From: Candidatus Binatota bacterium
Lineage (GTDB): Bacteria > Desulfobacterota > Binatia > UBA1149
NCBI GenBank assembly: GCA_012960245.1
Contig: DUBO01000049.1
Location: 1-64,000, forward strand
Direction: 5' to 3'
DNA: 64,000 bases
Shown: positions 1 through 64,000 of the stretch, in pieces
Numbering within the stretch: the first letter of the stretch is position 1
Layout: every line of letters starts with the position of its first letter
Notes under the pieces: generated by a model
Databases searched by the model: none
Seen by the model: only the letters and a program-made list of their open reading frames with translations
Told to the model about the DNA's origin: nothing
Program-made: the position numbers and the translations under genes

Positions 1-472
1 ACGACTTCACTTCCAGGCTGCCCAACTGCCGCAGCCCTTCGTACAATATCACCGAAACGGCGTTGGCCAAATTAAGACTGCGCACCCCCGGCTCGACGAT
101 CGGGATAGTCAATACCTCGGCACCCGCCGCCGACAGGGCGTCGATACGCTCGGCACCCAGCCCCTTGCTCTCGGACCCGAACAACAACAAATCGTCCCGG
201 GCAAACTCGTGCTCGGCATAACAACGCCCGCGCCTGGCCGAGTTGACGATCACGCGACCCGGCGGATGATCGTCGACCCAGGCAGCCCAGTCGTCATGTA
301 CCGACAGGTCGACCAGCGGCCAGTAGTCGAGACCGGCGCGACGCATGTAACGATCGTCGAGCGAGAATCCCAGCGGTCCGACAAGATCAAGCGGAGTGCG
401 CGTAGCCGCTGCCAGCCGCGCTATGCTCCCGGTGTTCTGCGGAATCTCTGGCTCTACCAATACTATGCGCAC
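1..472 (-). CDS. trmL: tRNA (cytidine/uridine-2'-O-)-methyltransferase, TrmL/SpoU family (3' end outside window)
   Basis: This SPOUT-fold enzyme methylates the ribose 2'-OH of the wobble nucleotide in some tRNAs. The translated minus strand starts with VRIVLVEPEIPQNTGSIARL and continues with PLGFSLDDRYMRRAGLDYW, both typical of TrmL. Later come a FGSESKGL segment and IVEPGVRSLNLANAVS, which form the knotted SAM-binding part. The start is a GTG at 472, only two bases after the stop of the upstream DUF1285 gene, so the two are probably co-transcribed. About 157 codons are visible, so only the last residues are missing. The family assignment is firm; the exact tRNA target is inferred. Confidence 0.9.
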   Translation of the reverse strand, partial: MRIVLVEPEIPQNTGSIARLAAATRTPLDLVGPLGFSLDDRYMRRAGLDYWPLVDLSVHDDWAAWVDDHPPGRVIVNSARRGRCYAEHEFARDDLLLFGSESKGLGAERIDALSAAGAEVLTIPIVEPGVRSLNLANAVSVILYEGLRQLGSLEVKS

Positions 473-474
473 GG

Positions 475-948
475 TCAGCCCTTGCACGCGGCCAGTGGCC
501 ACTGTTGCCCCCGGCAGTTTAACACCGGGTCGCCACCGGCGTCGCTGATGGCCCCCGCGAGGTGATAGTAGGCCGGTCGTAGAAAACGCGCGGGCATCAC
601 GCCGCGGCTGCCGCGTTCGACCCGACAGTAGAGAACGTTGTCATCGCCAACGCACAGCGAGCCACAATCGAGTTCGTTGTTCTCACCATCGTTGGTGCGC
701 ACCGAAAAACCCTGGTCGGGATCGCCGTCCACCGACACCACTACCAGCGGCGTGTCTTCCACCACGATCGACGCGCGGTCCACACCGACATCAACGACCC
801 AGCCGCCCTCACCGTCGGCGACCACGTGACGAGAGAACAGGAGGGAGATGCGCTTGTTACTGATCTTTTCGCCGTCGGCGTACCAGTGGCCATCACGACG
901 AAAAACAATCTCCGCTCCCCCGATGGCCCAGAAACCTGCCCTTGTCAT
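475..948 (-). CDS. DUF1285 domain protein
   Basis: This 157-residue soluble protein has the DUF1285 pattern. An FRRDGHWYADGEKI segment (about residues 16-29) is followed by RISLLFSRHV, then VEDTPLVVVSV and FSVRTNDG, and it ends with an RGVMPARFLRPAYYHL stretch. The family occurs in many Proteobacteria and its function is not established. It lies 14 bases downstream of fbp and 2 bases upstream of the trmL start, so the three minus-strand genes look like one operon. The start is an ATG. No signal peptide or membrane segment is visible, which suggests a cytoplasmic protein. Confidence 0.8.
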   Translation of the reverse strand: MTRAGFWAIGGAEIVFRRDGHWYADGEKISNKRISLLFSRHVVADGEGGWVVDVGVDRASIVVEDTPLVVVSVDGDPDQGFSVRTNDGENNELDCGSLCVGDDNVLYCRVERGSRGVMPARFLRPAYYHLAGAISDAGGDPVLNCRGQQWPLAACKG

Positions 949-962
949 ATTTCCGCCGACCG

Positions 963-1970
963 TCAGTTGCCGACCGCGGCCAGGTACTCGGCCATGTTGT
1001 CGCTGCTACCCACCGCCAGGGCGGTGCGTTGGTGTACCGAGGTCGGCACGAGGTCGAGGATACGCGTACTGCCGTCACTGGCAGAGCCGCCGGACTGCTC
1101 GGCCAGCATGGCCATGGGGTTGGCCTCGTACATCAGGCGCAGTTTACCCGCCGGCGTTTCACCGGGCTTCTTGCTACCCGCAGGGTAAAGAAAAATACCT
1201 CCCTTGAGCAGGTTGCGATGAAAGTCGGCTACCAGCGACCCCACGTAGCGCCCCGAGCCGGGACGCCCCTCGCCCCCCGAGGGATCCTTGAGTGAGTCGA
1301 CGTAGTCTCGCGTAGCCTGGTCCCAGGTCCACGCGTTACCCTCGTTGCAACTGTAAATGCTCCCCCGCGCGGGAGTGATTATGCTCGGGTGCGAGAGCAG
1401 GTACTCGCCGCTTCCCGGGTCGAGCGTAAAACCGTCCACGCCATCACCCGTGCTCAACACCAGCATGGTGCTCGAACCGTAGGCAAAATAACCAGCGGCG
1501 ACCTGGGCGCTGCCGGGTTGCAGAAAATCCTCCAGCACGGCGGCCGAACCGCGCGGGCCCAGTCGCCTGAACACCGAGAAGATCGTGCCTATGCTTATGT
1601 TGACGTCGATGTTCGATGATCCGTCAAGGGGGTCGAACAGCGCAACATAGGCGCTCTGTTCGCCGGCGGCCGACGGTGCGATGATTTCTTCGTCTTCTTC
1701 CGACGCCATGCCGCACACGCTTCCGGCCTGCCTGAGCGCGTCAATGATGAGCTGGTCGGAGTACAGGTCGAGCTTCTTGACCTCCTCTCCGTGCACGTTG
1801 GTGGTGCCGCTCACGCCCAGGATGTCGGTCAGCCCCGCCCGGTTCACCTCCTCGGAAATCTTCGTGCAGGGCCGAGCGATGTCGGCCAGCAGGCCAGCCA
1901 GCGCCGGGTCGAGCCCGACGGCTACCCTGCCCTCGAGCCAATCTGAAAGTGAAATCGCCTGCTCTGCCAT
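963..1970 (-). CDS. fbp: fructose-1,6-bisphosphatase class 1
   Basis: The enzyme hydrolyses fructose 1,6-bisphosphate to fructose 6-phosphate in gluconeogenesis. At 335 residues it has the normal class 1 length. The metal-binding motif DPLDGSSNIDVNISIGTIF is intact near residues 112-130, preceded by the ASEEDEEII acidic segment. The YVGSLVADFHRNLLKGGIFL substrate segment and the YEANPMAMLAEQSGG motif are also present. The ATG at 1970 has a GGAG-type ribosome site just upstream. It heads the fbp-DUF1285-trmL series. With the class I aldolase at 6535-7458 it gives the window two steps of the same gluconeogenic route. Confidence 0.97.
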   Translation of the reverse strand: MAEQAISLSDWLEGRVAVGLDPALAGLLADIARPCTKISEEVNRAGLTDILGVSGTTNVHGEEVKKLDLYSDQLIIDALRQAGSVCGMASEEDEEIIAPSAAGEQSAYVALFDPLDGSSNIDVNISIGTIFSVFRRLGPRGSAAVLEDFLQPGSAQVAAGYFAYGSSTMLVLSTGDGVDGFTLDPGSGEYLLSHPSIITPARGSIYSCNEGNAWTWDQATRDYVDSLKDPSGGEGRPGSGRYVGSLVADFHRNLLKGGIFLYPAGSKKPGETPAGKLRLMYEANPMAMLAEQSGGSASDGSTRILDLVPTSVHQRTALAVGSSDNMAEYLAAVGN

Positions 1971-2101
1971 CCGCCGTGTCTCCTGCCCCTCGCCCGGGAT
2001 CCTATTGAAACGTCAGCCACCCAACATCGCAAGGCGGGCATCGCAAGCGGGACGCCTCCCCCTTCTGGATTCGGGAGCTAAGCGGGGCTATACGCAGCCC
2101 C

Positions 2102-3010
2102 ATGGCAGGTGAACAACTCAAAGCGGTTCTCAAGTTGCTGGCGGGCATGGTGGACCTTAACACCACTTCGGTTGAAGAAATGCGCAGCGGCATGGAAGCT
2201 GGCCTCGGTGCTTTTCCCCTGCCCGACGACGTCAGCGCCCAGGTTGAAAGCGGCTGGCCGGTACCCGTGGAGTGGATCAGCACCCCCGGCTGCGACGACA
2301 GCAGGGTACTGCTCTACCTGCACGGCGGTGGTTACGCGGTGGGTTCGATCAACACCCACCGCGAACTGGTGTCGCGCCTGGCGCGAGCCTGCGGCTGCCG
2401 CGCATTGCTTATCGACTACCGGCTGGGCCCCGAGCATAGGTTTCCGGCTGCCGTCGACGACGCGCTGGCCTGTTACTCGCAACTGCTCGACCGGTCCATC
2501 GCCCCTGGCCGCATAGCAATTGCCGGCGACTCGGCCGGTGGCGGGCTCACACTCGCCACGCTGCTGGCCGCGCGAGAAGCCGGGCTGCCCATGCCGGCGG
2601 CCGCCGTCGGCCTGTCGGCCTGGACCGACCTGTCGGTGAGCGGAGACTCCATAACCAGCAGGCAAGAGGCCGACCCCATGCTCACCGGCGACCAGCTGCG
2701 GCAGTTTGCCACCTGGTACCTCGGCGAAGACGGGGACCCCCGCGACCCACTGGCTTCGCCCGTGTTCGCGTCGCTCGACGGGCTGCCACCGCTGCTGCTG
2801 CAGGTGGGCAGCGAAGAGGTTCTGCTCGACGACACCCTACGCCTGGCCGACAACGCACGGACGGCGGGTGTGGAAGTCTGCGTAGAGCAGTGGGACGAGA
2901 TGTTCCACGTGTGGCAGGCCTTGGCCTCCATGCTTGACGAAGGGCAAAAAGCCATCGACCGCATAGGCGAATTTCTGTGCGAAAAAATGGACGGGGAAAA
3001 TAAGCTATGA
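2102..3010 (+). CDS. alpha/beta hydrolase, hormone-sensitive-lipase-type carboxylesterase
   Basis: This 302-residue serine esterase belongs to the HSL (family IV) group. The oxyanion-hole motif YLHGGGYAVGS is near residues 75-85, and the nucleophile elbow GDSAGGGL is near 140. A downstream acid (near LLLQVGSEEVLLDD) and the late histidine in MFHVWQAL complete the triad. No signal peptide is visible, so it is probably cytoplasmic and acts on short acyl esters. It overlaps the next gene by four bases (ATGA), so it is translationally coupled to a paraoxonase-like lipoprotein. The native substrate is unknown. Confidence 0.9.
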   Translation: MAGEQLKAVLKLLAGMVDLNTTSVEEMRSGMEAGLGAFPLPDDVSAQVESGWPVPVEWISTPGCDDSRVLLYLHGGGYAVGSINTHRELVSRLARACGCRALLIDYRLGPEHRFPAAVDDALACYSQLLDRSIAPGRIAIAGDSAGGGLTLATLLAAREAGLPMPAAAVGLSAWTDLSVSGDSITSRQEADPMLTGDQLRQFATWYLGEDGDPRDPLASPVFASLDGLPPLLLQVGSEEVLLDDTLRLADNARTAGVEVCVEQWDEMFHVWQALASMLDEGQKAIDRIGEFLCEKMDGENKL

Positions 3011-4143
3011 AAAAGCCTGTTATGGCCAAGCGAGCAACGCAGCGAGGATTGATCCTGGCAACGGTGGCGATGGCCATCGTGACCGCCGGCTGTGCGGGGC
3101 CGCCACGCGACGCCTGCGACATGGCCGGTACGCCCGGTACCGTCTGTGGTTTTGAAAACCCCGAGGACATCGAACTCATTGACAGCTCCGGCGTCGTGCT
3201 GGTATCCAACCTGCGCCTGGGCGACCCCCTACCGGGAGGCGGATTTCTTTCGGCCATGACAACGGCGGGCGCCACCGGCGACGACCAGCAGGCGCGCCCG
3301 TGGAAGGCGTGGCCACTCGAAGACGGTAGCGCACCCGCTGCCGACAACAGCTCCGCCTTGTTGGGCTCACCCGACTGTCCCGGGCCACCCGACCCGGCCG
3401 CCTTCAATCCCCACGGCATAAGCTCCACGAGCAGCGGCGCGCTCGCGCTGTTGTACGTCGTGGCCCACGTTGTCGAAGGAAGCGGCCGCGAGGCCATAGA
3501 AATCTTTGCAGTGGTGGGCTCAGGCCTGGAAACAAAACTCACCTGGTTGGGCTGCATCCCGACACCGGATGCCATACAGGCCAACGACCTCGCCGTGTCT
3601 GCCAACGGCAGTGTGTACGCGAGCAACTACCAACCAGACAACTCCCCCATGCACATGATCAAGGCCTCGCTGCTGGGCACGGACACCGGCGGCATCATCG
3701 CCTGGAAGCCGGGCACGGGCTGGAGCGAAATCGAAGGCACGACCTCCAAGCTGGCCAACGGCGTAGCCTTGTCAAAAGACGGTAAAGTTTTGTATTACAC
3801 AGAAACGATTTCGCGTAGTCTGCACCGCAAGCCCCTGGACGGCAGCCCCTCGGTGTGGGTCGACATTCCGGGTATGCCCGACAACCTGTCGTGGACCGAG
3901 CGCGGAACCCTGCTGGTGGCTTCGCACACGTCGGGCCCGCGTTTCATGGCTTGTGCCATCGGCCGCCTGCCCTGCCGCAGCCCCTGGATAGTCCAGGAAC
4001 TCGACCCCACTACGATGGCCTTGAGAACGTTGTCAGAACACGACGGCGACAGGCTGGGTGCCGTTGCCACGGCCACCCCCGCCGGCGACAAGATACTGTT
4101 GGGCTCCGTGTTCGACGACAGGATAGGGGTTCTTTCCGACTGA
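3007..4143 (+). CDS. paraoxonase/SMP-30-like beta-propeller lipoprotein (putative lactonase)
   Basis: This 378-residue protein starts with a lipoprotein signal: a basic N-terminus, a hydrophobic stretch and VTAGC with the lipid-bearing Cys at 29. The mature part looks like a six-bladed propeller of the paraoxonase/SMP-30 superfamily. Segments matching the calcium site are visible: PEDIELIDSSG, NPHGIS, QANDLAVSANGSVYASN, LANGVALSKDGKVLYY and MPDNLSW. These carry the Glu, Asn, Asn, Asp and Asn seen in PON enzymes. It overlaps the upstream esterase gene by four bases. A lactonase or arylesterase activity in the periplasm is inferred. A strictosidine-synthase-like or non-catalytic propeller is the alternative. 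Confidence 0.75.
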   Translation: MKKPVMAKRATQRGLILATVAMAIVTAGCAGPPRDACDMAGTPGTVCGFENPEDIELIDSSGVVLVSNLRLGDPLPGGGFLSAMTTAGATGDDQQARPWKAWPLEDGSAPAADNSSALLGSPDCPGPPDPAAFNPHGISSTSSGALALLYVVAHVVEGSGREAIEIFAVVGSGLETKLTWLGCIPTPDAIQANDLAVSANGSVYASNYQPDNSPMHMIKASLLGTDTGGIIAWKPGTGWSEIEGTTSKLANGVALSKDGKVLYYTETISRSLHRKPLDGSPSVWVDIPGMPDNLSWTERGTLLVASHTSGPRFMACAIGRLPCRSPWIVQELDPTTMALRTLSEHDGDRLGAVATATPAGDKILLGSVFDDRIGVLSD

Positions 4144-4205
4144 CCCTGAGGACAGACAAAAGACCAGCAAACGCAGGAAAAGAGGGTTTTTCGGGAATTC
4201 GCTTG

Positions 4206-4240
4206 CTTCAATATATAATATCCAATAAAAATAATTGAAG
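4206..4240 (+). promoter_or_regulatory. Putative promoter with inverted repeat upstream of the TetR gene
   Basis: In a clearly AT-rich stretch a perfect TATAAT (4214-4219) lies between the two arms of an inverted repeat, CTTCAAT (4206-4212) and ATTGAAG (4234-4240). TetR proteins often repress their own promoter by binding such a palindrome, so this may be an autoregulatory operator. No good -35 box was found. A second small perfect hairpin, GATCC-GAGA-GGATC, lies at 4249-4262. Confidence 0.45.
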
Positions 4241-4329
4241 AAGACCGGGATCCGAGAGGATCAGCCTGGGGCAGAGAGCCACACGCCATGCTCTCGGTAC
4301 TGAGCCTCAGCAATAAGGAGGCGCTAATA

Positions 4330-5013
4330 ATGGCTGCACCATTCCCCCGCCCACGGAGCGTGCCCTCACACATAAGCTACGATAGCGATGCCGACAGGCC
4401 ATCCTCACGACGTGGACGACGGCCAAAGGTCACGCGGCGGCAGATGTTGGAGGCCGCCACGCAGGAGTTCGCGGCCCACGGCTACGGCGGGTCAACCATC
4501 GCCGCCATTGCCGCCCGACTCGGAATCACCCAACCGCTGATCCACTACCATTTTCATTCCAAGGAGGAGCTGTGGTTTGAGTCGGTTTACCTGCTCTTCC
4601 TCTCGCTGTGGAATGACATAGAGCTGGCCCTGGTCGAAGCTAAGAACGACGGCTCGCGCAGCAGTGCCCGGGAGTTGCTCAAGGTGCTCGTCACTGCCCT
4701 GGCCCGGAAGCCCGAAATCGCGCGAATCGTGAGTAACGAGGGCTACGACCGCAACAGCACGCGCATGTCGCGACTGTCTGAAACCTACCTGCAGCCCGTA
4801 TTCAAGTTAGTCGGCGAGGCGCTCGCCGCGCACGGCAAGCGAGCCTCGCTCAAGGAGCAGTCCTCTGAATTTCTCCTGCTGGCCTTCCTCGGCTCAACGA
4901 CCACCGTGCTCACCATGGGTCCGGTGTGCCGAGAGCTATACGGCCTCCAGATCGACTCCGAGGAGAACATAGACAAGCAGGTCGCGCTTCTCGAAGCCCT
5001 GTTCGTGGGCTAA
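4330..5013 (+). CDS. TetR/AcrR-family transcriptional regulator
   Basis: This is a one-component repressor of 227 residues from the chosen ATG at 4330, which follows an AATAAGGAGG ribosome site. An in-frame start at 4288 would add 14 residues. After a basic, flexible N-terminus (SSRRGRRPKVTRR) comes the TetR helix-turn-helix, with STIAAIAARLGITQPLIHYH and FHSKEELWFE. The C-terminal ligand and dimer domain is all-helical and not assignable to a ligand class. The candidate operator is directly upstream. Targets are unknown; the divergent or adjacent metabolic genes are possible but not shown. Confidence 0.9.
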   Translation: MAAPFPRPRSVPSHISYDSDADRPSSRRGRRPKVTRRQMLEAATQEFAAHGYGGSTIAAIAARLGITQPLIHYHFHSKEELWFESVYLLFLSLWNDIELALVEAKNDGSRSSARELLKVLVTALARKPEIARIVSNEGYDRNSTRMSRLSETYLQPVFKLVGEALAAHGKRASLKEQSSEFLLLAFLGSTTTVLTMGPVCRELYGLQIDSEENIDKQVALLEALFVG

Positions 5014-5119
5014 AAACGGCTAGTACGGCAGGGGCGTTAAAGAAGGACCGCCACTCATCCTCAGCCGCCCCCTGCTTGGCCGCGTAGCCACCCGCTGCTA
5101 TCTTCCGGGTGGAATAACA

Positions 5120-6508
<1,389 letters not shown>

Positions 6509-6534
6509 CGCTCACGCCTCGGTCGACCCGGCGG

Positions 6535-7458
6535 TCAGTCCTTGCCGTCGTAGATGCCCATGGCCGTGGACAGAAAGGCCAAGGCCTCCTCCTTCTCCCG
6601 CTGAAAGGAGTTGCGGCCTATGATCGAGCCGAAGCCACCGCCGTCACGAACGCCTCGGACCTCTTCGAAGACCTTCTCGTCGGCGCCCTTGGCACCACCC
6701 GAAAAGATCACTACCCGCCTGCCGCCGAAGGCCGACTGTACGACGTGGCTCACGCGCTCCGCCAGCGTGCCCGTGGGTATGCCTTCTTCTTCGTATACCT
6801 TGCGCGCCGCATCCTGCTCGATGTAATCGGTGGGGGGCTTGACCTTGATGAGGGTCGCGCCCATCTGCGCGGCTATCTGGGCCGCGTAGGCGACCACGTC
6901 GATGGCGGTTTCGGCTTCCTTGCCCAGGTTGCCACCGCGCGGATACGACCACACCACCACGGCCAGGCCGTAGTCCTTGGCTTCTCGCGTGAGCTCCCTC
7001 AGGTCCTCGTACATTGACTTGAACTCACCCGAACCGGGATAAATCGTGTAGCCTATCGCCACGCAGCCCAACCTGAGCGCGTCGGCCACCGAGCCGGTGA
7101 GCGACGGAACCGAGTTCTCTACGTCGGGCGAAAGCGAGTCGTGGTTGTTGAGCTTGAGTATCATCGGCACCTGCCCGGCGTACTCGGCCGCGCCGGCCTC
7201 GAGAAAGCCCAGCGGCGCGGCGTAAGCGCTGCAACCGGCATCAACGGCAAGCTGAAAGTGATAGCGCGGATCGTAGCCCGCCGGATTGTGGGCGAAACTG
7301 CGAGCCGGGCCGTGCTCGAAGCCCTGGTCGACCGGCAGTATGATCATGCGACCGGTGCCACCGAGGCGGCCGTGGTAGAGGATGCGCGCCAGGTTGTTCA
7401 GCGTTCCCGGGTTCTCGCTGGCGTACCAGCTCAGGATTTCCTTGACTCGTTCACTCAT
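6535..7458 (-). CDS. class I fructose-bisphosphate aldolase, DhnA/FbaB type
   Basis: This aldolase interconverts fructose 1,6-bisphosphate with dihydroxyacetone phosphate and glyceraldehyde 3-phosphate through a Schiff base. The 307-residue protein shows the DhnA-type signatures MIILPVDQGFEHGP, NNHDSL and WSYPRGG. The candidate Schiff-base lysine is in GATLIKVKPPTDY, and the phosphate-binding segment is FSGGAKG. The ATG at 7458 follows an AAGGAG ribosome site. It converges on gltA with 26 bases between stops. A role in gluconeogenesis together with the fbp gene nearby is inferred. Confidence 0.93.
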   Translation of the reverse strand: MSERVKEILSWYASENPGTLNNLARILYHGRLGGTGRMIILPVDQGFEHGPARSFAHNPAGYDPRYHFQLAVDAGCSAYAAPLGFLEAGAAEYAGQVPMILKLNNHDSLSPDVENSVPSLTGSVADALRLGCVAIGYTIYPGSGEFKSMYEDLRELTREAKDYGLAVVVWSYPRGGNLGKEAETAIDVVAYAAQIAAQMGATLIKVKPPTDYIEQDAARKVYEEEGIPTGTLAERVSHVVQSAFGGRRVVIFSGGAKGADEKVFEEVRGVRDGGGFGSIIGRNSFQREKEEALAFLSTAMGIYDGKD

Positions 7459-7560
7459 CAGCTTCTTTGTCTCCTTTCGGTAGTGGAAGTGGCAGACGCC
7501 CTTGGCGCCGTCCCCGATATTTAGACGCAGGCAGCGCGCAGAGCAAGGTCGCGGGCGCCC

Positions 7561-8619
7561 TCACCCCCCGATTATATCCCAGGGGCTGTCCGCCCCGCCG
7601 CAGTCTTTCTCCAACCGGGCGAGGGCCTCGCCCGCGTGCTGCCACGAAGCCGCCCAGGCCGCCAGCCCTTCGGCCTCGCGGTGGTAGCGATAAACGGCAA
7701 GAAATGCGGCGTTGTCGGCCAGGCCCGGCCATCCGCCTCCCGGACGGCTCCCGGGGCGGCTGTTACCCGTGGGAGAAAACAGCTCGGCGAGGCCGTCGGA
7801 CGCCTCAGCGTAAACCCGGCTTCGCAGGCTCATAAGTTCGGCCTGTTTACAGCCCTCGCGCGAGCAACGCTCGAAAAGTTCGAGCAACCCGGTCTCCAGT
7901 TCGGCCAACAGGCGACCCCTTTCGATCCAGCGCACACGCCTGGCTTGCACGCGCCGGGCGAGCTCGACACTGCCGCGCTGGGAGAAAAAATCCTGCCCCA
8001 GCCGCAGGCTCACTGCCTGTGCCATGCTTTCGTTGAAGTCGGCCTGTCCGCGTATGAACACCGTTGAGTGGACCAGCTCGTGCAGCAGCACCACTACCAG
8101 CGTCGTCTCGTCCACCGCCACCAGGCTCTCGGGTAAGGGGTCGTTGAACCAGCCCAGGGTCGAGTAGGCCGCGGCTCGCGCAACCCTGCTGTCGAGCCCG
8201 CGTTTGCGCAACCTGCCCGCGCAGGCCTCGGCAGGAGCGCGGTCGAAGTAGCCGCGGTAAGGCAGGCGGCCCACAACCGGGTAGCGCCAGGTCCACGATT
8301 CCAGCCGGTCGGGCCACGCGGCCGTAACCACGTGCACGCCCTCGAGCGAGCGGCCGTTGGACACCGACGAGTAGTTGCCCTCAACCGCCAGCCCCTGTCG
8401 AGAGGCCCAGCCCCTGAGCTCTTCGACGAGCTGAAGGCGTGCACGTCGCTCGGGGTCGTCCGACGCCGCGATGGCCGACTCCAACGGCTGCGCCGTGGCC
8501 ATGAAGCGCGCCTGCTCGTAGCCCAGTCGCAGGTAATACCAGGGCCGGCAGCCGGCCGTCGTGAACAGCAACAACAGTGCCAGAAACGCCAACGCTCGGC
8601 CCCACCGTCGTTTACTCAC
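7561..8619 (-). CDS. putative zinc aminopeptidase lipoprotein (COG4324 type)
   Basis: The zinc-protease motif HELVH lies in VVLLHELVHSTVFIRGQ, and a third ligand is probable in the following ADFNESMAQ segment. This is the arrangement of the predicted aminopeptidase family COG4324. From the preferred GTG start at 8619 the protein has 352 residues. It begins with a short basic stretch, a hydrophobic run and TTAGC, a lipobox. The upstream ATG (8691) would put 24 implausible residues before the signal. It is divergent from the ABC exporter pair with only 34 bases between starts, so promoters must overlap coding sequence. It is probably periplasmic; the activity is predicted only. Confidence 0.78.
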   Translation of the reverse strand: MSKRRWGRALAFLALLLLFTTAGCRPWYYLRLGYEQARFMATAQPLESAIAASDDPERRARLQLVEELRGWASRQGLAVEGNYSSVSNGRSLEGVHVVTAAWPDRLESWTWRYPVVGRLPYRGYFDRAPAEACAGRLRKRGLDSRVARAAAYSTLGWFNDPLPESLVAVDETTLVVVLLHELVHSTVFIRGQADFNESMAQAVSLRLGQDFFSQRGSVELARRVQARRVRWIERGRLLAELETGLLELFERCSREGCKQAELMSLRSRVYAEASDGLAELFSPTGNSRPGSRPGGGWPGLADNAAFLAVYRYHREAEGLAAWAASWQHAGEALARLEKDCGGADSPWDIIGG

Positions 8620-8653
8620 TGGATGCACACCTGTAGGCTTGCGAGCTACCAAC

Positions 8654-10444
8654 GTGAATCGCCTCAGGGAATATCTTCTCAAGTACAACAAGCGCTATCT
8701 CGTGGGCGGGGCCTGCCTGTTCGTGACCGCGACCATGGTGATGGCCATACCAGCCGTCCTGCAGCGGGCCATCGACCAGCTGGCGGACACCGTGGCCGGC
8801 AATAAGAGCGCTGCCAGCATGCCGGGCGACGCGGTATTCAACGACGCGGTATTCAACGCAGCCCCCTGGGCACTGGCTATTATAGCGCTGGCCGTGGGCC
8901 AGGCGCTGGTGCGCACCGTGTCGAGGTCGCTCATTTTCAACGCCGGCCGCGACGTCGAGTACGATCTGCGCAACGACTTGTTCGTCCACCTCACCACCCT
9001 GCCCCAGTCGTGGTACCACCGCCAGCGCACCGGCGACCTCATGTCGCGACTGGTCAACGACCTCAACGCCGTGCGCCTGCTGCTCGGCCTGGGCGTGCTC
9101 ACGATCATCAACACTCCGCTGTACTGCATCTACGCGCTCACCCTCATGGCCATGATGGACCTGCGCCTCACGCTCGCGGCTCTGCTCCCCTTCCCTCTCA
9201 TACTGTGGGTGATCAGGGTCTACAGCCATCGCATGATGGAAGCGTCGGTAAGCGTGCAGGAACGGCTCGCCGACATATCGTCGTCGGTGCAGGAAACGCT
9301 CGCCGGGGTGTCGGTCATCAAGGCCTGGGGACGCGAGCAGCAACGAGAAGGCGATTTTGCGCAGCTCAACGAGCGCTTCAAGAACGACAGCATGGAGCTG
9401 GTCAAGCTGCGCGGCAAGGTGTTTCCGCTGGTAAGGGTTGTCTCGTCGCTGGGCGTGCTGGTGGTGCTCTATTACGGCGGAACGCTGGTCGTGCGCGGCG
9501 AGCTCACGCTGGGCCAGCTGGTGGCCTTCATGGTCTACCTCAACATCATCGCCTGGCCGATGATGGCGCTTGGCTGGCTGGTATCCATCTACCAGCGCGG
9601 CCGCGCCGCCATGCTGCGGCTGGGCGAGGTACTCGACGCACGACCGGAGATCGCCAGCCCCGAGGGCGGTGGGCATCGCGCCGTGCTGCGCGGCGGGGTC
9701 AGCCTGGAGAACGTGAGCTTCACCTACCCTTCGGACCAGGCGCGCGACCCCGCGCTGAGAAACGTGACCCTCGAGCTAGAGGCCGGCACGACCCTGGGCG
9801 TGCTGGGCGCCACGGGTTCGGGCAAGTCTACGCTGGCCTCGCTGGTGGCGCGGGTGTTCGACCCCGACCAGGGCCGGGTGATGGTTGACGGCGTGGACCT
9901 GCGCGAATGGAACCTGGGCGACCTGCGACGCGGCATCGGCTTCGTACCCCAGGACCCCTTCCTCTTCAGCTCGTCGATAGAAGACAATATTGCCTTTGCC
10001 CGCGACGACCTGGGCGACGAAGAACTCGGCAGGCTGGTTGAAATAGCCGCCCTCGATACCGACCTCGCCGAGTTTCCGCACGGCATGGACACGCAGGTGG
10101 GAGAACGCGGGCTGGCCATGTCGGGCGGGCAGAAGCAACGCCTCACCCTGGCCCGAGCCGTGGCCCGCGACCCGGCCATACTGGTGCTCGACGACGCGCT
10201 CTCGAGTATCGACGCCGCCACCGAGTCGCGCATACTCGATGAACTCGAGAGCGTGATGGAAGGCCGCAGCAGCATCATCGTGTCTCACCGCGTGGCAGCG
10301 GTGCGCAGGGCCGACCGCGTGGTTGTGCTCGAAGAGGGCCGCGTGGTTGAAGACGGCACGCCCGACGAACTGGCGGCGGCCGATGGCCTGTACTCGCGCC
10401 TGCTCGAGCGGCAGCAACTCGCCGACGAACTGGAGGCCATGTAA
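8654..10444 (+). CDS. heterodimeric ABC exporter subunit 1 (MdlA-like), degenerate Walker B
   Basis: This is a half-transporter: an N-terminal six-helix exporter domain (about residues 15-320) fused to an ATPase domain. The ATPase shows Walker A GATGSGKST, the canonical signature MSGGQKQRL and Walker B ILVLDDALSSID. The catalytic glutamate after Walker B is an aspartate, as in the degenerate-site subunit of heterodimeric exporters such as MdlA or TM287. I chose the GTG at 8654 because upstream codons overlap the divergent aminopeptidase gene and look non-coding. The stop is directly followed by the ATG of the partner gene. The substrate is unknown; lipid or drug export is typical. Confidence 0.92.
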   Translation: MNRLREYLLKYNKRYLVGGACLFVTATMVMAIPAVLQRAIDQLADTVAGNKSAASMPGDAVFNDAVFNAAPWALAIIALAVGQALVRTVSRSLIFNAGRDVEYDLRNDLFVHLTTLPQSWYHRQRTGDLMSRLVNDLNAVRLLLGLGVLTIINTPLYCIYALTLMAMMDLRLTLAALLPFPLILWVIRVYSHRMMEASVSVQERLADISSSVQETLAGVSVIKAWGREQQREGDFAQLNERFKNDSMELVKLRGKVFPLVRVVSSLGVLVVLYYGGTLVVRGELTLGQLVAFMVYLNIIAWPMMALGWLVSIYQRGRAAMLRLGEVLDARPEIASPEGGGHRAVLRGGVSLENVSFTYPSDQARDPALRNVTLELEAGTTLGVLGATGSGKSTLASLVARVFDPDQGRVMVDGVDLREWNLGDLRRGIGFVPQDPFLFSSSIEDNIAFARDDLGDEELGRLVEIAALDTDLAEFPHGMDTQVGERGLAMSGGQKQRLTLARAVARDPAILVLDDALSSIDAATESRILDELESVMEGRSSIIVSHRVAAVRRADRVVVLEEGRVVEDGTPDELAAADGLYSRLLERQQLADELEAM

Positions 10445-12331
10445 ATGGCTACCCCAGGCAAGCCCACCGGGCAGACAGCGGGGCGAGGACCGCACGGTGA
10501 GCAGCGGCTCGGGGCCACCCGCGACCTGCGGCTGCTCGCGTCCCTGTGGCGTTTCGTGAGACCTTATCGCTGGCTGTTCCTGCTCTCCTTGCTGTTGCTG
10601 CCGGCGGTGTCGGCCTGCCTGCTGGTGCAGCCGTGGATCGTGCGCAACGTCATCGACAACTACATATCGGCCGGCAACACCGACGGTATGGGCTCCTGGG
10701 TATTGCTGTTCGGCGTGGCAGTGCTGGGTGAGTTTACCTTCATGTACTGGCAGCACTACACGAGCATGCTCGTGGCGCAGAGAGCGCTGGCCGACCTTCG
10801 CGTGGAATTGTTCCGCCGTGTGCTTGCTCTCGATTCGGGCTGGTACGACCGCAACCCGGTTGGCCGCACCGTCACCCGGCTGACGACCGACGTGGACGTG
10901 ATCAACGACATGTTTGCCGCCGGTGCCATCACCATCCTGATGGACGTGCTCACGCTGCTTGGCATCATCGCCATCATGTTCAGTCTCAACGCGCCGCTGG
11001 CCCTGGTCACGCTGTCGACGCTACCGGTGCTGGTGATACTGATCGATTTCTTTCGCCGCAAGGCACGGCGAAACTACCGCTGGATACGAGAGCGCATAGC
11101 GCGCATCAACGCCTACCTGCAGGAGGCCATCAGCGGCATCGCCGTGGTGCAGGTGTTCGCGCGCGAAAAAGCGGCCTCGGCCGAGTTCGACCGGCTCAAC
11201 TCGCTGCACCGCGACGCCGCCCACCGGGCCAACATCTACGAGGCCTCGCTGTTCTCCATCGTTGAAGCCCTGAGCAGCATCTCGCTCGCGCTCATACTGT
11301 GGTACGGCGCCCACCTCTTACTCGGCACGCCCGCGTTACCGTTCTCAGGGCTGGGCGGCTCGATGACCGGCGCTTCCGCCGCCAGCTCGGCGATCAGCTT
11401 TGGAACGCTGGTGGCCTTCATCGAGTACATGAACAAGTTTTTCATCCCGGTGCGCGACTTCTCGACCAAGTACGCAGTGATGCAGTCGGCGCTCACGGCC
11501 ACCGAGCGGGTGCAGGAAATGCTCGAGCTCGAGCCAGCCATTTTCTCGCGACCGGGGGCGGTGACCAACGGGACAATCGACGCGGCAGGAGACATCGGCA
11601 ACGCCGTAGAGTTTGACCAGGTGAATTTCGCCTACGTGGAGGGCGAACCAGTACTGAGAAATCTCTCGTTCAGCGTCCGCCGTGGCGAGCACGTGGCCAT
11701 AGTCGGCGCCACCGGCTCGGGCAAAACAACCATCACCAGGCTGCTCGGTCGTTTTTATGAAACCCAGGTTGGGCGCGTACTCGTTGACGGCGTGGACGTG
11801 CAGCGCTGGGACACGCGCGCGCTCAGGAAGCGGGTGGGCAGCGTGCAGCAGGACGTGTACCTGTTCTCCGACACGATCTACAACAACATCGCCATGGGCA
11901 ACCCCCTGGTCAGCCGCGAGCGTGCGCAGGAAGCCGCGCGCATGGTCAACGCCCACCAGTTTATCGAACGCCTGGCCGACGGTTATGACACGATGGTGAG
12001 CGAACGCGGCAGTAATTTTTCGACGGGTCAACGGCAGTTGCTGTCGTTTGCCAGGGCGCTGGCCTGGGATCCGTCGATACTCGTGCTCGACGAGGCGACC
12101 TCGAGCGTCGACCCGGCAACCGAACAGCTCATTCAGCAAGCGCTGGCCGCCCTGCAGAAAGGGCGCACGTCTATAGTGATCGCCCACCGACTGTCGACCG
12201 TGGAGCAGGCCGACCGTATCCTCGTGCTGCACCACGGTGAACTACGCGAGCAGGGGACGCACGCCGAGCTCATGGCGCGCGGCGGACTCTACGCCCGCCT
12301 CTACCAGCTCCAGTACCAGCAGGCCGGCTGA
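10445..12331 (+). CDS. heterodimeric ABC exporter subunit 2 (MdlB-like), degenerate signature motif
   Basis: This 628-residue half-transporter has six membrane helices followed by an ATPase domain. Walker A is GATGSGKTT and Walker B with catalytic glutamate is ILVLDEATSSVD. The signature is FSTGQRQLL instead of LSGGQ. With the Asp-type Walker B of the upstream subunit this predicts one consensus and one degenerate ATP site, the pattern of MdlAB, BmrCD and TM287/288. The genes are contiguous, with stop and start in adjacent codons, which fits balanced synthesis. A glycine/serine-rich insert lies before residue 320. The substrate cannot be read from the sequence. Confidence 0.93.
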   Translation: MATPGKPTGQTAGRGPHGEQRLGATRDLRLLASLWRFVRPYRWLFLLSLLLLPAVSACLLVQPWIVRNVIDNYISAGNTDGMGSWVLLFGVAVLGEFTFMYWQHYTSMLVAQRALADLRVELFRRVLALDSGWYDRNPVGRTVTRLTTDVDVINDMFAAGAITILMDVLTLLGIIAIMFSLNAPLALVTLSTLPVLVILIDFFRRKARRNYRWIRERIARINAYLQEAISGIAVVQVFAREKAASAEFDRLNSLHRDAAHRANIYEASLFSIVEALSSISLALILWYGAHLLLGTPALPFSGLGGSMTGASAASSAISFGTLVAFIEYMNKFFIPVRDFSTKYAVMQSALTATERVQEMLELEPAIFSRPGAVTNGTIDAAGDIGNAVEFDQVNFAYVEGEPVLRNLSFSVRRGEHVAIVGATGSGKTTITRLLGRFYETQVGRVLVDGVDVQRWDTRALRKRVGSVQQDVYLFSDTIYNNIAMGNPLVSRERAQEAARMVNAHQFIERLADGYDTMVSERGSNFSTGQRQLLSFARALAWDPSILVLDEATSSVDPATEQLIQQALAALQKGRTSIVIAHRLSTVEQADRILVLHHGELREQGTHAELMARGGLYARLYQLQYQQAG

Positions 12332-12338
12332 GTTTCTG

Positions 12339-12845
12339 TCAGTCCTGGTCGTCGCCGGATTCGGCCCCAGCTTTCTCAGCCTCGGCTTTTTTCTTCGCGG
12401 CCTCGGCCATCTGCTTCTTCGCGGCAAAAGCCTGTAACGCCTTGAAGGCCTGGTTGGCGTCGCTGCCTATGTCGGGGCCGAATTTCTTGGAGTTGACCAT
12501 GTTGCGACCGGCCACGACCATTATCTGCGCCATCTCCCTGTTGGCGTTGAGCGGGTTATTGTAAAGCCGGTCTACCTCGGCGACCCAGTGAATAGCCTTG
12601 GCGTTCTTCGGTACGCGGTAATTCTTCGTCATCCACCCAGTGGGATCCTGGTTCTTGGCCACTCTCAGCGCGTCGACAAAGCCGGCCATGTAACCCTGCT
12701 TGAACTCAAGCCCTACACGACCCCAACCCTTCTTTGAAAAACCCGCCAACGACCCACCGGCAGCGCCCAGTGTAAGACCCAGGGCCAATCCAAGCACCAG
12801 CCCCAGCACGAGTCCACGCCCCTGAAAAGTTTTGTTTACAGTCAT
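12339..12845 (-). CDS. hypothetical membrane-anchored protein with Gly/Leu ladder and Ala/Lys-rich tail
   Basis: I do not recognise the family with certainty. From the ATG at 12845, which follows a GGAG-like site, the protein has 168 residues. Residues 10-33 form a hydrophobic segment with regular glycines (GLVLGLVLGLALGLTLG), like a glycine zipper or signal anchor. A globular middle (about 40-125) includes FKQGYMAGFVDAL and AIHWVAEVDRLYNNP. The last 35 residues are Ala/Lys/Glu-rich and probably helical. The GYxxGxxDAL/VDRxY pattern loosely recalls small secreted Rap1a-like proteins, which is only a hint. It converges on the ABC genes, with 7 bases between stops. Confidence 0.7.
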   Translation of the reverse strand: MTVNKTFQGRGLVLGLVLGLALGLTLGAAGGSLAGFSKKGWGRVGLEFKQGYMAGFVDALRVAKNQDPTGWMTKNYRVPKNAKAIHWVAEVDRLYNNPLNANREMAQIMVVAGRNMVNSKKFGPDIGSDANQAFKALQAFAAKKQMAEAAKKKAEAEKAGAESGDDQD

Positions 12846-13091
12846 AATCCGCCGTTCTCCCGTTTCAATATCCACCCATAATTGCACATACGAGCCCCAA
12901 GCTGCCACCAAACCCTGCCACCTGACTGTCGACGCCCGGGGCGAGCCCCGCATTCACGCTTCGCGATGCGTCATCCCGCGGGCAGCCGCGTGCTAGAATA
13001 GGCCAGCTGCCGCGGGCCGGGCGTGGGCCCATGCCAGCGAGGCCGTGCCAGCGAAACCGTACCTGCGGGAAGGTGAACAGCGTAAAGCTCG

Positions 13092-14261
13092 ATGGCAATC
13101 CACACCCCACTGTCATCTCCAGGCGCGGCATCTCCAGGTACCGGGCCCGCACCCGGGTCATCAACGCAGCGCTGGGAGTGGCTCGACGCGCTGCGCGGCA
13201 TTGCCATCGTCGCGGTGGTGGCCATGCACGTCACCTGGGCCTGGACGCTGGTGGCACCTCCCGACAGCACTGCCACGGCGTGGCTTGCCTTCGTGCACCT
13301 GCTCGCCAGTTTCGGCGTGCCGCTGTTCCTGCTGGTATCGGCCAGGGCTCTGCTGCAAGGCTACCACGCAGCGCTGGGTGGCTTGCGCGGATGGGTCGCC
13401 TTCGTTGCACGCCGCGCGCAACGACTCCTGCCGGCCTACTTTGCCTGGAGCCTGCTCTCGCTCGCGGCCCACGACACCTCCGTTCTCACGTCGCCCGTCG
13501 ATCTTGCAAGCACCCTGCTGCTGGGAGGGGCCGAAATTCATTTCTACTTTGTGCCGCTCGTCTTCCAGCTCTACCTGCTGTGGCCGATATTCGCCCAGGC
13601 CGGCAGGCTCTCATCGAAGTCAACGACAGCGACCGTGCTTATTACTGTCGGCGCCACGCTGCTGATGATCGCCTGCTGGCGAGTCACCCCGGCGTGGAAT
13701 CACAGCCCACCGCTGCTGCAGTTGTTGCTCAGTTCCTGGCTGGCCTGGCCGCTGCTTGGCTGCACCGTATTGCCACTTCTCGAGCGCCGGCTGCTCGCCG
13801 GCGAGGCTGCTTCAGGACGGCGCGCCGTGGCGGCTGCGGGATTCGCCATCAGCCTGGTCGCCGTCCTGTTGGCGGCTGCGCTGGTAACGTGGCAGTGGCA
13901 CCCGGGCATGACGATAAACTACCTGGGCATAGTGGTAATGGTCTTCAGCCCACTTAACGCTTTATATTTTCTGCTCGCGCTGACCGCCGCCATCCTCCTG
14001 GTCACTTCCGCGCCCCGGGCCGGCTCGGCACTGGCCTGGTTGGGGCGGCGCTCCTACGGAATCTACCTCTGCCACCTGCTCGTGATGGGCTCCCTTGTTT
14101 TCAAGCGTATACTCGGCAATCCAGTGCCCTCGGACTTCGAGTCACCCCTGTGGATCGCGAGCTGGGCGGCCGGCCTGCTGCTGACGCTGGCCTTGAGTGC
14201 GGGCCTGGTCGAAGCCCTGCGTCGCGTCCGCCCGCTGGCCAGGTTCGTGGGATACCAGTGA
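13092..14261 (+). CDS. acyltransferase-3 family membrane protein
   Basis: This integral membrane O-acyltransferase of 389 residues has about ten hydrophobic segments. The N-terminal family signature WLDALRGIAIVAVVAMHVTW carries the conserved Arg and His, and the late SYGIYLCHLLVMG segment is also typical. Such enzymes move acetyl or other acyl groups from cytoplasmic donors to cell-surface sugars or lipids. A GT-C-like membrane protein starts 13 bases downstream, so the two probably form an operon that modifies or builds a surface glycan. Two other members of the family lie at 24347-25402 and 37224-38345. Confidence 0.88.
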   Translation: MAIHTPLSSPGAASPGTGPAPGSSTQRWEWLDALRGIAIVAVVAMHVTWAWTLVAPPDSTATAWLAFVHLLASFGVPLFLLVSARALLQGYHAALGGLRGWVAFVARRAQRLLPAYFAWSLLSLAAHDTSVLTSPVDLASTLLLGGAEIHFYFVPLVFQLYLLWPIFAQAGRLSSKSTTATVLITVGATLLMIACWRVTPAWNHSPPLLQLLLSSWLAWPLLGCTVLPLLERRLLAGEAASGRRAVAAAGFAISLVAVLLAAALVTWQWHPGMTINYLGIVVMVFSPLNALYFLLALTAAILLVTSAPRAGSALAWLGRRSYGIYLCHLLVMGSLVFKRILGNPVPSDFESPLWIASWAAGLLLTLALSAGLVEALRRVRPLARFVGYQ

Positions 14262-14274
14262 GCGTAAACCCGAG

Positions 14275-16548
14275 GTGAAAAAACTTACGATACTGATCGC
14301 CCCACTGCTGGTCGTGCTGGCAGCGATGGCAGCGAGATTTCACGGCCTGCTCGACTGCGCCGCCGTTTGTGCGCTGGACTGCGCCATCGACTACGCGGCG
14401 CTCACCGGCAGCGCCGATTCCGCGTTGCTCGAGACGGCCGACTTCAGGCTCAACTCGTGGATACTGGCCTGGGTGCAGCACGCGCTGGCCACCAACCCCG
14501 GGCAGCTCTTCGCGGCCAACGCGTTTTACCCGGCGCGCGCCGCGTTGGCGGGCAGCGAGCACATGGTGGCAGTGGCCCTGCAACTGTGGCCACTCGGGCT
14601 GCTCGGTGTGAGCGCGCCCGGACTTCACCAGGCGGCCGTACTGCTGTCATCGCTGCTGCTGGGGCTGACCACCTGGGCGCTTGCGCGCTGGGCCGGCACA
14701 ACGCGAGCCGCTGCTCTGTTGGCCGCCGCCCTGGCCGTGCTGTTGCCCTGGCGTGTGACCGAGCTCTCGCACGTACAGCTGCTCGGGGTGCAGTGGATGC
14801 CGCTGTTGTGGTTGCTCACCCTGCGCACCCTGGTCGACGGGTCGACCACACGGCGTACTGTTGCCCTTACCCTGGTGCTCAGCTTGCAGCTGCTGTCGTC
14901 GTTTTACCTGGCGTGGTTCGCCCTGGTGAGCAGCTCTGTACTCGTGCTGGTGGCCTTGCTGCACGGCAGGCAGTGGCGCAACGGACTTCCCGCCCTGGCC
15001 CTGGCCTTATCGATTTCGTTGGCGTTGCTCGCCGTGTTCACCCTGCCCTACCTCGACCACGGCGGCGTTGCCCTCAGGGGACAGGCACTGGTTGAGAGCA
15101 GTGCCGCCCTGGCGTGGACCTGGCTCGCGCCCGGTGGCTCGCTGCTGTTCGACCCGGGCCTGCCCTTCGACGCACGCTACAGGCTTCCGCTGCTCGCGTC
15201 GTTGGCGGCCCTGTTATCACTGGTGGCAGTCTTTAGCCGTGGCGGCACGCGGAAAACCGACAGCGCCGAGTCGGCGACCGCGACCTCCACTGTCACCGCC
15301 CGCGCCCTGTGGGCCGTGGCCGCCGTGGCCTTCGTGCTCATGCTCGGACGTCACCTTGTTGTTGGCGAGCTATCGCTGCCGCTGCCCGGGCAGTGGGCGG
15401 CATGGCTGCTACCCGGCTTTGACAGGCTCAGGTCGCCACTGCGCTGGGGCATTGTCATCAACCTTGCCTTCCCCCTGCTGGTGGCACTCGGGCTGACGAC
15501 CTTTGAACGTGGGCTCGGCAGGCTCGTGCGAGCGAGCCGCGCGGCCGTCTGCGTCGCGGTGCTGGCGGCAGCGATGGCGCTGTCGGGCTGGTGGCCGCGA
15601 CTGCCTGCTGTCGACGTAAGCATCACGCCGCAGGACGAGGATCTTTACGCGGCGCTGGCGCGCCTGGACCCCGCGCCGGTGCTCGAACTGCCCTGGCCGA
15701 TAAATCCCCGCTACGACGTTGAGTTGTCCAGCGGCTACCTGCTGGCGAGCACCCGGCACTTCAAGCCGCTGCTCAACGGTTACACGGCCTGGTACCCCGC
15801 GCACTATGATTTTTTGCGTCACGCCGCGCGCCGGCTACCAGACCCCGAGGTCATCTCGCGCCTGCGCGCAATGACCGGTCTCGGTTGGCTGGTCGTTCAC
15901 GAGAGCAAGCTCGACCAGGCAACAAGCCAGCGCTGGCTCAACGCGCTCAACCGCGGTGACGTAGCGCTGGCCTGGCGCGACCAGCACGCCAGCATCTACC
16001 AGCCGCGCGTGCCGGCGGCCGAGGGCTACTCGCTGGAGCGCCTGCTCGCGCCCTCTGCCGATGCCCCTACGCTCAGTGGCTTGTCACGCGACACGCTTGA
16101 TCCGACTCTCAGCAGGGGACGCGTGGAAATCGGCGTCGCCCGGGGAGTGGTGCTGGACAGTGACCCGAGCGGCTGGCTGGGCGTGAGCCTGCCGCTGCGC
16201 ATACACAACCACGGGCAGCTCGACTGGCCAGGCCTCGACCCGCTGGATGAAGGGCTGGTTGCGGTTCACTGGAGCCTGCTCGCGCCTGGAACGGGTGGCG
16301 GCTCTGCTGACCAGGGAGACACCGTACTGGCCGAGGGAATCGCCATGCTCGACGGCGACGTACCGGCCGGAGGCAGGCTCGCCACCCAGGTGGACGTCAC
16401 CGGCCGCGTGCGCGCTGGCACCGCCACGCTGCGGATGGAGTTGGTGCAGATCAAAAACGGCCAGGCACAGCGGCAGCCGCTTGCTGCCGTCGAAGCGGTC
16501 GAGGCCAGCGTCGTCATCAGGCTACGGAAAAGGTCTTCAGTCGAATAG
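14275..16548 (+). CDS. GT-C-like multi-pass membrane glycosyltransferase, putative
   Basis: This is a large membrane protein (757 residues from the GTG at 14275) with about a dozen hydrophobic segments in the first 460 residues and a soluble C-terminal half. The first extracytoplasmic loop contains LNSWILAWVQHAL, NAFYPARAALAGSEHM and similar segments of the bacterial GT-C-type families that use polyprenyl-phosphate sugars. The C-terminal part (about 520-750) contains a short beta-rich module (VSLPLRIHNHGQLDWPGL), perhaps sugar binding. It starts 13 bases after the acyltransferase stop. Its 3' end overlaps the convergent FAD-oxidase gene by 12 bases. Substrate and donor are not evident. Confidence 0.7.
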   Translation: MKKLTILIAPLLVVLAAMAARFHGLLDCAAVCALDCAIDYAALTGSADSALLETADFRLNSWILAWVQHALATNPGQLFAANAFYPARAALAGSEHMVAVALQLWPLGLLGVSAPGLHQAAVLLSSLLLGLTTWALARWAGTTRAAALLAAALAVLLPWRVTELSHVQLLGVQWMPLLWLLTLRTLVDGSTTRRTVALTLVLSLQLLSSFYLAWFALVSSSVLVLVALLHGRQWRNGLPALALALSISLALLAVFTLPYLDHGGVALRGQALVESSAALAWTWLAPGGSLLFDPGLPFDARYRLPLLASLAALLSLVAVFSRGGTRKTDSAESATATSTVTARALWAVAAVAFVLMLGRHLVVGELSLPLPGQWAAWLLPGFDRLRSPLRWGIVINLAFPLLVALGLTTFERGLGRLVRASRAAVCVAVLAAAMALSGWWPRLPAVDVSITPQDEDLYAALARLDPAPVLELPWPINPRYDVELSSGYLLASTRHFKPLLNGYTAWYPAHYDFLRHAARRLPDPEVISRLRAMTGLGWLVVHESKLDQATSQRWLNALNRGDVALAWRDQHASIYQPRVPAAEGYSLERLLAPSADAPTLSGLSRDTLDPTLSRGRVEIGVARGVVLDSDPSGWLGVSLPLRIHNHGQLDWPGLDPLDEGLVAVHWSLLAPGTGGGSADQGDTVLAEGIAMLDGDVPAGGRLATQVDVTGRVRAGTATLRMELVQIKNGQAQRQPLAAVEAVEASVVIRLRKRSSVE

Positions 16549-18126
16549 TACACCGGGAGCGAGCAGCCCCGCGGGGTCGAGCGCGTCTTTAATCCTGCGC
16601 ATGGAGGCGACGGCCTGCTCTCCGTAGAGTTCCACGAGCAGGCGCTTCTTGATCTCGTTGCGACCCACTCCGTGTTCTGACATGGGCGAGCCTCCCAACG
16701 CGATGGCGGCGCGACCGATTTCAAGCTGGGCCTCGCCCGCGCGGCGCATCTCCCCGGCGCTGCGCGCCATGACGTTCGTGTGCACGTTGCCGTCGGATAT
16801 GTGACCCCACACCGCGTGATCGAGTTCGTGCTCGTTGAGAATCTCGCGATAGCGCTCAAGCGAGCGAGCAAAGTTTTCAAAAGGGACGATGACGTCACCA
16901 GCCGACTTGGCAATCGTCGAGTCTATTTCGCGTGCTGCGCGCCCCACCCGCTCGTTGACGGCCGCGGGCACCGCTTCGCGCAAGGCAAACAAAGCGTCTC
17001 GCCTTGCCTGCTCGCCCGGCAACGCGGGCAGTGTAGAATCGAGCACGCCGTGGTCGGCCAGCAATCGGCACAACGCCAGCAGCGGCGAATTCTGTTCGGC
17101 GTCACCAGCGGCCGGGTCGCCTGCCGTAGCAATCTGCTCGGCAGCCTCGGCCGTGGTCATGCCCGGGGGCAACTCGGCCTGGAACAGCAGCGCGGCGGCC
17201 GCATTATCGGGCAGGGCTACACCCGAGCGTTCGCAGGCGCCGTCCTCTCGCAGCAGTTCAAGACAACGGCGGTCCATGTACTCCACCGCGGCTATGTCTA
17301 CGAGGGGAGCATCGCGCAGTGCCGCAACCAGCCCTATAGCTGCCTCGTCGTCGGCCATCGGAATGAGGCCGGCGAAAAACGTCGGACGACTGGTCTGCAG
17401 GGCGAGCTCAACCCGGGTCACGATGCCCAGCGTGCCCTCGCTGCCTATGAACAGGTCGACGAGGTCCATGCCCGCCTCGGACCAGTAGCCAGCCGAGCAC
17501 TTGGGCACGGCGGGCAGCGCGAGCGCAGGTCGCTCAAAACTGACGAGCGAGCCGTCGAGCAGTTGCAGTTCAAAGCGCCCGTGTTCGTCGGCGGTGACCT
17601 GGCCGCGTTCGAGGTCCAACACCTCGCCGCAGGCAAGCAGCACGCTTATGGCGCGCACCCAGGGCCTGGTGGTGCCGTGCTTGAAGGTGGCTGCGCCCGC
17701 GGCGTTGGTGGCAACCGTGCCGCCCACGCTGGCTCCGTCGAAGGTGGGCGCGGGTGGATAGTAAAGGTCGCGCTCGCGAAGCTGCTCTTCGAGCGTGGCC
17801 AGCAGCAGGCCGGGTTCGACCACCACCGAGTCGCTCTTCCATTCGATCACGCCGTCCATGCGCGCCATCGAGAGCACTATTTCGCCGCGCGGGGTCGCGC
17901 CGCCCGTGAGCGACGACTGCGCGCCCACGGCCAGCACGGGCAAGCCACGCGCAAGCAGAGCGGCCAGCTGGCTCTCGCTTCGGGGCAGGCACACCTCGGT
18001 GGTGTGACCTCCGGGGTAGTGGGCGGCGTCGTGCAGCCAGGGCTCGATGTCGTCCGCGTCGGTGAGTACACGGGCTTGCCGCGTGGCGGCGCCCGCGCCC
18101 CGGGTGATTGCCCTGTTAACGCTCAC
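16537..18126 (-). CDS. FAD-binding oxidoreductase, GlcD/D-lactate dehydrogenase type
   Basis: This flavoprotein of 529 residues belongs to the VAO/PCMH fold. The FAD-binding domain includes GAQSSLTGGATPRGEIVLSM and the PPAPTFDGASVGGTVATNAA loop. The IGSEGTLGIVTRVEL motif joins it to the substrate domain, which carries HISDGNVHTNV and MSEHGVGRNEIKK, typical of enzymes that oxidise 2-hydroxy acids such as lactate or glycolate. The GTG start overlaps the stop of the upstream LarA-like gene by four bases (GTGA), so the two are translationally coupled. Oxidation of one enantiomer after racemisation by the partner is a reasonable inference. The electron acceptor is unknown. Confidence 0.88.
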   Translation of the reverse strand: MSVNRAITRGAGAATRQARVLTDADDIEPWLHDAAHYPGGHTTEVCLPRSESQLAALLARGLPVLAVGAQSSLTGGATPRGEIVLSMARMDGVIEWKSDSVVVEPGLLLATLEEQLRERDLYYPPAPTFDGASVGGTVATNAAGAATFKHGTTRPWVRAISVLLACGEVLDLERGQVTADEHGRFELQLLDGSLVSFERPALALPAVPKCSAGYWSEAGMDLVDLFIGSEGTLGIVTRVELALQTSRPTFFAGLIPMADDEAAIGLVAALRDAPLVDIAAVEYMDRRCLELLREDGACERSGVALPDNAAAALLFQAELPPGMTTAEAAEQIATAGDPAAGDAEQNSPLLALCRLLADHGVLDSTLPALPGEQARRDALFALREAVPAAVNERVGRAAREIDSTIAKSAGDVIVPFENFARSLERYREILNEHELDHAVWGHISDGNVHTNVMARSAGEMRRAGEAQLEIGRAAIALGGSPMSEHGVGRNEIKKRLLVELYGEQAVASMRRIKDALDPAGLLAPGVLFD

Positions 18127-19385
18127 GCGCCATCACCCGGTTCTTTTATCTCCAGCGTTACGTTGCCAGCGTCTTCGACCAGCAGGCCCTGCGACGATGC
18201 CGGCAACAAGCCGCGCGCCCAGGCGGCCGCCTCCTCGCGGCCGGCGAAGATCCTCATGCCCAGCGTAGCTTCAAGCGCCGGGTCAACGCCCTTGCTCACC
18301 AGCGCCAGGCGGACGCCGCGCAGGTCGGTGAGCGCGCGCAGGCGCACGGCCTTGTGATCGCCCAGGCGGTAGCCTCGGTCTCGCACCGTTGCCAAGGCCG
18401 AAGCGTGGTCGGGGCATGCCTTCATCAACTCAACGAAGTGGTCGATACCGGTACCGCCCGCGCAGGTAGCCTCCAGCAGCAGCAGGCCGCCGTCGCTGAC
18501 CGCCGCCTCGGTGTTCTTGATGCCCTTGTCGGCCTGGTAGAGGTCGCGATCGAGCGGCGGCGCCACGCGCGCCACCAGCAGGTCCACGGGCGCGGCCAGC
18601 TGTTGCACGAAAGACGACCTCATGAGCGGCAACAACTCGTGCAGACTGGCCAGCGGATGACCGGCCGACACCCCTACCAACTCACCGTCGAGCAACACCT
18701 GGTTGAGCGCCAGCAGTCGGGCACCGGAATTCTCGAGCGCAGATATGGCAGCGGCCACCCCTTCGTAAACGGGGTTGCCGTCAAGGCGCAGGCCAGCGGC
18801 ATCCGGAGACATCGCGCCCTCGTGGTTGGCGGCGAGCGACTTGAGCGACATGACGCCCACGCTGAGGGTCTTATGGGCTCCGGTGAGGCCGGCAAAGTAG
18901 TGGGGCTCAACGCTGCCACAGGCGAGATACCAGCCGCCCTCGGCCATCCAGCTGTGCAGCTGGTAGTCGCCCACCGGGCTCAGCCTGGCCGTGTCGGCGG
19001 CGTCATGCCAGGCGATTTCTGCAAAGCGATCTGCGTAGGCCCCGAGCACCGCCTGCTCGTGCGCTCGTTTTTCTTCATCGTCGGCGCGGTGGCTTCCGGC
19101 AGCCACCAGTAACCTCAACCCGGGAGTCACCCCGGCGGCATCGAGCAGGAGAAACAACGCGCGCAGAAAACCCGCGCTGTCGGTGGGCCGGTGGCTGTCG
19201 TTGACCAGCACCGTCATCGGCGTGGCTGCCGACGACGACGCGCGAGCAAACTCTACCACGCCCGCACGCTCCAAGGCCTGGGCCTGCTCGCGCCCGGCTA
19301 GCGCCTCGGCTCCGCTGCCGGGTACGAGTCGCTCGAAGGCCACACCCCCGAGTAGATCCGCCCACGCCGTCTCAGCCCCAGCCAT
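18123..19385 (-). CDS. LarA-family nickel-pincer-dependent racemase/epimerase (DUF2088)
   Basis: This 420-residue protein matches the lactate racemase LarA family, which uses a nickel-pincer nucleotide bound to a lysine. Visible counterparts of LarA active-site segments are VLVNDSHRPT, AAGSHRAD, VEPHYFAGLTGAHKTLSVG (with the His and the pincer lysine), NHEGA and YQADKGIKNTE. It lies first in a two-gene operon with a GlcD-like FAD oxidase. No larB, larC or larE genes for the cofactor are in the window. The family includes many 2-hydroxy-acid racemases beyond lactate, so the exact substrate is open. Confidence 0.85.
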   Translation of the reverse strand: MAGAETAWADLLGGVAFERLVPGSGAEALAGREQAQALERAGVVEFARASSSAATPMTVLVNDSHRPTDSAGFLRALFLLLDAAGVTPGLRLLVAAGSHRADDEEKRAHEQAVLGAYADRFAEIAWHDAADTARLSPVGDYQLHSWMAEGGWYLACGSVEPHYFAGLTGAHKTLSVGVMSLKSLAANHEGAMSPDAAGLRLDGNPVYEGVAAAISALENSGARLLALNQVLLDGELVGVSAGHPLASLHELLPLMRSSFVQQLAAPVDLLVARVAPPLDRDLYQADKGIKNTEAAVSDGGLLLLEATCAGGTGIDHFVELMKACPDHASALATVRDRGYRLGDHKAVRLRALTDLRGVRLALVSKGVDPALEATLGMRIFAGREEAAAWARGLLPASSQGLLVEDAGNVTLEIKEPGDGA

Positions 19386-19495
19386 CGCTACATCCTAGCA
19401 GAAGAAAGCGGGGTTGCTTCCGTCCATACGAGCCAGGGTCCTGGCACTTCAAGGCCCAAAGGTGCCTGTCCCCCTTCTTGTGGTAGGATCTGCGG

Positions 19496-21337
19496 ATGGC
19501 GAGATTGTTGTGTATAGCGGTGCTGCTGGTGGCCGCCTGCGCTCCGGAGCCCTGGCCGGGGCCGCCGGCCCTGCGCTTGAGCCAGCTGGGCCAGGCAGAC
19601 AGCCCCCCGCTCTACCGCGCGCTCGACAGCAACACCCGGCCCCTGCTGGGTCGTGAAACCGGACCGCTGCCACCCACGGTCACCGTGCACGCTACCCTCG
19701 AGCTCGAAGCCCGCGGTCGCTCCCAGCTCGAGTTTGCCTGTGGCGTCCCGACCAACAGCTCGGCGCCGCCAGTCACCTTCAGGGTATCCGCGGCCAGCAG
19801 CGGTAAAACCAGAACGCTGTTTGAAACCACCCTCTCTCCCGCCACCGACAGCGAGCGCTGGCACGAGTTCAGCGTCGAGCTGGATCTCGACCATCCCACT
19901 ACCCTGCAGTTTGTCACCGTGCCGGGGCAATCGGATTCGCCGCCGAGCGCGGCGTGGTTCAGCGACCCGATACTGCAAGCGCTCAACCCCTCGCGAGCAA
20001 CAGAACGCAAGCGCCTTCCCAACATCGTGCTGGTTTCGCTCGACACGCTGAGAGCCGACCACCTGTCGGTCTACGGCTACACACGCGATACCTCGCCCAA
20101 CATGAAAGCCATGTTCGACGAGCAGGGCCTGGTGGTCGAAAACTGCTTCGCCCCCGAGGTCACTACCCTCGATTCCCACGCCACCATGATGTCGGGCCTG
20201 TACCCGGACAGCGCCGTGCAGCCCGGCCTGCTGGGCATACACCGCGGCGTGACTATGCTGGCCGAGCTGCTGGCCGACGAGGGCTACCGCACGGCAGCCT
20301 TTACCGAAAACGCCTTCGTGACGGCCAGGCTGGGATTTCGCCGCGGCTTCGAGGTCTATTCCGAGAACAGCGGAATAGAAGCAAAGGGAATTGGGCGCCA
20401 CGTCGCCAACGCGGTGGGCTTCGTGCGCAAGACCTTCGACCGCGGCATAGCCTGGGTCGAAGAACACGCCGACCGGCCGATGTTTGTTTTCCTGCACACC
20501 TACCAGGTGCACTCCCCATACACGCCCGCACCCCGGTGGGCGGCACTGTTCCCGTCGCCCGAGGGCGCGTCGCAGGCACGACGCGACATGGACGCCTACG
20601 ACGCCGAGATTGCCTACACCGACAACGAGGTTGCGCGCCTGCTCAAGGCCATCGACCGAGCACTGCCCGCCGACGACACTATTCTTATTGTCCTGTCCGA
20701 CCATGGTGAGGAGTTCGGCGAGCACGGTCGCCGCTACCACGGTGGCACCCTGGCCAACGAGACACTGCGCGTGCCGCTGATGCTGCGCGCCCCGGGGCGC
20801 CTTCCGGCTGGCCAGAGAAGAACCGGCCCCGTGGGTCTCGTAGACCTCGTGCCCACACTGCTCGAGCTGCTCGACATCGAGGAGCCCTACCCGCTGCAGG
20901 GTCGCTCGGTTCTCGCCCACCTTCGCCACGACCAGGCGCTTCCGGTAACACCCCTTTACTCGGTGTCAGATTCGCCATTCACCATGAACTACAAGGGCGT
21001 CGACAAGAGTTGGCAACCGCCGGCCCGGGCCGTGACCCTGTGGCCCGACCGCCTGCTGAGCGAAAAAACGGACGAAGGCCGGCGCTACTGGTTATTCGAC
21101 CTGTCGACCGACCCCGGCCAGACCAAGGACCTGTACGAGTTCGCCGACCAGGGGCCACAGCTCAAGCGCCTGCTCGAGCAGTGGCCAGCCGTGGCAGCCG
21201 CTCGCAAGAAAGAGCTCTCTCTGTCGCTGCAGTCGCGCGCGACTGCGCATCGCCCGCCAGAATCAAACGCAAACGGATTGGGCGAAGACAAGATACGTAA
21301 GCTCAAGGCCCTGGGCTACCTGGAACCTGGAGAGTAA
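19496..21337 (+). CDS. sulfatase-fold lipoprotein, copy 1, with Thr at the formylglycine position
   Basis: This 613-residue lipoprotein has VAAC at residues 12-15. Residues about 40-165 form a beta-rich N-terminal domain (RWHEFSVELD, TTLQFVTV, AWFSDPIL). The alkaline-phosphatase-superfamily domain starts at LPNIVLVSLDTLRADHL and includes the metal motif LSDHGEEFGEHG (Asp402, His403). The usual Cys of CxPxR is replaced: the equivalent segment is TTLDSH with Thr224, so formylglycine cannot form there. Thr is the nucleophile in EptA and LtaS phosphotransferases, so a phospho- or sulfo-transferase, or phosphodiesterase, is possible. It ends with KLKALGYLEPGE. It is the first of a tandem pair. Confidence 0.87.
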   Translation: MARLLCIAVLLVAACAPEPWPGPPALRLSQLGQADSPPLYRALDSNTRPLLGRETGPLPPTVTVHATLELEARGRSQLEFACGVPTNSSAPPVTFRVSAASSGKTRTLFETTLSPATDSERWHEFSVELDLDHPTTLQFVTVPGQSDSPPSAAWFSDPILQALNPSRATERKRLPNIVLVSLDTLRADHLSVYGYTRDTSPNMKAMFDEQGLVVENCFAPEVTTLDSHATMMSGLYPDSAVQPGLLGIHRGVTMLAELLADEGYRTAAFTENAFVTARLGFRRGFEVYSENSGIEAKGIGRHVANAVGFVRKTFDRGIAWVEEHADRPMFVFLHTYQVHSPYTPAPRWAALFPSPEGASQARRDMDAYDAEIAYTDNEVARLLKAIDRALPADDTILIVLSDHGEEFGEHGRRYHGGTLANETLRVPLMLRAPGRLPAGQRRTGPVGLVDLVPTLLELLDIEEPYPLQGRSVLAHLRHDQALPVTPLYSVSDSPFTMNYKGVDKSWQPPARAVTLWPDRLLSEKTDEGRRYWLFDLSTDPGQTKDLYEFADQGPQLKRLLEQWPAVAAARKKELSLSLQSRATAHRPPESNANGLGEDKIRKLKALGYLEPGE

Positions 21338-21354
21338 CGCGCTGGGAAACCAGC
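21326..21354 (+). repeat. Repeated sulfatase 3' end with hairpin
   Basis: The sequence CTGGAGAGTAACGCG across the stop codon of the first sulfatase gene recurs at the stop of the second one (about 23338-23352). In the first copy it runs into a perfect hairpin, CGCTGG-GAAA-CCAGCG (21339-21354). The second copy has a weaker version (CGGG-AAA-CCCG). There is no U-tract, so it may be an RNA-stabilising element rather than an intrinsic terminator. The repeat marks the edge of the gene duplication. Confidence 0.6.
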
Positions 21355-21479
21355 GCCAACTTTCGCACCACCCTTCCCACGCTGTCTGCCCCTCTGCCAC
21401 TGACACATCCCGGCAGAAGAAAGATAGTTGCCTTTTACGTTCAAGGTGCGTGGTTTCACCGACGTGCTAGGCTCGACCG

Positions 21480-23351
21480 ATGGCAAGATGGTTATGTATC
21501 CTGGCGGTACTGCTGAGCGCCTGCACCCAGGACCCATGGGACGGCCAGCCGGCCATACGGCTGGGCGGGATCGCGAGGCAGGCCGCTGTCAACCGGCAGG
21601 AAAGCAGCTCCCGGCACCGAAGCGACCACGAAACGCTCTACCGGTCACTTGACCGCAGCTACCGTCCCCTGCTGGGCTACAAGGCCGGCCCGCTCCCGCC
21701 CGTCGTCACCGTGCACGCCACCTTCGAGCTGAAAGCCTGGGGAAAGTCCGTATTAGAGTTCGCCTACGGCATGCCCACGAACGACATCGCCCCTGCCGTA
21801 ACCTTTCGGGTTTCAGCCTCCAGCGACAACCGTGTGAAAACCTTGCTCGAAACCTCGCTGGACCCGGCAGTAGACGGCGGGCGCTGGCACGAGTTCTCCG
21901 TAGAGCTGGACCTGGACCAGGCCACGACGCTGCAGTTCGTCAGCATTCCGGATAAGTCGCGCACCGCACCCGCGGAAGCCTGGTTCAGTGACCCCGTGTT
22001 GCAGCCTCTCAACCCCGAGCGCACCGAGATGGGTGGCCGCCTTCCCAACGTGATTCTGATATCGCTGGATACGCTGCGGGCCGACCACCTGTCGGCTTAC
22101 GGCTACCAGCGCAACACGTCGCCGAACATGAAGGCCCTGTTCGACAGCGAGGGCCTGGTTGTTGAAAACTGCTTCGCGCCTGAGGTCACCACGCTCGACT
22201 CGCACGCCTCTATGATGTCGGGGCTGTACCCGGCCACAGCGGTGGGGCCCGGAATCGAAGGCATTCACAATGGCGTGGTAATGCTGGCCGAACTCATGGC
22301 GGCGGCGGGATACCGCACGGCAGCCTTCACCGAGAACGCTTTTGTCGCGGGAGAACTAGGTTTCCGGCGGGGCTTCGAGGCCTACAACGAAAACCCAGCT
22401 ATCGAAGCAAAGGGGTTCGCCCGAATAGCCGCCAACTCGACGGGATTCGCGCGCGAGACTTTCGACCGCGGGCTGACTTGGATAGAAGACCACGCCGATC
22501 AACCCCTGTTCGTGTTCCTCCACACCTACCAGGTGCACGCGCCCTACACTCCGCCGCCAGAGTGGGCAGCCTTGTTTCCATCGCCCGACGGGGCCTCGCA
22601 GGCGAGACTGGACATGGATGCCTACGACGCCGAGATAGCGTACACCGATAGCGAGGTGGGCAGGCTGGTTAAAAGCCTCGACCGACTGCTGCCCGCAAGC
22701 GATACGATACTGATCGTGCTGTCGGACCACGGCGAAGAGTTCGGTGAGCACGGTCGGCGAGGTCACGGTGGAACCCTGGCCAATGAAGTGCTCAGGGTCC
22801 CTCTTATGCTGCGCGCACCCGGCCGCCTGCCTGCCGGTCAGAGAAGAACCGGCCCGGTGGGCCTCGTAGACCTCGTGCCCACACTGCTCGAGCTGCTGGA
22901 GCTCGAGCAGCCCTATCCCTTGCAGGGTCGCTCGGTGCTTGGGCACCTGGTAAACGGCTCGCCCCTGCCGGTCGTACCGCTCTTTGCCGAGGCTGGCACT
23001 CCCTTCTGCATGAACTATCAGGGTGTGGACAAGAGCTGGAGTCCGACCTCCTGGGCGATCACCTTGTGGCCCGATCGACTCGTCAGTGAGCGGGCAGGCG
23101 TCGACCTTCCCGAAAACACGCGTCGCTACTCCATGTTCGACCTGGTAGCCGATCCGCACGAAGCGACCGACGTTTACGGTTTCTCCGACCACGGACCGCT
23201 GTTGAAACGCATGCTCGACGCATGGCCTGCACAAGCGGCCGAACGGGGGGAAAGTCTTGCCCGGCCCGTCGACTTCGTGTCAACTCCAGAGTTGGCCGCA
23301 GAAAAAATACGCAAGCTCAGGGCGCTGGGCTACCTGGAGCCTGGAGAGTAA
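21480..23351 (+). CDS. sulfatase-fold lipoprotein, copy 2, with Thr at the formylglycine position
   Basis: This is a paralogue of the gene just upstream, 623 residues and very similar along its whole length. The lipobox is LSAC with Cys15. The beta-rich N-terminal domain (about 55-175) and the sulfatase-fold domain (from LPNVILISLDTLRADHL, Asp197) match copy 1. The FGly-equivalent segment is TTLDSHAS with Thr238, and the metal site LSDHGEEFGEHGRRGHGG is kept. Both genes have a gcagaagaaag motif upstream and share 3' flanking bases, so the whole unit was duplicated. It probably acts in the periplasm or on the outer surface. The substrate is unknown. Confidence 0.87.
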   Translation: MARWLCILAVLLSACTQDPWDGQPAIRLGGIARQAAVNRQESSSRHRSDHETLYRSLDRSYRPLLGYKAGPLPPVVTVHATFELKAWGKSVLEFAYGMPTNDIAPAVTFRVSASSDNRVKTLLETSLDPAVDGGRWHEFSVELDLDQATTLQFVSIPDKSRTAPAEAWFSDPVLQPLNPERTEMGGRLPNVILISLDTLRADHLSAYGYQRNTSPNMKALFDSEGLVVENCFAPEVTTLDSHASMMSGLYPATAVGPGIEGIHNGVVMLAELMAAAGYRTAAFTENAFVAGELGFRRGFEAYNENPAIEAKGFARIAANSTGFARETFDRGLTWIEDHADQPLFVFLHTYQVHAPYTPPPEWAALFPSPDGASQARLDMDAYDAEIAYTDSEVGRLVKSLDRLLPASDTILIVLSDHGEEFGEHGRRGHGGTLANEVLRVPLMLRAPGRLPAGQRRTGPVGLVDLVPTLLELLELEQPYPLQGRSVLGHLVNGSPLPVVPLFAEAGTPFCMNYQGVDKSWSPTSWAITLWPDRLVSERAGVDLPENTRRYSMFDLVADPHEATDVYGFSDHGPLLKRMLDAWPAQAAERGESLARPVDFVSTPELAAEKIRKLRALGYLEPGE

Positions 23352-23378
23352 CGCGACGGGAAACCCGCGACAGCGAAA

Positions 23379-24245
23379 CTAGCGCCCCAGCTCGGCAGCA
23401 ACCGCCGCCAGGCCCTCGTCGACACCCAGCAGCCGAACCGACAGCAGCTCCTGCGTGCGCCTGTTGTCCAGCCCGCAACGCAGCGGCCGGGGAGCGGGCT
23501 GCGCGAGCTCGGGCGTATCTACCGCCTGGATAAAACCGGCGTCCAGGCCCAGCGCAGCCGCCGCGCGACGGGCGAACTCATCGCGCGGCAGGCAGTCAGA
23601 CCCCACCGGGTGGGCAACGCCTCGGTAATCCGACAGCGCCAACTCGCGCACGGCGGCCGCGAGGTTATCGGCGCAGGTAGGAGTGCCCCACTGGTCGCGC
23701 GGCGCTTTCATGGTCTCGCCCGACGACTCACGTGCGAGCAACTGCATGATGAAATTTACCCCGCGCGGGTCGTGACCATAAACGCCACAGATGCGCACGA
23801 TGACGTGATCGTCAACGAGCTCGCTCACGGCTTGCTCGGCCGCCAGCTTGTGCCGCCCGTACTCGTTGATGGGCGCCGGCTCGGCGTCGATCTCGTAGGG
23901 CCCCGCGCTGCCGTCAAAAACGTAGTCCGACGAAAAATAGACCACGCGTGCGCCCACGCGCGCAGCCGCGCGCGCCACGGTGCGCGTGCCCTCCACGTTT
24001 ATGGCCAGCGACAGCTCGGGCTCGAGCTCACAGCGATCAACGGCGGGCATGGCAGCCGGGTGCAGAACAAGATCGGGTTGTAAGTCGTCCACCAGCGCGT
24101 CAATGGCCGCAGTGTCGGCCAGATCCAGCGGCAACAGCCCCTCGGCCGCCCGCGAGTTGCGGGTCCCTGTCACCTCGTGGTCGGCAAACACGCGCAGCAG
24201 GCGCGAGCCCACCAGGCCGGAAGCCCCGGTGACCAGGATTTTCAT
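23379..24245 (-). CDS. RmlD-like NAD(P)-dependent SDR (dTDP-4-dehydrorhamnose reductase family)
   Basis: This 288-residue extended short-chain dehydrogenase starts at the ATG at 24245 with MKILVTGASGLVGSRLLR, the nucleotide-binding glycine motif. The catalytic YGRHK (Tyr-x-x-x-Lys) and the YFSSDYVFDG segment match the RmlD sugar-reductase group. RmlD makes dTDP-L-rhamnose; without rmlA, rmlB or rmlC nearby the true sugar nucleotide is uncertain. It is divergent from the acyltransferase-3 gene at 24347 and converges on the duplicated sulfatase gene. A role in making a sugar for the glycan locus is inferred. Confidence 0.82.
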   Translation of the reverse strand: MKILVTGASGLVGSRLLRVFADHEVTGTRNSRAAEGLLPLDLADTAAIDALVDDLQPDLVLHPAAMPAVDRCELEPELSLAINVEGTRTVARAAARVGARVVYFSSDYVFDGSAGPYEIDAEPAPINEYGRHKLAAEQAVSELVDDHVIVRICGVYGHDPRGVNFIMQLLARESSGETMKAPRDQWGTPTCADNLAAAVRELALSDYRGVAHPVGSDCLPRDEFARRAAAALGLDAGFIQAVDTPELAQPAPRPLRCGLDNRRTQELLSVRLLGVDEGLAAVAAELGR

Positions 24246-24346
24246 CGTCGCACGCCCACCGCCCCCTGCCAGTGCCACATGGTGGCCGGGTTTTCCAGCA
24301 CCCACCCCTGCGCCACCCCCCCACCCGGCGCGTGCTAAGATGGCGC

Positions 24347-25402
24347 GTGTTCGGCTTTATGCGCATGTCGCTCGCGTTGGCCGTTATGTTCAGCCACCTC
24401 GTGCCCTTTATGGCCGGCCAGCTGAACTGGCTGGGCCACTACGCCGTCTGGTCGTTTTTCTGTCTGAGCGGCTACCTGATGACGCTGGTACTCAACCAGC
24501 GCTACGGCTTTGGCAGCGACGGCCTGCTGCGCTACGCGGCCAATCGCGCGCTGCGCATCTACCCACCCTACCTGGTGGCGCTGGCGGCCATGGCAACCCT
24601 GCTGGCACTAAGACCCGACTGGACTGCCATGCTCACGCATGCCGGACTACCGTACGTGGCCGGTGACTGGATACGCAACGTGGCGCTGCTCGACCTCAAC
24701 TCGCGCATGCTGCCGGCGCCCATACTGCCAGCCGCGTGGTCCCTGAGCATAGAACTCTATTTCTACGTGCTCATGGCGCTGCTGCTGTCGCGCTCTCGAG
24801 TCACCGTGTTGCTGTGGCTCGTGGCGGCCGTCACCTGGGCCGCCTGGGCAAACGCAACGGGAGTCGCTGCCCAGATACGCGTCACGTCACCGGCGGCCTG
24901 CGCGTTGCCCTTCGCGCTGGGCGCGACGGTGTACTTCGTGGGGCAGCTGTTCTCGCCGTCTTCGTCAGAACCGCAGGGCGCACATAGCCAGCTGCCCAGC
25001 TGGCTGCTGCCGCTAGCGGTGGTGGTGGCCCTGGTCAACGCGGGCACGGCGTGGACCTGGCCCGATCTCTATTCGACTCCCCTGCTGCTTCACGCCGCCG
25101 CGAGCTCGGCCGTGATCCTGGCGCTGGCCGGGGTCGCGCATCCCGGAGCTACCAGCATCCCGGCCAGGCTGGACAGACAGCTTGGAGACTTGTCCTACCC
25201 GCTGTTCCTGCTGCACATGCCGGTGAGCATCGTGGTGGCCGCCGCACTGGCCACGTTGACCGAGAGTGGCCTCGGCTTCGGCGAGCGCCCCGCGCTGTTT
25301 GTGCTGGCGGTGCCGGTGGTACTCGTGGTGTCGTTGCTGTTGCGGTGGGTGGTCGAGCTGCCAGTGGAAAAGTTGCGCCGACGGGTTGCCCGCGGCGGTT
25401 AG
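24347..25402 (+). CDS. acyltransferase-3 family membrane protein
   Basis: This 351-residue integral membrane acyltransferase (from the GTG at 24347; an ATG at 24359 is the alternative) starts like other family members, FGFMRMSLALAVMFSHLVPF, with the conserved His. The VWSFFCLSGYLMTLVL and ANRALRIYPPYLVAL segments follow, and SYPLFLLHMPVSI lies near the end. About ten hydrophobic helices are visible. It probably acylates a sugar or lipid at the membrane. It stands alone on this strand between an SDR gene and the FkbM region. Confidence 0.85.
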   Translation: MFGFMRMSLALAVMFSHLVPFMAGQLNWLGHYAVWSFFCLSGYLMTLVLNQRYGFGSDGLLRYAANRALRIYPPYLVALAAMATLLALRPDWTAMLTHAGLPYVAGDWIRNVALLDLNSRMLPAPILPAAWSLSIELYFYVLMALLLSRSRVTVLLWLVAAVTWAAWANATGVAAQIRVTSPAACALPFALGATVYFVGQLFSPSSSEPQGAHSQLPSWLLPLAVVVALVNAGTAWTWPDLYSTPLLLHAAASSAVILALAGVAHPGATSIPARLDRQLGDLSYPLFLLHMPVSIVVAAALATLTESGLGFGERPALFVLAVPVVLVVSLLLRWVVELPVEKLRRRVARGG

Positions 25403-25413
25403 CGCGCAGCCGT

Positions 25414-25506
25414 CTACCAGCTGTAGCCCAGCTGCCGAAGTCGCTCGCGCTGGGCTGGATCTATTGCCTCGGTAGTTCTGCGCTGAGCAGGGTGTCCACC
25501 GACGGT
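25414..25506 (-). pseudogene. Remnant resembling a sulfatase C-terminus, in frame behind the FkbM stop codon
   Basis: Directly after the TGA of the anchored FkbM gene the same reading frame stays open for 30 more codons and ends with AIDPAQRERLRQLGY plus two residues and TAG. The LRxLGY ending is the usual C-terminus of the sulfatase-fold lipoproteins in this window (KLRALGYLEPGE, IDPITHEKLRALGYMQ). It may be the tail of a lost sulfatase gene, or a former extension of the FkbM protein cut off by the TGA. No ribosome site or start was seen for the fragment. Confidence 0.5.
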
Positions 25507-26793
25507 TCAGGGCATCGCATTCTTACGCATGCGATTCTTGATCAGCCCTTCTTTGAAGTTCTCGAGCGCGGCTTTCGCCCGCGCAGCCTCTTCACGTTCG
25601 GCAATGAGTAACGGCGTCGTCGCACGAAAGTAGTTTTTTACGGCCTGGACTTTCTCAGCGCTACGCTGGTCCGGCCGTTTCGAAATCAGATAGGCCATGC
25701 CGCCGCCCAACGACGTTGCGGCTGCTCCTTCGCGTTCGATCGTTGCACGCTGCTCGCGCTCCCATTTCGCTTGCGCTTCGAGAAGAGCCGGCGTGTCCTT
25801 TTTGACCAGGCGGTTAGCGCGCAACGATTTCCATACCAGCTTTTGTCCTTCCTCATAACCTCGAAGGACGAGCAGGTTGGTAAAGTTCTTCTCATTCCTC
25901 CCTTCGAACCTTTGCAAAAGTCCCTTGGTATAGACCTCGCGTAGCGGTCGAATTCCGCCACCACCCATCCCCAGATCGTAGAACAAGAAATCATGGGATC
26001 GCAGCAGATCGAGAAATCCACTCGCATCGGTGCCGAGTCCGCTCAATCCATGTGGCCAATACTCGACCGCCATCACGATGTCGTCGTTTGCCGCTATGAC
26101 TTCCTGCATGCCCTCGAGGATGACGCCTTCAGCACCCTGTGTGTCTATCTTCACGAAATTCACGGCACCGTCGTAGTCCACGAAGTAATCGTCCAGTTTT
26201 ACCGCTTCGACATCGATCGCTCGGCGTTCTTCATTACCTTCGTAGATTTGATGATCGCCTTTGTTTTTCTCGGACAGGAAGAGCTGGATGCTTCCCTTCT
26301 CGTTCGATACGGCTTTCTGTTCGAGAGTGACGTTCGTGATGCCGTTCAGGGCGACGTTGCGTTCAAGAATCGAGAACGCGATCGGATCCGGTTCGAAAGC
26401 GTAGACATGGCCCGTATCGCCAACGAGTCGGGACGCGACCAGGGTGTAGTATCCGACGTTCGCCCCGATATCGACGAAGACGTCCCCCGGCCTGACAAAA
26501 CGAGACACCCAGTGGGTCTCGTTGGGTTCCCATACCTTCCCCGCGAGTATTCGGTAGGTAATCACCGAATCGTTCGGGTGTAGAAACATCTTCAGCCCCG
26601 GGATGTTCGGAACTTCCAGGTCGACTGCTTTTCCGTGGCGTGCGAACTCCAGTCGGGTGCTATGCTCGAGTTCAAGCAGCGTCTGGTTGCCCGCCAGCCA
26701 TGCACTCCGTGTGATGAACGCCGCTCCGGCGAGAAGCAAGAGAAGCGCAAGAATCCCACCGGATATCCGGCGGCGTATGGTCGTCGAGCTCAC
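25507..26793 (-). CDS. FkbM-family methyltransferase-like protein with N-terminal signal anchor
   Basis: From the GTG at 26793 the protein has 428 residues; an earlier in-frame start at 26862 would add 23. A basic TIRRRIS segment precedes a hydrophobic helix (GGILALLLLLAGAAFI). By the positive-inside rule the rest faces the periplasm. The FkbM domain (about residues 75-300) shows FVDIGANVGYYTLVASRLVG, VYAFEPDP and NFVKIDTQGAEGVILEG, so SAM-site motifs are intact. A charged helical tail follows. FkbM enzymes normally O-methylate sugars in the cytoplasm, so an outward-facing domain is odd. It is near three lipoprotein FkbM genes. Confidence 0.82.
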   Translation of the reverse strand: MSSTTIRRRISGGILALLLLLAGAAFITRSAWLAGNQTLLELEHSTRLEFARHGKAVDLEVPNIPGLKMFLHPNDSVITYRILAGKVWEPNETHWVSRFVRPGDVFVDIGANVGYYTLVASRLVGDTGHVYAFEPDPIAFSILERNVALNGITNVTLEQKAVSNEKGSIQLFLSEKNKGDHQIYEGNEERRAIDVEAVKLDDYFVDYDGAVNFVKIDTQGAEGVILEGMQEVIAANDDIVMAVEYWPHGLSGLGTDASGFLDLLRSHDFLFYDLGMGGGGIRPLREVYTKGLLQRFEGRNEKNFTNLLVLRGYEEGQKLVWKSLRANRLVKKDTPALLEAQAKWEREQRATIEREGAAATSLGGGMAYLISKRPDQRSAEKVQAVKNYFRATTPLLIAEREEAARAKAALENFKEGLIKNRMRKNAMP

Positions 26794-26954
26794 GTTCCGC
26801 TTCTCTTCGGGTGCCCTGAAGCAGGCTCGCCCCACTGAACTGCGTTCGAACCGGAAACGCAACGCAGTTTTACATCTATATCGAGTAACAGCGAAACCGA
26901 CGCTGCTTGGCCGTCACCTACGGCAGGGCCCGCAAGGCAGGGCCCCGGGACCCG

Positions 26955-27785
26955 TTATTCAATCAGGAGGGCCGGGTTGTCAGCAGGCGTATAGTACCAG
27001 TTGATGTGGTCATGCTTGAGGTAGCGATCAATACGCTTGTAGCCACGCTCTTCGAACCAGGCGTTTATCCTGGGGCGGTCGGGCCTATAGGCCTCTATGC
27101 AGACCAGTTCGGGCTGGTACTTCTGGATATCGAACGCCGCCAACGCTGTCATCTGGAAGCCCTCTATGTCCATTGACATGAAGTCAATTTTCTCAATCCC
27201 GTTGTCTTCGAGCAGCTTGTCGATCGTTATGGTACGAACCTTGATCTCCGTGTAATTGTAGGGTTTGTCACGACCGCCGGGCTTTTCGACCATCTCTTTT
27301 TTTGCCGACGACACTTCCCACCAGGCCGCTCGATAGAAAGTATCCTCCGTGTCGGAGTGATCGGAGATCAGCAGGTTTAAAAACCTAGTGCCGGGTCGAT
27401 GGCTGGCCCAGTGCTTCGCGTACTCAGCCACTGCGTCGACGCCAATCCCCGTCCACCCCAGGTGCTTGTCAAGATAAAACGTCGTGCTGTTGCGCTGCGG
27501 AAAGGCGCAGCCCACGTCCAGGAAGATACCGTCGCGACGGTCCTGAAAGAAGTCACGAATGCAGAGTTCCTCGTCAAACTGCGAGTAAAGCTTCTTCGCA
27601 GTATTGACGATGTCCCGCCTTGCGGGCTTGGTGGCTTCCGCTGCAACCGACTCGGCTGCCGACTCTTCAACTGCCACGGGTTCTCCAACCGCGGAGGGAG
27701 CGGGCACTTCCTCTTTGCAGCCTGAACCAGCAACAACGATCATCAATGACACCGCTAATGATGTAACGGAAAAAACCTTCCCCAT
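26955..27785 (-). CDS. FkbM-family methyltransferase-like lipoprotein
   Basis: The ATG at 27785 follows an AGGAG site and gives 276 residues. The N-terminus is a signal peptide ending in VAGSGC (Cys23), an acceptable lipobox, followed by an Ala/Glu/Val-rich linker to about residue 55. The FkbM domain contains CIRDFFQDRRDGIFLDVGCA, the STTFYLDKHLGWTGIGVDA segment and IDFMSMDIEGFQMTALAAF. The first glycine loop reads DVGCAFPQRN rather than DVGANDG. Codon use is less GC-rich than in the glycan genes. An IS3-type fragment lies about 60 bases upstream. A lipoprotein methyltransferase has no obvious SAM supply, so a non-catalytic role is possible. Confidence 0.82.
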   Translation of the reverse strand: MGKVFSVTSLAVSLMIVVAGSGCKEEVPAPSAVGEPVAVEESAAESVAAEATKPARRDIVNTAKKLYSQFDEELCIRDFFQDRRDGIFLDVGCAFPQRNSTTFYLDKHLGWTGIGVDAVAEYAKHWASHRPGTRFLNLLISDHSDTEDTFYRAAWWEVSSAKKEMVEKPGGRDKPYNYTEIKVRTITIDKLLEDNGIEKIDFMSMDIEGFQMTALAAFDIQKYQPELVCIEAYRPDRPRINAWFEERGYKRIDRYLKHDHINWYYTPADNPALLIE

Positions 27786-27846
27786 CTGCAATCTCCTGTA
27801 GCCCGATATTTGTAACACTTCCACGCGACCGCCGACAGAAGTGACG

Positions 27847-28258
27847 ATGTCGTTCATCGACGACTACCGCGGCCAATATGGGGTCGAGCCGATCTGCCGG
27901 CAGTTGCCGATTGCCCCATCGATACACAACGAGCGCAAGGCGCGAGGGATTGATCCTTCGCGACTGCCTGTGCGTGCGCATCGAGATACAAAGCTGCGCG
28001 AGGAGATCCGCCGCGCCTGGAAAGCAACCTTCCGGGTGTACGGCGTGCGCAAGGTATGGCAACAGCTCAGCCGCGAAGAGATCGGAGTGGCACGCTGTAC
28101 ACGGTGGAGGGATTGATGCGCGAGATGGGCCTGGAATGGGCCGATGCGTCGCAGGCACGGCCGGCCGACCTGGTGAAGCGCGACTTCACGGCGACCCGCT
28201 CCAATCAGTTGGGGGTCACCGACCTGACTTGCGTGGCCGCATGGCGGGGGTATGCCTT
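27847..28258 (+). mobile_element. Decayed IS3-family transposase (OrfB) fragment with frameshift
   Basis: The translation FIDDYRGQYGVEPICRQLPI in one frame continues with IRRAWKATFRVYGVRKVWQQ, the N-terminal part of IS3-family OrfB. At about 28096-28104 the frame shifts; TACAC in place of TAC suggests a two-base insertion. The other frame continues as TVEGLMREMGLEWADASQ and LVKRDFTATRSNQLGVTDLT, which reaches the first catalytic Asp. Similarity ends near 28258, so most of the DDE domain is lost. No terminal inverted repeats were found. The element is inactive. Confidence 0.85.
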
Positions 28259-28332
28259 ACACGGCCATTGGCAAAGTAATCTTGCGGGGGGAGCAGCCTT
28301 GGCCGCGCGGGCGCGTAACCAGTCACCCTCTA

Positions 28333-29163
28333 TCACCGTTCGATCCACTTCTTTTCTATCTCAAAGGCATCGACCTTCAATGTTTTCTTCTCTTCTGGGT
28401 AGCTTTTCTCGTCTCCCAGTACGCGTACGAGTGGGCGCGCCATCTTGACCGGCGAATTGTCTTCTATGCCGAAGAGATCGTAATACTGCTTGTCTACGAA
28501 GAAGATGTTGGGCCCAGTACGCATGACATGAATCAATTCATAGTCCTTTGTCTTTGCCAGGTTGTACATCGATTGTAAGCTAGCTCCGACGTAGTTAGTC
28601 AGATCCCAATAGTTGAATGGGTGGAAATCTATCACTGCCAGCTCGGGCGGAGGGAAGGAGGCGTTGGACTCGATCATGACCACCTTCGGTCGGAACGACT
28701 GGATCGCCCGCCAGACGTAGTAGTCATTACTGTCGATGTCGATGACGAGAAAATCTAAGTCCTTCGGAACCCCGGCTTCCTCGAAGAGAATTTCGATATT
28801 GCCCGGGAAAATCCACGCTTCCAACGTCGTGACCTTCGGGTTGTCCTCATATTCTTTCGCTAGTAATTTCGCGCGGTAGGGGTGCCCCTCGATCTGGAAA
28901 CTTGCCCAGCCGTCTAAGATCAGTTTGCGGGTGTTGCTGATCGTCACACCGTCGTACGCGCCGAACTCGACCGCGTACTTGTTAGTGGGTTTGATGATCT
29001 CGAAGATCTGTTCGATCACTCCGTCTTCCCCGTGTTGCGAAAAAACCTTGCTTTCGTAGTCGTCAAGATTGATTCGCTCGATGGTCGGAGCCGTGCAGGC
29101 CAGCGTAAGGGCCAACATCGGGAGAATGGCCAGGTGAATCTTTTGTGTGGAGATCTTTTTCAT
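28333..29163 (-). CDS. divergent FkbM-like lipoprotein
   Basis: This 276-residue protein has a KK-type signal peptide ending in LTLAC (Cys23). The domain has the pattern of the FkbM relatives: ESKVFSQHGEDGVIEQIFEI, YAVEFGAYDGVTISNTRKLI, a GWASFQIEG acidic strand and LDFLVIDIDSNDYYVWRAI. The usual DIEG motif is DIDSN here, and FPGNIEILFEEAGVP is inserted before it. G+C is clearly low, for example 26 of 60 bases at 28561-28620. The ATG follows the stop of a small coding remnant by one base. Function outside the cytoplasm is unknown. Confidence 0.8.
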   Translation of the reverse strand: MKKISTQKIHLAILPMLALTLACTAPTIERINLDDYESKVFSQHGEDGVIEQIFEIIKPTNKYAVEFGAYDGVTISNTRKLILDGWASFQIEGHPYRAKLLAKEYEDNPKVTTLEAWIFPGNIEILFEEAGVPKDLDFLVIDIDSNDYYVWRAIQSFRPKVVMIESNASFPPPELAVIDFHPFNYWDLTNYVGASLQSMYNLAKTKDYELIHVMRTGPNIFFVDKQYYDLFGIEDNSPVKMARPLVRVLGDEKSYPEEKKTLKVDAFEIEKKWIER

Positions 29164-29164
29164 C

Positions 29165-29346
29165 TTAGAGGACTCTCTTAAGGTATCCAGCTGGGTTGTG
29201 AGTCATCACCAGGCGTTCGCGCGACACATCGATCACAATGCTCTCGTTGTCTTTCATAAACGTTGTTCCGGCAGGGAGCACTCGTAGTGCATTTACAATC
29301 TCCTGTAAGACAGACCCTGCAACCTTCCCACGGGCCCAGCCACGAC
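29165..29346 (-). pseudogene. Short coding remnant upstream of the FkbM-like lipoprotein
   Basis: In one frame this stretch reads LQEIVNALRVLPAGTTFMKD and then ESIVIDVSRERLVMTHNPAG, ending in YLKRVL and TAA. The composition looks like a real protein C-terminus. Its reading frame runs on unbroken into the APC permease gene in a different frame, so the true 5' end is missing. An internal ATG would give 30 residues. It may be the tail of a deleted gene, or a tiny leader coupled to the lipoprotein gene, whose ATG is one base after this stop. I do not recognise the family. Confidence 0.35.
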
Positions 29347-30627
29347 TCAAGCAGCTCTTCGTTTCGCAAAAAAGTAAAGCGGCAGTCCTACCAGCGCGGT
29401 AAGCAGCCCCAGCCCCGCCTGCATCGGTTCCCTCACCGCCATGAAACCAGCAATAAGCAGGGTGGACGCTATGAATATACCCGGCACCCAGGGGAAACCC
29501 GGTATGGGAACCCTCTCGGCACCCTCGCGCAGGCGGATCTTCAACAATGCCCCCACCGTAGCGGCGGCCGACAAGCCCAGGGTGAAGCCTATGTAGCCCA
29601 GCAACTGGGCCAGGCCGGTGGACCATAGAACGACCAACGCGAGGCCGGTCTGAAGCGCGACCGCGGCGCCCGGCGACTTGGCCCCTGCCTTGAAGAACGC
29701 CGGAAACAAGCCGTCGTCTGCCATCTTCGCGTAGACCCTGGGACCAGCCATGATCATCGAAGAAATCGAAGTAAAGAGGGCAAGTACGACGATGGCCGAC
29801 ACCGCGCGTTTGAGAGGCGCGCCGCCGAGCGCTTCGGCAGCGACCGCGCCGATCTCGGCCCTGCCGGCCAACATCTCGATGGGTGCCGAGTAAACAAAAA
29901 TGGCGTTGAGCCCGAGGTAAACCACCGTAACCGTGGCGGTGGCGAGGATAAGCGAACGCTGAATCGTCTTCTCCGGGTCTGATACTTCCTCGGCAATGTA
30001 AACTGCTGCGTTCCATCCCGAGTACGCGAAAGATATCCACACAAGGGTAACAGCGAAAGCTCCAAGCTCAAAGGCGGGAACCGGCGCCAGCGCTGGCGGT
30101 AGATCGGGAAGCGCGAACGCTCCGTATACCAGGAAGCCGCCGATCACTATCATCTTCAGACCAACCGCGATGTTCTGCAGCAGGACTCCATCTCGCACGC
30201 GTAAGCCGTGCATCAGGCCCGCTGCCAGTATGGCGATGGTGCCTATCCATTCGGGGCGCACGGTGACACCGAAGGAGTAGGCCACGTAGGCCTGCAGGCC
30301 CAGCGCCGCTGCTGCAATGGGGGCGGTAAAACCGGCGAGCAGGGACACCCAGCCGGCCATGAAACCCGCGGCGGGGTGCACGGCTCTCGATAGAAAGAGA
30401 TACTCGCCACCCGACTCGGGCATGCGGCGCACGAGCGCACCGTAGGAAAGCGCGCCGAACATGGCCAGCACTCCGCCCACTACCCAGGCCACCAGCACGA
30501 TGTTGGGATCACCGAGATCGGCCAACGCGAAACCCGAAGTAGTGAACACGCCGGCCCCTATCATGTTGCCCATGACCACGGCCGCGGCACTGGTCATGCC
30601 AAGTCTTTTAACTGGGGAATGAGACAT
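29347..30627 (-). CDS. APC-superfamily amino acid permease
   Basis: This 426-residue transporter starts at the ATG at 30627 (a longer frame to 30819 adds non-hydrophobic, unlikely sequence). It has twelve hydrophobic segments. The first helix motif VVMGNMIGAGVFTTSGFAL with GAG, and the FAYSGWNAAVYIAEEVSDP segment of helix 6, are typical of the APC/LAT families. It probably imports or exchanges an amino acid across the inner membrane. High GC content sets it apart from the neighbouring FkbM genes, so it may be part of the original chromosome. Confidence 0.9.
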   Translation of the reverse strand: MSHSPVKRLGMTSAAAVVMGNMIGAGVFTTSGFALADLGDPNIVLVAWVVGGVLAMFGALSYGALVRRMPESGGEYLFLSRAVHPAAGFMAGWVSLLAGFTAPIAAAALGLQAYVAYSFGVTVRPEWIGTIAILAAGLMHGLRVRDGVLLQNIAVGLKMIVIGGFLVYGAFALPDLPPALAPVPAFELGAFAVTLVWISFAYSGWNAAVYIAEEVSDPEKTIQRSLILATATVTVVYLGLNAIFVYSAPIEMLAGRAEIGAVAAEALGGAPLKRAVSAIVVLALFTSISSMIMAGPRVYAKMADDGLFPAFFKAGAKSPGAAVALQTGLALVVLWSTGLAQLLGYIGFTLGLSAAATVGALLKIRLREGAERVPIPGFPWVPGIFIASTLLIAGFMAVREPMQAGLGLLTALVGLPLYFFAKRRAA

Positions 30628-31064
30628 CTCTGTTCGGCTGAAAGGGTTCCAAGAAAGCCGGCAAGCGGGCCAGATCAACCAGAACCCACACCGGCACCCA
30701 CAGTGTAGCACTTCGCCGGTCGCCAAGTGTAAATTATTAAGGGAGTGGCAGACAATACGCCGCCCCTGTCTATGCAGGTCGCCAGCACCAACGGATACCC
30801 GGCGGCACAGTGCGGTCAAAAATGATCAGGTCGCGTGCTCCCGAGAACTAATACTGCTTCAACACTCAGGCTACAGGTGACGAGCGCGGCAAGGCTTGAC
30901 ATCGGGCACAGCCGTTCAAAACGCGCCGGTCAGGACGAAGGCTATAGTGATCACCCTCGCGGGGAACAGAGCCTCGTGGGATGCCTCGGCTGCCCCACAT
31001 GGGATCCACCTCTTAATGTTCCATGCCAGGGTATGATCAGCCGTGCCCGTTCCAGCGGACGCAT
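30628..31064. other. 437-base stretch without a recognisable gene
   Basis: Between the APC permease start and the stop of the FkbM-like lipoprotein I found no convincing reading frame and no clear terminator. A frame on the plus strand (30835-31104) is open but has no start signal or family features and overlaps the lipoprotein gene. The part around 30880-31020 has several short GC-rich complementary segments, so a structured RNA cannot be excluded, but no known RNA family was recognised. Confidence 0.4.
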
Positions 31065-31781
31065 TCAGCGGGCTGGCCGGAAAAACAGGTTAACAGGATC
31101 GTAGGCCTCGTACTGGTTAATTACTTCGTAATCATTGATTTCGAAGTAACCCAGTACCTCTTCCCTGACATCAATCCCGGCAGAAACACATACAAGCCCA
31201 GGCTTGTACTTGCCGATGCTGAATCCGTCGAGAACCTTTCTCTCCACGCCCTCAACGTCAACAGAGAGAAAATCTATCTCGGATACATTGTTGCCCGCCA
31301 GCAGGTCATCCAGTGTTATCGTCTCAACCTCGATCTCAGTCAGTTCATCAATTGCCTCCGCGAATCGTGGGAACAACTTCACGTGTTCTTTAGAATGGGA
31401 AGAGACCGGCCCCGCAAGAAAGAAAGGCTGTTTCAGGTTGGACTGGTCTGACACGAAGAAGCTGAAAAACTTGGTATTGGGGCGGTTCTTTTCATAGCCC
31501 GCTCTGTACTGCTCCTGTGCATCCACAGCGATTCCCGACCAGCCAAGATGTTCTTCCAAGTAGTAAGTGGTGCTCGCGGCCTTCCATTGGTAGGAGCCGA
31601 TGTCGACGAAAAAACCGTCAGCAGCGTCTTGGAAGAAATGTCGTACAATAACCTCTTCGTTATTTTGGGAATACAGAGATTCCTGTTCCAAGATAGTATC
31701 GTCGACGGGGATATCCCTGTTGCAAGCCGCGGCAGCGGCAAAAAACACGAGTAGTAGTGAAACCGTTACCCATCTAGCCAT
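31065..31781 (-). CDS. FkbM-family methyltransferase-like lipoprotein
   Basis: From the ATG at 31781 this is a 238-residue lipoprotein with a hydrophobic signal ending in AAAAAC (Cys20). The domain begins with SLYSQNNEEVIVRHFFQDAA, then GFFVDIGSYQWKAASTTYYL, EEHLGWSGIAVDAQEQY and EIDFLSVDVEGVERKVLDGF, which is an FkbM core with the DVEG motif kept. The first loop lacks the normal GANDG. It is most like the lipoprotein at 26955-27785 (both have STTxYLxxHLGWxGIxVDA). An IS3-type fragment lies 180 bases upstream. The same question arises: how it would get SAM outside the cytoplasm. Confidence 0.82.
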   Translation of the reverse strand: MARWVTVSLLLVFFAAAAACNRDIPVDDTILEQESLYSQNNEEVIVRHFFQDAADGFFVDIGSYQWKAASTTYYLEEHLGWSGIAVDAQEQYRAGYEKNRPNTKFFSFFVSDQSNLKQPFFLAGPVSSHSKEHVKLFPRFAEAIDELTEIEVETITLDDLLAGNNVSEIDFLSVDVEGVERKVLDGFSIGKYKPGLVCVSAGIDVREEVLGYFEINDYEVINQYEAYDPVNLFFRPAR

Positions 31782-31963
31782 CGCCGATTCCCCGAATCGA
31801 ACCGCGTGTTGGTCGTAGCGCATAGCTGTCAATTTCCTCCTCAAGCCTCAGACACCCAGCCCGTACAATACAGGTCAGGGGAATGTAATCAATAGCCCGC
31901 CAATACGCCCAATAGGTTGCACCGGGTTTCCGACAGGATGTTAAGCTAGCTATCGTCTTTTGG

Positions 31964-32080
31964 ATCAAGATTCGGCGAACCAGGAGCTGGTGCGCCTCGT
32001 CGACGAGCAATTCTTCGAGCGCCCCTGGTGTGGACCTCGCCAGGCGGCTCGCTTACTTCAGCGCCCGAACCGTAAGAACT
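31964..32080 (+). mobile_element. Second IS3-family OrfB fragment
   Basis: The plus strand reads ELVRLVDEQFFERPWCGPRQ and AARLLQRPNRK, which matches the start of the IS3 OrfB transposase (the LMRLIDEQFLETPWYGSRQMARHL type). Only about 35 codons are recognisable and the downstream codons do not continue the family. It is a different part and subgroup of transposase from the fragment at 27847-28258. The rest of the 448-base gap (31782-32229) shows nothing else I can identify. Confidence 0.65.
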
Positions 32081-32229
32081 CCAAGTCAATAGCGTTAGAT
32101 AGTAGCTTGCGTCATACTATTCTCGCCGAGCGTGCTTGGCGAAACTCGAAGGAAAATATTTCCATCGCCGTCCTGGCTTCGGAAAATTGGCTCAAGGCAT
32201 TGGGCATCAGTTAGGAGGAAAAATAACTC

Positions 32230-34113
32230 TTGGGCTCTGTAAGACGCGACGCTACAAAAAACGGCAAAACCCCGGCTTCACCCTTTTGTACCGTGCCACT
32301 GCTACTGGTAGCGAGCCTTACTATGTCAGCCTGTGGTTCCCCGGACAGCCTGCGCACTTACCGGGTCGGCACGGCTATCGGCAACGAACTCTCCGGTCGT
32401 GAGTCGAGGCCCGTGCTGGATGAAAAAGAACTCGCCGTGCTCGCTATCGACGTTGAGGCCGGCTGCCGACTTCGTGTCCCCTTGGCTAACCAGGGCAAAA
32501 CGGCAACGGCAATCTATAGCGTATTCGGTCTGTACCCGGATGACAAAGAGATCCTGCTCGCCCAGCTGGAGACCGGGACAACCTGGGGTTGGCGCGAACT
32601 GGAGTTCACGCTGCCCAGCCCCGCCCCTGAAACGCTCAGCCTGCGCTTGAGCGGCGACGCCGTTTCGCAGGCGCTGTGGGGCCAACCGCTGGCGACATGC
32701 TCCGCAGCGACCGACTCCCTGTTCGATACGACCACCCCGGCGACCAACGTCATACTGGTCTCGCTCGACACGCTCAGGGCCGACCGGCTCGGGGTATACG
32801 GCAACCGCCGCAACCTGACTCCCAACCTCGACCGCCTGGCCCATGAGGGAGCGCTGTTCGAGCAGGTCTGGTCACCATTTCCCAATACGCTCGCCGCCCA
32901 CGCGAGCCTGTTTACCGGCCTGACTCCAAGTCAGCACGGCTTGCTGCCCGGCGAGGACGCCCGCATACCGCAAAACACCTCCACCCTGGCTCGGGCTTTC
33001 GCGGAACAGGGCTACCGCACAGTAGCGTTCACCGAAAATGCGTTCGTGAGCAGCGCCTATGGTTTTGACGTTGGCTTCGACAGCTATGACAATGGCCCGG
33101 AGGTCACCGAAAACGACCTCTTCCCCGGGGCAGGATCGGTCACCTTCGGTAAAGCAGCCAACTGGCTGAAGCAACGTCCGCCCGGGCCCTTCTTTATGTT
33201 CGTGCACACCTACGAAGTGCACGCGCCCTACGCTCCCGCCCGCGACGAACGAACCCAGCTGTTATTGCTCCGCCTGTCGCCAAGCTATGAAGGTAGGTTC
33301 GAGCAGGCCTACCATCCACTGGTCGAACTTGCGTACAACGCAGGAAAGATCGCTCTGGCTCCCAGTGACTTGACAAGAATCGAAGCTCTTTACGACGCCG
33401 AGACCTGGACCGTGGACCGCCAGCTTGGCGACTTCCTGGCTAAGCTGGCCGAGCTGGGCTTGGCCGACTCCACCCTGCTGGTCATAACATCGGACCACGG
33501 CGACGAGTTCAGCGAGCACGGCTATATGGGCCACGGTGAGACCCTGTACACCCAGGCCCTGCAGGTACCACTGATCTTCAGGCTGCCCGGACGCGTGCCG
33601 GCCGGCCTGCGCGTGTCGGTGCCGGTGGGCCTGGCCGACGCGGGGCCGACCGTAGCCGCGCTGGCCGGCATACCACCACCGTTCTATAACGCGCCGGCCC
33701 GCGATCTCACGCCTTTGATAGAAAATCCGCTGGTCGAAACAAGTGCCTCAGCCAACCCGGTCTTCAGCGAACTGAGCAAAAATATGAACTCCTGCAAAGG
33801 GCTAGCCCCCGGAGAGAGCGGTATCGCAGCTCTGGAATTTATGAACTGCAATTACGACGGCCTGGCCCTCAGGGACAAACGCTACACCTACATAGAGTCG
33901 GCGGCCACCGGTGCGAGGCAGCTCTTTGACCGCAGGGCGGACCCCGGCGAGCTTCGCGATATAGCCGCATCGCAAGCCGATCTCGTGGCGGCTTACCACG
34001 AAGCGGTCAACGGCTACCGAAAACGTAACGAAGAGCACGAAACGAAGACCGCCCCCACGAGCATAGACCCGATAACCCACGAAAAGCTCCGCGCCCTCGG
34101 ATATATGCAGTAG
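32230..34113 (+). CDS. sulfatase-fold lipoprotein, divergent third copy
   Basis: The TTG start at 32230 follows an AGGAGGA site and gives 627 residues. The lipobox is SAC with Cys35 after a 35-residue signal. A beta-rich N-terminal domain (about 40-165) is followed by the sulfatase-fold domain (NVILVSLDTLRADRL, Asp180). The FGly-equivalent segment is NTLAAHASLFTG with Thr220, and the second metal motif is TSDHGDEFSEHGYMGHG. It ends in HEKLRALGYMQ. It is more distant from the two tandem copies than they are from each other. A GT-C gene with HEAT repeats begins 32 bases downstream, so the two may be co-transcribed. Confidence 0.87.
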   Translation: MGSVRRDATKNGKTPASPFCTVPLLLVASLTMSACGSPDSLRTYRVGTAIGNELSGRESRPVLDEKELAVLAIDVEAGCRLRVPLANQGKTATAIYSVFGLYPDDKEILLAQLETGTTWGWRELEFTLPSPAPETLSLRLSGDAVSQALWGQPLATCSAATDSLFDTTTPATNVILVSLDTLRADRLGVYGNRRNLTPNLDRLAHEGALFEQVWSPFPNTLAAHASLFTGLTPSQHGLLPGEDARIPQNTSTLARAFAEQGYRTVAFTENAFVSSAYGFDVGFDSYDNGPEVTENDLFPGAGSVTFGKAANWLKQRPPGPFFMFVHTYEVHAPYAPARDERTQLLLLRLSPSYEGRFEQAYHPLVELAYNAGKIALAPSDLTRIEALYDAETWTVDRQLGDFLAKLAELGLADSTLLVITSDHGDEFSEHGYMGHGETLYTQALQVPLIFRLPGRVPAGLRVSVPVGLADAGPTVAALAGIPPPFYNAPARDLTPLIENPLVETSASANPVFSELSKNMNSCKGLAPGESGIAALEFMNCNYDGLALRDKRYTYIESAATGARQLFDRRADPGELRDIAASQADLVAAYHEAVNGYRKRNEEHETKTAPTSIDPITHEKLRALGYMQ

Positions 34114-34145
34114 CCGAGAGCCAATAGGGTAGAATCAAAACGACC

Positions 34146-37100
34146 ATGACCAGCCGTCCATACCGCATGGCCATACTGAGCTTCGCGCTCGGCCTCCTGT
34201 ACTTCGGATCCTTCGTAGACTACGGCATCAACTTTGCCGACGAGGGCGCGTTGGTATCGCAGATGTCGCGCTTTGCCGCCGGCGACCGTCTCTACCAGGA
34301 TTTCCACATAGGCTACACGCCCGGCGTTTATCTGCTGCACGGCGCCATCATGAAAGCCTCGGGACACTCCCTGCTGGCCGGGCGCTGGGTGTTGGCCACC
34401 ACGCTGGCCGTCACCATGGCGCTGCTTTACCTGCTGGGCTGGCAGCTCACCCGTCGACGCTGGCTGTCGCTGGCCGCGCCCCTGCTCTACCTCGCCTCCG
34501 TACCCATCCACCCGGGCCAGTTTGCCTCCTCCAACATCCCCTACCCGGTGTGGTACAACGTGCCGCTGTGGCTGGGGGGTATGCTCGCCCTGCTCAAGTT
34601 CGGCGAGGGCAAGGGCCTGCGCTGGCTGCTGCTGGCGGGCGTGCTGGCGGGTATCAACTTTGCCTTCAAGCCCAACGTGGGTCTGTTTCAACTGGCGGCC
34701 GCGTCGCTGGTGACGCTGGCCGTACTGCCCATGCAGGGCGCACCCGATGCCGTTGGATGGAAGGTCAGGCTCAACCGCCTGCTGTGGTGGGGCTGGTGGC
34801 TGGCCATACTGCTGGGGCTGGCGGTGGTGTTCGGCGGCAGGGCCGGGTTGCGCGAGTTCTGGATACTACTCGCACCGGCTGCCGTGGCCTCACTGCTGGT
34901 AGCGTGGAGGGCCGCAGTGGTGCCCGTGCCCGAGGGAAAAATACCGTCGCTGGTGATGTGCGCTGCCACCCTCGCGCTGTCTTTCCTGGCCGTCAACGCA
35001 CCGTGGATGATTTACTACTACCGCATGCTGGGCCCGCAGCGTTTTCTCGAACGGGCCTTGTTCTTCGGGGCTGACTTCGAAAAGTTCTACTTCATCTCGC
35101 ACCCCCCGGTACTGCTGGGTGCCCTGGCAGGCCTGGGCCTGGTGATACTCGCGCGCGCGTTGCCACGCCGGGTTGCACGCCGGGTCATGCCTACCGACAT
35201 GTTCCTGCTGCTGGCCGCCGCGCTGGCAAGTGTTGCCGGTGGCCTGTTGCTGGCCGGCCGACCAATGCCCGAGGGTTTCTACAACGCGGTCATGTCGGTA
35301 GTGGAGCCGTCGGCCTTTGTAGCCGTCATCCTGGCCCACTGGCTGGGCTTGTGGGTGTGGGCCCGCAGCATAGGCACCGACGACGACTGTCGGGCGCCCT
35401 CGCTCAACGCCACCGTGCTTGTCACCGGCGCCGTCTTTCTCTACATGCAGATCTACCCGAGGACCGACTTCATGCACTGGGTTACTTCGGCCCCGGTGTC
35501 GCTGCTGCTCGGGGTGGTGCTGCTGGAGGGCCTGGCCAGGCGCTGGGAGCAAGGCCGCGGCAGCCGGCTGCCCGCGGCGACCATAACCACGCTGATTTTT
35601 GCGCCGCTGTTCGCGATCGGGGCTATAAGGGCCGGCCACTCGCTGGGCGCTATCGTTGACCTGGACGGCGGCCTGCCCTCGCGACCGCAAGCCGTGCGGC
35701 TGGTTTCAGAGCGCGCGCCCATATGGAACAACGTGGGCGCAGCCGCCACCTACGGCGACCTGTCGGCCCTGGTAAAGTTCGTCAGGAACAACACCACCGA
35801 AGACGAACGTATCTTTACCTTTCCGTCACTCGACGTGGTCTCGTTCCTGGCCGGTCGCCCGAATACAACCCGCCACGGCTATTTCTTTCCCGGCTGGCCC
35901 GGCCGCGAGGTAGAGGCCGAGGTCATCTCCGACCTCGACGCGGCGCCACCGAGATTCGTCGTCGTCTACCACTGGCACCCATTGTTCTTCTCGGAGGCGG
36001 CCCTCTACTACTTCCAATTGCAGCACTACATCGAAAGCAACTACCGTCCTTACGCCCGCTTCGGCCGCTACGTTGTGCTTACCCACAAGACCCTGGGGCC
36101 GGCGGGAGATGGCCCCGACCTGCCGCGCAGCAGCATAGAAGCCGCCCTGCCCGACCAACTCGACCAGGAACTCAAGGGCCGCCTGACCGACCCCGACGCC
36201 GCGGTGCGACTGGAGGCGGTGAAACAGCTTGAGGGTTTTCACCTGGGCAGCGACTACCCGCCGCTGAGCAAGCTGCTCGGTGACCCCGACCGGGCCGTGA
36301 GAAACCAGGTGGTGTGGGCCTACAGGTACGCCCGCGACAAAACGGTCGCGCGTAATCTTGTAGCCGCAGTGGCCGGGGGGTTGTTGTCGCCCCGGGAGAA
36401 CATCCTGGCGCTGCGCAGGATAGGGGGAGGCGTGGCCGCCGACTCTGCGCCGGATCTGCTGAGCCTCGTGGACTCAGCAGACGCAGCCATCGCGCTGCCG
36501 GCGCAAAGAGTACTGTCCGCCATGGCTGCGCGCCACGTCAACGAGTCCTTCTGGTTCGGCCGCCTGCAAACCGAAAACGACAGCGAGCTGCAGGATCTCA
36601 GCACGCATCAACTCGCTCGCTCCTTGCAGTGGTTGAACCGCCCCGAAACTAAACGCCCGCTGCTCTACTACGCGATCACGCTGGGAGCAGAGGCACTGGA
36701 GCACTCGTCGCCAGGCCGGAAGATCGTTTGCAGGCCATCGCTCGCGGCGATCTCCCGCGACGGCAACCTCACCCTGCGCATGCTCGCGCTGCGCACGATG
36801 GCGCGCTACGGCTGCGCAAATAAGTCCGACCTCCTGAACACCGCTTATAACCTGATGATCTTCGACGACAGGATGGTCATGCGCGTGGCCGAAGACCTGC
36901 TGAAAGAAACTCTCGAAGCCGACCAATTGCTCGCCGACATGATACATCGCGGCGAGGGGCCGAGGCTGGAGAGCTCAATCTGGCTTGCCTCGGTTTACGG
37001 TGGACCCCGCTCAGCAGCCGAACTGGTGCCGATGTCGAGTCACGCAGATCCCGCCATTCGACTGGCCGCCGCCTGGGCGCTGGGGCGAACCGGAAACGCC

Positions 37101-37202
37101 GGCCACGCAGATCACCTGGCGCTTGCCCAACTGGACTCGGACACCGACGTGAGCGAAATGGCGGGGCGGGCCCTGGCCATGCTGCGACGGCGCCTGGACT
37201 GA
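34146..37202 (+). CDS. GT-C-type membrane glycosyltransferase fused to HEAT-like repeats
   Basis: This 1018-residue protein has a membrane domain (about 1-490) with the first-loop motif FADEGALVSQMSRFAAGDRL and YQDFHIGYTPGVY. The acidic DE pair is the expected catalytic site of GT-C enzymes that use polyprenyl-phosphate sugars. An extracytoplasmic domain follows to about 665. From about residue 668 to the end there are alpha-helical HEAT-like repeats (LTDPDAAVRLEAVKQLEGF, LGDPDRAVRNQVVWAYRYA, HADPAIRLAAAWALGRTG). The same layout, with a shorter tail, is at 43336-45771. The role of the repeats is probably protein binding. It follows the third sulfatase gene. Confidence 0.8.
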   Translation: MTSRPYRMAILSFALGLLYFGSFVDYGINFADEGALVSQMSRFAAGDRLYQDFHIGYTPGVYLLHGAIMKASGHSLLAGRWVLATTLAVTMALLYLLGWQLTRRRWLSLAAPLLYLASVPIHPGQFASSNIPYPVWYNVPLWLGGMLALLKFGEGKGLRWLLLAGVLAGINFAFKPNVGLFQLAAASLVTLAVLPMQGAPDAVGWKVRLNRLLWWGWWLAILLGLAVVFGGRAGLREFWILLAPAAVASLLVAWRAAVVPVPEGKIPSLVMCAATLALSFLAVNAPWMIYYYRMLGPQRFLERALFFGADFEKFYFISHPPVLLGALAGLGLVILARALPRRVARRVMPTDMFLLLAAALASVAGGLLLAGRPMPEGFYNAVMSVVEPSAFVAVILAHWLGLWVWARSIGTDDDCRAPSLNATVLVTGAVFLYMQIYPRTDFMHWVTSAPVSLLLGVVLLEGLARRWEQGRGSRLPAATITTLIFAPLFAIGAIRAGHSLGAIVDLDGGLPSRPQAVRLVSERAPIWNNVGAAATYGDLSALVKFVRNNTTEDERIFTFPSLDVVSFLAGRPNTTRHGYFFPGWPGREVEAEVISDLDAAPPRFVVVYHWHPLFFSEAALYYFQLQHYIESNYRPYARFGRYVVLTHKTLGPAGDGPDLPRSSIEAALPDQLDQELKGRLTDPDAAVRLEAVKQLEGFHLGSDYPPLSKLLGDPDRAVRNQVVWAYRYARDKTVARNLVAAVAGGLLSPRENILALRRIGGGVAADSAPDLLSLVDSADAAIALPAQRVLSAMAARHVNESFWFGRLQTENDSELQDLSTHQLARSLQWLNRPETKRPLLYYAITLGAEALEHSSPGRKIVCRPSLAAISRDGNLTLRMLALRTMARYGCANKSDLLNTAYNLMIFDDRMVMRVAEDLLKETLEADQLLADMIHRGEGPRLESSIWLASVYGGPRSAAELVPMSSHADPAIRLAAAWALGRTGNAGHADHLALAQLDSDTDVSEMAGRALAMLRRRLD

Positions 37203-37223
37203 TCTCCCGGCCCAAGTGGAAGG

Positions 37224-38345
37224 TCAGTCACGGACTGTCCGTAGCTGCCGCAAGGCGTTACCCATGACTACCAGGCCCACCGCTCCAACCGTGAGCGCGG
37301 CCGCGTAGGCCCAGCGCCGCAAGACGACTTCCTCGAGCGGCCCCCACCAGCCCACCGCCAACAACGAAGTGTGCACGACCATCTGCCCGAGATAAATCCC
37401 CCAGCTGTGCTCACCGCACCAAGCCAACAGGTTGCCCCCGCGGGCCATTCGCTTGAAGATCGCCATCCCGCGTAGCAGCAGCACGGTCAGCGGCACGTCC
37501 AGCAGGTGCATCAGCGCCGCGGCCGTTAACTTCGAGTCGGCCATGGTGGAGTGAAGCAGTACCCCGACCAGCCACACCGCCGCGGCGGCGCCAGGCCAGC
37601 GTGGCCCGTCCTGCCAATTGGCAGAAGCCAGGTACACCCCGCAGGCCACCGGCCACAAGTGCTGCAGACCGAATATGTGCATGTAGTAAAAGCCACCCTC
37701 GGGGGCAGAGTGCAGCAGCAAGGCCTGCATGAAGCCCAGTACGTGCAGCACCAGCAGGTGGCTGGCCACGGTTACCAGGCCGGCCAACGCAGCCCCGACG
37801 ACAGGCCCCAGGCGCAGGAGCAGCCAGTACAGCAGTGGGAACACAACGATGAATTGGATGACCAGCGTGACGAACCACGAGGTCCCCACCCAGGGCGCGT
37901 AGCCCAGAAAAGTCACGACCAGGAAACGCGGCGCCGGAGGCGGGGTAGTCGATGTCGCGTATGCAAAAGAGAACAGCCACCACAGGGCCAACGCCGACCA
38001 CCAGGGCAGGGCCAGTCGGTGGAAGCGCGAAACGTACCACTGGCGCAGATTGGCCACGAAGGGCTCGCCGCTACGGTGCCGCCACCAGGTGGCCGCGTTC
38101 ATGCCGAACAGCACCAGGAAGACCGGCACCGCCCTGTTGACCAGGTACTCGTGCACGACGGTGCCCCTGAGCGGTGCCGCGTGAATGAGTATGACACCGA
38201 GTATGGCCAGGCCCTTGAGCCAGTCGATTTCGGGCGTCCGCAAGTTCGTCCGATCCGCCACTGCGCGGCCAGTTGTCAGTTCGTCTTCCACGTCAATAGC
38301 CCCTTTCGCACCCGGTCGATCCAGCAGCCGCAACAGCCACAGCAT
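37224..38345 (-). CDS. acyltransferase-3 family membrane protein
   Basis: From the ATG at 38345 the protein has 373 residues. After a 35-residue soluble start the family motif EIDWLKGLAILGVILIHAAP appears with its His. The middle has about nine more hydrophobic segments (VPVFLVLFGMNAATWW, WFVTLVIQFIVVFPLLYWLL), and the end has HSWGIYLGQMVVHT, where many relatives have a His after the Leu. It probably transfers acyl groups to a glycan. The frame is open to 38720 but the extra part overlaps the divergent gene at 38412, so it is not used here. Confidence 0.82.
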   Translation of the reverse strand: MLWLLRLLDRPGAKGAIDVEDELTTGRAVADRTNLRTPEIDWLKGLAILGVILIHAAPLRGTVVHEYLVNRAVPVFLVLFGMNAATWWRHRSGEPFVANLRQWYVSRFHRLALPWWSALALWWLFSFAYATSTTPPPAPRFLVVTFLGYAPWVGTSWFVTLVIQFIVVFPLLYWLLLRLGPVVGAALAGLVTVASHLLVLHVLGFMQALLLHSAPEGGFYYMHIFGLQHLWPVACGVYLASANWQDGPRWPGAAAAVWLVGVLLHSTMADSKLTAAALMHLLDVPLTVLLLRGMAIFKRMARGGNLLAWCGEHSWGIYLGQMVVHTSLLAVGWWGPLEEVVLRRWAYAAALTVGAVGLVVMGNALRQLRTVRD

Positions 38346-38411
38346 GAACCCAAGCGCAAGGACACGTATAGTATAGCAAGGTAGGCGCTGCAGCCGTATC
38401 ACACTGAAGCC

Positions 38412-40091
38412 GTGCAAGTAGAAACCAATACCCCGAGCCTTCCCCGGACCGCGCCGTTGTTGCTGACACTCGCCTGGCTCGCGGCCGTGGTGCTGGTGGG
38501 CCCAGCCGGCGATTTCGCCCTGGGCGACGACTGGGCCTACGCCTGGGCGGCAAAAAGCCTCTGTGAGAACGGCCGACTCGACCTGCTGCCCTGGGCCGCC
38601 CCCAGCCTGCTCGCACACGCCGCCTGGGGTGCGCTCGTGTGCCTCGCGGGCGGTTTCTCTTTTGAACTGTTGCGCCTCGGTACCCTGCTGTTCGCCGCTT
38701 CGGGACTGCTGGCGTTCCACCTGCTGCTGGCGCGCTGCTCTTCTTCGAGCAGATCAGGCTCGCGCGCCCCCGCTGCGCGCAACTCGGCCCTGCTGGCCAC
38801 CGCCACGCTGGCCTTCTCGCCGTTGTACTTCGGACTGTCTTTCACCTTCATGACCGAAATCCCCTGCCTGGCGCTGTGCCTCTGGGCAGCGCTGCTTTAC
38901 CTGCGCGGGCTGCAGGACGACAAACCCGGCTCCCTGCTCGCCGCTGCGGCCGTCATGGTCGTGGCCGTACTCATGCGACAGAACGTGCTGCTGCTTGCGG
39001 TAGCTGCCACGGCCACCGCCTGGCGCTTTCCTCCGGGTCGCCTGACGCGCGTGGCCGCTGCCGCGCGCTGCCTGCTGCTGCCGCTGGCAAGCGTCGTGGC
39101 CTACTACGCCTGGCTGCTCAACTGGCAAGGCGCACCAGCCGGCGCTGCGATAAGACTCAGCGACATAGCCTCGGCCTCACCGCTGCGGGTTGCCGACGTC
39201 GCGCTGCGGGCCTGGCTCACGCTCGGCCTGCTGGCTGCGCCGATGGTGATCCGGAACAGCTTGAGCCGAGACCGACTGCTGCGCATAGGCCTGCCTGCCG
39301 GCTTGCTGCTGACAGTGGCCGCCTGCCTGTTCGCGTCCAGGACCGGCGCGGGATTTGCGCTGCCCAACCTGCTTCACGCCGGCGGCACGGGTGCGCTTAC
39401 CCTCAGGGACACGCTGTTCCTCGGCATGGCTTCGCCTTTTGATGGCAGTACTGCCGCCAGGACCGCGATCAGCGCCGCGTCGGTGCTGCTGGCGACGCTG
39501 CTGTTCGTCCGCCTGCTGCCCACCCGTTTAAGCCTGCGTGAAGCGCTTGATACTCCAGCCCGCTGCCTCCTGTCACTGGCGGCCGCCTTGCTGCTGGGCG
39601 GCAGCCTGCTGCAGGCCGACTTCTACTTTGACCGCTACCTTCTGCCCGCCCTGCCTTTCGTGCTGGCGCTGCTCGCAATGGCCGACAACGACAGCCAAAG
39701 GCGGACGCCGGCCACCGGCCTGTCGCTCGCGCTACTGGCCGCGATGACCTTCTACTCGGTGGCCGGCAGCCACGACTACATGCAGTGGAACCGCGCGCGC
39801 CATCAGCTCCTCGGGGAGCTGGAGACCCGGGGCGTAGCAGCGACCGAAATAGACGGCGGCGTTGAGTACAACGGCTGGCGGCTGGCTCCACTCGAGCGCA
39901 GCTGGCCCACAATAGAAGAGGCCACCCCGGGCAGGTCGCCGGAAAAGAAAAGCTGGTGGTGGGTAGAAGACGACCGCTGGGTGGTGAGCTTCACGGCGCT
40001 CGAAGGCTACCGGGTAGCTGACCGACGCCAGTGGCAGCGCTGGCTGCCGCCTTCTGCCGGAGAAGTGCTGCTGCTTGAGCGCGAGCGCTGA
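38412..40091 (+). CDS. GT-C-type membrane glycosyltransferase, ArnT-like
   Basis: This 559-residue membrane protein starts at a GTG and has about eleven hydrophobic segments. The first periplasmic loop carries GDFALGDDWAYAWAAKSL, an Asp-Asp pair at the catalytic position of GT-C (GT39/GT83-like) enzymes. LSFTFMTEIPCLALCLWAAL follows, as in other bacterial members. The last 110 residues are soluble. It is expected to move a sugar from a polyprenyl-phosphate carrier to a lipid or glycan on the outer side of the inner membrane. It is divergent from the acyltransferase gene with 66 bases between starts. Confidence 0.75.
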   Translation: MQVETNTPSLPRTAPLLLTLAWLAAVVLVGPAGDFALGDDWAYAWAAKSLCENGRLDLLPWAAPSLLAHAAWGALVCLAGGFSFELLRLGTLLFAASGLLAFHLLLARCSSSSRSGSRAPAARNSALLATATLAFSPLYFGLSFTFMTEIPCLALCLWAALLYLRGLQDDKPGSLLAAAAVMVVAVLMRQNVLLLAVAATATAWRFPPGRLTRVAAAARCLLLPLASVVAYYAWLLNWQGAPAGAAIRLSDIASASPLRVADVALRAWLTLGLLAAPMVIRNSLSRDRLLRIGLPAGLLLTVAACLFASRTGAGFALPNLLHAGGTGALTLRDTLFLGMASPFDGSTAARTAISAASVLLATLLFVRLLPTRLSLREALDTPARCLLSLAAALLLGGSLLQADFYFDRYLLPALPFVLALLAMADNDSQRRTPATGLSLALLAAMTFYSVAGSHDYMQWNRARHQLLGELETRGVAATEIDGGVEYNGWRLAPLERSWPTIEEATPGRSPEKKSWWWVEDDRWVVSFTALEGYRVADRRQWQRWLPPSAGEVLLLERER

Positions 40092-40109
40092 GCTGAGCGA
40101 AACCCGGCG

Positions 40110-41018
40110 TCAGTCCACCGGCCGCCTGGCCAGCACCTGTATGCGCGCGCTGCGACCGACCAGGGTGCCAAGGTTGAGTATCACCTCCAGCGGCACGCGC
40201 ATCCACCATGGCAGGCGGTAGCGACCCAGGTACACGTTGCCGCCGCGCACGCTGACTACCTCGAAGCCGGCGTCCTCGAGGGCACGCTTGAGCAAGCGCG
40301 GGTGGAAATAAAAAATATGTGGCGACACGTACAGCCGCTCGAGAAACCAGCGCCTCGCGGGTAAGCCCAGCCATATCCAGCGATCAACCAGGGTGGCCAA
40401 CAGCGAACGCTGGTTGGGCACGGCCACGTAAAGCAGCCCGCCGGGCTTGAGCAACTCCAGCGCGCGGGCGAGAAACGCCCCCGGGTCCAGCGAGTGCTCG
40501 AGGACATCGAGCATGGTCATGCAGTCGAAACTCCCAGGCTGGTAGGGCGCACTGCAAAAGTCACCCACGTCTACCTCCACGCCGAATTCGGCGAGCGCCT
40601 TCTCGCGGCTGAGTTCGCAAAGATCGAGCCCCTTGATCTGCCAGCCCTTTTGCCGTGCCAGGTGCATGAACAGGCCAGTTCCCGCCCCAACGTCGAGCAG
40701 TCGACCCTGACCGCGCCCCTGCTCCAGCAGACGGAGCACGCGGCGAAACCCGCGCACGATTTCATCTTCAACAAAATCAGCGTTGCAGCTCTCAAAGAAC
40801 TCGGCCGCCTCGGGCAGTACTTCGCCCACGTAAGCCTGTCGCTCGGTCTCTTCTTTCTCTCTTTCGTCGGGCAGCGGATGGGCAAACAACAAGCCACAGC
40901 CCCGGCAGGAAAGTAGGCGTCGATAGCCCTGCTCGTGGTAAAGCACGGTGTCCTGGCAGCCGCAGAGTTTGCAGACGGCCCCGTAATCAGACGAAGAGCT
41001 GGTCGAAAATTCGGTCAC
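40110..41018 (-). CDS. class I SAM methyltransferase with N-terminal zinc ribbon
   Basis: The GTG at 41018 overlaps the stop of the flippase gene (GTGA) and gives 302 residues. Near the start a zinc-finger pattern, CKLCGCQDT then CRGCGLLFAHP (two CxxC pairs), precedes the methyltransferase domain. That domain has LLDVGAGTGLFMHLARQKG, the MTMLDVLEHSLDPGAF segment and ELLKPGGLLYVAVPN. The layout matches glycan-locus methyltransferases of the methyltransferase-23 type. C-terminal helices include a hydrophobic segment near the end. It is the last gene of the long minus-strand glycan series. The target sugar is unknown. Confidence 0.87.
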   Translation of the reverse strand: MTEFSTSSSSDYGAVCKLCGCQDTVLYHEQGYRRLLSCRGCGLLFAHPLPDEREKEETERQAYVGEVLPEAAEFFESCNADFVEDEIVRGFRRVLRLLEQGRGQGRLLDVGAGTGLFMHLARQKGWQIKGLDLCELSREKALAEFGVEVDVGDFCSAPYQPGSFDCMTMLDVLEHSLDPGAFLARALELLKPGGLLYVAVPNQRSLLATLVDRWIWLGLPARRWFLERLYVSPHIFYFHPRLLKRALEDAGFEVVSVRGGNVYLGRYRLPWWMRVPLEVILNLGTLVGRSARIQVLARRPVD

Positions 41019-42466
41019 GATTTCTGGCCCCAACGCAGGCTGCTACGTATGAAGGCGATATCCTCAGCCGTCAACACCCTGAGGACAAGCAGCGCCAGCA
41101 GGCACGCCACGACCGACCATGCCACCGCCGCCAGGCTGCCGTATCCCGCCAGCAGGCCGGCCGCGACACCGCAGGCCACCGCCAGCGTAGGCCGCAAGGC
41201 CGCCGCGAGGCACAGGCGGGTATAAGCGCGCGTGGGGGGCAGCAGCGCAAGACTGACCTGCGACATGGCGCTGCTGACTATCATTGCAACGGCGGCACCC
41301 ATGTATCCGGCCCGCGTGATGAAAAAGTACGACAGCACGACGTTGAGCAACGCGAAGACCATCGTGTTGCGATATAGCGTTTTCTCGGCGTGCACCGACA
41401 CAAGCAGGTAGGTAACCACGGTACCCGTGGCGCTGAGCAGGGCCATCACCGCCAGCAACGACAGCGCCGGGCCGGCCTCGGCATAACCCGCGCCGAACAA
41501 CAGGCCCATGATAAGATCACCGGCCACCATGCACACGGCCACCGGCACGGCGATGGCCAGCAGCAGGTAGCGCGTGGATTTTTCCACAGTCTCTTCCAGC
41601 CGCGTGTCCGCTGGCTGCCCTGCCCCACCGTCGCTCTTTATATGAAGCGAGGCCATCAGCGGATACACGGTGATCATCAGGGCCTCGGGCAACAGGCTGA
41701 AGGCCTCGGCCACGCGTGACGCCGCGCCCAGCATTCCGGTTTCCACCGGCCCGCGCATCGACAGCAGCAAAACCTGTCCCGCCTTGAGACCGAGCATGAT
41801 GGCAAAGCCATTAAAAAACAGTGGTACCGCACCGCGAAGCAGAAGGCCCCACTGCCCACGGTCGAAAACAAAACGTGGCTTGAGCTCGCGTGACACGGCC
41901 AGCGCCACGCCGGCAAACACCACGAGATTGGCCGCTGCCATGACGAGGAAAACAGAACGAAGGCCCGCGCCGGCCTGCACGACCACCACCACGCCCACCG
42001 CCAGCAACAAGGCCCGCGCAGAGGCCAGGGCCAGCACCGGCGGTATCTCGAGATTGGAGCGAAACCAGGAACGGTAGGCGCCACCCAACCCCGTGAGCAG
42101 GCCCAGCGAAGCGCAGGCGGCAAGATCCAGCGGCACGCGCCCACCCGACAAGGGGCCCACGCACAAGGTCGCGACAGCGGCCGCCGCCAACGACATTAAC
42201 AACTTCAGCCCCAGCCCCGCGTGCAAGGTAGCGGGCGATGGCTCGGACTGCTGGCTCAAGACCCTGACCAGCACCGCGTCGAGACTGTACTCAACCGCGA
42301 CCTGGAACAGGGCTAGATAAGCAACGAGAAAGCTGTAGACGCCGAAAGACTCGGGGTCGATGGCGCGGGCCAGGTAAAGGACGATGACAACCGGCAGGAT
42401 CTTGTCCGCCGCCTGCACCAACAGGCCCATCCACGCGCCGCGTGTTACCTGTTCACTTCGTTGCAA
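41015..42466 (-). CDS. oligosaccharide flippase (Wzx/MOP superfamily)
   Basis: This 483-residue membrane protein has about twelve to fourteen hydrophobic helices. Its N-terminus VTRGAWMGLLVQAADKILPV and the LARAIDPESFGVYSFLVAYL segment are typical of polysaccharide flippases. Such proteins move lipid-linked oligosaccharides from the cytoplasmic to the outer face of the inner membrane. The TTG start at 42466 is preceded by a GAGGGA ribosome site. It overlaps the following methyltransferase gene by four bases. No Wzy polymerase or Wzz length regulator was seen nearby. Confidence 0.9.
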   Translation of the reverse strand: MQRSEQVTRGAWMGLLVQAADKILPVVIVLYLARAIDPESFGVYSFLVAYLALFQVAVEYSLDAVLVRVLSQQSEPSPATLHAGLGLKLLMSLAAAAVATLCVGPLSGGRVPLDLAACASLGLLTGLGGAYRSWFRSNLEIPPVLALASARALLLAVGVVVVVQAGAGLRSVFLVMAAANLVVFAGVALAVSRELKPRFVFDRGQWGLLLRGAVPLFFNGFAIMLGLKAGQVLLLSMRGPVETGMLGAASRVAEAFSLLPEALMITVYPLMASLHIKSDGGAGQPADTRLEETVEKSTRYLLLAIAVPVAVCMVAGDLIMGLLFGAGYAEAGPALSLLAVMALLSATGTVVTYLLVSVHAEKTLYRNTMVFALLNVVLSYFFITRAGYMGAAVAMIVSSAMSQVSLALLPPTRAYTRLCLAAALRPTLAVACGVAAGLLAGYGSLAAVAWSVVACLLALLVLRVLTAEDIAFIRSSLRWGQKS

Positions 42467-42496
42467 GCTGGTCCCTCACCGCCCGCTCTGCCTGCC

Positions 42497-43291
42497 TCAG
42501 GGACGGCAGAGGGCAACGAGATCGAGTGCCTTGTCCATGTCATGGCTGCCTATCGAAAAATCGTCTATCGTTATGCCATCTCCACCACCAGCGCCGCCGT
42601 CGATATTGCCGCGGGCCTGTCGCCGGACGAGCACCGACAGCCTGGCGAAGGCAAAGTTGATCAGCGACGACGGCAGCAGCTTGCGCAGTCCCAGCGGGTC
42701 GAGTGCCATGATGCGCTTGACCGCCTTTTCACGGCCCGCATCAAAATCGGTGACCTTCTGGTTGCCGAAGGTGCCCGACATCTCGACGCTGGAGAACACG
42801 CCCGACAGCAACTCGGTGAGTTCGTCGGCGGTGTACTCGCGCACGTGGTAGGGGTTTTCGGAGAAAGTCGTGAGACGGTTGGGAGTGGTCAGCAACAGGC
42901 AGCCACCCGGTGCGATCCTGGCTCGCAGGCCTTCAATAAACGGCCGGGGATCTTCTATGTGCTCCACCACCTGGAAATTGATCACGAGATCAAATGTGTC
43001 GGTAAAGCTGCCGGGCTCGGTCAAGTCCACACGGTGAAACTCGAGGCCGGGACGCCCCCAGGCGCGGCGGCACTGCTCGATGGCCTGCTCGGAATAGTCA
43101 AGGCCGACCACAGAAGCAGCGGTGTCGACCAGGGTACGGGTACCGAAGCCCTCGCCGCAACCGGTATCCAGCACGCGCTTGCCCTCGGCCAGCACGGCCG
43201 CGTGGCGATAGGCCGCCAGGTGGCGGGCCTCGTCGTAGTCGAAGTCTTTTCCCCAACCTGGCCTCTCGCCGGTAAACTTATCTGAAGACAT
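42497..43291 (-). CDS. class I SAM-dependent methyltransferase
   Basis: From the ATG at 43291, which has an AGAGGAG site upstream, the protein has 264 residues. The SAM-binding motif is RVLDTGCGEGFGTRTLVDTA, followed by VVGLDYSEQAIEQ, INFQVVEHIEDPRPFIEGL and RIAPGGCLLLTTPN. This is a methyltransferase-11-type enzyme, probably acting on a sugar or lipid-linked glycan. An alternative GTG at 43339 overlaps the stop of the upstream GT-C gene by four bases; I prefer the later start for its ribosome site. It is cytoplasmic, without signal or membrane segment. Confidence 0.87.
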   Translation of the reverse strand: MSSDKFTGERPGWGKDFDYDEARHLAAYRHAAVLAEGKRVLDTGCGEGFGTRTLVDTAASVVGLDYSEQAIEQCRRAWGRPGLEFHRVDLTEPGSFTDTFDLVINFQVVEHIEDPRPFIEGLRARIAPGGCLLLTTPNRLTTFSENPYHVREYTADELTELLSGVFSSVEMSGTFGNQKVTDFDAGREKAVKRIMALDPLGLRKLLPSSLINFAFARLSVLVRRQARGNIDGGAGGGDGITIDDFSIGSHDMDKALDLVALCRP

Positions 43292-43335
43292 TGCTGCGTT
43301 CTCCTCTTTAATCGTGGATTCGAGTAGCCTATCAA

Positions 43336-45771
43336 TCACTCCAACGTGGCGAGCACACTCGCGGCAAACTCGGCCACTACGGATTCCTCGTCCGCCTGCA
43401 GTCTCGTCGCCTCTCGCGCCAACGTCGTCGTCCAGGGCACGAGATGCTCCGCGCGAAAGTCACCGGCCCAACGGTCCAGGCTCCCACGGTGGCGACGCAG
43501 TACCTGCTGCATGGCCCCCAGTGCCTCGTTGCGGACCCTCGGCCGTGAGTCATTATAGCCCGAAACCAGCCAGGCCGCGGCTTTCATCGAGCCCCCGTCC
43601 CTGAGCGCGCGCAGCAACAGCACCGCGTCGCGCTCATCGGAGGGTATCTCTGCGGTAGAGGCCTCTTTGGGTGAGACGCCATGCATCCATCGTACCGCCG
43701 CCTGCCTGCGAAAGGCGAGGCGCGGCTCCACGCAGTCCTGCATCTGCCCGCGGGGCGGGCGGGCTACGTCGCGCAGAGGCAGGGCGGCTTCGCTCGTCGA
43801 ATCCCGCCCCTGTTCCAAGGCCAGCACGTCGAAGCGGCCGTACCTGGCCACCAGTTTGTATTGGCTCCTGGCAAAATTGCTCAGCAGTTGGTAGTGAGCC
43901 GCCGCTCCGTGAAAAAATCGCCAACCGTCGTTGAGCGTAACCAGCAGGCGCGGGGGGTTTTCTTTGAGACGGGCGACCACTCGCTGCTCATCCTCGCGAC
44001 TGCTGCCACCCGGGTACCAGTAGTCGTGCGAGCTGGCGCTCTTGATGCCGGCGGCGTAGAGGGCAGCGCCCAGGGCCGGAAAGGCCAGCACGGGTTTTCC
44101 GGACTGGTTGTTGGCTGCCAGGTAAGCGGCGGTCTCGGCCAGCGCCTCAAGGTCGTCGTCGGCGCCTTCTTCAACCCAGGCCGTAACCGTTGGCGTATCG
44201 ACCACCGGCGCGCGACGCGCGGGGGCTACCTCCATCCATGAACTTGCACCCAGCAGCAGCACCGCTGTCACCACTATCGCAGCTGTTGCGGCAACCGCCG
44301 TACGTCCTGCCGATGGAGTTGGCCACGGAACAGACTTCCAGTCGTCAACAACACGCGCGAGCAGCGCCGTGGCGACCACCATCAGCAACGGCGCAGCGTT
44401 TATCCAGTGCATGAAGTCAGCACGCGGAAAAAACTGCACGTACATCGCCAGCGCCAGGGGCAGCGTGATCGCGAGCGTGCTCGCCTGGGCCGGCCCGCGA
44501 CATCGCCACACGTAAACGACACCGGCCATCGCGACCATCCACGAGCACCAGGGCGCGGCCTCCCGCAGCTCGAACACCAGCGAAGCCAACAGCGACTCGG
44601 GCATGAGCACGCCGCTGTTGGCTGACAACAACCACGCGATCGCGCTTGCCAAGCCGCCGGCCGCGGCAGCCGCAGCAGCGAGGAGACCCGGGGCCGACAG
44701 AACAGCTGCCGGCAGTCGCCGCGCGCGCGCCTGCCGACCCAGCGCGGCCAGGCCCGCGAGCGCAAGCATGATGGCCAGCGTCCTGCCGCTGGGCAAGGTG
44801 TGCCCGAAGTACCAGACCTCGCCCAAGTCGGAACCGAGAAAAAACACCTCGCGCAGCAGCCCGTCAAGACCTATGCGACCCACGAGCGGCAGCACCCACC
44901 CCAGCGTGGGCAGCGCGAAGGCCAGCGCCGCCACGGGAAGGGCACGGGCCGCCCTGTCCGCGCGCGGATCGTTGTTGCCTCGAGTCGAGCGCGCGCAGAG
45001 CAGTGCCACCAGCGTGCAGGGCAGGCCGTGCACGAGCAGCTCCACGCCGTTCCACGAAAGCGACAGCGCCGAGGCGACCACGGCCAGGCCCAGCGCCGAA
45101 GCGGCAACCGCCATCAAGGTGTCGAGCGCGCGTGGTCGAGAACAGCTGAGCGCCAGCGACCACGAGAGCCCCGCCACGGCCAGCGCCCCCGAGTTGGGCT
45201 TGACGGCAAAGCAGGCCGCGGCCGCCACGCCGGCGAGCATTGGCCATATCAACGACGCCGACCTCGCAGCCGAACCCGGGCCAGCGGGGCGCGCCAGTGC
45301 CAGCGCCATCAACAGCCAGGCGAGGGTAGACAACCACGCCGGGTAAGGAACGTTAAAGGACGCGAACTCGCCGGGATAAATCGGTATCCACAGTAGCCAC
45401 AACAAGGCCGGCAGCAGGGCAATCCATCCACCGGCCACACGCCGCGCGAGCAGGTAAAGTGCAGTGACACTGGCGGCGTTGACCACCGCGAGGCAGCTGC
45501 GTACAGCCACGGTGGAGTTGCCCAGGCAGGCCGTCAGCCATGCCCACAAGCCGTAAAAGCCCGGTGTGTAGCCGGTCTGGAAATCGCTGTAGGGGAGATC
45601 CCCCGCAGCGTAACGATCGATCTGCATGAGCAGCAGGCCCTCGTCTTCCAGTTGGAAGCCGAAGTCGCGCAGCGTCAGCAGCCAGGCCAGCGCGCCCGCG
45701 AATACGAGCCCGGCCTTCAGTACCGAGGCGAGCCCGCTGCCGCGCTGTTCTGTATCAATCTCGCGCACCAC
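43336..45771 (-). CDS. GT-C-type membrane glycosyltransferase with HEAT-like C-terminus
   Basis: This 811-residue protein is a paralogue of the one at 34146-37202. The first loop reads QLEDEGLLLMQIDRYAAGDL then YSDFQTGYTPGFYGLW, so DEG, AAGD and GYTPG are shared. About twelve hydrophobic helices fill residues 15-520. An outward domain follows. The last 100 or so residues (DAVLLLRALRDGGSMKAAAW, NDSRPRVRNEALGAMQQVL) look like two or three HEAT-like repeats, much fewer than in the paralogue. It lies within the long glycan operon between a GT4 gene and a methyltransferase gene. The two start codons GTG GTG are adjacent. Confidence 0.8.
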   Translation of the reverse strand: MVREIDTEQRGSGLASVLKAGLVFAGALAWLLTLRDFGFQLEDEGLLLMQIDRYAAGDLPYSDFQTGYTPGFYGLWAWLTACLGNSTVAVRSCLAVVNAASVTALYLLARRVAGGWIALLPALLWLLWIPIYPGEFASFNVPYPAWLSTLAWLLMALALARPAGPGSAARSASLIWPMLAGVAAAACFAVKPNSGALAVAGLSWSLALSCSRPRALDTLMAVAASALGLAVVASALSLSWNGVELLVHGLPCTLVALLCARSTRGNNDPRADRAARALPVAALAFALPTLGWVLPLVGRIGLDGLLREVFFLGSDLGEVWYFGHTLPSGRTLAIMLALAGLAALGRQARARRLPAAVLSAPGLLAAAAAAAGGLASAIAWLLSANSGVLMPESLLASLVFELREAAPWCSWMVAMAGVVYVWRCRGPAQASTLAITLPLALAMYVQFFPRADFMHWINAAPLLMVVATALLARVVDDWKSVPWPTPSAGRTAVAATAAIVVTAVLLLGASSWMEVAPARRAPVVDTPTVTAWVEEGADDDLEALAETAAYLAANNQSGKPVLAFPALGAALYAAGIKSASSHDYWYPGGSSREDEQRVVARLKENPPRLLVTLNDGWRFFHGAAAHYQLLSNFARSQYKLVARYGRFDVLALEQGRDSTSEAALPLRDVARPPRGQMQDCVEPRLAFRRQAAVRWMHGVSPKEASTAEIPSDERDAVLLLRALRDGGSMKAAAWLVSGYNDSRPRVRNEALGAMQQVLRRHRGSLDRWAGDFRAEHLVPWTTTLAREATRLQADEESVVAEFAASVLATLE

Positions 45772-45790
45772 TGTCCCTTACCGCAAAAGC

Positions 45791-46945
45791 TCAGAACGTC
45801 GGAGACTGCAACTCCAGGGAGGCCGGGGCCCCGCCACCGTGCAGCGATCGCTCCACCAACGTTTCAACGTCGCAGGCCGCCGCGTCCCAGGTAAAGCGGG
45901 CGGCCCATTCCAAGGCCGCGGTCCCGAGCCGCTGGCGAAGCTGGGCGTCGGTCAGCACCTTGAGCAGGGCCGACTCCATGGCCGCCACGTCGGCGTATTC
46001 GTAGAGCAGGCCGGTTTCGCCATCGACCACCGAGTCGCGCAGACCGGGCACGTTGCTGGCGACCGTGGGCGTGCCACAGGCATTGCCCTCTATCACGGTC
46101 AGGCCCCAGCCTTCTTTCTCCGAGGAGTTCACGAGCACGTGGGCCTGGCCAAGTAACTCGACCTTGCGCTCGGCCGACACGAAGCCGACAAACTCAACGC
46201 AGTCGTCGAGGCCCAGGCGGGTAGCCAGTTGCCGGGATTCCTGGAGGGCGCCACCGTCGCCGATGACCACCAGCCGCGCGTCGGGGATCTGCTTGCGCAG
46301 GCCGACCATGGCCTCGAGCATGTTGTCCAGCCGCTTGTACTTCTCTACACGGCCGAGCCAACCGATGAGCGGCGACACCGAGCTGCTGCCGGCAACCGGC
46401 TTGTACAGTCCGTGGTCTATGCCGCAAGGGACTATGGCCACCATCTCGTAGGGCAGCCCGCGGTCAACGAGGTCATCCCTTGTGCTCGGTGAGATAGAAG
46501 CCATGGGCGTGCTGCGGTAGCAGGCCGGTATGAGTTTTTCCGAAAGCCAGGTGACCAGCGCCACGGGAAACGGAGCCTGGGCAAAAGCGGTCCTACCGAA
46601 CAGGTGCATGACCAGCGCCAGGCAGGGGGCCGGCACCAGCCAGGGGCTGAGAAACGGCAGCTTCGACAGCGCATCGATGACCACGTCAACGCTGCCCGCG
46701 CGCGCCAACCGGCGAGCCTCCAACGGCCCCTTGAAATAGAAAGCGTAGCGGTTGGTAAGCCGGCGTACGTGCACGCCGTCTATTGTTTCTTCGCGCGAGC
46801 AGCCGGGAAAGGTGGCGGCGAGCAAGGTGACGTGATGCCCCTTGGCCGCCAGGCGCGAAAAGATTTCGAACAGGTAGACCTCGCAGCCTCCCGAAAGGGG
46901 ATTGCGCGGATCGCGTTCGTTGAGTATCAGCAGGCGGCGGGGCAC
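45791..46945 (-). CDS. GT4-family glycosyltransferase
   Basis: This 384-residue GT-B-fold transferase begins with a GTG. The N-terminal part contains NPLSGGCEVYLFEIFSRLAA, the donor domain LIGWLGRVEKYKRLDNMLEA, and the nucleotide-sugar motif NSSEKEGWGLTVIEGNACGT (Glu-x7-Glu). It is soluble or peripheral and adds a sugar from a nucleotide donor to a lipid-linked glycan in the cytoplasm. It starts 16 bases after the polyprenyl-phosphate-mannose synthase stop and ends 19 bases before the GT-C gene. Donor sugar and linkage cannot be read. Confidence 0.9.
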   Translation of the reverse strand: MPRRLLILNERDPRNPLSGGCEVYLFEIFSRLAAKGHHVTLLAATFPGCSREETIDGVHVRRLTNRYAFYFKGPLEARRLARAGSVDVVIDALSKLPFLSPWLVPAPCLALVMHLFGRTAFAQAPFPVALVTWLSEKLIPACYRSTPMASISPSTRDDLVDRGLPYEMVAIVPCGIDHGLYKPVAGSSSVSPLIGWLGRVEKYKRLDNMLEAMVGLRKQIPDARLVVIGDGGALQESRQLATRLGLDDCVEFVGFVSAERKVELLGQAHVLVNSSEKEGWGLTVIEGNACGTPTVASNVPGLRDSVVDGETGLLYEYADVAAMESALLKVLTDAQLRQRLGTAALEWAARFTWDAAACDVETLVERSLHGGGAPASLELQSPTF

Positions 46946-46961
46946 GTCGCCGCGGCCTCGT

Positions 46962-47720
46962 TCAGGATGAGCCCGGGCCGTCGACCCGGACGAGCTTGGG
47001 TTTCTCGAGTCGGCCCATCAAGTCGGCCAGCTTGAGCCACCAGACCACCACCAGCGCCTCGATCGCGATCTTCTTGTTCATCTTGGACGTGCCTTCCCTG
47101 CGGTCGGCAAAGATGATGGGCGTTTCGTGCAGGCGGTAACCCAGTCGCCAGGCTCGGTAGTTCATCTCGATCTGGAAACCGTAGCCGTTAGAGCGCACGC
47201 CCGGCAGGTCGATAGCCTCGAGCACCTCGCGGCGCCAGCACTTGAATCCGCCGGTAGCATCCATAACCGGCAGGCCGCCCAGTACTTTCTGTGCGTACAC
47301 GTTGCCGAAGTAGCTCAGCATGAGCCGCCCCATGGGCCAGTTGACCACGGTGATGCCGTCGATGTAGCGCGAGCCCAGCACAACGTCGTAGTTCTCGATA
47401 TGCTTGTAGAACTTTTCCAGGGCGTCGACCGGGTGCGAAAAATCGGCGTCCATCTGCACGATGAGGTCGGCGCCAAGGTCCAGCGCGCGGGCGAAGCCTT
47501 CCTTGTAGGCCGGGCCTATACCCTGCTTGCCGGGACGGTGCAGCACGTGAACCCTCGGGTTCTCGGCCACGATGCGATCAACAAGCTCACCGGTGCCGTC
47601 GGGCGAGTTGTCATCGATGATCAAAACCTCGTTTTCGGGGTCGACCACGAGAACCGCCGAAATGATCTTGGCGGCGTTGGGTGCCTCGTTGTAAGTCGGT
47701 ATGCAGACTATCTTTTTCAT
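46962..47720 (-). CDS. polyprenyl-phosphate mannose synthase (DPM1-like GT2)
   Basis: This 252-residue GT2 enzyme matches polyprenol monophosphomannose synthases over its whole length. IPTYNEAPNAAKII, IIDDNSPDGTGELVD, the metal-binding LIVQMDADFSHP and GSRYIDG are visible, as are MDATGGFKCWRREVL and YGFQIEMNYRAWRLGY. It moves mannose or a similar sugar from the nucleotide donor to polyprenyl phosphate, the donor used by the GT-C enzymes on the other side of the membrane. That makes it a likely supplier for the six GT-C-like proteins of the window. It starts at the ATG at 47720. Confidence 0.9.
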   Translation of the reverse strand: MKKIVCIPTYNEAPNAAKIISAVLVVDPENEVLIIDDNSPDGTGELVDRIVAENPRVHVLHRPGKQGIGPAYKEGFARALDLGADLIVQMDADFSHPVDALEKFYKHIENYDVVLGSRYIDGITVVNWPMGRLMLSYFGNVYAQKVLGGLPVMDATGGFKCWRREVLEAIDLPGVRSNGYGFQIEMNYRAWRLGYRLHETPIIFADRREGTSKMNKKIAIEALVVVWWLKLADLMGRLEKPKLVRVDGPGSS

Positions 47721-47801
47721 GTCGCTAGCGCCCGGGCGCAGAATCTGACTATCCCATACAGCCTAGCGCATGCAGAACATACCCGCAGGGTTTTTTATAT
47801 G

Positions 47802-47837
47802 AGACCGGGTACCTTTTCCGCTGATGAGACCCGGTCT
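47802..47837. repeat. Inverted repeat at the 3' end of a glycosyltransferase gene
   Basis: AGACCGGGT (47802-47810) and ACCCGGTCT (47829-47837) form a perfect nine-base stem with an 18-base loop, two bases beyond the stop of the GT2 gene at 47840. There is no U-tract behind it on the minus strand. It could be a processing or pausing hairpin between two parts of the glycan operon. Confidence 0.5.
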
Positions 47838-47839
47838 GG

Positions 47840-48739
47840 TTAGCGGAGGTGGAGCTGCTCGAAGGGGATGGGGCGGCCAGCGAGGCCGTCCAGCCAGCCG
47901 CGTAGTTTGAGCAACACCCCGCCCTGCTCGCCCGTGGCCAGGCGGCGCAGGTATTGAAAAGGCAGCGTGAGTACTATGGCGGCCGCGAGCAGCACCCGCT
48001 GCTGAAAACTGCCGTGACGCCGCGCATAGAGAACGCTGTTGCGAGCGCTCAGGTAACGCTTGAAGCCCGAGTAGCCGCCACTGCTCGCGCTGCCCCGGTG
48101 AACGACCGTGGCCAGCCCGCTGTAGTGCATGCTCCAGCCCAGCTCTCGCGCCCTCGCCGCCCAGTCGACGTCTTCGTGGTAGGCAAAATAGTTTTCGTCG
48201 AACAGGCCCACCGCCTCCAAGGCCGCGCGCCTGAACAGCACCGAGCAACCGGGCAGCCACGGCACCTCGCGCTCGCCCTGCCAGCGCGGGCCATACTCGC
48301 GTCCCTGCCCCACCAGGCGCACAAGGCTCTGCAACCAGTTGACCTCGCCCCAGGCCACCCACAGGCGGCTCGGATCGTCGGCTGAAAGCACGGCCGGCGC
48401 CACGGCCGCGGCCCGCGGGTGACGCTCAAGGCAGGCCAGCAGGAGATCCAGCGCTTCGGGATCGACCACGGTATCGTTGTTGAGCACCCACACGGCCTCG
48501 GCCCCGTCGGCCAGCGCGCGCTTCAGTCCAACGTTGTTGCCACCCGCGTAACCCAGGTTCTGATCGTTCTCCAGCAGGGTCACACCGACGAGTTCGTCGC
48601 CACAGGCCTCCGCCAGCCGCGGCCTTGAGCCGTTGTCGACCACTACGATGTCCAGGCCGCTCACTTCACGCAGGCTGCGCAGGCAGGCCAGCGTGTCCTG
48701 GTGTCCGTTCCAGTCGAGCACTACCGCGGTGACTTTCAC
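47840..48739 (-). CDS. GT2-family glycosyltransferase, rhamnosyltransferase-like
   Basis: This 299-residue GT-A-fold enzyme begins with a GTG and shows [44 protein letters not shown] and WVLNNDTVVDPEAL, the pattern of rhamnosyltransferase-like GT2 proteins. The GLFDENYFAYHEDVDWAARA segment carries the ED acid motif. A short C-terminal hydrophobic stretch (VLLAAAIVLTLPFQYL) may hold it at the membrane. It overlaps the upstream GT4 gene by four bases (GTGA). Its sugar is not determined. Confidence 0.9.
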   Translation of the reverse strand: MKVTAVVLDWNGHQDTLACLRSLREVSGLDIVVVDNGSRPRLAEACGDELVGVTLLENDQNLGYAGGNNVGLKRALADGAEAVWVLNNDTVVDPEALDLLLACLERHPRAAAVAPAVLSADDPSRLWVAWGEVNWLQSLVRLVGQGREYGPRWQGEREVPWLPGCSVLFRRAALEAVGLFDENYFAYHEDVDWAARARELGWSMHYSGLATVVHRGSASSGGYSGFKRYLSARNSVLYARRHGSFQQRVLLAAAIVLTLPFQYLRRLATGEQGGVLLKLRGWLDGLAGRPIPFEQLHLR

Positions 48740-49833
48740 TGCTGCCCCCGGCCAGCGGCCAGCGCCCGGGCGTAGACTGCGCGGGTGAGACGGGCGGTGT
48801 TGGACCAGGTAAAATTCGCGGCGCGCTCAAGGCCGGCCTTCGCCAGCTGTTCGGCCAGCTCATCGTCCTCCAGCAGGCGGCCGATGGCCGCGGCCAGCGA
48901 CGCCGAGTCTTCGTTTTCGACCAGCAGGCCCGCGTTTCCCACCACCTCGGGTATGGAGCTGTTGGCAAAGCCGACCACCGGGCAGCCGGCGGCCATGGCC
49001 TCGAGAAAGGTGAGCCCGAAACCCTCGTACGAAGATGGCGAAACCATGCAGCGCAGGCTGCCGAGAAACAGCGGAATCTCTTCGTCGTCCAGGGGCCCGA
49101 GGTAGCGAACCCCGGGCAGGTTGCGGTCAAGAAACGCCGGCCGGTAGCCCGGCCGCAAGCGTCCGGCGACCAGCAACTGCCAGTCACTGCCAGCCGACAG
49201 GCTGCTGAAAGCATCGACCAGCAGGTCGAGATTCTTGCGCGGTTGCACCGTGCCCAGGTAGCCGATGACCCGGGGTCCTATGCCCTGCTCGCGTCGCCAG
49301 GCCTCGATCTCGTCGTCGCCCGGTCGCACTCCGGCCGCAGGTACACCCAGCGGCACCACCTCCACCTTGTCGCTCACGGCCGGGTAGTGGCTGGCAAGAT
49401 CATGGGCCGTACTCTGTGAATCGGTGAGCACCGCCTTGGCGAGGCTTATGCTGCGCGGGGTCTCCAGGGCCAGGTGCAGGCGCTGGGCCAGGGCGAAGCT
49501 CTCGGGATAGACCAGGTGGGCTACGTCGTGCACCGTCACCACGCCCGGGCGCCCCAGCAGGCCCGGCAACACGCCCTTGGTACCGTGAAAAAGCTCGGCG
49601 GGGTGCCCGAGCAGGGCGCGGCGCATCCACAGGTGATCCCACAGCGGCTGCTCCCAGGCACTGCGCAGGCGCACCCTGACGGTCTCAACACGGCCGCCGA
49701 AGGCGTCCGGGTGGTCAGTAAAAACCGTGTACTCGTCGGCGGGAAACTCTTTTGCCAGGGCGCCGGCCAGCTCGACCGCGTAAGTGGCCGGGCCGCCCAG
49801 GGTGCCGGCCACAGCTGACAGGGCTACATTCAC
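48736..49833 (-). CDS. GT4-family glycosyltransferase, mannosyltransferase-like
   Basis: This 365-residue GT-B-fold enzyme has an acceptor domain with GTLGGPATYAVELAGALAKE and PGVVTVHDVAHLVYPESF. The donor domain has VIGYLGTVQPRKNLDLLVDA and the PSSYEGFGLTFLEAMAAGCP nucleotide-sugar motif with the EGFG and E residues. These are typical of WbaZ- or mannosyl-type transferases. Both ends overlap neighbouring genes by four bases, so the gene is in the middle of a tightly coupled group of four. It starts at a GTG. Confidence 0.9.
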   Translation of the reverse strand: MNVALSAVAGTLGGPATYAVELAGALAKEFPADEYTVFTDHPDAFGGRVETVRVRLRSAWEQPLWDHLWMRRALLGHPAELFHGTKGVLPGLLGRPGVVTVHDVAHLVYPESFALAQRLHLALETPRSISLAKAVLTDSQSTAHDLASHYPAVSDKVEVVPLGVPAAGVRPGDDEIEAWRREQGIGPRVIGYLGTVQPRKNLDLLVDAFSSLSAGSDWQLLVAGRLRPGYRPAFLDRNLPGVRYLGPLDDEEIPLFLGSLRCMVSPSSYEGFGLTFLEAMAAGCPVVGFANSSIPEVVGNAGLLVENEDSASLAAAIGRLLEDDELAEQLAKAGLERAANFTWSNTARLTRAVYARALAAGRGQQ

Positions 49834-52055
49834 AGCAACGGCTCCTGCTGCTCCCCGCCGCCGCCAGCAGGCCTGTCCGCGTCGGGAACCCCCGCGGCCT
49901 CGAACACAAAATCAGGCGGGCGGCCGGTTTCCCCGCCCATTCCTGCGGCGGCGCCCCTGCCCATGGCCACCAGCACGCTTATCCTGCCCCTGAACAGGTA
50001 GCCCAGCATGCTCAGGCCCAGCATGGCAAAGTAGCCGGGCACGAACACTAGCTTCTCGAGCAGGTCCAGCCGGCGCGAGCCCAGCTGCCACAGGTTGCGA
50101 GCCTTGAGGTAGGCCGCCAGTCCCGTCATGCCGCCGCCAAAGCCGCGCCAGCCGGTGTGCGCAATCTCGGCCCCGGGCTCCACCCTCGGTGGCATTCCTA
50201 CCCGCCGGGCACGCAGGCAGTAGTCCACTTCTTCGTAGTACGCGAAGTAAGCCTCCTCGAAGCCGCCCACGCGGTTGTATAAATCGCGGCTGATGAGCAT
50301 GGCACAACCCAGTACACCGCCTACCTCATAGCTGGTCTGTCTCGGTCGTCGCGGCCTGAGCAGGCTGCGTGGCAACCAGGCCACGGTGGCCCAGTAACGC
50401 TCGCCTATCGACGCACTATGGGCGCCCGGCCAATCGCGCGCTATCCTCGGGCCCACCGGCCCGCAGTGGGGATTGCGCCGGGCGCAGGCCACCAGCGAAC
50501 TTATGGCCGTGGGCGTGGGCAGCGTGTCCCCGTTGAGCACGAGCACGTACTGGCAACCGTCGCCGAACAGCGTCTTGAGCGCGGCGTTGTTTCCACCGGC
50601 GTAGCCGAGGTTCTCGTCGTTGAGTAACAACCGGGCCTCAAAGCGCCCCGCCATGCCGGCCTCAAGCTCGCGTCGATCGGCGGCTTGAGAAGCATTGTCG
50701 ACCACCATGACCCGCAGGTTTCCGTAATCGCTGCCGGTCACGGCCAGCAGGCAGCGCAGGGTGGCCCGCGCGCTGTTGAAATTGAGTATGACCACGCCCA
50801 CCAGTGCTTCGTCGTCCGCAGTGCTCTCGATGACGGCGGGCTCTCCGACGGCGGTTCCTTCGACGGCTGTCTGTTCAGCTGTTGTTGCTTCGCCCGAAAG
50901 TGGCCCGGCCCAGCAGCGGCCGAGTTCCTGGTCGCCGAAGCGCCCCGCTATCAGTTCGGCAGCCGCCTCGCCCAGGCTGCGACGGTGACCCGCGGTTGAC
51001 GCCAGCGAGCTTATCGCCGCGGCCAGCGCGCCGGCCTCGGCTTCGCACAGAACCAGGTCGCGACCGTCGGTAAACACCTCGCGCACGGCTTCACAGTCGG
51101 CCGTTATCACGGCACGGCCCACGGCCGCCCCCTGGTAGACCTTGTTGGGTATAACCATGCGCGATTTCACCGAGTCGCCGAACACGCCCAGCACGATGTC
51201 GGCCTTCTCTATGAGCGCGGGCAGTTGTTCGTAGTCTACCCAGTCCTCGAACTCGGCGACCGCGCCGCTCAGCCTGACTCGCTGCTCAAACTCCGCCCGT
51301 GCTTCGCCCGTTCCCACGAACACGAAGGACAGGTCGTCGCGGTCGGCCAGCTGCTCTACGGCAGCGGCGATCACGTCGGTGCCGTGCAGCGGCAGGTACT
51401 GACCGAACCACAGCACCCGCAAGCGCCCGGCTTCGTCGGGCTGCTCGGCTTCGTTGGGCTGCTCAGCTTCGTCAGGCCGCTCAGTGACAATGGAATCGGC
51501 GTCATCGCCGAACACCGCAGCGTCGGCACCAAGGTAGCAGACCACTACGCGTTCTTCGGCCACACCCAGCACGTCGACAAAATAGCGCCGGTGGGCCTGG
51601 GTGTCGACGACCACCACGTCGGCCGCCCGGCAGCTGAGCCTGTCGAGCAACCGCAGCGCGCGCGCCGCCATGCCGCCCCTTGAGTAGACACCACGGTCGT
51701 CAACGAGGGTCTCAGTGAGCGAGACCAGCGGCGCAAAAATCACCCTCGGGCCTTGACGCAGGCTCACCAGGCGCAGCAGCAATACGTCGAGCTGGCCGTT
51801 GAACCCCACTACGGCCACCGGCGTGCCGCCGCTTGTCCACCAACGACGGGTCAGCTTAACGGCGGCCGAGAGCCACCCTACCAGGCCCCTGAGCAGGCCA
51901 AGCGGCCCGAAGTACGCTGCGCCCTTATCACGGGTGTGCTCCCACACTGGCTCGTGGATTTCGACCAGCTCATAGCCGGCAGCTGCTATGGCCCTCGCGT
52001 AAATGCGATTGGCGCTGTGGCGGCGATTGTAGGTGCCAAAGAGGCAAGCCCTCAT
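49830..52055 (-). CDS. fused GT4-GT2 bifunctional glycosyltransferase
   Basis: This 741-residue protein joins two transferases. The GT4-like part (residues about 1-385) has [35 protein letters not shown] and [21 protein letters not shown] Thr/Glu/Ala-rich linker (about 387-415) leads to a GT2 part (about 418-690) with [46 protein letters not shown] and [21 protein letters not shown] small tandem repeat ([14 protein letters not shown]) interrupts the GT4 part near residue 196. The GT2 half is close to the separate GT2 at 47840-48739. Fusion suggests two consecutive sugar additions. Confidence 0.87.
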
Positions 52056-53050
52056 CTACCCGCCCGCTGCTCTTTCCCGCGTTGGCCATTCTCTCGTTGG
52101 CCATTCTCCGCCTCGCCGAGCTCGAGCCGGCGCACCCTGAGCAGGGTGTCTTCTAGCAATCGACGACTCGAACCTATCAGGTCGGCCACCATGCCTATGA
52201 GCACGGTCTGGAAACCAGCGAGCAACAGGACCGCTACCAGTATCAGCGATTGAATGTGTCCCTCGCCACCCGTGGTGAGGTAGTAGTAGAGAAAGCGTGC
52301 GCCCAGGGCCGAACCCGCAAGGAGCAGGGCCAGTCCTATGGCCGAAAAAAACCTCAGCGGTTCGTACAATGCGTAGATGCGCACGATGGTCGACAGGCTC
52401 TTGGTCAGGTAGGTAAAAGTGCGCGTAAAGAGCCGTGAAGGTCGCAGGTCGGGGTTGACCCCCACGGCCACGTGGGCAACCGATAGCTGCTTTTTGCCCG
52501 CCTGTATTATGGTCTCCAGGGTATAGGTGAAGTCCGAAACCACGTTCATGCGCAGCGCCGCTTCGCGCGAAAACGCGCGAAAACCGCTGGTCACGTCGGG
52601 TACGTTGGTGCCCGACACGCCGCGTACTATTGCCGACCCGATCGCCTGCAACAGCTTCTTGATCGGCGAGAAATGGGCCAGGGTCGAGGGCGCGCGGTCG
52701 CCCACCACCATGTCGGCCTCGCCCCTGAGAATAGGATCGACCAGCTGCTGTATGCAGGCGGCGTCGTACTGGTTGTCGGCGTCGGTGTTAACGATTATAT
52801 CGGCGCCCAGCCGCAGCGCTTTGTCGAGCCCGGTCGAAAAAGCCCGCGCCAGGCCCTGGTTTACCGGCACCCTGACCACGTGCTCAACACCCAGCTCGGC
52901 GGCCACCTCGGCCGTGCGATCGGTGCTGCCGTCGTCTACAACGAGAAACTCCACCTCGTCTACGCCGCGCAACACGCGCGGCAGCTCGGCCACGGTGGCT
53001 GGGAGCCATTGCTCCTCGTTGTAGCAGGGTATCTGTATGACCAGTTTCAC
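52052..53050 (-). CDS. GT2-family glycosyltransferase with C-terminal membrane anchor
   Basis: From the GTG at 53050 the protein has 332 residues (an upstream in-frame start at 53119 adds 23 unconvincing residues). The catalytic part has [53 protein letters not shown] and [17 protein letters not shown], a polyprenyl-phosphate-sugar-synthase-like pattern. Two membrane helices ([36 protein letters not shown]) follow, as in undecaprenyl-phosphate transferases of the GtrB type. It heads the long operon and overlaps the fused GT gene by four bases. It may charge a polyprenyl carrier with a second sugar. Confidence 0.87.
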
Positions 53051-53234
53051 TGGAATTCCGTTGGGTGGGCCCCCCGATCGAGGGGGCGATATATCCGGGC
53101 CGCAACGCGATTCTACCACGGTACAGCTGAGCGCGCAGGCGCGTATTTAGCTGCTGAGCGGGCACAGAAATCGCCCGTTACCCCCCCAACCGGGTAAAAA
53201 ACAGCGCGATAATCGAATGAACCGGCTTTTGGCC
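53051..53234. other. Upstream region of the glycan operon and the secreted-protein gene
   Basis: This part of the 356-base gap between two divergent starts holds no reading frame I can support. The promoter of the minus-strand operon is expected here but no clear boxes were found. The plus-strand promoter begins at 53235. Confidence 0.4.
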
Positions 53235-53264
53235 TTGACAACCGGCCTGCCAAGTTACTATAAA
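53235..53264 (+). promoter_or_regulatory. Consensus sigma70-type promoter of the cysteine-rich secreted protein
   Basis: A perfect TTGACA (53235-53240) is followed after 18 bases by TATAAA (53259-53264). It is the best-matching promoter I saw in the window. It implies an untranslated leader of about 135 bases before the ATG at 53407. The leader contains a hairpin, CGGAGC-TGCTTTT-GCTCCG (53336-53354), and ends with an AGGAGG ribosome site. High expression is inferred. Confidence 0.75.
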
Positions 53265-53406
53265 CGACGCAACTGGAACCTTACGACCGCTGCAGGGAAA
53301 TCTAGTCGAGTGACCGCCACCCCCGGGTGATTGGTCGGAGCTGCTTTTGCTCCGCGACTTTGCAGTCTTAGGCAGGCGGATCGTTTCCATAGGAGGAAAA
53401 AAAGCA

Positions 53407-54084
53407 ATGAAGAAATTTTCTATGTTCCTGGCGGCCGTTGCTCTGGTCGCATTTACTGCAGGTGTTTCCAACGCGGAAGATTGCCTGTTTGACAGCCCGG
53501 CGAAGGCCAAGGGCATCAAAGCGTCCATGGTTCGTGCGGTTGCGTCCTGCGTAGGTAGCGTTACCTACCCGGGCACCAACACCACCACGAGCACTGGTGG
53601 TACGCCTGGTTGCACCCCGCCTTTCTTTTACTCAGCCTACTCGTTCGGCCCCAAGGGCGCGTGCAGCTATTCCAACAAGGGTAAGACCGAAATACCTTGC
53701 AGTGATGGAGTAGAGGCAGAGTGCTACAACCTGACCCAATCGGTCAAGTGTAAGGATATCGTGGACATCGACGAGGTTACGCCGATCGATGGCGCTGCAG
53801 CCACTGGCTGGAGCCTGCAGTCTGTTACCCGTCCTACGGTTAACGACATAACGGCCGGAGTCGCGATCACCATCTTCGACTTCCCCGTGCAGAGCGTATT
53901 CCCTTGCATAAAGGGTTGCGGCAAAGGCAAGCTGAAGTTCAAGGGCGACACGAACACCCTGCTCGCCGGCCTGGGCCTGCCCCCCTTGGGTGTATGCTCG
54001 AGCCTCGCACCGCAGACCATCGTGGTGTCTGACCCTGACGGCAACCAGTTTGCTGTATTGGGCGGCGGCGGAACCGGCAGCTGA
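53407..54084 (+). CDS. secreted cysteine-rich protein of unknown function
   Basis: I do not recognise a family. The ATG at 53407 follows ATAGGAGGAAAAAAAGC, a strong ribosome site, and gives 225 residues. A Sec signal (KKFSMFLAAVALVAFTAGVS, cleaved about after NA) is followed by a mature part of about 204 residues. It has ten cysteines (AEDC, ASC, PGC, GAC, IPC, AEC, VKC, FPC, KGC, GVC), enough for five disulfides, and is rich in Gly, Thr and Ser. It has a consensus promoter, a leader hairpin and a strong terminator, so it is a single-gene unit and probably abundant. It sits between two glycan-related gene groups. Confidence 0.85.
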   Translation: MKKFSMFLAAVALVAFTAGVSNAEDCLFDSPAKAKGIKASMVRAVASCVGSVTYPGTNTTTSTGGTPGCTPPFFYSAYSFGPKGACSYSNKGKTEIPCSDGVEAECYNLTQSVKCKDIVDIDEVTPIDGAAATGWSLQSVTRPTVNDITAGVAITIFDFPVQSVFPCIKGCGKGKLKFKGDTNTLLAGLGLPPLGVCSSLAPQTIVVSDPDGNQFAVLGGGGTGS

Positions 54085-54132
54085 TAATCCCGGCGATCTC
54101 GCTGGCCTGACCAACAAGACTGCAAAGTCTAC

Positions 54133-54168
54133 CGGCGGCATCCCTCTCGGGGGGTGCCGCCTTTTTTT
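54133..54168 (+). terminator. Rho-independent terminator
   Basis: A GC-rich stem (GGCGGCA..CCC paired with GGG..TGCCGCC) with a short loop is followed by seven T residues. It begins 48 bases after the stop of the cysteine-rich secreted protein and ends its transcript. The downstream GT-C gene must have its own promoter or rely on read-through. Confidence 0.9.
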
Positions 54169-54291
54169 GTGCTCGCGGCATGGGGCTCCCCGAGGTCAGT
54201 TGTCGCCAGCAGGGTTGGCCACCTATTGCGTTCACCGACCACGGAGGGCAGCATTTCGGCGGGACACGGGCCGCAGTGTCCCGGCAAGCGC

Positions 54292-56373
54292 GTGAACCCC
54301 TCGGATCTGTTCAGACTATTGCTGGCACCGGTGTCGCTGTACCTGCTGCTGTACGGACCGGGCCAGGCCCTGCGTTCAACGCGCGGTACCGCCCTGCCCC
54401 CTGCATTCGGCCGCATGGCGCTGAGCGTGGCGTGGACCAGCGCCGTGGGGCTGCTGCTCGTTGCCGCGGGGTCTTACTCACTGCCCACCCTGCTGCTGGT
54501 CAACGCCGGCACCTGCCTCGTTGGCTACATGTCCAGGGGGCTGCGCCAACGCGACCCCGCTGACGGCAGAACTAGAGCCAGTGCGGGTCCGCTGGTAGCC
54601 CTGCTTGTACTCTGCCTCTACTGGCCCGCCTGGCAGACACAGCTGGCCTCCTGGGATTCGAGCGTTTACATGGCAGCGGGCAACCACCTGGCCCTTTCAG
54701 GCACGCTGGAGAAAGACGACCCCGTGGCCACTGGGCTCAACACGTTTACCCGGCGCAGGGTCTTCGGCTCTGTATGGCCGGGAGCCGCATGGAAACCGCC
54801 CTTCTCGCGCTTGCCTCACTCCATGATTCACATGAGTCACAACGACAGCGTGGCGCGCCCCGCCCATCACCCCCTACCAATGCTATGGGCTGCAATTTCC
54901 AGCGAGGTGGCCGGCCCCGCGCGCTCCGGCGCTTTCTCCGGGCTCATGCTTTCGCTCGCCGCCTGGGCACTGTGGATCTTCCTGCGCCGACGGGTACCCG
55001 CCGTGGCGGCCACGCTCGGCGTGCTCGGCCTGGCCTGCTCGGCCAGCTGGTACTACGCCGGGCACGTGGCCCTGCCGGCGCCGCTGGCCTGTTTCTTTAC
55101 CTGGGCAGGAATCGCCCTGCTCGACGGCTGGGAAGAAGAAGGCAGCAGCAGCGACGCCGGCCTGGCGGGGGTGATGCTCGGCATGGCGGCGGTGGCCCGC
55201 GTTGAGTTTGCACTGTTCGTGCTGGTGTCGCTGCTGGCCCGGGGCCTGTTGCGCCGCCACGGACTGGGTTGCCGGCCCCTGGCTCCTCGTTTTGCGGTCG
55301 GCCTGGGTGCGGCCTTCGCCCTGTTGGCAACCGAGCTGCTGCTGCTGCCCGCTGCCTGGACCGGCCCCCTAGACCTGGCGTTCACCTGGATGAAGGTAGG
55401 CGTGGTCTTTGCTGCGCTGAAGCAACCGGTGGCCGCCGGGCTGGTCAGCCTGGCGCTGTGCGCGCTGTGCGTGGTCGGGGCCAGGCGCCTGGGCCTGGCC
55501 AGGTTCTGCGCTACCGGCACGTTGGCGGCGCTACTCGCCGGCTTTGCCTGGGCGGGCAGGGCCGATGCCTTCGAACACATGCCCGGTTGGACGGTTGATT
55601 GGCTGGGATGGCCGCTGCTGTTGCTGGCTCCGCTGGGCTTGCGACTGGCGTGGCGAGAGCGGATGCGCCACACGGGCAACGGCTTCTTCCTGGTCTTCGG
55701 CGGCCTTACGGCCCTGCTGCTGTTCTACGACCCGCACGTGAGCACCATCATGCCCTGGGCCTCCAGGCGCATGGTTCCGGTGCTGGCGCCCATGCTGGTG
55801 GTGCTGGCCACGCTGGCCGTGTCGCGCATGGTGACCGAAAGCACGACAGCACGCGGCAGACTGGCCGGCGTGGCTGCCGGTGTCGCGCTTGCCGTCGGAC
55901 TGCTGCTGCCCGCCCAGCCCATGTGGGGTCGGCAGCCCTGGTCCGGTACCTGGACGCAACTGCGCGACTTCGCGGCTCTGCTTCCCGATGACGCCACGCT
56001 GCTGGTCGACTCCCGGCTCAACTACCTCGGGATGTCTGCCCCGCTCTGGCTAACCTGGCAGCGCGAGGTTGTGCCCGTGCAAGCCCACAACCGCAGGGGA
56101 GCCAACCAGGTGGCTGGCCTGACGCGACTGCTCGAAAAACGCGGGCCGGTGTACCTGGCACTGCCGGCCAAGCGCGCCCAGGACCGTCACATCCTTTTTA
56201 CGCGACAGGAGCACGTGGCTGACTTCACCTTTGAGCTGCTTCTGCCCCAGGCCAGCGAGTCTGCTCCGCCCCAACACTTTCACGTGTATCCGACGACTGT
56301 CTCGTTACTGCGCCTGGAGCCGGTCTATTTCAAACCACGACCGCCGGCCGCTGACCGCCCCGGCGCCGACTGA
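54292..56373 (+). CDS. GT-C-like multi-pass membrane protein, putative glycosyltransferase
   Basis: From the GTG at 54292 this is a 693-residue membrane protein with about twelve hydrophobic helices and a soluble last 160 residues. The reading frame continues upstream to 54154 but overlaps the terminator, so that part is not used. The first loop (WQTQLASWDSSVYMAAGNHLA) has an acidic-aromatic arrangement typical of GT-C enzymes. An EMPGWTVDWLG-type later loop and PLWLTWQREVVPVQAHNRRG in the tail are distinctive. It converges on the TMTC-like gene with 14 bases between stops. The donor and acceptor are unknown. Confidence 0.65.
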   Translation: MNPSDLFRLLLAPVSLYLLLYGPGQALRSTRGTALPPAFGRMALSVAWTSAVGLLLVAAGSYSLPTLLLVNAGTCLVGYMSRGLRQRDPADGRTRASAGPLVALLVLCLYWPAWQTQLASWDSSVYMAAGNHLALSGTLEKDDPVATGLNTFTRRRVFGSVWPGAAWKPPFSRLPHSMIHMSHNDSVARPAHHPLPMLWAAISSEVAGPARSGAFSGLMLSLAAWALWIFLRRRVPAVAATLGVLGLACSASWYYAGHVALPAPLACFFTWAGIALLDGWEEEGSSSDAGLAGVMLGMAAVARVEFALFVLVSLLARGLLRRHGLGCRPLAPRFAVGLGAAFALLATELLLLPAAWTGPLDLAFTWMKVGVVFAALKQPVAAGLVSLALCALCVVGARRLGLARFCATGTLAALLAGFAWAGRADAFEHMPGWTVDWLGWPLLLLAPLGLRLAWRERMRHTGNGFFLVFGGLTALLLFYDPHVSTIMPWASRRMVPVLAPMLVVLATLAVSRMVTESTTARGRLAGVAAGVALAVGLLLPAQPMWGRQPWSGTWTQLRDFAALLPDDATLLVDSRLNYLGMSAPLWLTWQREVVPVQAHNRRGANQVAGLTRLLEKRGPVYLALPAKRAQDRHILFTRQEHVADFTFELLLPQASESAPPQHFHVYPTTVSLLRLEPVYFKPRPPAADRPGAD

Positions 56374-56387
56374 AGAGGCGGCGACAA

Positions 56388-58007
56388 TCACTGCGGCCAG
56401 GCCAGGCCAGGACAGTCCTTAACAACGGCGAGCACCGCGCGATCGGTCGCGGCCCTGTCGGCAGCGGTGTTGCCGGCGGCCTTGCCCGCGGCCCTCTCAA
56501 GGAAATGCCCCGCGCGGTGCAGCGCTCCCCCGGCACAGGCCAGCCTCGCGCGGGCAAGCAGGGCCGGCTGGTAGTCGGGCCAGCGCTTGAGTAGACGCTC
56601 AAGTCTCAGTTGAGCCAGGCCTCGACGGCCACGGTCAGCCGCCACTACGGCAAGGTTATAATGCGCCCTGGGTGAGTTGGGCTGAACAGCCACAGTAGAG
56701 CGCCACAAGGCCGCCTGGCTGCGCCAATCCTGCTGCCTGCGTAAAGTGACTCCCGCCAGTAGAAAGACGCAGCAGAGCAGCAGCAGGGCCGCAATACGGC
56801 CCGCCGGCAGCCACGCCCGTTGCCGCGTCCCCCGTTGCGGCAACTGTCGCAACGGTTGTTGCACCAACTGTTGCAACAACAGGCCCATGCCCAGGGCAAG
56901 CGGCGGCAACAACAGCAGCGAGTGGCGGTCGGCGCCCGGCTCGTTGACGCCGGCAACGAAAACAAGCGCCACGCCTGCAGCCGCGATCCAGCTTACAACG
57001 AAGGCCGCCTGCCTGCGCTCGATGTCGCCCTTTCTGCTACGCCAGGCCAGGACCACGGAGACGGCCAACGCCGCGAGCAGAACCAGTCCGAGGCCTGCGC
57101 GCAACCAGGCAGCCGCACCCATCCCGACGCAGGGTTGCCACAGCGCCGGGTAGTCGACGGACAGATCAAGGGGAACCAGTAGCCCGGCCGCGTAGTGCAG
57201 CGCCAGGGTACCGCCTACACAAAACGAATAGGACGACGCCGGCAACAATACGCCGGCGGTGGCGGGCAACACGCCCACGCCTCCATAAGCCACCACCAGG
57301 GTCACCGACGCGACAGCCACCATCACGATCCAGGCCAGGGCGCCTCGACGCAACGGGCCCAGGCCTGATGCCCACATCAACAACAGCAGCGGCGCGACCA
57401 GTAGGCCGGTTTCTTTTGAAGCGGTAGCCGCCAGTGCCGCCAGCAAGGCGAGCGCGCCCGCCCTCAACCCGCCGGCTCCTGCGGCCTGCCCTGGCTTGTC
57501 CTGCCCTGGGTCAGCCGAGCTCCAGGCCAGCAGGGCCAACAGCGTAAAAAGCGTGGCCAACAGGTCGCGGGCACCCGAAACGTAAGCCACCGACTCCACC
57601 CACAGCGGGTGGGCCAGGCAGGCCACGCAACACAGGAAGGCCAGCAGGCTGTTGGCCCCCAGCCTCCGGCACAGGCACCACAGCGTCGCCGCCACGCCAC
57701 CAAAAAGCAGCAGGTTGGCCAGATGGTACACCGAGGCCGCGAGGTCCTGCCGGCCCAGCAGCCCGACGAGCCAGTACTCTGACAACCAGGCCAGGTGCCT
57801 CAGCGGGCGATAGGGCAACAGCCCTCCGCTGCCGGCGGGGCCGTTCTCGCCCAGCAACGAAAGGTCGTCAAACAGCAAATCAAAAGCGATGACGGGTAGA
57901 TAGAGCGCTATCGCCGCCAGCCCGACGGCCGCGGTCAGGCGCAGGCCTGTGCGCGCCGACCTGCCCGGCTGGCGCCATAAGTCAGAGGCTCTCGCACGCG
58001 CCGCCAT
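56388..58007 (-). CDS. TMTC-like O-mannosyltransferase-type membrane protein with TPRs
   Basis: From the ATG at 58007 the protein has 539 residues. About eleven hydrophobic segments carry the first-loop motif AFDLLFDDLSLLGENGP with the conserved acidic pair, then LLPYRPLRHLAWLSEYWLVG and HPLWVESVAYVSGARDLLAT. This is the layout of TMTC-type proteins. The C-terminal 110 residues have two or three TPR-like helices (NSPRAHYNLAVVAADRGRRG, LERLLKRWPDYQPALLARAR). TMTC proteins in eukaryotes O-mannosylate targets; a bacterial role is inferred only. A glutamine-rich cytoplasmic loop at about 385-400 comes from a short DNA repeat. An in-frame start at 58049 is less likely. Confidence 0.72.
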   Translation of the reverse strand: MAARARASDLWRQPGRSARTGLRLTAAVGLAAIALYLPVIAFDLLFDDLSLLGENGPAGSGGLLPYRPLRHLAWLSEYWLVGLLGRQDLAASVYHLANLLLFGGVAATLWCLCRRLGANSLLAFLCCVACLAHPLWVESVAYVSGARDLLATLFTLLALLAWSSADPGQDKPGQAAGAGGLRAGALALLAALAATASKETGLLVAPLLLLMWASGLGPLRRGALAWIVMVAVASVTLVVAYGGVGVLPATAGVLLPASSYSFCVGGTLALHYAAGLLVPLDLSVDYPALWQPCVGMGAAAWLRAGLGLVLLAALAVSVVLAWRSRKGDIERRQAAFVVSWIAAAGVALVFVAGVNEPGADRHSLLLLPPLALGMGLLLQQLVQQPLRQLPQRGTRQRAWLPAGRIAALLLLCCVFLLAGVTLRRQQDWRSQAALWRSTVAVQPNSPRAHYNLAVVAADRGRRGLAQLRLERLLKRWPDYQPALLARARLACAGGALHRAGHFLERAAGKAAGNTAADRAATDRAVLAVVKDCPGLAWPQ

Positions 58008-58167
58008 GTTGAGATGATAGCCGCCTCGCGCGACCCCGCGAAGCGCCACCCGTCACCAGTGCAAGGCCGTAGCAGGGCCACGCTTTGCTTGCGCCCCTGC
58101 GTGGCCTGTGCAATTAAAAGAAACGCGGAGTCTCCGCATCAACAGACAACCTGGAGGTCCCATAAAG

Positions 58168-58392
58168 ATGAAAGCACCTATTCAAGCGGCGATGATAGTT
58201 ACCCTGGCCCTGGCCTTCACTGCCTGTGCCGGCATGCAGAGCTCCTCGAGCAAGGCCCGCAACCAGGGCGATGTAGCCGAGGCCGTGGCCCGTGCCGAGG
58301 CAGCAGCAGCAGCCGCCGAAGATGCAGCCCGCAAGGCCGAGACCGCTGCCGAAAAGTCCGAGGTTATTTTCCACACCGGCATGCAGAAGTAA
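58168..58392 (+). CDS. small alanine-zipper outer-membrane lipoprotein, Lpp/OprI-like
   Basis: This 74-residue lipoprotein starts at the ATG at 58168 after a CTGGAGG ribosome site. The signal ends in FTACAG (lipid-bearing Cys20). The mature part is a single predicted helix with heptad alanines (VAEAVARAEAAAAAAEDAAR), as in alanine-zipper trimers. The last residue is Lys, the residue that Lpp uses for its covalent link to peptidoglycan. It probably ties the outer membrane to the cell wall, but the link is inferred. It has no operon partner; the gene downstream is convergent. Confidence 0.8.
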   Translation: MKAPIQAAMIVTLALAFTACAGMQSSSSKARNQGDVAEAVARAEAAAAAAEDAARKAETAAEKSEVIFHTGMQK

Positions 58393-58418
58393 GAATCGGA
58401 AACCGGCGGGCCACCCTT

Positions 58419-59441
58419 TCAGTCGATAACGACCACGGTCTTGAGCGCCTCGTCAGTGCGCGCAGCCATGGCCAGCGCCTCGGCCGCCTTCTCTAACGGG
58501 AACCTGTGCGTGACAAGGTCGTCGGCCGACACCACGCCCGAGCGAATGTATTCCAACGCCGCGCGTGTATCGGCGGGCCCGCAGGAGTAGCTGGGCACAA
58601 TGGAAATCTCGTCAAAGTAGAGCCGTGACGGATCGATCTCCAGTGTGTCGCCCGGCTTTGAGCAGGTAAAAAACACGACCGTTGACGCCGGGCCGGCCGC
58701 GTCGAGCCCGTCGTTCATCGCCTGCAGGCTGCCCGGCCCCACTATGACCACATCCGCCCCGGCGCCAGCCGTGACCTTCTCCACTCCCTCGCGCAGCGTG
58801 CCCTCGCGCACATCGACCACGCCGTCGGCGCCCAGGCAGCGAGCACGTTCCAGGCGCGCCGGCACCATGTCGGCCACGACCACGGACGCGCCCAGTTGCT
58901 TAGCCAATAACAGGTGCAACACGCCCATTATCCCGGCACCGATGACAGCCACCGTATCGCCCGGGGCAACGGCTCCACGGGCAAGCGACTTCACCACGCA
59001 GGCCACCGGCTCCACGAGGCTGGCCGACACGAAGTCTATTCCCTCGGGCAACAGCAGCGTGTCGTTGTCAGCGTTGGGAGCCGCGGCCACAAAGTACTCG
59101 GCCAGGCCGCCGGGGCTGAGGCCGTTCTGCCGCCAGGTCGGGCAGTGCACCGGCGCGCCACGCCGGCACTGTCGGCAGTGGCCGCAAGGCGCGTGGTGGT
59201 GCACGAACACGCGATCGCCGATCTCGAGCTGCTCAACTCCCTGGCCCAGTGCAGCCACTTCGCCGGCCGGCTCGTGTCCGAAGACCAGCGGGGCCTTGCG
59301 GCGCATGTACCAGGACATGATGTCGCCCGTGCAGATGCCGCAGGCGCGAGTACGAACGAGTATCTCGCCCGGACCCGGCTCGGGTACCGGCTGGTCCTCT
59401 ATGCGAACGTCGTCGCCATCGTAGTAGCGGGCTACTTTCAC
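58419..59441 (-). CDS. zinc-dependent medium-chain alcohol dehydrogenase
   Basis: This 340-residue NAD(P)-dependent dehydrogenase of the MDR superfamily starts at the GTG at 59441, after a GAAGGAG site. The catalytic zinc ligands are in CGICTGD and FGHEPAGEV. The structural zinc has four cysteines in CGHCRQCRRGAPVHC. The Rossmann motif is VIGAGIMGVLHLLLAKQLGA. It is preceded by another zinc dehydrogenase whose stop is 10 bases upstream, so the two are probably co-transcribed. Sugar-alcohol or threonine-type dehydrogenases are the nearest relatives; the substrate is unknown. Confidence 0.88.
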   Translation of the reverse strand: MKVARYYDGDDVRIEDQPVPEPGPGEILVRTRACGICTGDIMSWYMRRKAPLVFGHEPAGEVAALGQGVEQLEIGDRVFVHHHAPCGHCRQCRRGAPVHCPTWRQNGLSPGGLAEYFVAAAPNADNDTLLLPEGIDFVSASLVEPVACVVKSLARGAVAPGDTVAVIGAGIMGVLHLLLAKQLGASVVVADMVPARLERARCLGADGVVDVREGTLREGVEKVTAGAGADVVIVGPGSLQAMNDGLDAAGPASTVVFFTCSKPGDTLEIDPSRLYFDEISIVPSYSCGPADTRAALEYIRSGVVSADDLVTHRFPLEKAAEALAMAARTDEALKTVVVID

Positions 59442-59451
59442 GCGGGCTCCT

Positions 59452-60504
59452 TCATGACGGCCCTGGCCCGTGGGGAAGAACGGCACACTTGACCTGCTGG
59501 CCTGCGCCCAGGTCTTCGAACACGGCCGGGAGCTCGTCCAGCGACGCGGTTGAAGTTATGAACGGCGACCAGTCCACCGAGGGGTCGCCCAGCAGCCCGG
59601 CGGCCACCTCGACGTCGGCCGGGCAGAAATGAAAAGGGCTCGTGATAGCCACGCCGTCGTAGTGCAAGCGGTAGCTGTCAAGCGACACCCGCGAACCGGC
59701 CGGGCAACCACCGAACAACACCACGCTGCCGCCGCGGGCCACCAGTTGCGGCGCCTGCTCCCATACCTCGATGCTGCCCGTGCACTCCACCACAAGGTCG
59801 GCCCCCCTGCCCCCCGTGAGCTGGGCAAGCGAAGCCTCCAGGTCGTCGTCCTCGCCCAGCACGGCGTCGGCGCCCAGCCTGCGGGCCACCTCGAGCCTGA
59901 ACGGCCTTCGCCCGGCTACCACCACCCGGCCGGCACCCGCCCGCTTGAGCGCCACCAGCCACAGCAACGCAATGGGGCCGGCCCCGAGCAACAGGACCGT
60001 GGCCGACTCGTCGCGATCACGAAGCGGCACGCCCGACATGCCGTGGCACACCGTCGACAACGGCTCGAGCAGGGCGGCATGCTCAAAGGGCAGGTGATTG
60101 GGACGACGGTAAACGTTGCTACGCAGCACCCGCTCGGTAATGAGCAGGTACTGCGAGTAGGCGCCCAGGATCATCTCGTCCATCAGGCTCTCGCAGAGGT
60201 TCTGCTGACCGCGTCGGCAGTAGCGACAGTTGTTGCAGGGGCCGGTGTTGGCCGACATCAGCTCGTCGTCCACCGCGAAGCCTTCCACTGCAGCGCCGAC
60301 CTGGACCACGCGGCCGGCAAACTCGTGGCCGAAGGGGGTCGGACAGGGCATCTTGGGGTGGCCGCGACGCCAGGCTTTCAGGTCGGTGCCACAGGTGAGC
60401 GCCGCGCGCACCTCGAGCACGATGTCGCCGGGACCGGGCCTGGGATCGGGCGCGTCGTCTTCGACGATGATGAGCCCGGGTTCCTGCAGCACGCAGCGCT
60501 TCAC
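59452..60504 (-). CDS. zinc-dependent medium-chain alcohol dehydrogenase
   Basis: This 350-residue MDR enzyme starts at a GTG. It shows ALTCGTDLKAWRRGHP, the FGHEFAGRVVQVG catalytic segment, four structural-zinc cysteines in CNNCRYCRRGQQNLC, and the nucleotide-binding LLLGAGPIALLWLVALKRAG. It is close to the following gene in type but clearly different in sequence. Two adjacent MDR dehydrogenases could act in one pathway on different alcohols or sugar alcohols. No transporter or kinase for such a substrate is next to them. Confidence 0.88.
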   Translation of the reverse strand: MKRCVLQEPGLIIVEDDAPDPRPGPGDIVLEVRAALTCGTDLKAWRRGHPKMPCPTPFGHEFAGRVVQVGAAVEGFAVDDELMSANTGPCNNCRYCRRGQQNLCESLMDEMILGAYSQYLLITERVLRSNVYRRPNHLPFEHAALLEPLSTVCHGMSGVPLRDRDESATVLLLGAGPIALLWLVALKRAGAGRVVVAGRRPFRLEVARRLGADAVLGEDDDLEASLAQLTGGRGADLVVECTGSIEVWEQAPQLVARGGSVVLFGGCPAGSRVSLDSYRLHYDGVAITSPFHFCPADVEVAAGLLGDPSVDWSPFITSTASLDELPAVFEDLGAGQQVKCAVLPHGPGPS

Positions 60505-60562
60505 GGCTACGAGTTACCGCGGGCATCCGGGCCGACGGACGCTAGCCCGGCGGACACGGCTT

Positions 60563-61741
60563 TCAGAGCCCGCCCAGCCAGTTCTCGATAGCGTCGAGCC
60601 CCTTGCTGAGCTGCTCCATCGAGGTGGCGTACGATACGCGAAAGTGATCCGAAGAGCCGAAGTCGTTGCCACCGACCACACCCACCGAAGCGCCGTCGAG
60701 CATGGCCAGCGCGAAGGCATCACCATCGTCCACGCCCGCTCGTTGGAACGCATCGCGTGCGTTCACAAAAACGTAGAACGCGCCGCCTGGCGGGGACACC
60801 GACAGGCCATCAATGGCGTTGAAGCGCTCGCAAACGTAGTCACGTCGCCGGCCAAACTCTTCTATCATCGGCGCCAGCGCCGACTGGGGGCCGGTAAGTG
60901 CCTCCACTGCGGCAGCCTGGGCAATAGAGCTGGGGTTCGAAGTCATCTGCCCCTGCAACGTGAGCATCGCCTTGATGACGTTTGCCGGGGCAGCGCAATA
61001 GCCCACCCTCCAGCCTGTCATGGCGTAGGTCTTCGACACCGAGTTGGCCACCACCGTGCGCTCCCTGAGCGACGGGAACATCGTGAGCAGGTGCGGCGGG
61101 CGGCCGCCGTCGTAGCGTACGAACTCGTAGACGTCATCGCACAACACCACGCAGTCGTGGCGTTCGAGCACCGCCCCCAGCTCGCGCAGGCCGGCTTCGT
61201 CGTAGCAGGCGCCGGTGGGGTTGGACGGGCTGTTGAGTATGACCATGCGCGTTGCCGGGGTCAGCGCGGCCTCGAGCTCGGCCGCAGACAGCAGGAAACC
61301 GTTTTCCTCTGAAGTCGACAACACCCGCGGCACGCCACCCGACAACGCCACCATGTCGGGATAACTCACCCAGTAAGGCCCGGGTATCACCACCTCGTCG
61401 CCATCGGACAACAACGCCTGCATGGCGTTGTACAGCGTGTGCTTGCCCCCACAACTGGCCATGACCTCGGCCTGGGAGTAGTCGAGTGCGTTGTCACGCG
61501 CCAGCTTGACCGTAATCGCATGTCGCATCTCGGGAGTTCCACCGACCGGGGTGTACTTGAACTCGCCGTTACGAATGGACTGGTGGGCCGCCTCGCAGAC
61601 GTTGTCCCAGGTTGGAAAATCGGGCTCGCCGGCGGCAAAGCCGACAACGTCGCGGCCCGAGGCCTTCAGCTCTATCACGCGCGAGTTCATCGCCATGGTC
61701 GACGACGGTTTTACCTTCTGCAGGCGGTCGGAAAGTTTCAA
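60563..61741 (-). CDS. aspC: aspartate aminotransferase, class I
   Basis: This PLP enzyme moves the amino group between aspartate and 2-oxoglutarate. From the TTG at 61741 it has 392 residues; a longer frame to 61789 overlaps the coaD stop. Signatures are FAAGEPDFPTWDNV, the SNPTGACYDEAGL segment, CDDVYEFVRYDG and the PLP lysine in NSVSKTYAMTGWRVGY. The start is chosen because LKLSDRLQKVKPS is the normal N-terminus of the subgroup (1-beta). It lies 10 bases after coaD, so coaD and aspC are probably co-transcribed. Confidence 0.92.
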   Translation of the reverse strand: MKLSDRLQKVKPSSTMAMNSRVIELKASGRDVVGFAAGEPDFPTWDNVCEAAHQSIRNGEFKYTPVGGTPEMRHAITVKLARDNALDYSQAEVMASCGGKHTLYNAMQALLSDGDEVVIPGPYWVSYPDMVALSGGVPRVLSTSEENGFLLSAAELEAALTPATRMVILNSPSNPTGACYDEAGLRELGAVLERHDCVVLCDDVYEFVRYDGGRPPHLLTMFPSLRERTVVANSVSKTYAMTGWRVGYCAAPANVIKAMLTLQGQMTSNPSSIAQAAAVEALTGPQSALAPMIEEFGRRRDYVCERFNAIDGLSVSPPGGAFYVFVNARDAFQRAGVDDGDAFALAMLDGASVGVVGGNDFGSSDHFRVSYATSMEQLSKGLDAIENWLGGL

Positions 61742-61751
61742 GCCCTGTCCC

Positions 61752-62243
61752 TCATTTTGAAAATTTATCGTTGAGCGCGCGCAGGACACATGGCGGAACC
61801 TGCGCCGACACGTCGCCGCCGAGAGTGGCTACTTCGCGTATGAGACTGGAACTTGTGTAGAAATGCGCTTCGTCGGCCATGAGAAATACCGTCTGCACAT
61901 CAGTGCAGAGGTGACGGTTCATCAACGCCATCTGGAACTCGTAGTCAAAATCGGCCACCGCCCTCAGCCCACGTATCACCGCCCCCGCGCCGTTGTCGCG
62001 CGCGTAGTCGACCAGCAGCCCGTGAAACGAATCCACCGACACGCGATCACCGTACTGGCTCGTGGCCTCGGCTATCATCGCCTCGCGATCCTGGCGGGTA
62101 AACAGGCCCCCGGGCTTGTCCTTGTTGTATGCCACCGCGATGCGCAGGTGGTCAAACAGGGCCAGGGCCCTCTCCACAATGTCCAGATGCCCGTTGGTCA
62201 CCGGGTCAAACGAACCGGGATAGACAGCGATCCTTTTGCTCAC
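61752..62243 (-). CDS. coaD: phosphopantetheine adenylyltransferase
   Basis: CoaD makes dephospho-CoA from 4'-phosphopantetheine and ATP, the fourth step of CoA synthesis. The 163-residue protein shows the nucleotidyltransferase motif VYPGSFDPVTNGHLDI, the RGLRAVADFDYEFQMALMNR segment and the late YTSSSLIREVA motif. The GTG start is followed by KRIAV. It is 13 bases after rsmD, an arrangement (rsmD-coaD) that is widely conserved in bacteria. Confidence 0.97.
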   Translation of the reverse strand: MSKRIAVYPGSFDPVTNGHLDIVERALALFDHLRIAVAYNKDKPGGLFTRQDREAMIAEATSQYGDRVSVDSFHGLLVDYARDNGAGAVIRGLRAVADFDYEFQMALMNRHLCTDVQTVFLMADEAHFYTSSSLIREVATLGGDVSAQVPPCVLRALNDKFSK

Positions 62244-62256
62244 TTAATGACTCCCT

Positions 62257-62862
62257 TCATGTTCCACTCCCCTGCCGCCTCGCCCCGGCCTCGTACAACC
62301 ACAGTGCAGTGTCGCCGTAATCGTCTCTTCTTACCAGCAGCAGGCTACCAGTCGAGTCGGGGAGTCCGGCCTGGCGGTCAGTTTCAACGCTCACCCAGCC
62401 GCCCGGCCCCAACAGCTCCAAGCCACCCAGTGCCTCAAGGGTCTCCAGTGCCAGCGGGCCCGCGTATGGGGGATCGACAAAAACACCGTCAAAAACCCGT
62501 CCTTCGCGCGCGAGCCTGCGCAACGCAGCAGCCACCTCTGCGCGCAGCACTTCCGCTTGCAAGCCATCTGCCCGCGTACCATCTGCCCGCAAGCCACAGC
62601 GCTCAAGGTTGGCCTCTATCACACCCACCGCCCCACGATCGCGCTCCACGCTCAACAACTCGGCCGCCCCGCGACTCAAGCCCTCGAGGCCCAGCGCGCC
62701 GCTGCCCGCAAACAGGTCGAGCAAGCTGGCCCCCTCCAACTCGTAGCGCACGAGCAGGCGGTTAAACAGGGCCTCGCGCACCCGGTCAGCCGTGGGCCGA
62801 GTGCCCTTGCCCGGCACGGCTGCCAACCTGCGTCCCTTGAACTTTCCGCCTACAATACGCAA
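62257..62862 (-). CDS. rsmD: 16S rRNA (guanine966-N2)-methyltransferase
   Basis: RsmD methylates G966 of 16S rRNA. The 201-residue protein begins with MRIVGGKFKGRRL, followed by GTRPTADRVREALFNRL, LLDLFAGSGALGLEGLSRGA (SAM site) and FVDPPYAGP, the DPPY catalytic motif. The start codon is TTG at 62862. A Thr/Arg/Gly insertion (GLRADGTRADGLQAEVLRAE) near residue 95 comes from a short imperfect repeat. It is the first gene of the rsmD-coaD-aspC series. Confidence 0.95.
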   Translation of the reverse strand: MRIVGGKFKGRRLAAVPGKGTRPTADRVREALFNRLLVRYELEGASLLDLFAGSGALGLEGLSRGAAELLSVERDRGAVGVIEANLERCGLRADGTRADGLQAEVLRAEVAAALRRLAREGRVFDGVFVDPPYAGPLALETLEALGGLELLGPGGWVSVETDRQAGLPDSTGSLLLVRRDDYGDTALWLYEAGARRQGSGT

Positions 62863-63034
62863 CGGCGAACGGACTTATAGCTCAGCCCTCCACGGCGGGC
62901 AAAAAGGGCTGCTCACTCCTTTTTTGCGAAGGGGAGCCAGCCCGGGGCATCCGGACCGGGAGGCGCCCCTGCCACGCCGGTCCCCACCCCACCGGCAATC
63001 TCGCTGCTTTACACCAGTGGGGCGCTGAAGTAAC

Positions 63035-63718
63035 TTGCGCGCCGTGAACGCCGCCGTCATACCCGTGCGATCCACCACCGGGGCCAAGCAGAGACTGGGC
63101 CAACGGCTGGACCCGGCGCGCCGCGAAGCCCTCGCCCTGGCCATGCTCGACGACATGCTGGCGGCGCTGGTCGGCTCACGCGCACTCGACCTGCCAGCCG
63201 TGGTGAGCAGCGACCCGGTGCTGCTTGAGCGGGCGAGGTCGCGGGACGTCCTAGCGCTGGACGAACGCCAGCTCCAGGGCCGAGCCCTTGGACTCAATGG
63301 CGCGGTGGCATGGGCCGCCGAACAACTCGAGCAGCGCGGGGCCACCCGGCTGCTGGCCATTCCCGGCGACGTGCCGCTGCTGCGGTCCCGTGAAATCGAC
63401 GAACTGCTTGAGCTCGATTCCCCGCGCCGGTCGGTGCTGCTGGTGCGATCGGGGTCACCCGGCGGCACCAACGGCCTGCTGCTCAGCCCACCCACGGTCA
63501 TGCAACCGCGCTTCGAGGGCGAGAGCCTGGCCGCGCACGAGAACGCCTGCCAACAGGCCGGCCTGCCCTGCACCGTGCTTACTCTCTCCAGTTTTGCGCT
63601 GGACCTCGATCGACCCGAAGACCTCGAAACCCTGCTCGACGCTGCCGAAGACCTGCAAACCACTCGCCTTCTCAGGCACTGGTTCGCGGGCGACCTGCGC
63701 AACAGCACGGCAGCGTGA
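63035..63718 (+). CDS. cofC: 2-phospho-L-lactate guanylyltransferase (CofC), F420 synthesis
   Basis: CofC (FbiD in actinobacteria) activates a phosphorylated three-carbon acid with GTP for coenzyme F420 synthesis. The 227-residue protein matches the family: VIPVRSTTGAKQRLG at the start, then MLDDMLAALV, LLAIPGDVPLLRSREIDELL (the nucleotide-binding GD), SPGGTNGLLL and FEGESLAAHENA. The start is a TTG at 63035 or a GTG at 63044. No other F420 gene is in the window. F420 supply would serve F420-dependent oxidoreductases elsewhere in the genome. A CobW-type GTPase gene begins six bases downstream. Confidence 0.85.
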   Translation: MRAVNAAVIPVRSTTGAKQRLGQRLDPARREALALAMLDDMLAALVGSRALDLPAVVSSDPVLLERARSRDVLALDERQLQGRALGLNGAVAWAAEQLEQRGATRLLAIPGDVPLLRSREIDELLELDSPRRSVLLVRSGSPGGTNGLLLSPPTVMQPRFEGESLAAHENACQQAGLPCTVLTLSSFALDLDRPEDLETLLDAAEDLQTTRLLRHWFAGDLRNSTAA

Positions 63719-63724
63719 GCACGG

Positions 63725-64000
63725 GTGCCCGCTGATAAAAAAAATTCGACGGCTACCGCAGACAGCCGTGGTGGTGTCCCGGTGCTACTGGTGTCGGGCT
63801 TTCTCGGGTCGGGCAAAACCACCCTCGTGCGCCACCTGCTCGACGACGCCATCGCCAACGGGGTGAAGGTTGCCATCGTCACCAACGAATTCGGCGAGCT
63901 CGGACTCGACGCCGCGCTGATCGGCCAGGGCGGGCAAGCCACCGTCGAGCTGGAGGGCGGCTGCGTGTGCTGCCAGCTCTCCGACGAACTGCTCGAAACC
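63725..64000 (+). CDS. CobW/COG0523-family GTPase (3' end outside window)
   Basis: The partial protein, 92 residues from the GTG at 63725, has a Walker A motif in LVSGFLGSGKTTLVRHLL and the GCVCC metal-binding motif of COG0523 GTPases, which insert or handle zinc, cobalt or other metals. The EFGELGLDAALIG segment is also typical. It starts six bases after the cofC stop. It is the last gene in the window, so its partner domain and target are not visible. Confidence 0.87.
   Translation, partial: MPADKKNSTATADSRGGVPVLLVSGFLGSGKTTLVRHLLDDAIANGVKVAIVTNEFGELGLDAALIGQGGQATVELEGGCVCCQLSDELLET

Follow-up and report, generated by a model that had tools for sequence, protein, structure and literature searches.

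Gene content of the locus

The window analysed here is a 64,000-nucleotide stretch (bases 1-64000 of the 68,848-base contig C49) from a MAG of 2.8 Mb and 96% completeness, whose relatives in the same genus include UBP10_UBA1149 and NIOZ-UU50, with an order-level relative named Candidatus Binatia. The initial annotation had placed four FkbM-like genes between positions 25507 and 31781; their coordinates proved right, all four genes (termed G1 to G4) lying on the minus strand, with a permease gene between the last two:

25507..26793, minus strand: G1, signal-anchored protein with a canonical FkbM domain, GTG start, 428 aa (PF05050, 6.5e-19; TIGR01444, 5.5e-33)
26704..26766, minus strand: hydrophobic signal anchor of G1, approximately residues 10-30 (from the translation; anchor or signal peptide in homologues)
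26955..27785, minus strand: G2, FkbM-domain lipoprotein, predicted lipid-bearing Cys23, 276 aa (PF05050, 7.7e-19)
27036..27518, minus strand: FkbM (PF05050) domain of G2, with the DVG motif I, acidic D117 and DIEG at 206-209 (from profile-match coordinates and invariant residues)
28333..29163, minus strand: G3, FkbM-related lipoprotein, predicted lipid-bearing Cys23, 276 aa (profile-profile match to the G2 family)
29347..30627, minus strand: LAT-type APC amino-acid permease between G3 and G4, 426 aa (PF13520, 1.1e-39)
31065..31781, minus strand: G4, FkbM-domain lipoprotein, predicted lipid-bearing Cys20, 238 aa (PF05050, 5.3e-16; TIGR01444, 1.1e-11)

G4 is a paralogue of G2 (41% identity), and an AGGAG ribosome-binding site is found 5' of the G2 ATG. 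The remnant of an IS3-family transposase lies between G2 and G3, on the plus strand (27841-28116, perhaps reaching 28280; NF033516, E = 6e-12). An assembly or contamination artefact was ruled out by the presence of homologues in many independent MAGs.

FkbM domains and fold

The FkbM fold initially assigned to all four proteins stands by PF05050 for G1, G2 and G4 (69.1, 68.9 and 59.6 bits, respectively, against a cut-off of 22.7), but G3 falls under that cut-off (14.7 bits, E = 0.035) and was tied to the fold through profile-profile comparison with the G2 family, at 97% probability. With TIGR01444, G1 (114.4 bits) and G4 (45.4 bits) score above the NCBIfam cut-off of 37.7 and G2 (29.9 bits) below it, and the search with this profile returned no match for G3. 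A profile search of the genome for PF05050 detected G1, G2 and G4, and no further gene.

The AF2 model of G2 (pLDDT 95, pTM 0.91) presents a class-I Rossmann methyltransferase fold. Structural searches with this model gave COMT and other SAM/SAH-binding methyltransferases as top PDB matches and FkbM proteins as top viral matches. The model of G3, built from three sequences, reached a pLDDT of 52, too low to be usable. Searches of plasmids and phages yielded only ordinary FkbM proteins of about 25% identity, and a role as a defence system was discarded, the only match being a generic methyltransferase one to mads_2, in G1.

Export signals

G1 has three arginines followed by a hydrophobic stretch that constitutes a signal anchor, with the catalytic domain predicted outside. 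In G2, G3 and G4 an n-region, a hydrophobic h-region and a lipobox cysteine are present by sequence and kept in orthologues, the signals ending in the lipobox-like strings VVAGSG|C, ALTLA|C and AAAAA|C, respectively. Export was judged from comparative sequence evidence, for which G2-type homologues were collected at 50 loci of Binatota, Myxococcota, Acidobacteriota, Aminicenantes, Omnitrophota and Bacteroidota. In the first five of these groups almost all the G2/G4 homologues have lipoprotein, signal-peptidase-I or anchor N-termini, and the type of signal switches among these three between relatives and orthologues. The G2-type exceptions are three Bacteroidota proteins that have no signal, plus L107, L116, L121 and L125, which are fragments or weak cases. 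The Bacteroidota proteins (L109, L110 and L112) belong to the same FkbM subfamily, and the single ORF of L109 encodes a sulfotransferase-like domain upstream of the FkbM domain.

N-terminal hydropathy was above threshold in 89% of 44 members of the G2 family versus 15% of 27 FkbM controls of the class (p = 2e-8), a contrast drawn from one simple measure with one threshold; two of the controls above it (L233 and L240) are exported homologues of G1. The G1 homologues form one exported clade (support 99/95) apart from the cytoplasmic members of the class, and an anchor or signal peptide is also found in those of L056, L072, L073, L074 and L240. Homologues of G3 in other Binatota genomes are exported too. 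Near such homologues lie two similar lipoprotein-like genes, L062:9389-11779, a penicillin amidase by Pfam, and L174:16258-18654, judged by its N-terminal sequence only.

That these are ordinary cytoplasmic FkbM enzymes with misplaced start codons is extremely improbable, since the internal GTG codons of G2 downstream of its signal are outweighed by the dozens of homologues carrying signals, by the G2 ORF of the same-genus orthologues L005/L006, which opens at the signal-peptide ATG directly after a stop codon and so forces the start near the signal, and by the purifying selection acting on the G2 signal region (dN/dS of 0.19 over 24 codons). Wrong start codons, one of the outcomes that the initial annotation had named as fatal to its claim, were thereby rejected, and its assertion that every one of the four genes bears an export signal, one anchor and three of lipoprotein type, holds, with the signals recurring in homologues. 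On this comparative evidence G1 to G4 are genuine exported FkbM-fold proteins, G1 predicted to be anchored in the inner membrane and G2 to G4 to be lipoproteins. As homologues of G1, of the G2 type and of G3 are exported alike, no fewer than three lineages of FkbM proteins have acquired export. The four proteins are not a single family, as had been annotated, and represent three separately exported lineages (G1; G2 with G4; G3).

Conservation of the cofactor site

The acidic strand and the DxEG-like motif, described at first as still recognisable in most copies, are better kept than this wording implied. Across 42 G2-type domains, D46 and G48 of motif I, the acidic D73 at the end of strand 2, and D162 and E164 of the DxE motif are invariant, and the motifs of G1 are canonical (DIGANVGYYT and FEPDP). 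Motif I of G2 and G4 has another residue in place of its second glycine (DVGCAFP), a loss common to cytoplasmic relatives such as L021 (DVGAHHP). Judged from these residues, the cofactor site is not decayed in the G2-type proteins or in G1. Decay into pseudo-enzymes was considered for both and found unsupported, given their conserved sites and dN/dS values of 0.15-0.45.

Linkage to a LAT-type permease

The recurrent linkage of a rare LAT-type permease to exported FkbM genes is a new observation of this work, absent from the initial annotation. The window permease belongs to PF13520 (E = 1.1e-39), whose cut-off is also exceeded by the linked permeases of other genomes; two PF13520 genes are found in the window genome and 2-5 in its relatives. 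Its PDB matches are xCT, LAT2 and related proteins, and by sequence it is closest to the LAT-type exchangers (SLC7/TIGR00911-like, including xCT, LAT2 and prokaryotic relatives). However, its score against TIGR00911 (L-type transporter; 4e-46, 157 bits) is under the cut-off of 701.8, which makes it LAT-like only, and it differs from those exchangers in belonging to a clade of its own, with a distinctive signature and with linkage to exported FkbM genes.

Of the 16 Binatota genomes examined, 10 have a PF13520 permease directly beside an exported FkbM gene, compared to a chance expectation of about 0.05 genomes (a rough figure, calculated with around one gene per kb and ancestry ignored), and no permease was found within approximately 1.5 kb of some 27 control FkbM loci of the class. 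The same adjacency occurs in two Myxococcota loci that were noticed through the linkage itself and therefore stand outside any fair rate. Exported FkbM genes without a permease neighbour are also many, including those of the remaining 6 of the 16 Binatota genomes and of most Myxococcota loci. Where linkage exists, gene order varies: G3, permease and G2 follow each other on one strand in L173 (genome G103), with a 4 bp overlap between G3 and the permease; the order is permease, G2, G1 in L056; and the permease and G2 genes overlap in L058 and L059.

In a phylogenetic tree, in which the window permease appears as L195, all the linked permeases except three group in a single clade (support 100/100) that spans Binatota and Myxococcota, shows its own SGGEY...HP signature and has every one of its members linked. 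The three outside it are the permeases of L058 and L059, from a second APC lineage (linked in genomes G003 and G007), and a second APC gene a few kb off in L074. As the L058 and L059 permeases come from another lineage, the coupling arose at least twice. Such recurrent coupling to a LAT-type permease favours the supply of a cofactor or of an amino acid.

A surrounding glycan locus

Glycosyltransferases, a flippase, OafA-like acyltransferases, GT-C enzymes and phosphatase-superfamily proteins are encoded around the FkbM genes, in a neighbourhood partly kept in other families of the order. Three sulfatase-fold genes are found among them:

19496-21337, plus strand: sulfatase-fold lipoprotein-like gene (PF00884; conserved in L056-L059)
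21480-23351, plus strand: sulfatase-fold lipoprotein-like gene (PF00884; conserved in L056-L059)
32230..34113, plus strand: alkaline-phosphatase-superfamily ("sulfatase-fold") protein, a recurrent neighbour (PF00884, 1.7e-42)

The three reach the PF00884 score itself, but inspection by eye revealed TTLDSH, TTLDSH and NTLAAH instead of the C/S-x-P/A-x-R formylglycine motif. As threonine takes the position of the sulfatase Cys/Ser, these proteins are probably alkaline-phosphatase-superfamily transferases or hydrolases and not classical sulfatases; moreover, their vicinity is less telling because the genome carries 20 PF00884 genes. EptA and LtaS are glycan modifiers of the alkaline-phosphatase superfamily. 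Together with the OafA-type acyltransferases they decorate surface polymers in the periplasm with donors supplied across the membrane, and genes of these kinds adjoin the FkbM cluster; however, they transfer acyl or phospho groups instead of methyl groups, and the routes of their donors are known.

Other genes in these neighbourhoods were also recorded. A PMT_2-like GT-C protein that carries HEAT repeats at its C-terminus (34146-37202) is conserved beside the cluster in the genus. A 783-aa protein without Pfam match (14197-16548) is conserved in the genus (97%) and has distant homologues near the FkbM loci L065 and L072, and a pair formed by an FAD-linked oxidase and a LarA-like protein (16537-19385) is also present in L058, from another family of the order. 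Near exported FkbM genes of two genomes, L059:17380-18999 and L072:9722-11740 encode membrane proteins that contain a spermidine-synthase domain, itself a SAM-type fold.

Possible functions of the exported FkbM proteins

SAM-dependent methylation in bacteria is regarded as cytoplasmic, SAM being made in that compartment. The G1-G4 group shares with the FkbM methyltransferases (TIGR01444/PF05050; FkbM of FK506 biosynthesis) the domain, the fold, motif I, the acidic strand 2 and DxE(G), but the known members are cytoplasmic, whereas the window proteins are exported, fall in three lineages and are often coupled to a permease. A eukaryotic parallel is found in lumenal FkbM-domain proteins such as Star of Drosophila, which likewise has a type II anchored FkbM-like domain on the non-cytoplasmic side, but acts in cargo handling or processing and is not known to have a permease partner.

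The reading that we favour, put forward as a fair way from certain, is that G1 to G4 would be SAM-dependent O-methyltransferases acting either in the periplasm or on the surface of the cell. Their target would probably be the surface glycan built by the surrounding locus, with its GT-C glycosyltransferases, flippase, OafA-like acyltransferases and phosphatase-superfamily transferases. The linked permease would work as an exchanger, bringing SAM out and retrieving SAH; LATs recognise L-alpha-amino acids, a class to which both molecules belong. SAM as the ligand, methyl transfer, the glycan substrate and SAM/SAH as the transported pair are all inferred here. Methylation outside the cytoplasm is the parsimonious reading because intact sites, three exported lineages in the same organisms and a recurrent exchanger-type coupling coincide. 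Against it stand the replaced glycine in G2 and G4, the use of LATs as exchangers of ordinary amino acids, and the many loci without an adjoining permease; in addition, we know of no LAT-type permease that exports SAM. The broader version, in which exported FkbM methyltransferases and a specialised LAT-type SAM/SAH exchanger would form a dedicated system spread through Binatota and Myxococcota, seems somewhat doubtful.

It is rather unlikely, though deserving of attention, that the exported proteins keep a nucleoside/amino-acid pocket for another ligand or reaction outside the cell, with the permease handling that ligand or its product by import or scavenging. The normal confinement of SAM to the cytoplasm, the non-canonical motif I of G2 and G4 and the LAT-like amino-acid transporter type of the permease would all agree with this, but the strict conservation of D, G, the acidic D and DxE, along with the unmodified, canonical SAM site of G1, argue for the original cofactor. 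We regard as improbable that the proteins are active methyltransferases feeding on SAM leaked or released by lysed cells, with no dedicated supply and a permease serving another step: members lacking a permease neighbour are indeed common, yet the adjacency is far above chance and was acquired in two permease lineages. Quite improbable as well is that, by analogy with the heavy (SLC3) and light (SLC7) chains of animals, the exported proteins would be ectodomain partners of the permease that use the enzyme fold as a scaffold. Such a pairing might be suggested by xCT and LAT light chains being the best solved relatives of the permease, by the type II anchor topology of G1 and by the adjacent, in some cases overlapping, genes; however, a scaffold has no need of invariant catalytic-type residues, most copies are lipoproteins or soluble, and many FkbM genes lack the neighbour.

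The statement in the initial annotation that no lipoprotein FkbM set had been described agrees with our literature search, which covered few subscription papers and returned neither an exported FkbM set nor a bacterial SAM exporter for periplasmic methylation; to our knowledge, no bacterial SAM exporter exists in the record. The exported FkbM proteins and the permease of UBP10/Binatota suggest an undescribed route of methylation outside the cytoplasm, which as a system would be novel should the supply of the cofactor be confirmed. In any case, with three FkbM lineages placed outside with intact sites and a co-inherited permease clade, extracytoplasmic methylation becomes a testable proposition.

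Follow-up and report, generated by a model that had tools for sequence, protein, structure and literature searches.

A Binatia family of cysteine-rich secreted proteins beside glycosyltransferase genes, with a covarying 5'-3' UTR helix in one clade

Pairing between the 5' and 3' untranslated regions of a single bacterial mRNA is already a known kind of arrangement. In the hbs mRNA of Bacillus subtilis, a 14-nt pairing of the 3'UTR with the 5'UTR shields the 5'UTR from RNase Y (Braun et al. 2017, in PMC7821165). In the icaR mRNA of Staphylococcus aureus, the 3'UTR pairs at the Shine-Dalgarno (SD) sequence through UCCCCUG, and the message is repressed and cut by RNase III (PMC3868564). The autoregulatory small RNAs OppZ and CarZ of Vibrio cholerae derive from 3'UTRs and are processed from operons by RNase E (PMC7398697). 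The accessible text of the review PMC7821165 names few 5'-3' UTR closures, each a single experimental case, and describes the 3'UTRs of orthologous genes as mostly not conserved among Staphylococcus species; a narrow literature search for a covarying 5'-3' UTR helix across bacterial families found none. On the protein side, we compare our locus with the Pgf system of Streptococcus mutans, in which the glycosyltransferase PgfS modifies secreted surface proteins (PMC5856776). The order studied here, UBA1149, is placed within Binatota in PMC8262859, and in the accessible text of that paper the strings 'secret', 'glycosyl' and 'S-layer' each occur 0 times.

We analyse a gene in the first 64,000 nucleotides of contig DUBO01000049.1 (assembly GCA_012960245.1, Candidatus Binatota bacterium), a stretch we refer to as the window, together with its relatives in the class Binatia (loci are designated L, families f). 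A helix that keeps its position and its complementarity across three bacterial families despite changed letters would make mRNA closure testable by comparison, and the gene that bears the helix here also has strong expression signals. The secreted protein and its glycosyltransferase neighbour, in turn, would open a first way into studying the envelope of a class for which metagenome assemblies are the main source of knowledge. The features of the locus are as follows.

52052-53119, minus strand: GT2 glycosyltransferase of the polyprenyl-phosphate type, divergently transcribed
53235-53264, plus strand: promoter, with -35 box TTGACA (53235-53240), 18-nt spacer and -10 box TATAAA (53259-53264)
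53270-53406, plus strand: 5' leader, its start deduced from the position of the -10 box, strongly conserved across three species
53337-53353, plus strand: leader hairpin GGAGC-7-GCTCC, energy not exceptional
53356-53369, plus strand: 5' arm of the long-range helix, GACTTTGCAGTCTT, part of a perfect 14-nt inverted repeat flanking the gene
53391-53396, plus strand: SD sequence AGGAGG, read in the sequence
53407-54084, plus strand: secreted protein of 225 aa with 10 Cys, ATG at 53407, stop TGA at 54082-54084
54116-54129, plus strand: 3' arm of the long-range helix, AAGACTGCAAAGTC, immediately before the terminator
54134-54168, plus strand: intrinsic terminator and T-tract, stem 54134-54161 then T7, with equivalents in relatives
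54274-56373, plus strand: GT-C-like membrane glycosyltransferase, conserved as a neighbour and weakly matched by PMT_2, position of the start codon approximate

A preliminary description of this DNA had proposed a textbook promoter, a leader hairpin, a strong ribosome site and a strong terminator around the gene. All four are found at the positions listed, and these strong expression signals are conserved across the order. The promoter matches the consensus at 11 of 12 bases and the terminator stem has 12 pairs, 9 of them GC. A consensus promoter scan of the window gave 0 promoters, since it accepts only -10 boxes that end in T and the one here is TATAAA; that the promoter exceeds chance therefore follows from its conservation, given below, and not from the scan. 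The folding energy of the leader is ordinary (z -0.53 against shuffles) and an Rfam search of it returned nothing at gathering score, and we dropped a riboswitch reading on these two grounds. The CAI of the gene, 0.681, lies among those of 16 ribosomal and EF-Tu genes (0.595-0.745, mean 0.673), so codon usage is uninformative on expression here. The gene ends in tandem in-frame stops, TGA TAA (54082-54087), as it does in both sister species.

Is this protein an orphan without a recognised family, as had been supposed? As for a recognised family, the searches agree: Pfam gave 0 families for the window protein and, over 23 members, five families each matched by a single member (best E 0.011, none above its curated cut-off); the best NCBIfam match was PG1828 lipoprotein at 14.6 bits against a cut-off of 50; a PDB profile search reached at best E 0.66, over profile residues 13-43; and the viral contigs searched held no relative. 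The term orphan, on the other hand, has to be given up. The window protein belongs, by full-length similarity that includes C26, C48, C69 and C197, to a Binatia family from which we collected 41 near-complete sequences, with paralogues in many genomes. The family is absent from the libraries searched and appears new to description. The window's own genome has a single copy; two species of the same genus have proteins at 90-92% identity, and stronger matches elsewhere in the order and in family f17 lie at 29-48%. With a profile of 23 sequences, 32 of 148 class genomes match at E<=0.001: the family is present in all 13 genomes listed for the genus and order and in 6 of f17, and 13 weaker matches, mostly over the N-terminal part, fall in f7, f9 and f13. 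A search of the phylum (395 genomes) gave 6 matches at 1e-6, every one in the order or in f17. In f10, three remote members stand in tandem near a GT-C gene (L098:4405-6346, L104:35-1966).

The preliminary reading of a Sec-secreted protein of 225 residues with ten cysteines agrees with the 225 codons, the 10 Cys and an N-terminal signal-like stretch, MKKFSMFLAAVALVAFTAGVSNA, which was judged by eye. It had also suggested looking for paralogues with the same cysteine spacing, and paralogues do exist in many genomes. C26, C48, C69 and C197, all after the signal stretch, are invariant in a 23-row alignment of the family. The cysteines vary among members in sets. Among the 41 sequences, C26 and C197 are jointly present in 40 and jointly absent in 1; C86, C106 and C115 occur together in 32 and are missing together from 9, with C98 following except in four; and C167 and C171 are limited to the window's genus. 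Because cysteines are gained and lost in even, co-varying sets, disulfides are likely, and the sets would fit bonds 26-197, 48-69 and 167-171 plus two among 86, 98, 106 and 115. Structure prediction with three closely related proteins gave a mean pLDDT of 29.5, and its result was kept out of fold searches.

In the order, many genomes contain the gene in several copies, and one copy per genome, here called the core copy, adjoins a GT-C gene. The layout TTGACA-18-TATA precedes 17 of 18 core copies and 0 of 28 paralogues, a count that is partly circular, since the core set was first chosen by eye from promoters, and in which L051, a remote relative, and copies whose starts are uncertain are counted among the paralogues. 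By group, the layout is found in 13/13 core copies of the order and in 4/5 of f17, where L045 is without it. Independent backing comes from the GT-C neighbour, which selects the same set: in the window it lies beside the core copy, as it does in 16 of 17 further core loci, but 0 of 21 loci with paralogues only have it. In the one core locus without it, L048, the contig breaks off, and another contig of that genome (L066) has a fragment of the gene beside a GT-C gene. Core copies mostly sit on short branches, while paralogues are on longer, lineage-specific ones. Two groups have leader features of their own. The f17 core genes (L038, L041, L042, L045, L071) share a stretch that runs approximately GCCATCC..AACCA.CC..ACGA(A)GGAGGG and directly precedes the start codon. 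The f2 leaders share a folded domain near the 5' end, with 25 pairs, 7 of them with two-sided changes, and a covariation score reached by 0 of 500 shuffles, in a set of five sequences from which the structure itself was derived (L034:4416-4585, L048:4100-4270, L056:5199-5379, L062:5369-5545, L070:5371-5544).

The gene had been described as lying between glycan genes, and our annotation bears this out, with the GT-C gene at one side, the GT2 gene at the other and further glycosyltransferases nearby; upstream there are six GT2/GT4 genes, several of which recur beside core copies. The GT-C neighbour is a membrane protein of about 700 residues that matches PMT_2 at 18.7 bits, below the cut-off of 26.1, and has a DS..Y motif, putatively catalytic, that is conserved in no fewer than 16 of the 17 sequences aligned. 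For the GT2 protein, the nearest NCBIfam model is AglJ (TIGR04182), below its cut-off, and the PgfS model is also matched sub-threshold. The GT-C gene occurs in 39 of 148 class genomes, 20 of them outside the order and f17. Around 15 GT-C loci from other families, profile searches found a remote member of the secreted family in 7 at E<1e-3 and in 1 more at 0.012, and none in the remaining 7. At 58108-58392 the window has a small ORF that resembles a lipoprotein and weakly matches an alanine zipper.

The preliminary description overlooked the complementarity between the leader and the 3'UTR of this gene. We measured ungapped leader-3'UTR helices in 16 of the 18 core copies, dropping L048, which is without its 3' end, and L045, which is without the promoter that defines the leader. 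The helix is 14 bp in the window, 14 and 15 bp in the sister species, 10 bp in L052 (f4) and 12 bp in both L061 and L057 (f3), always 33-42 nt upstream of the ATG; the remaining ten copies have no comparable ungapped helix at that place. Against 500 shuffles, a helix as good arises 0 times for the window, 0 for L052, 4 for L061 and 33 for L057, whose bulged duplex is nonetheless better than all of 300 shuffles. When arms are swapped between lineages, the observed ungapped sum is matched in 9 of 50000 permutations for the nine lineages of the order and in 94 of 50000 for eleven lineages including f17, a measure we adopted after seeing that permutation of whole-UTR RNAduplex energies does not separate own from swapped arms (1907/20000), probably because long bulged duplexes drown the signal. 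At the fixed position, mismatched pairings equal the window, L052 or L061 in 0 of 132 cases and L057 in 1 of 132. Among 141 ORFs of the window and the loci, just two reach -22 kcal/mol and both are this gene (L003, L061), in a background where the ORF caller assigned other starts to the window and L052 copies, which were thus measured off their true place. The L057 ungapped helix (-18.3) falls within this background (-18 or lower in 22 of 141 genes), and the best helix among 25 paralogues is -18.7.

Folding of full-length transcripts predicts the same closure. Pairs with P>0.5 appear at -52 to -23 in 6/6 copies of f1, f3 and f4 (24, 21, 21, 10, 25 and 14 bp), and at this place in 0/6 f2 transcripts and in neither of the two f17 transcripts in the folding set (L041 and L071; L038 and L042 are outside it). 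In L041 a 22-bp 5'-3' pairing is predicted elsewhere, at -198 to -173 of the leader, and is without shuffle support. Its complementary UTR segments and the pairing predicted in the full transcript make the gene a candidate for the 5'-3' UTR paired kind. The letters of the arms change together: 93.3% of cells in the aligned arms are paired, a figure biased by the selection of the arms as best helices, and 8 of 12 pairs have two-sided changes, with a covariation score reached by 0 of 500 shuffles in an alignment of five rows, two of them from one genus. Since the helix is absent from f2 and the two f17 transcripts, the gene does not generally depend on it. The GT-C tree groups f1, f3 and f4 (83/76, moderate) apart from f2, so that the helix may have arisen once in those three families, or f2 may have lost it.

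How are these observations to be put together? The account we tentatively favour, and to which as a whole we give a little short of an even chance, is that the strong promoter would drive an abundant, Sec-exported, disulfide-stabilised protein that works with the adjoining GT-C enzyme and the nearby polyprenyl-phosphate sugar synthase, most likely as the main substrate of both outside the inner membrane. In f1, f3 and f4, leader sequence some 23-52 nt ahead of the start codon is computed to pair, with compensatory changes, with the 3'UTR close to the terminator, and the closed loop would most likely protect both leader and 3' end against decay of the RNase E/G type, giving a long-lived message. 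RNase E/G is found in the window's genome. The duplex is best read as protection, as in hbs, because it takes in leader sequence ahead of the SD together with the stretch that precedes the terminator, and leaves the SD and start regions of the window fold about half unpaired. The steady GT-C neighbour, with the polyprenyl-phosphate GT2 nearby, suggests a glycosylated exported protein, and a glycosylated envelope protein is our best guess for the product; the surface or matrix protein proposed in the preliminary description may likewise be right. Against this account, codon usage does not point to high expression, PMT_2 matches the GT-C protein below its cut-off, and the neighbouring glycosyltransferases could just be making a polysaccharide. 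It is rather unlikely, in our estimate, that the protein is an unglycosylated accessory or assembly protein for an exopolysaccharide of those neighbours; the recurring GT2/GT4 genes would fit such a role, but the steadiest partner is the GT-C gene, which elsewhere in the class is also found with remote relatives of the secreted protein.

The helix itself could act the other way, the 3' arm repressing its own gene, either through a loop beside the SD that, as in icaR, restricts translation or becomes the substrate of a double-strand nuclease, or through a 3'UTR small RNA that feeds back on the leader, as with OppZ and CarZ. The window duplex does end near the SD, 25 nt before the ATG, and can be extended into it in RNAduplex, and the 3' arm with the terminator would give a short RNA with a U-tract end. 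We nevertheless regard repression as unlikely: the full-length fold leaves the SD and start partly open, a strong conserved promoter and SD are an odd match for standing repression, and Hfq has 0 matches in the genome, which is 96.1% complete (about 4% missing). That the complementarity is chance, or a relic of the terminal repeats of a mobile element with no role in RNA, seems to us quite improbable. The absence from f2, the insignificant RNAduplex permutation and the small number of independent lineages, four, speak for it; however, differing sequences are still complementary at the same place in f1, f3 and f4, the arm-swap permutations seldom match them, and the 14-mer recurs perfectly nowhere else in the genome, on which ground we dropped a repeated element or trans targets. 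Its matches with <=2 mismatches number 13, close to the chance level, as the reversed control has 9. More doubtful than the favoured account, though bolder, is a class-wide reading: a fast-diverging secreted glycoprotein, possibly the main envelope protein, with a dedicated GT-C alongside, whose mRNA in one clade is a selected closed loop, the closure backed by covariation across genera in a genome where RNase E/G is present and neither Hfq nor RNase Y is seen.

Set beside the known systems, the locus shares something with each. With Pgf it shares a GT2 that resembles the PgfS model, sub-threshold; it differs in that no sequence relation to the Pgf substrate was found, that the partner is GT-C-like and that glycosylation would follow from gene neighbourhood. 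As with OppZ and CarZ, a 3'UTR segment pairs with its own transcript, but there is no sign here of a separate small RNA, and an Hfq-dependent one does not accord with a roughly 96% complete genome in which Hfq was not found. As in icaR, the mRNA's own 3'UTR pairs with its 5' region near the ribosome site; unlike icaR, the helix ends before the SD is reached, and a short 3'UTR of about 48 nt precedes the terminator. The closest likeness in form is to hbs, where also a 14-nt pairing joins the 5'UTR and 3'UTR of a single mRNA. Here the gene and the phylum are others, RNase Y, from which the hbs leader is protected, has 0 matches in the 96.1% complete genome, the effect is a predicted one, and the arms covary between genera.
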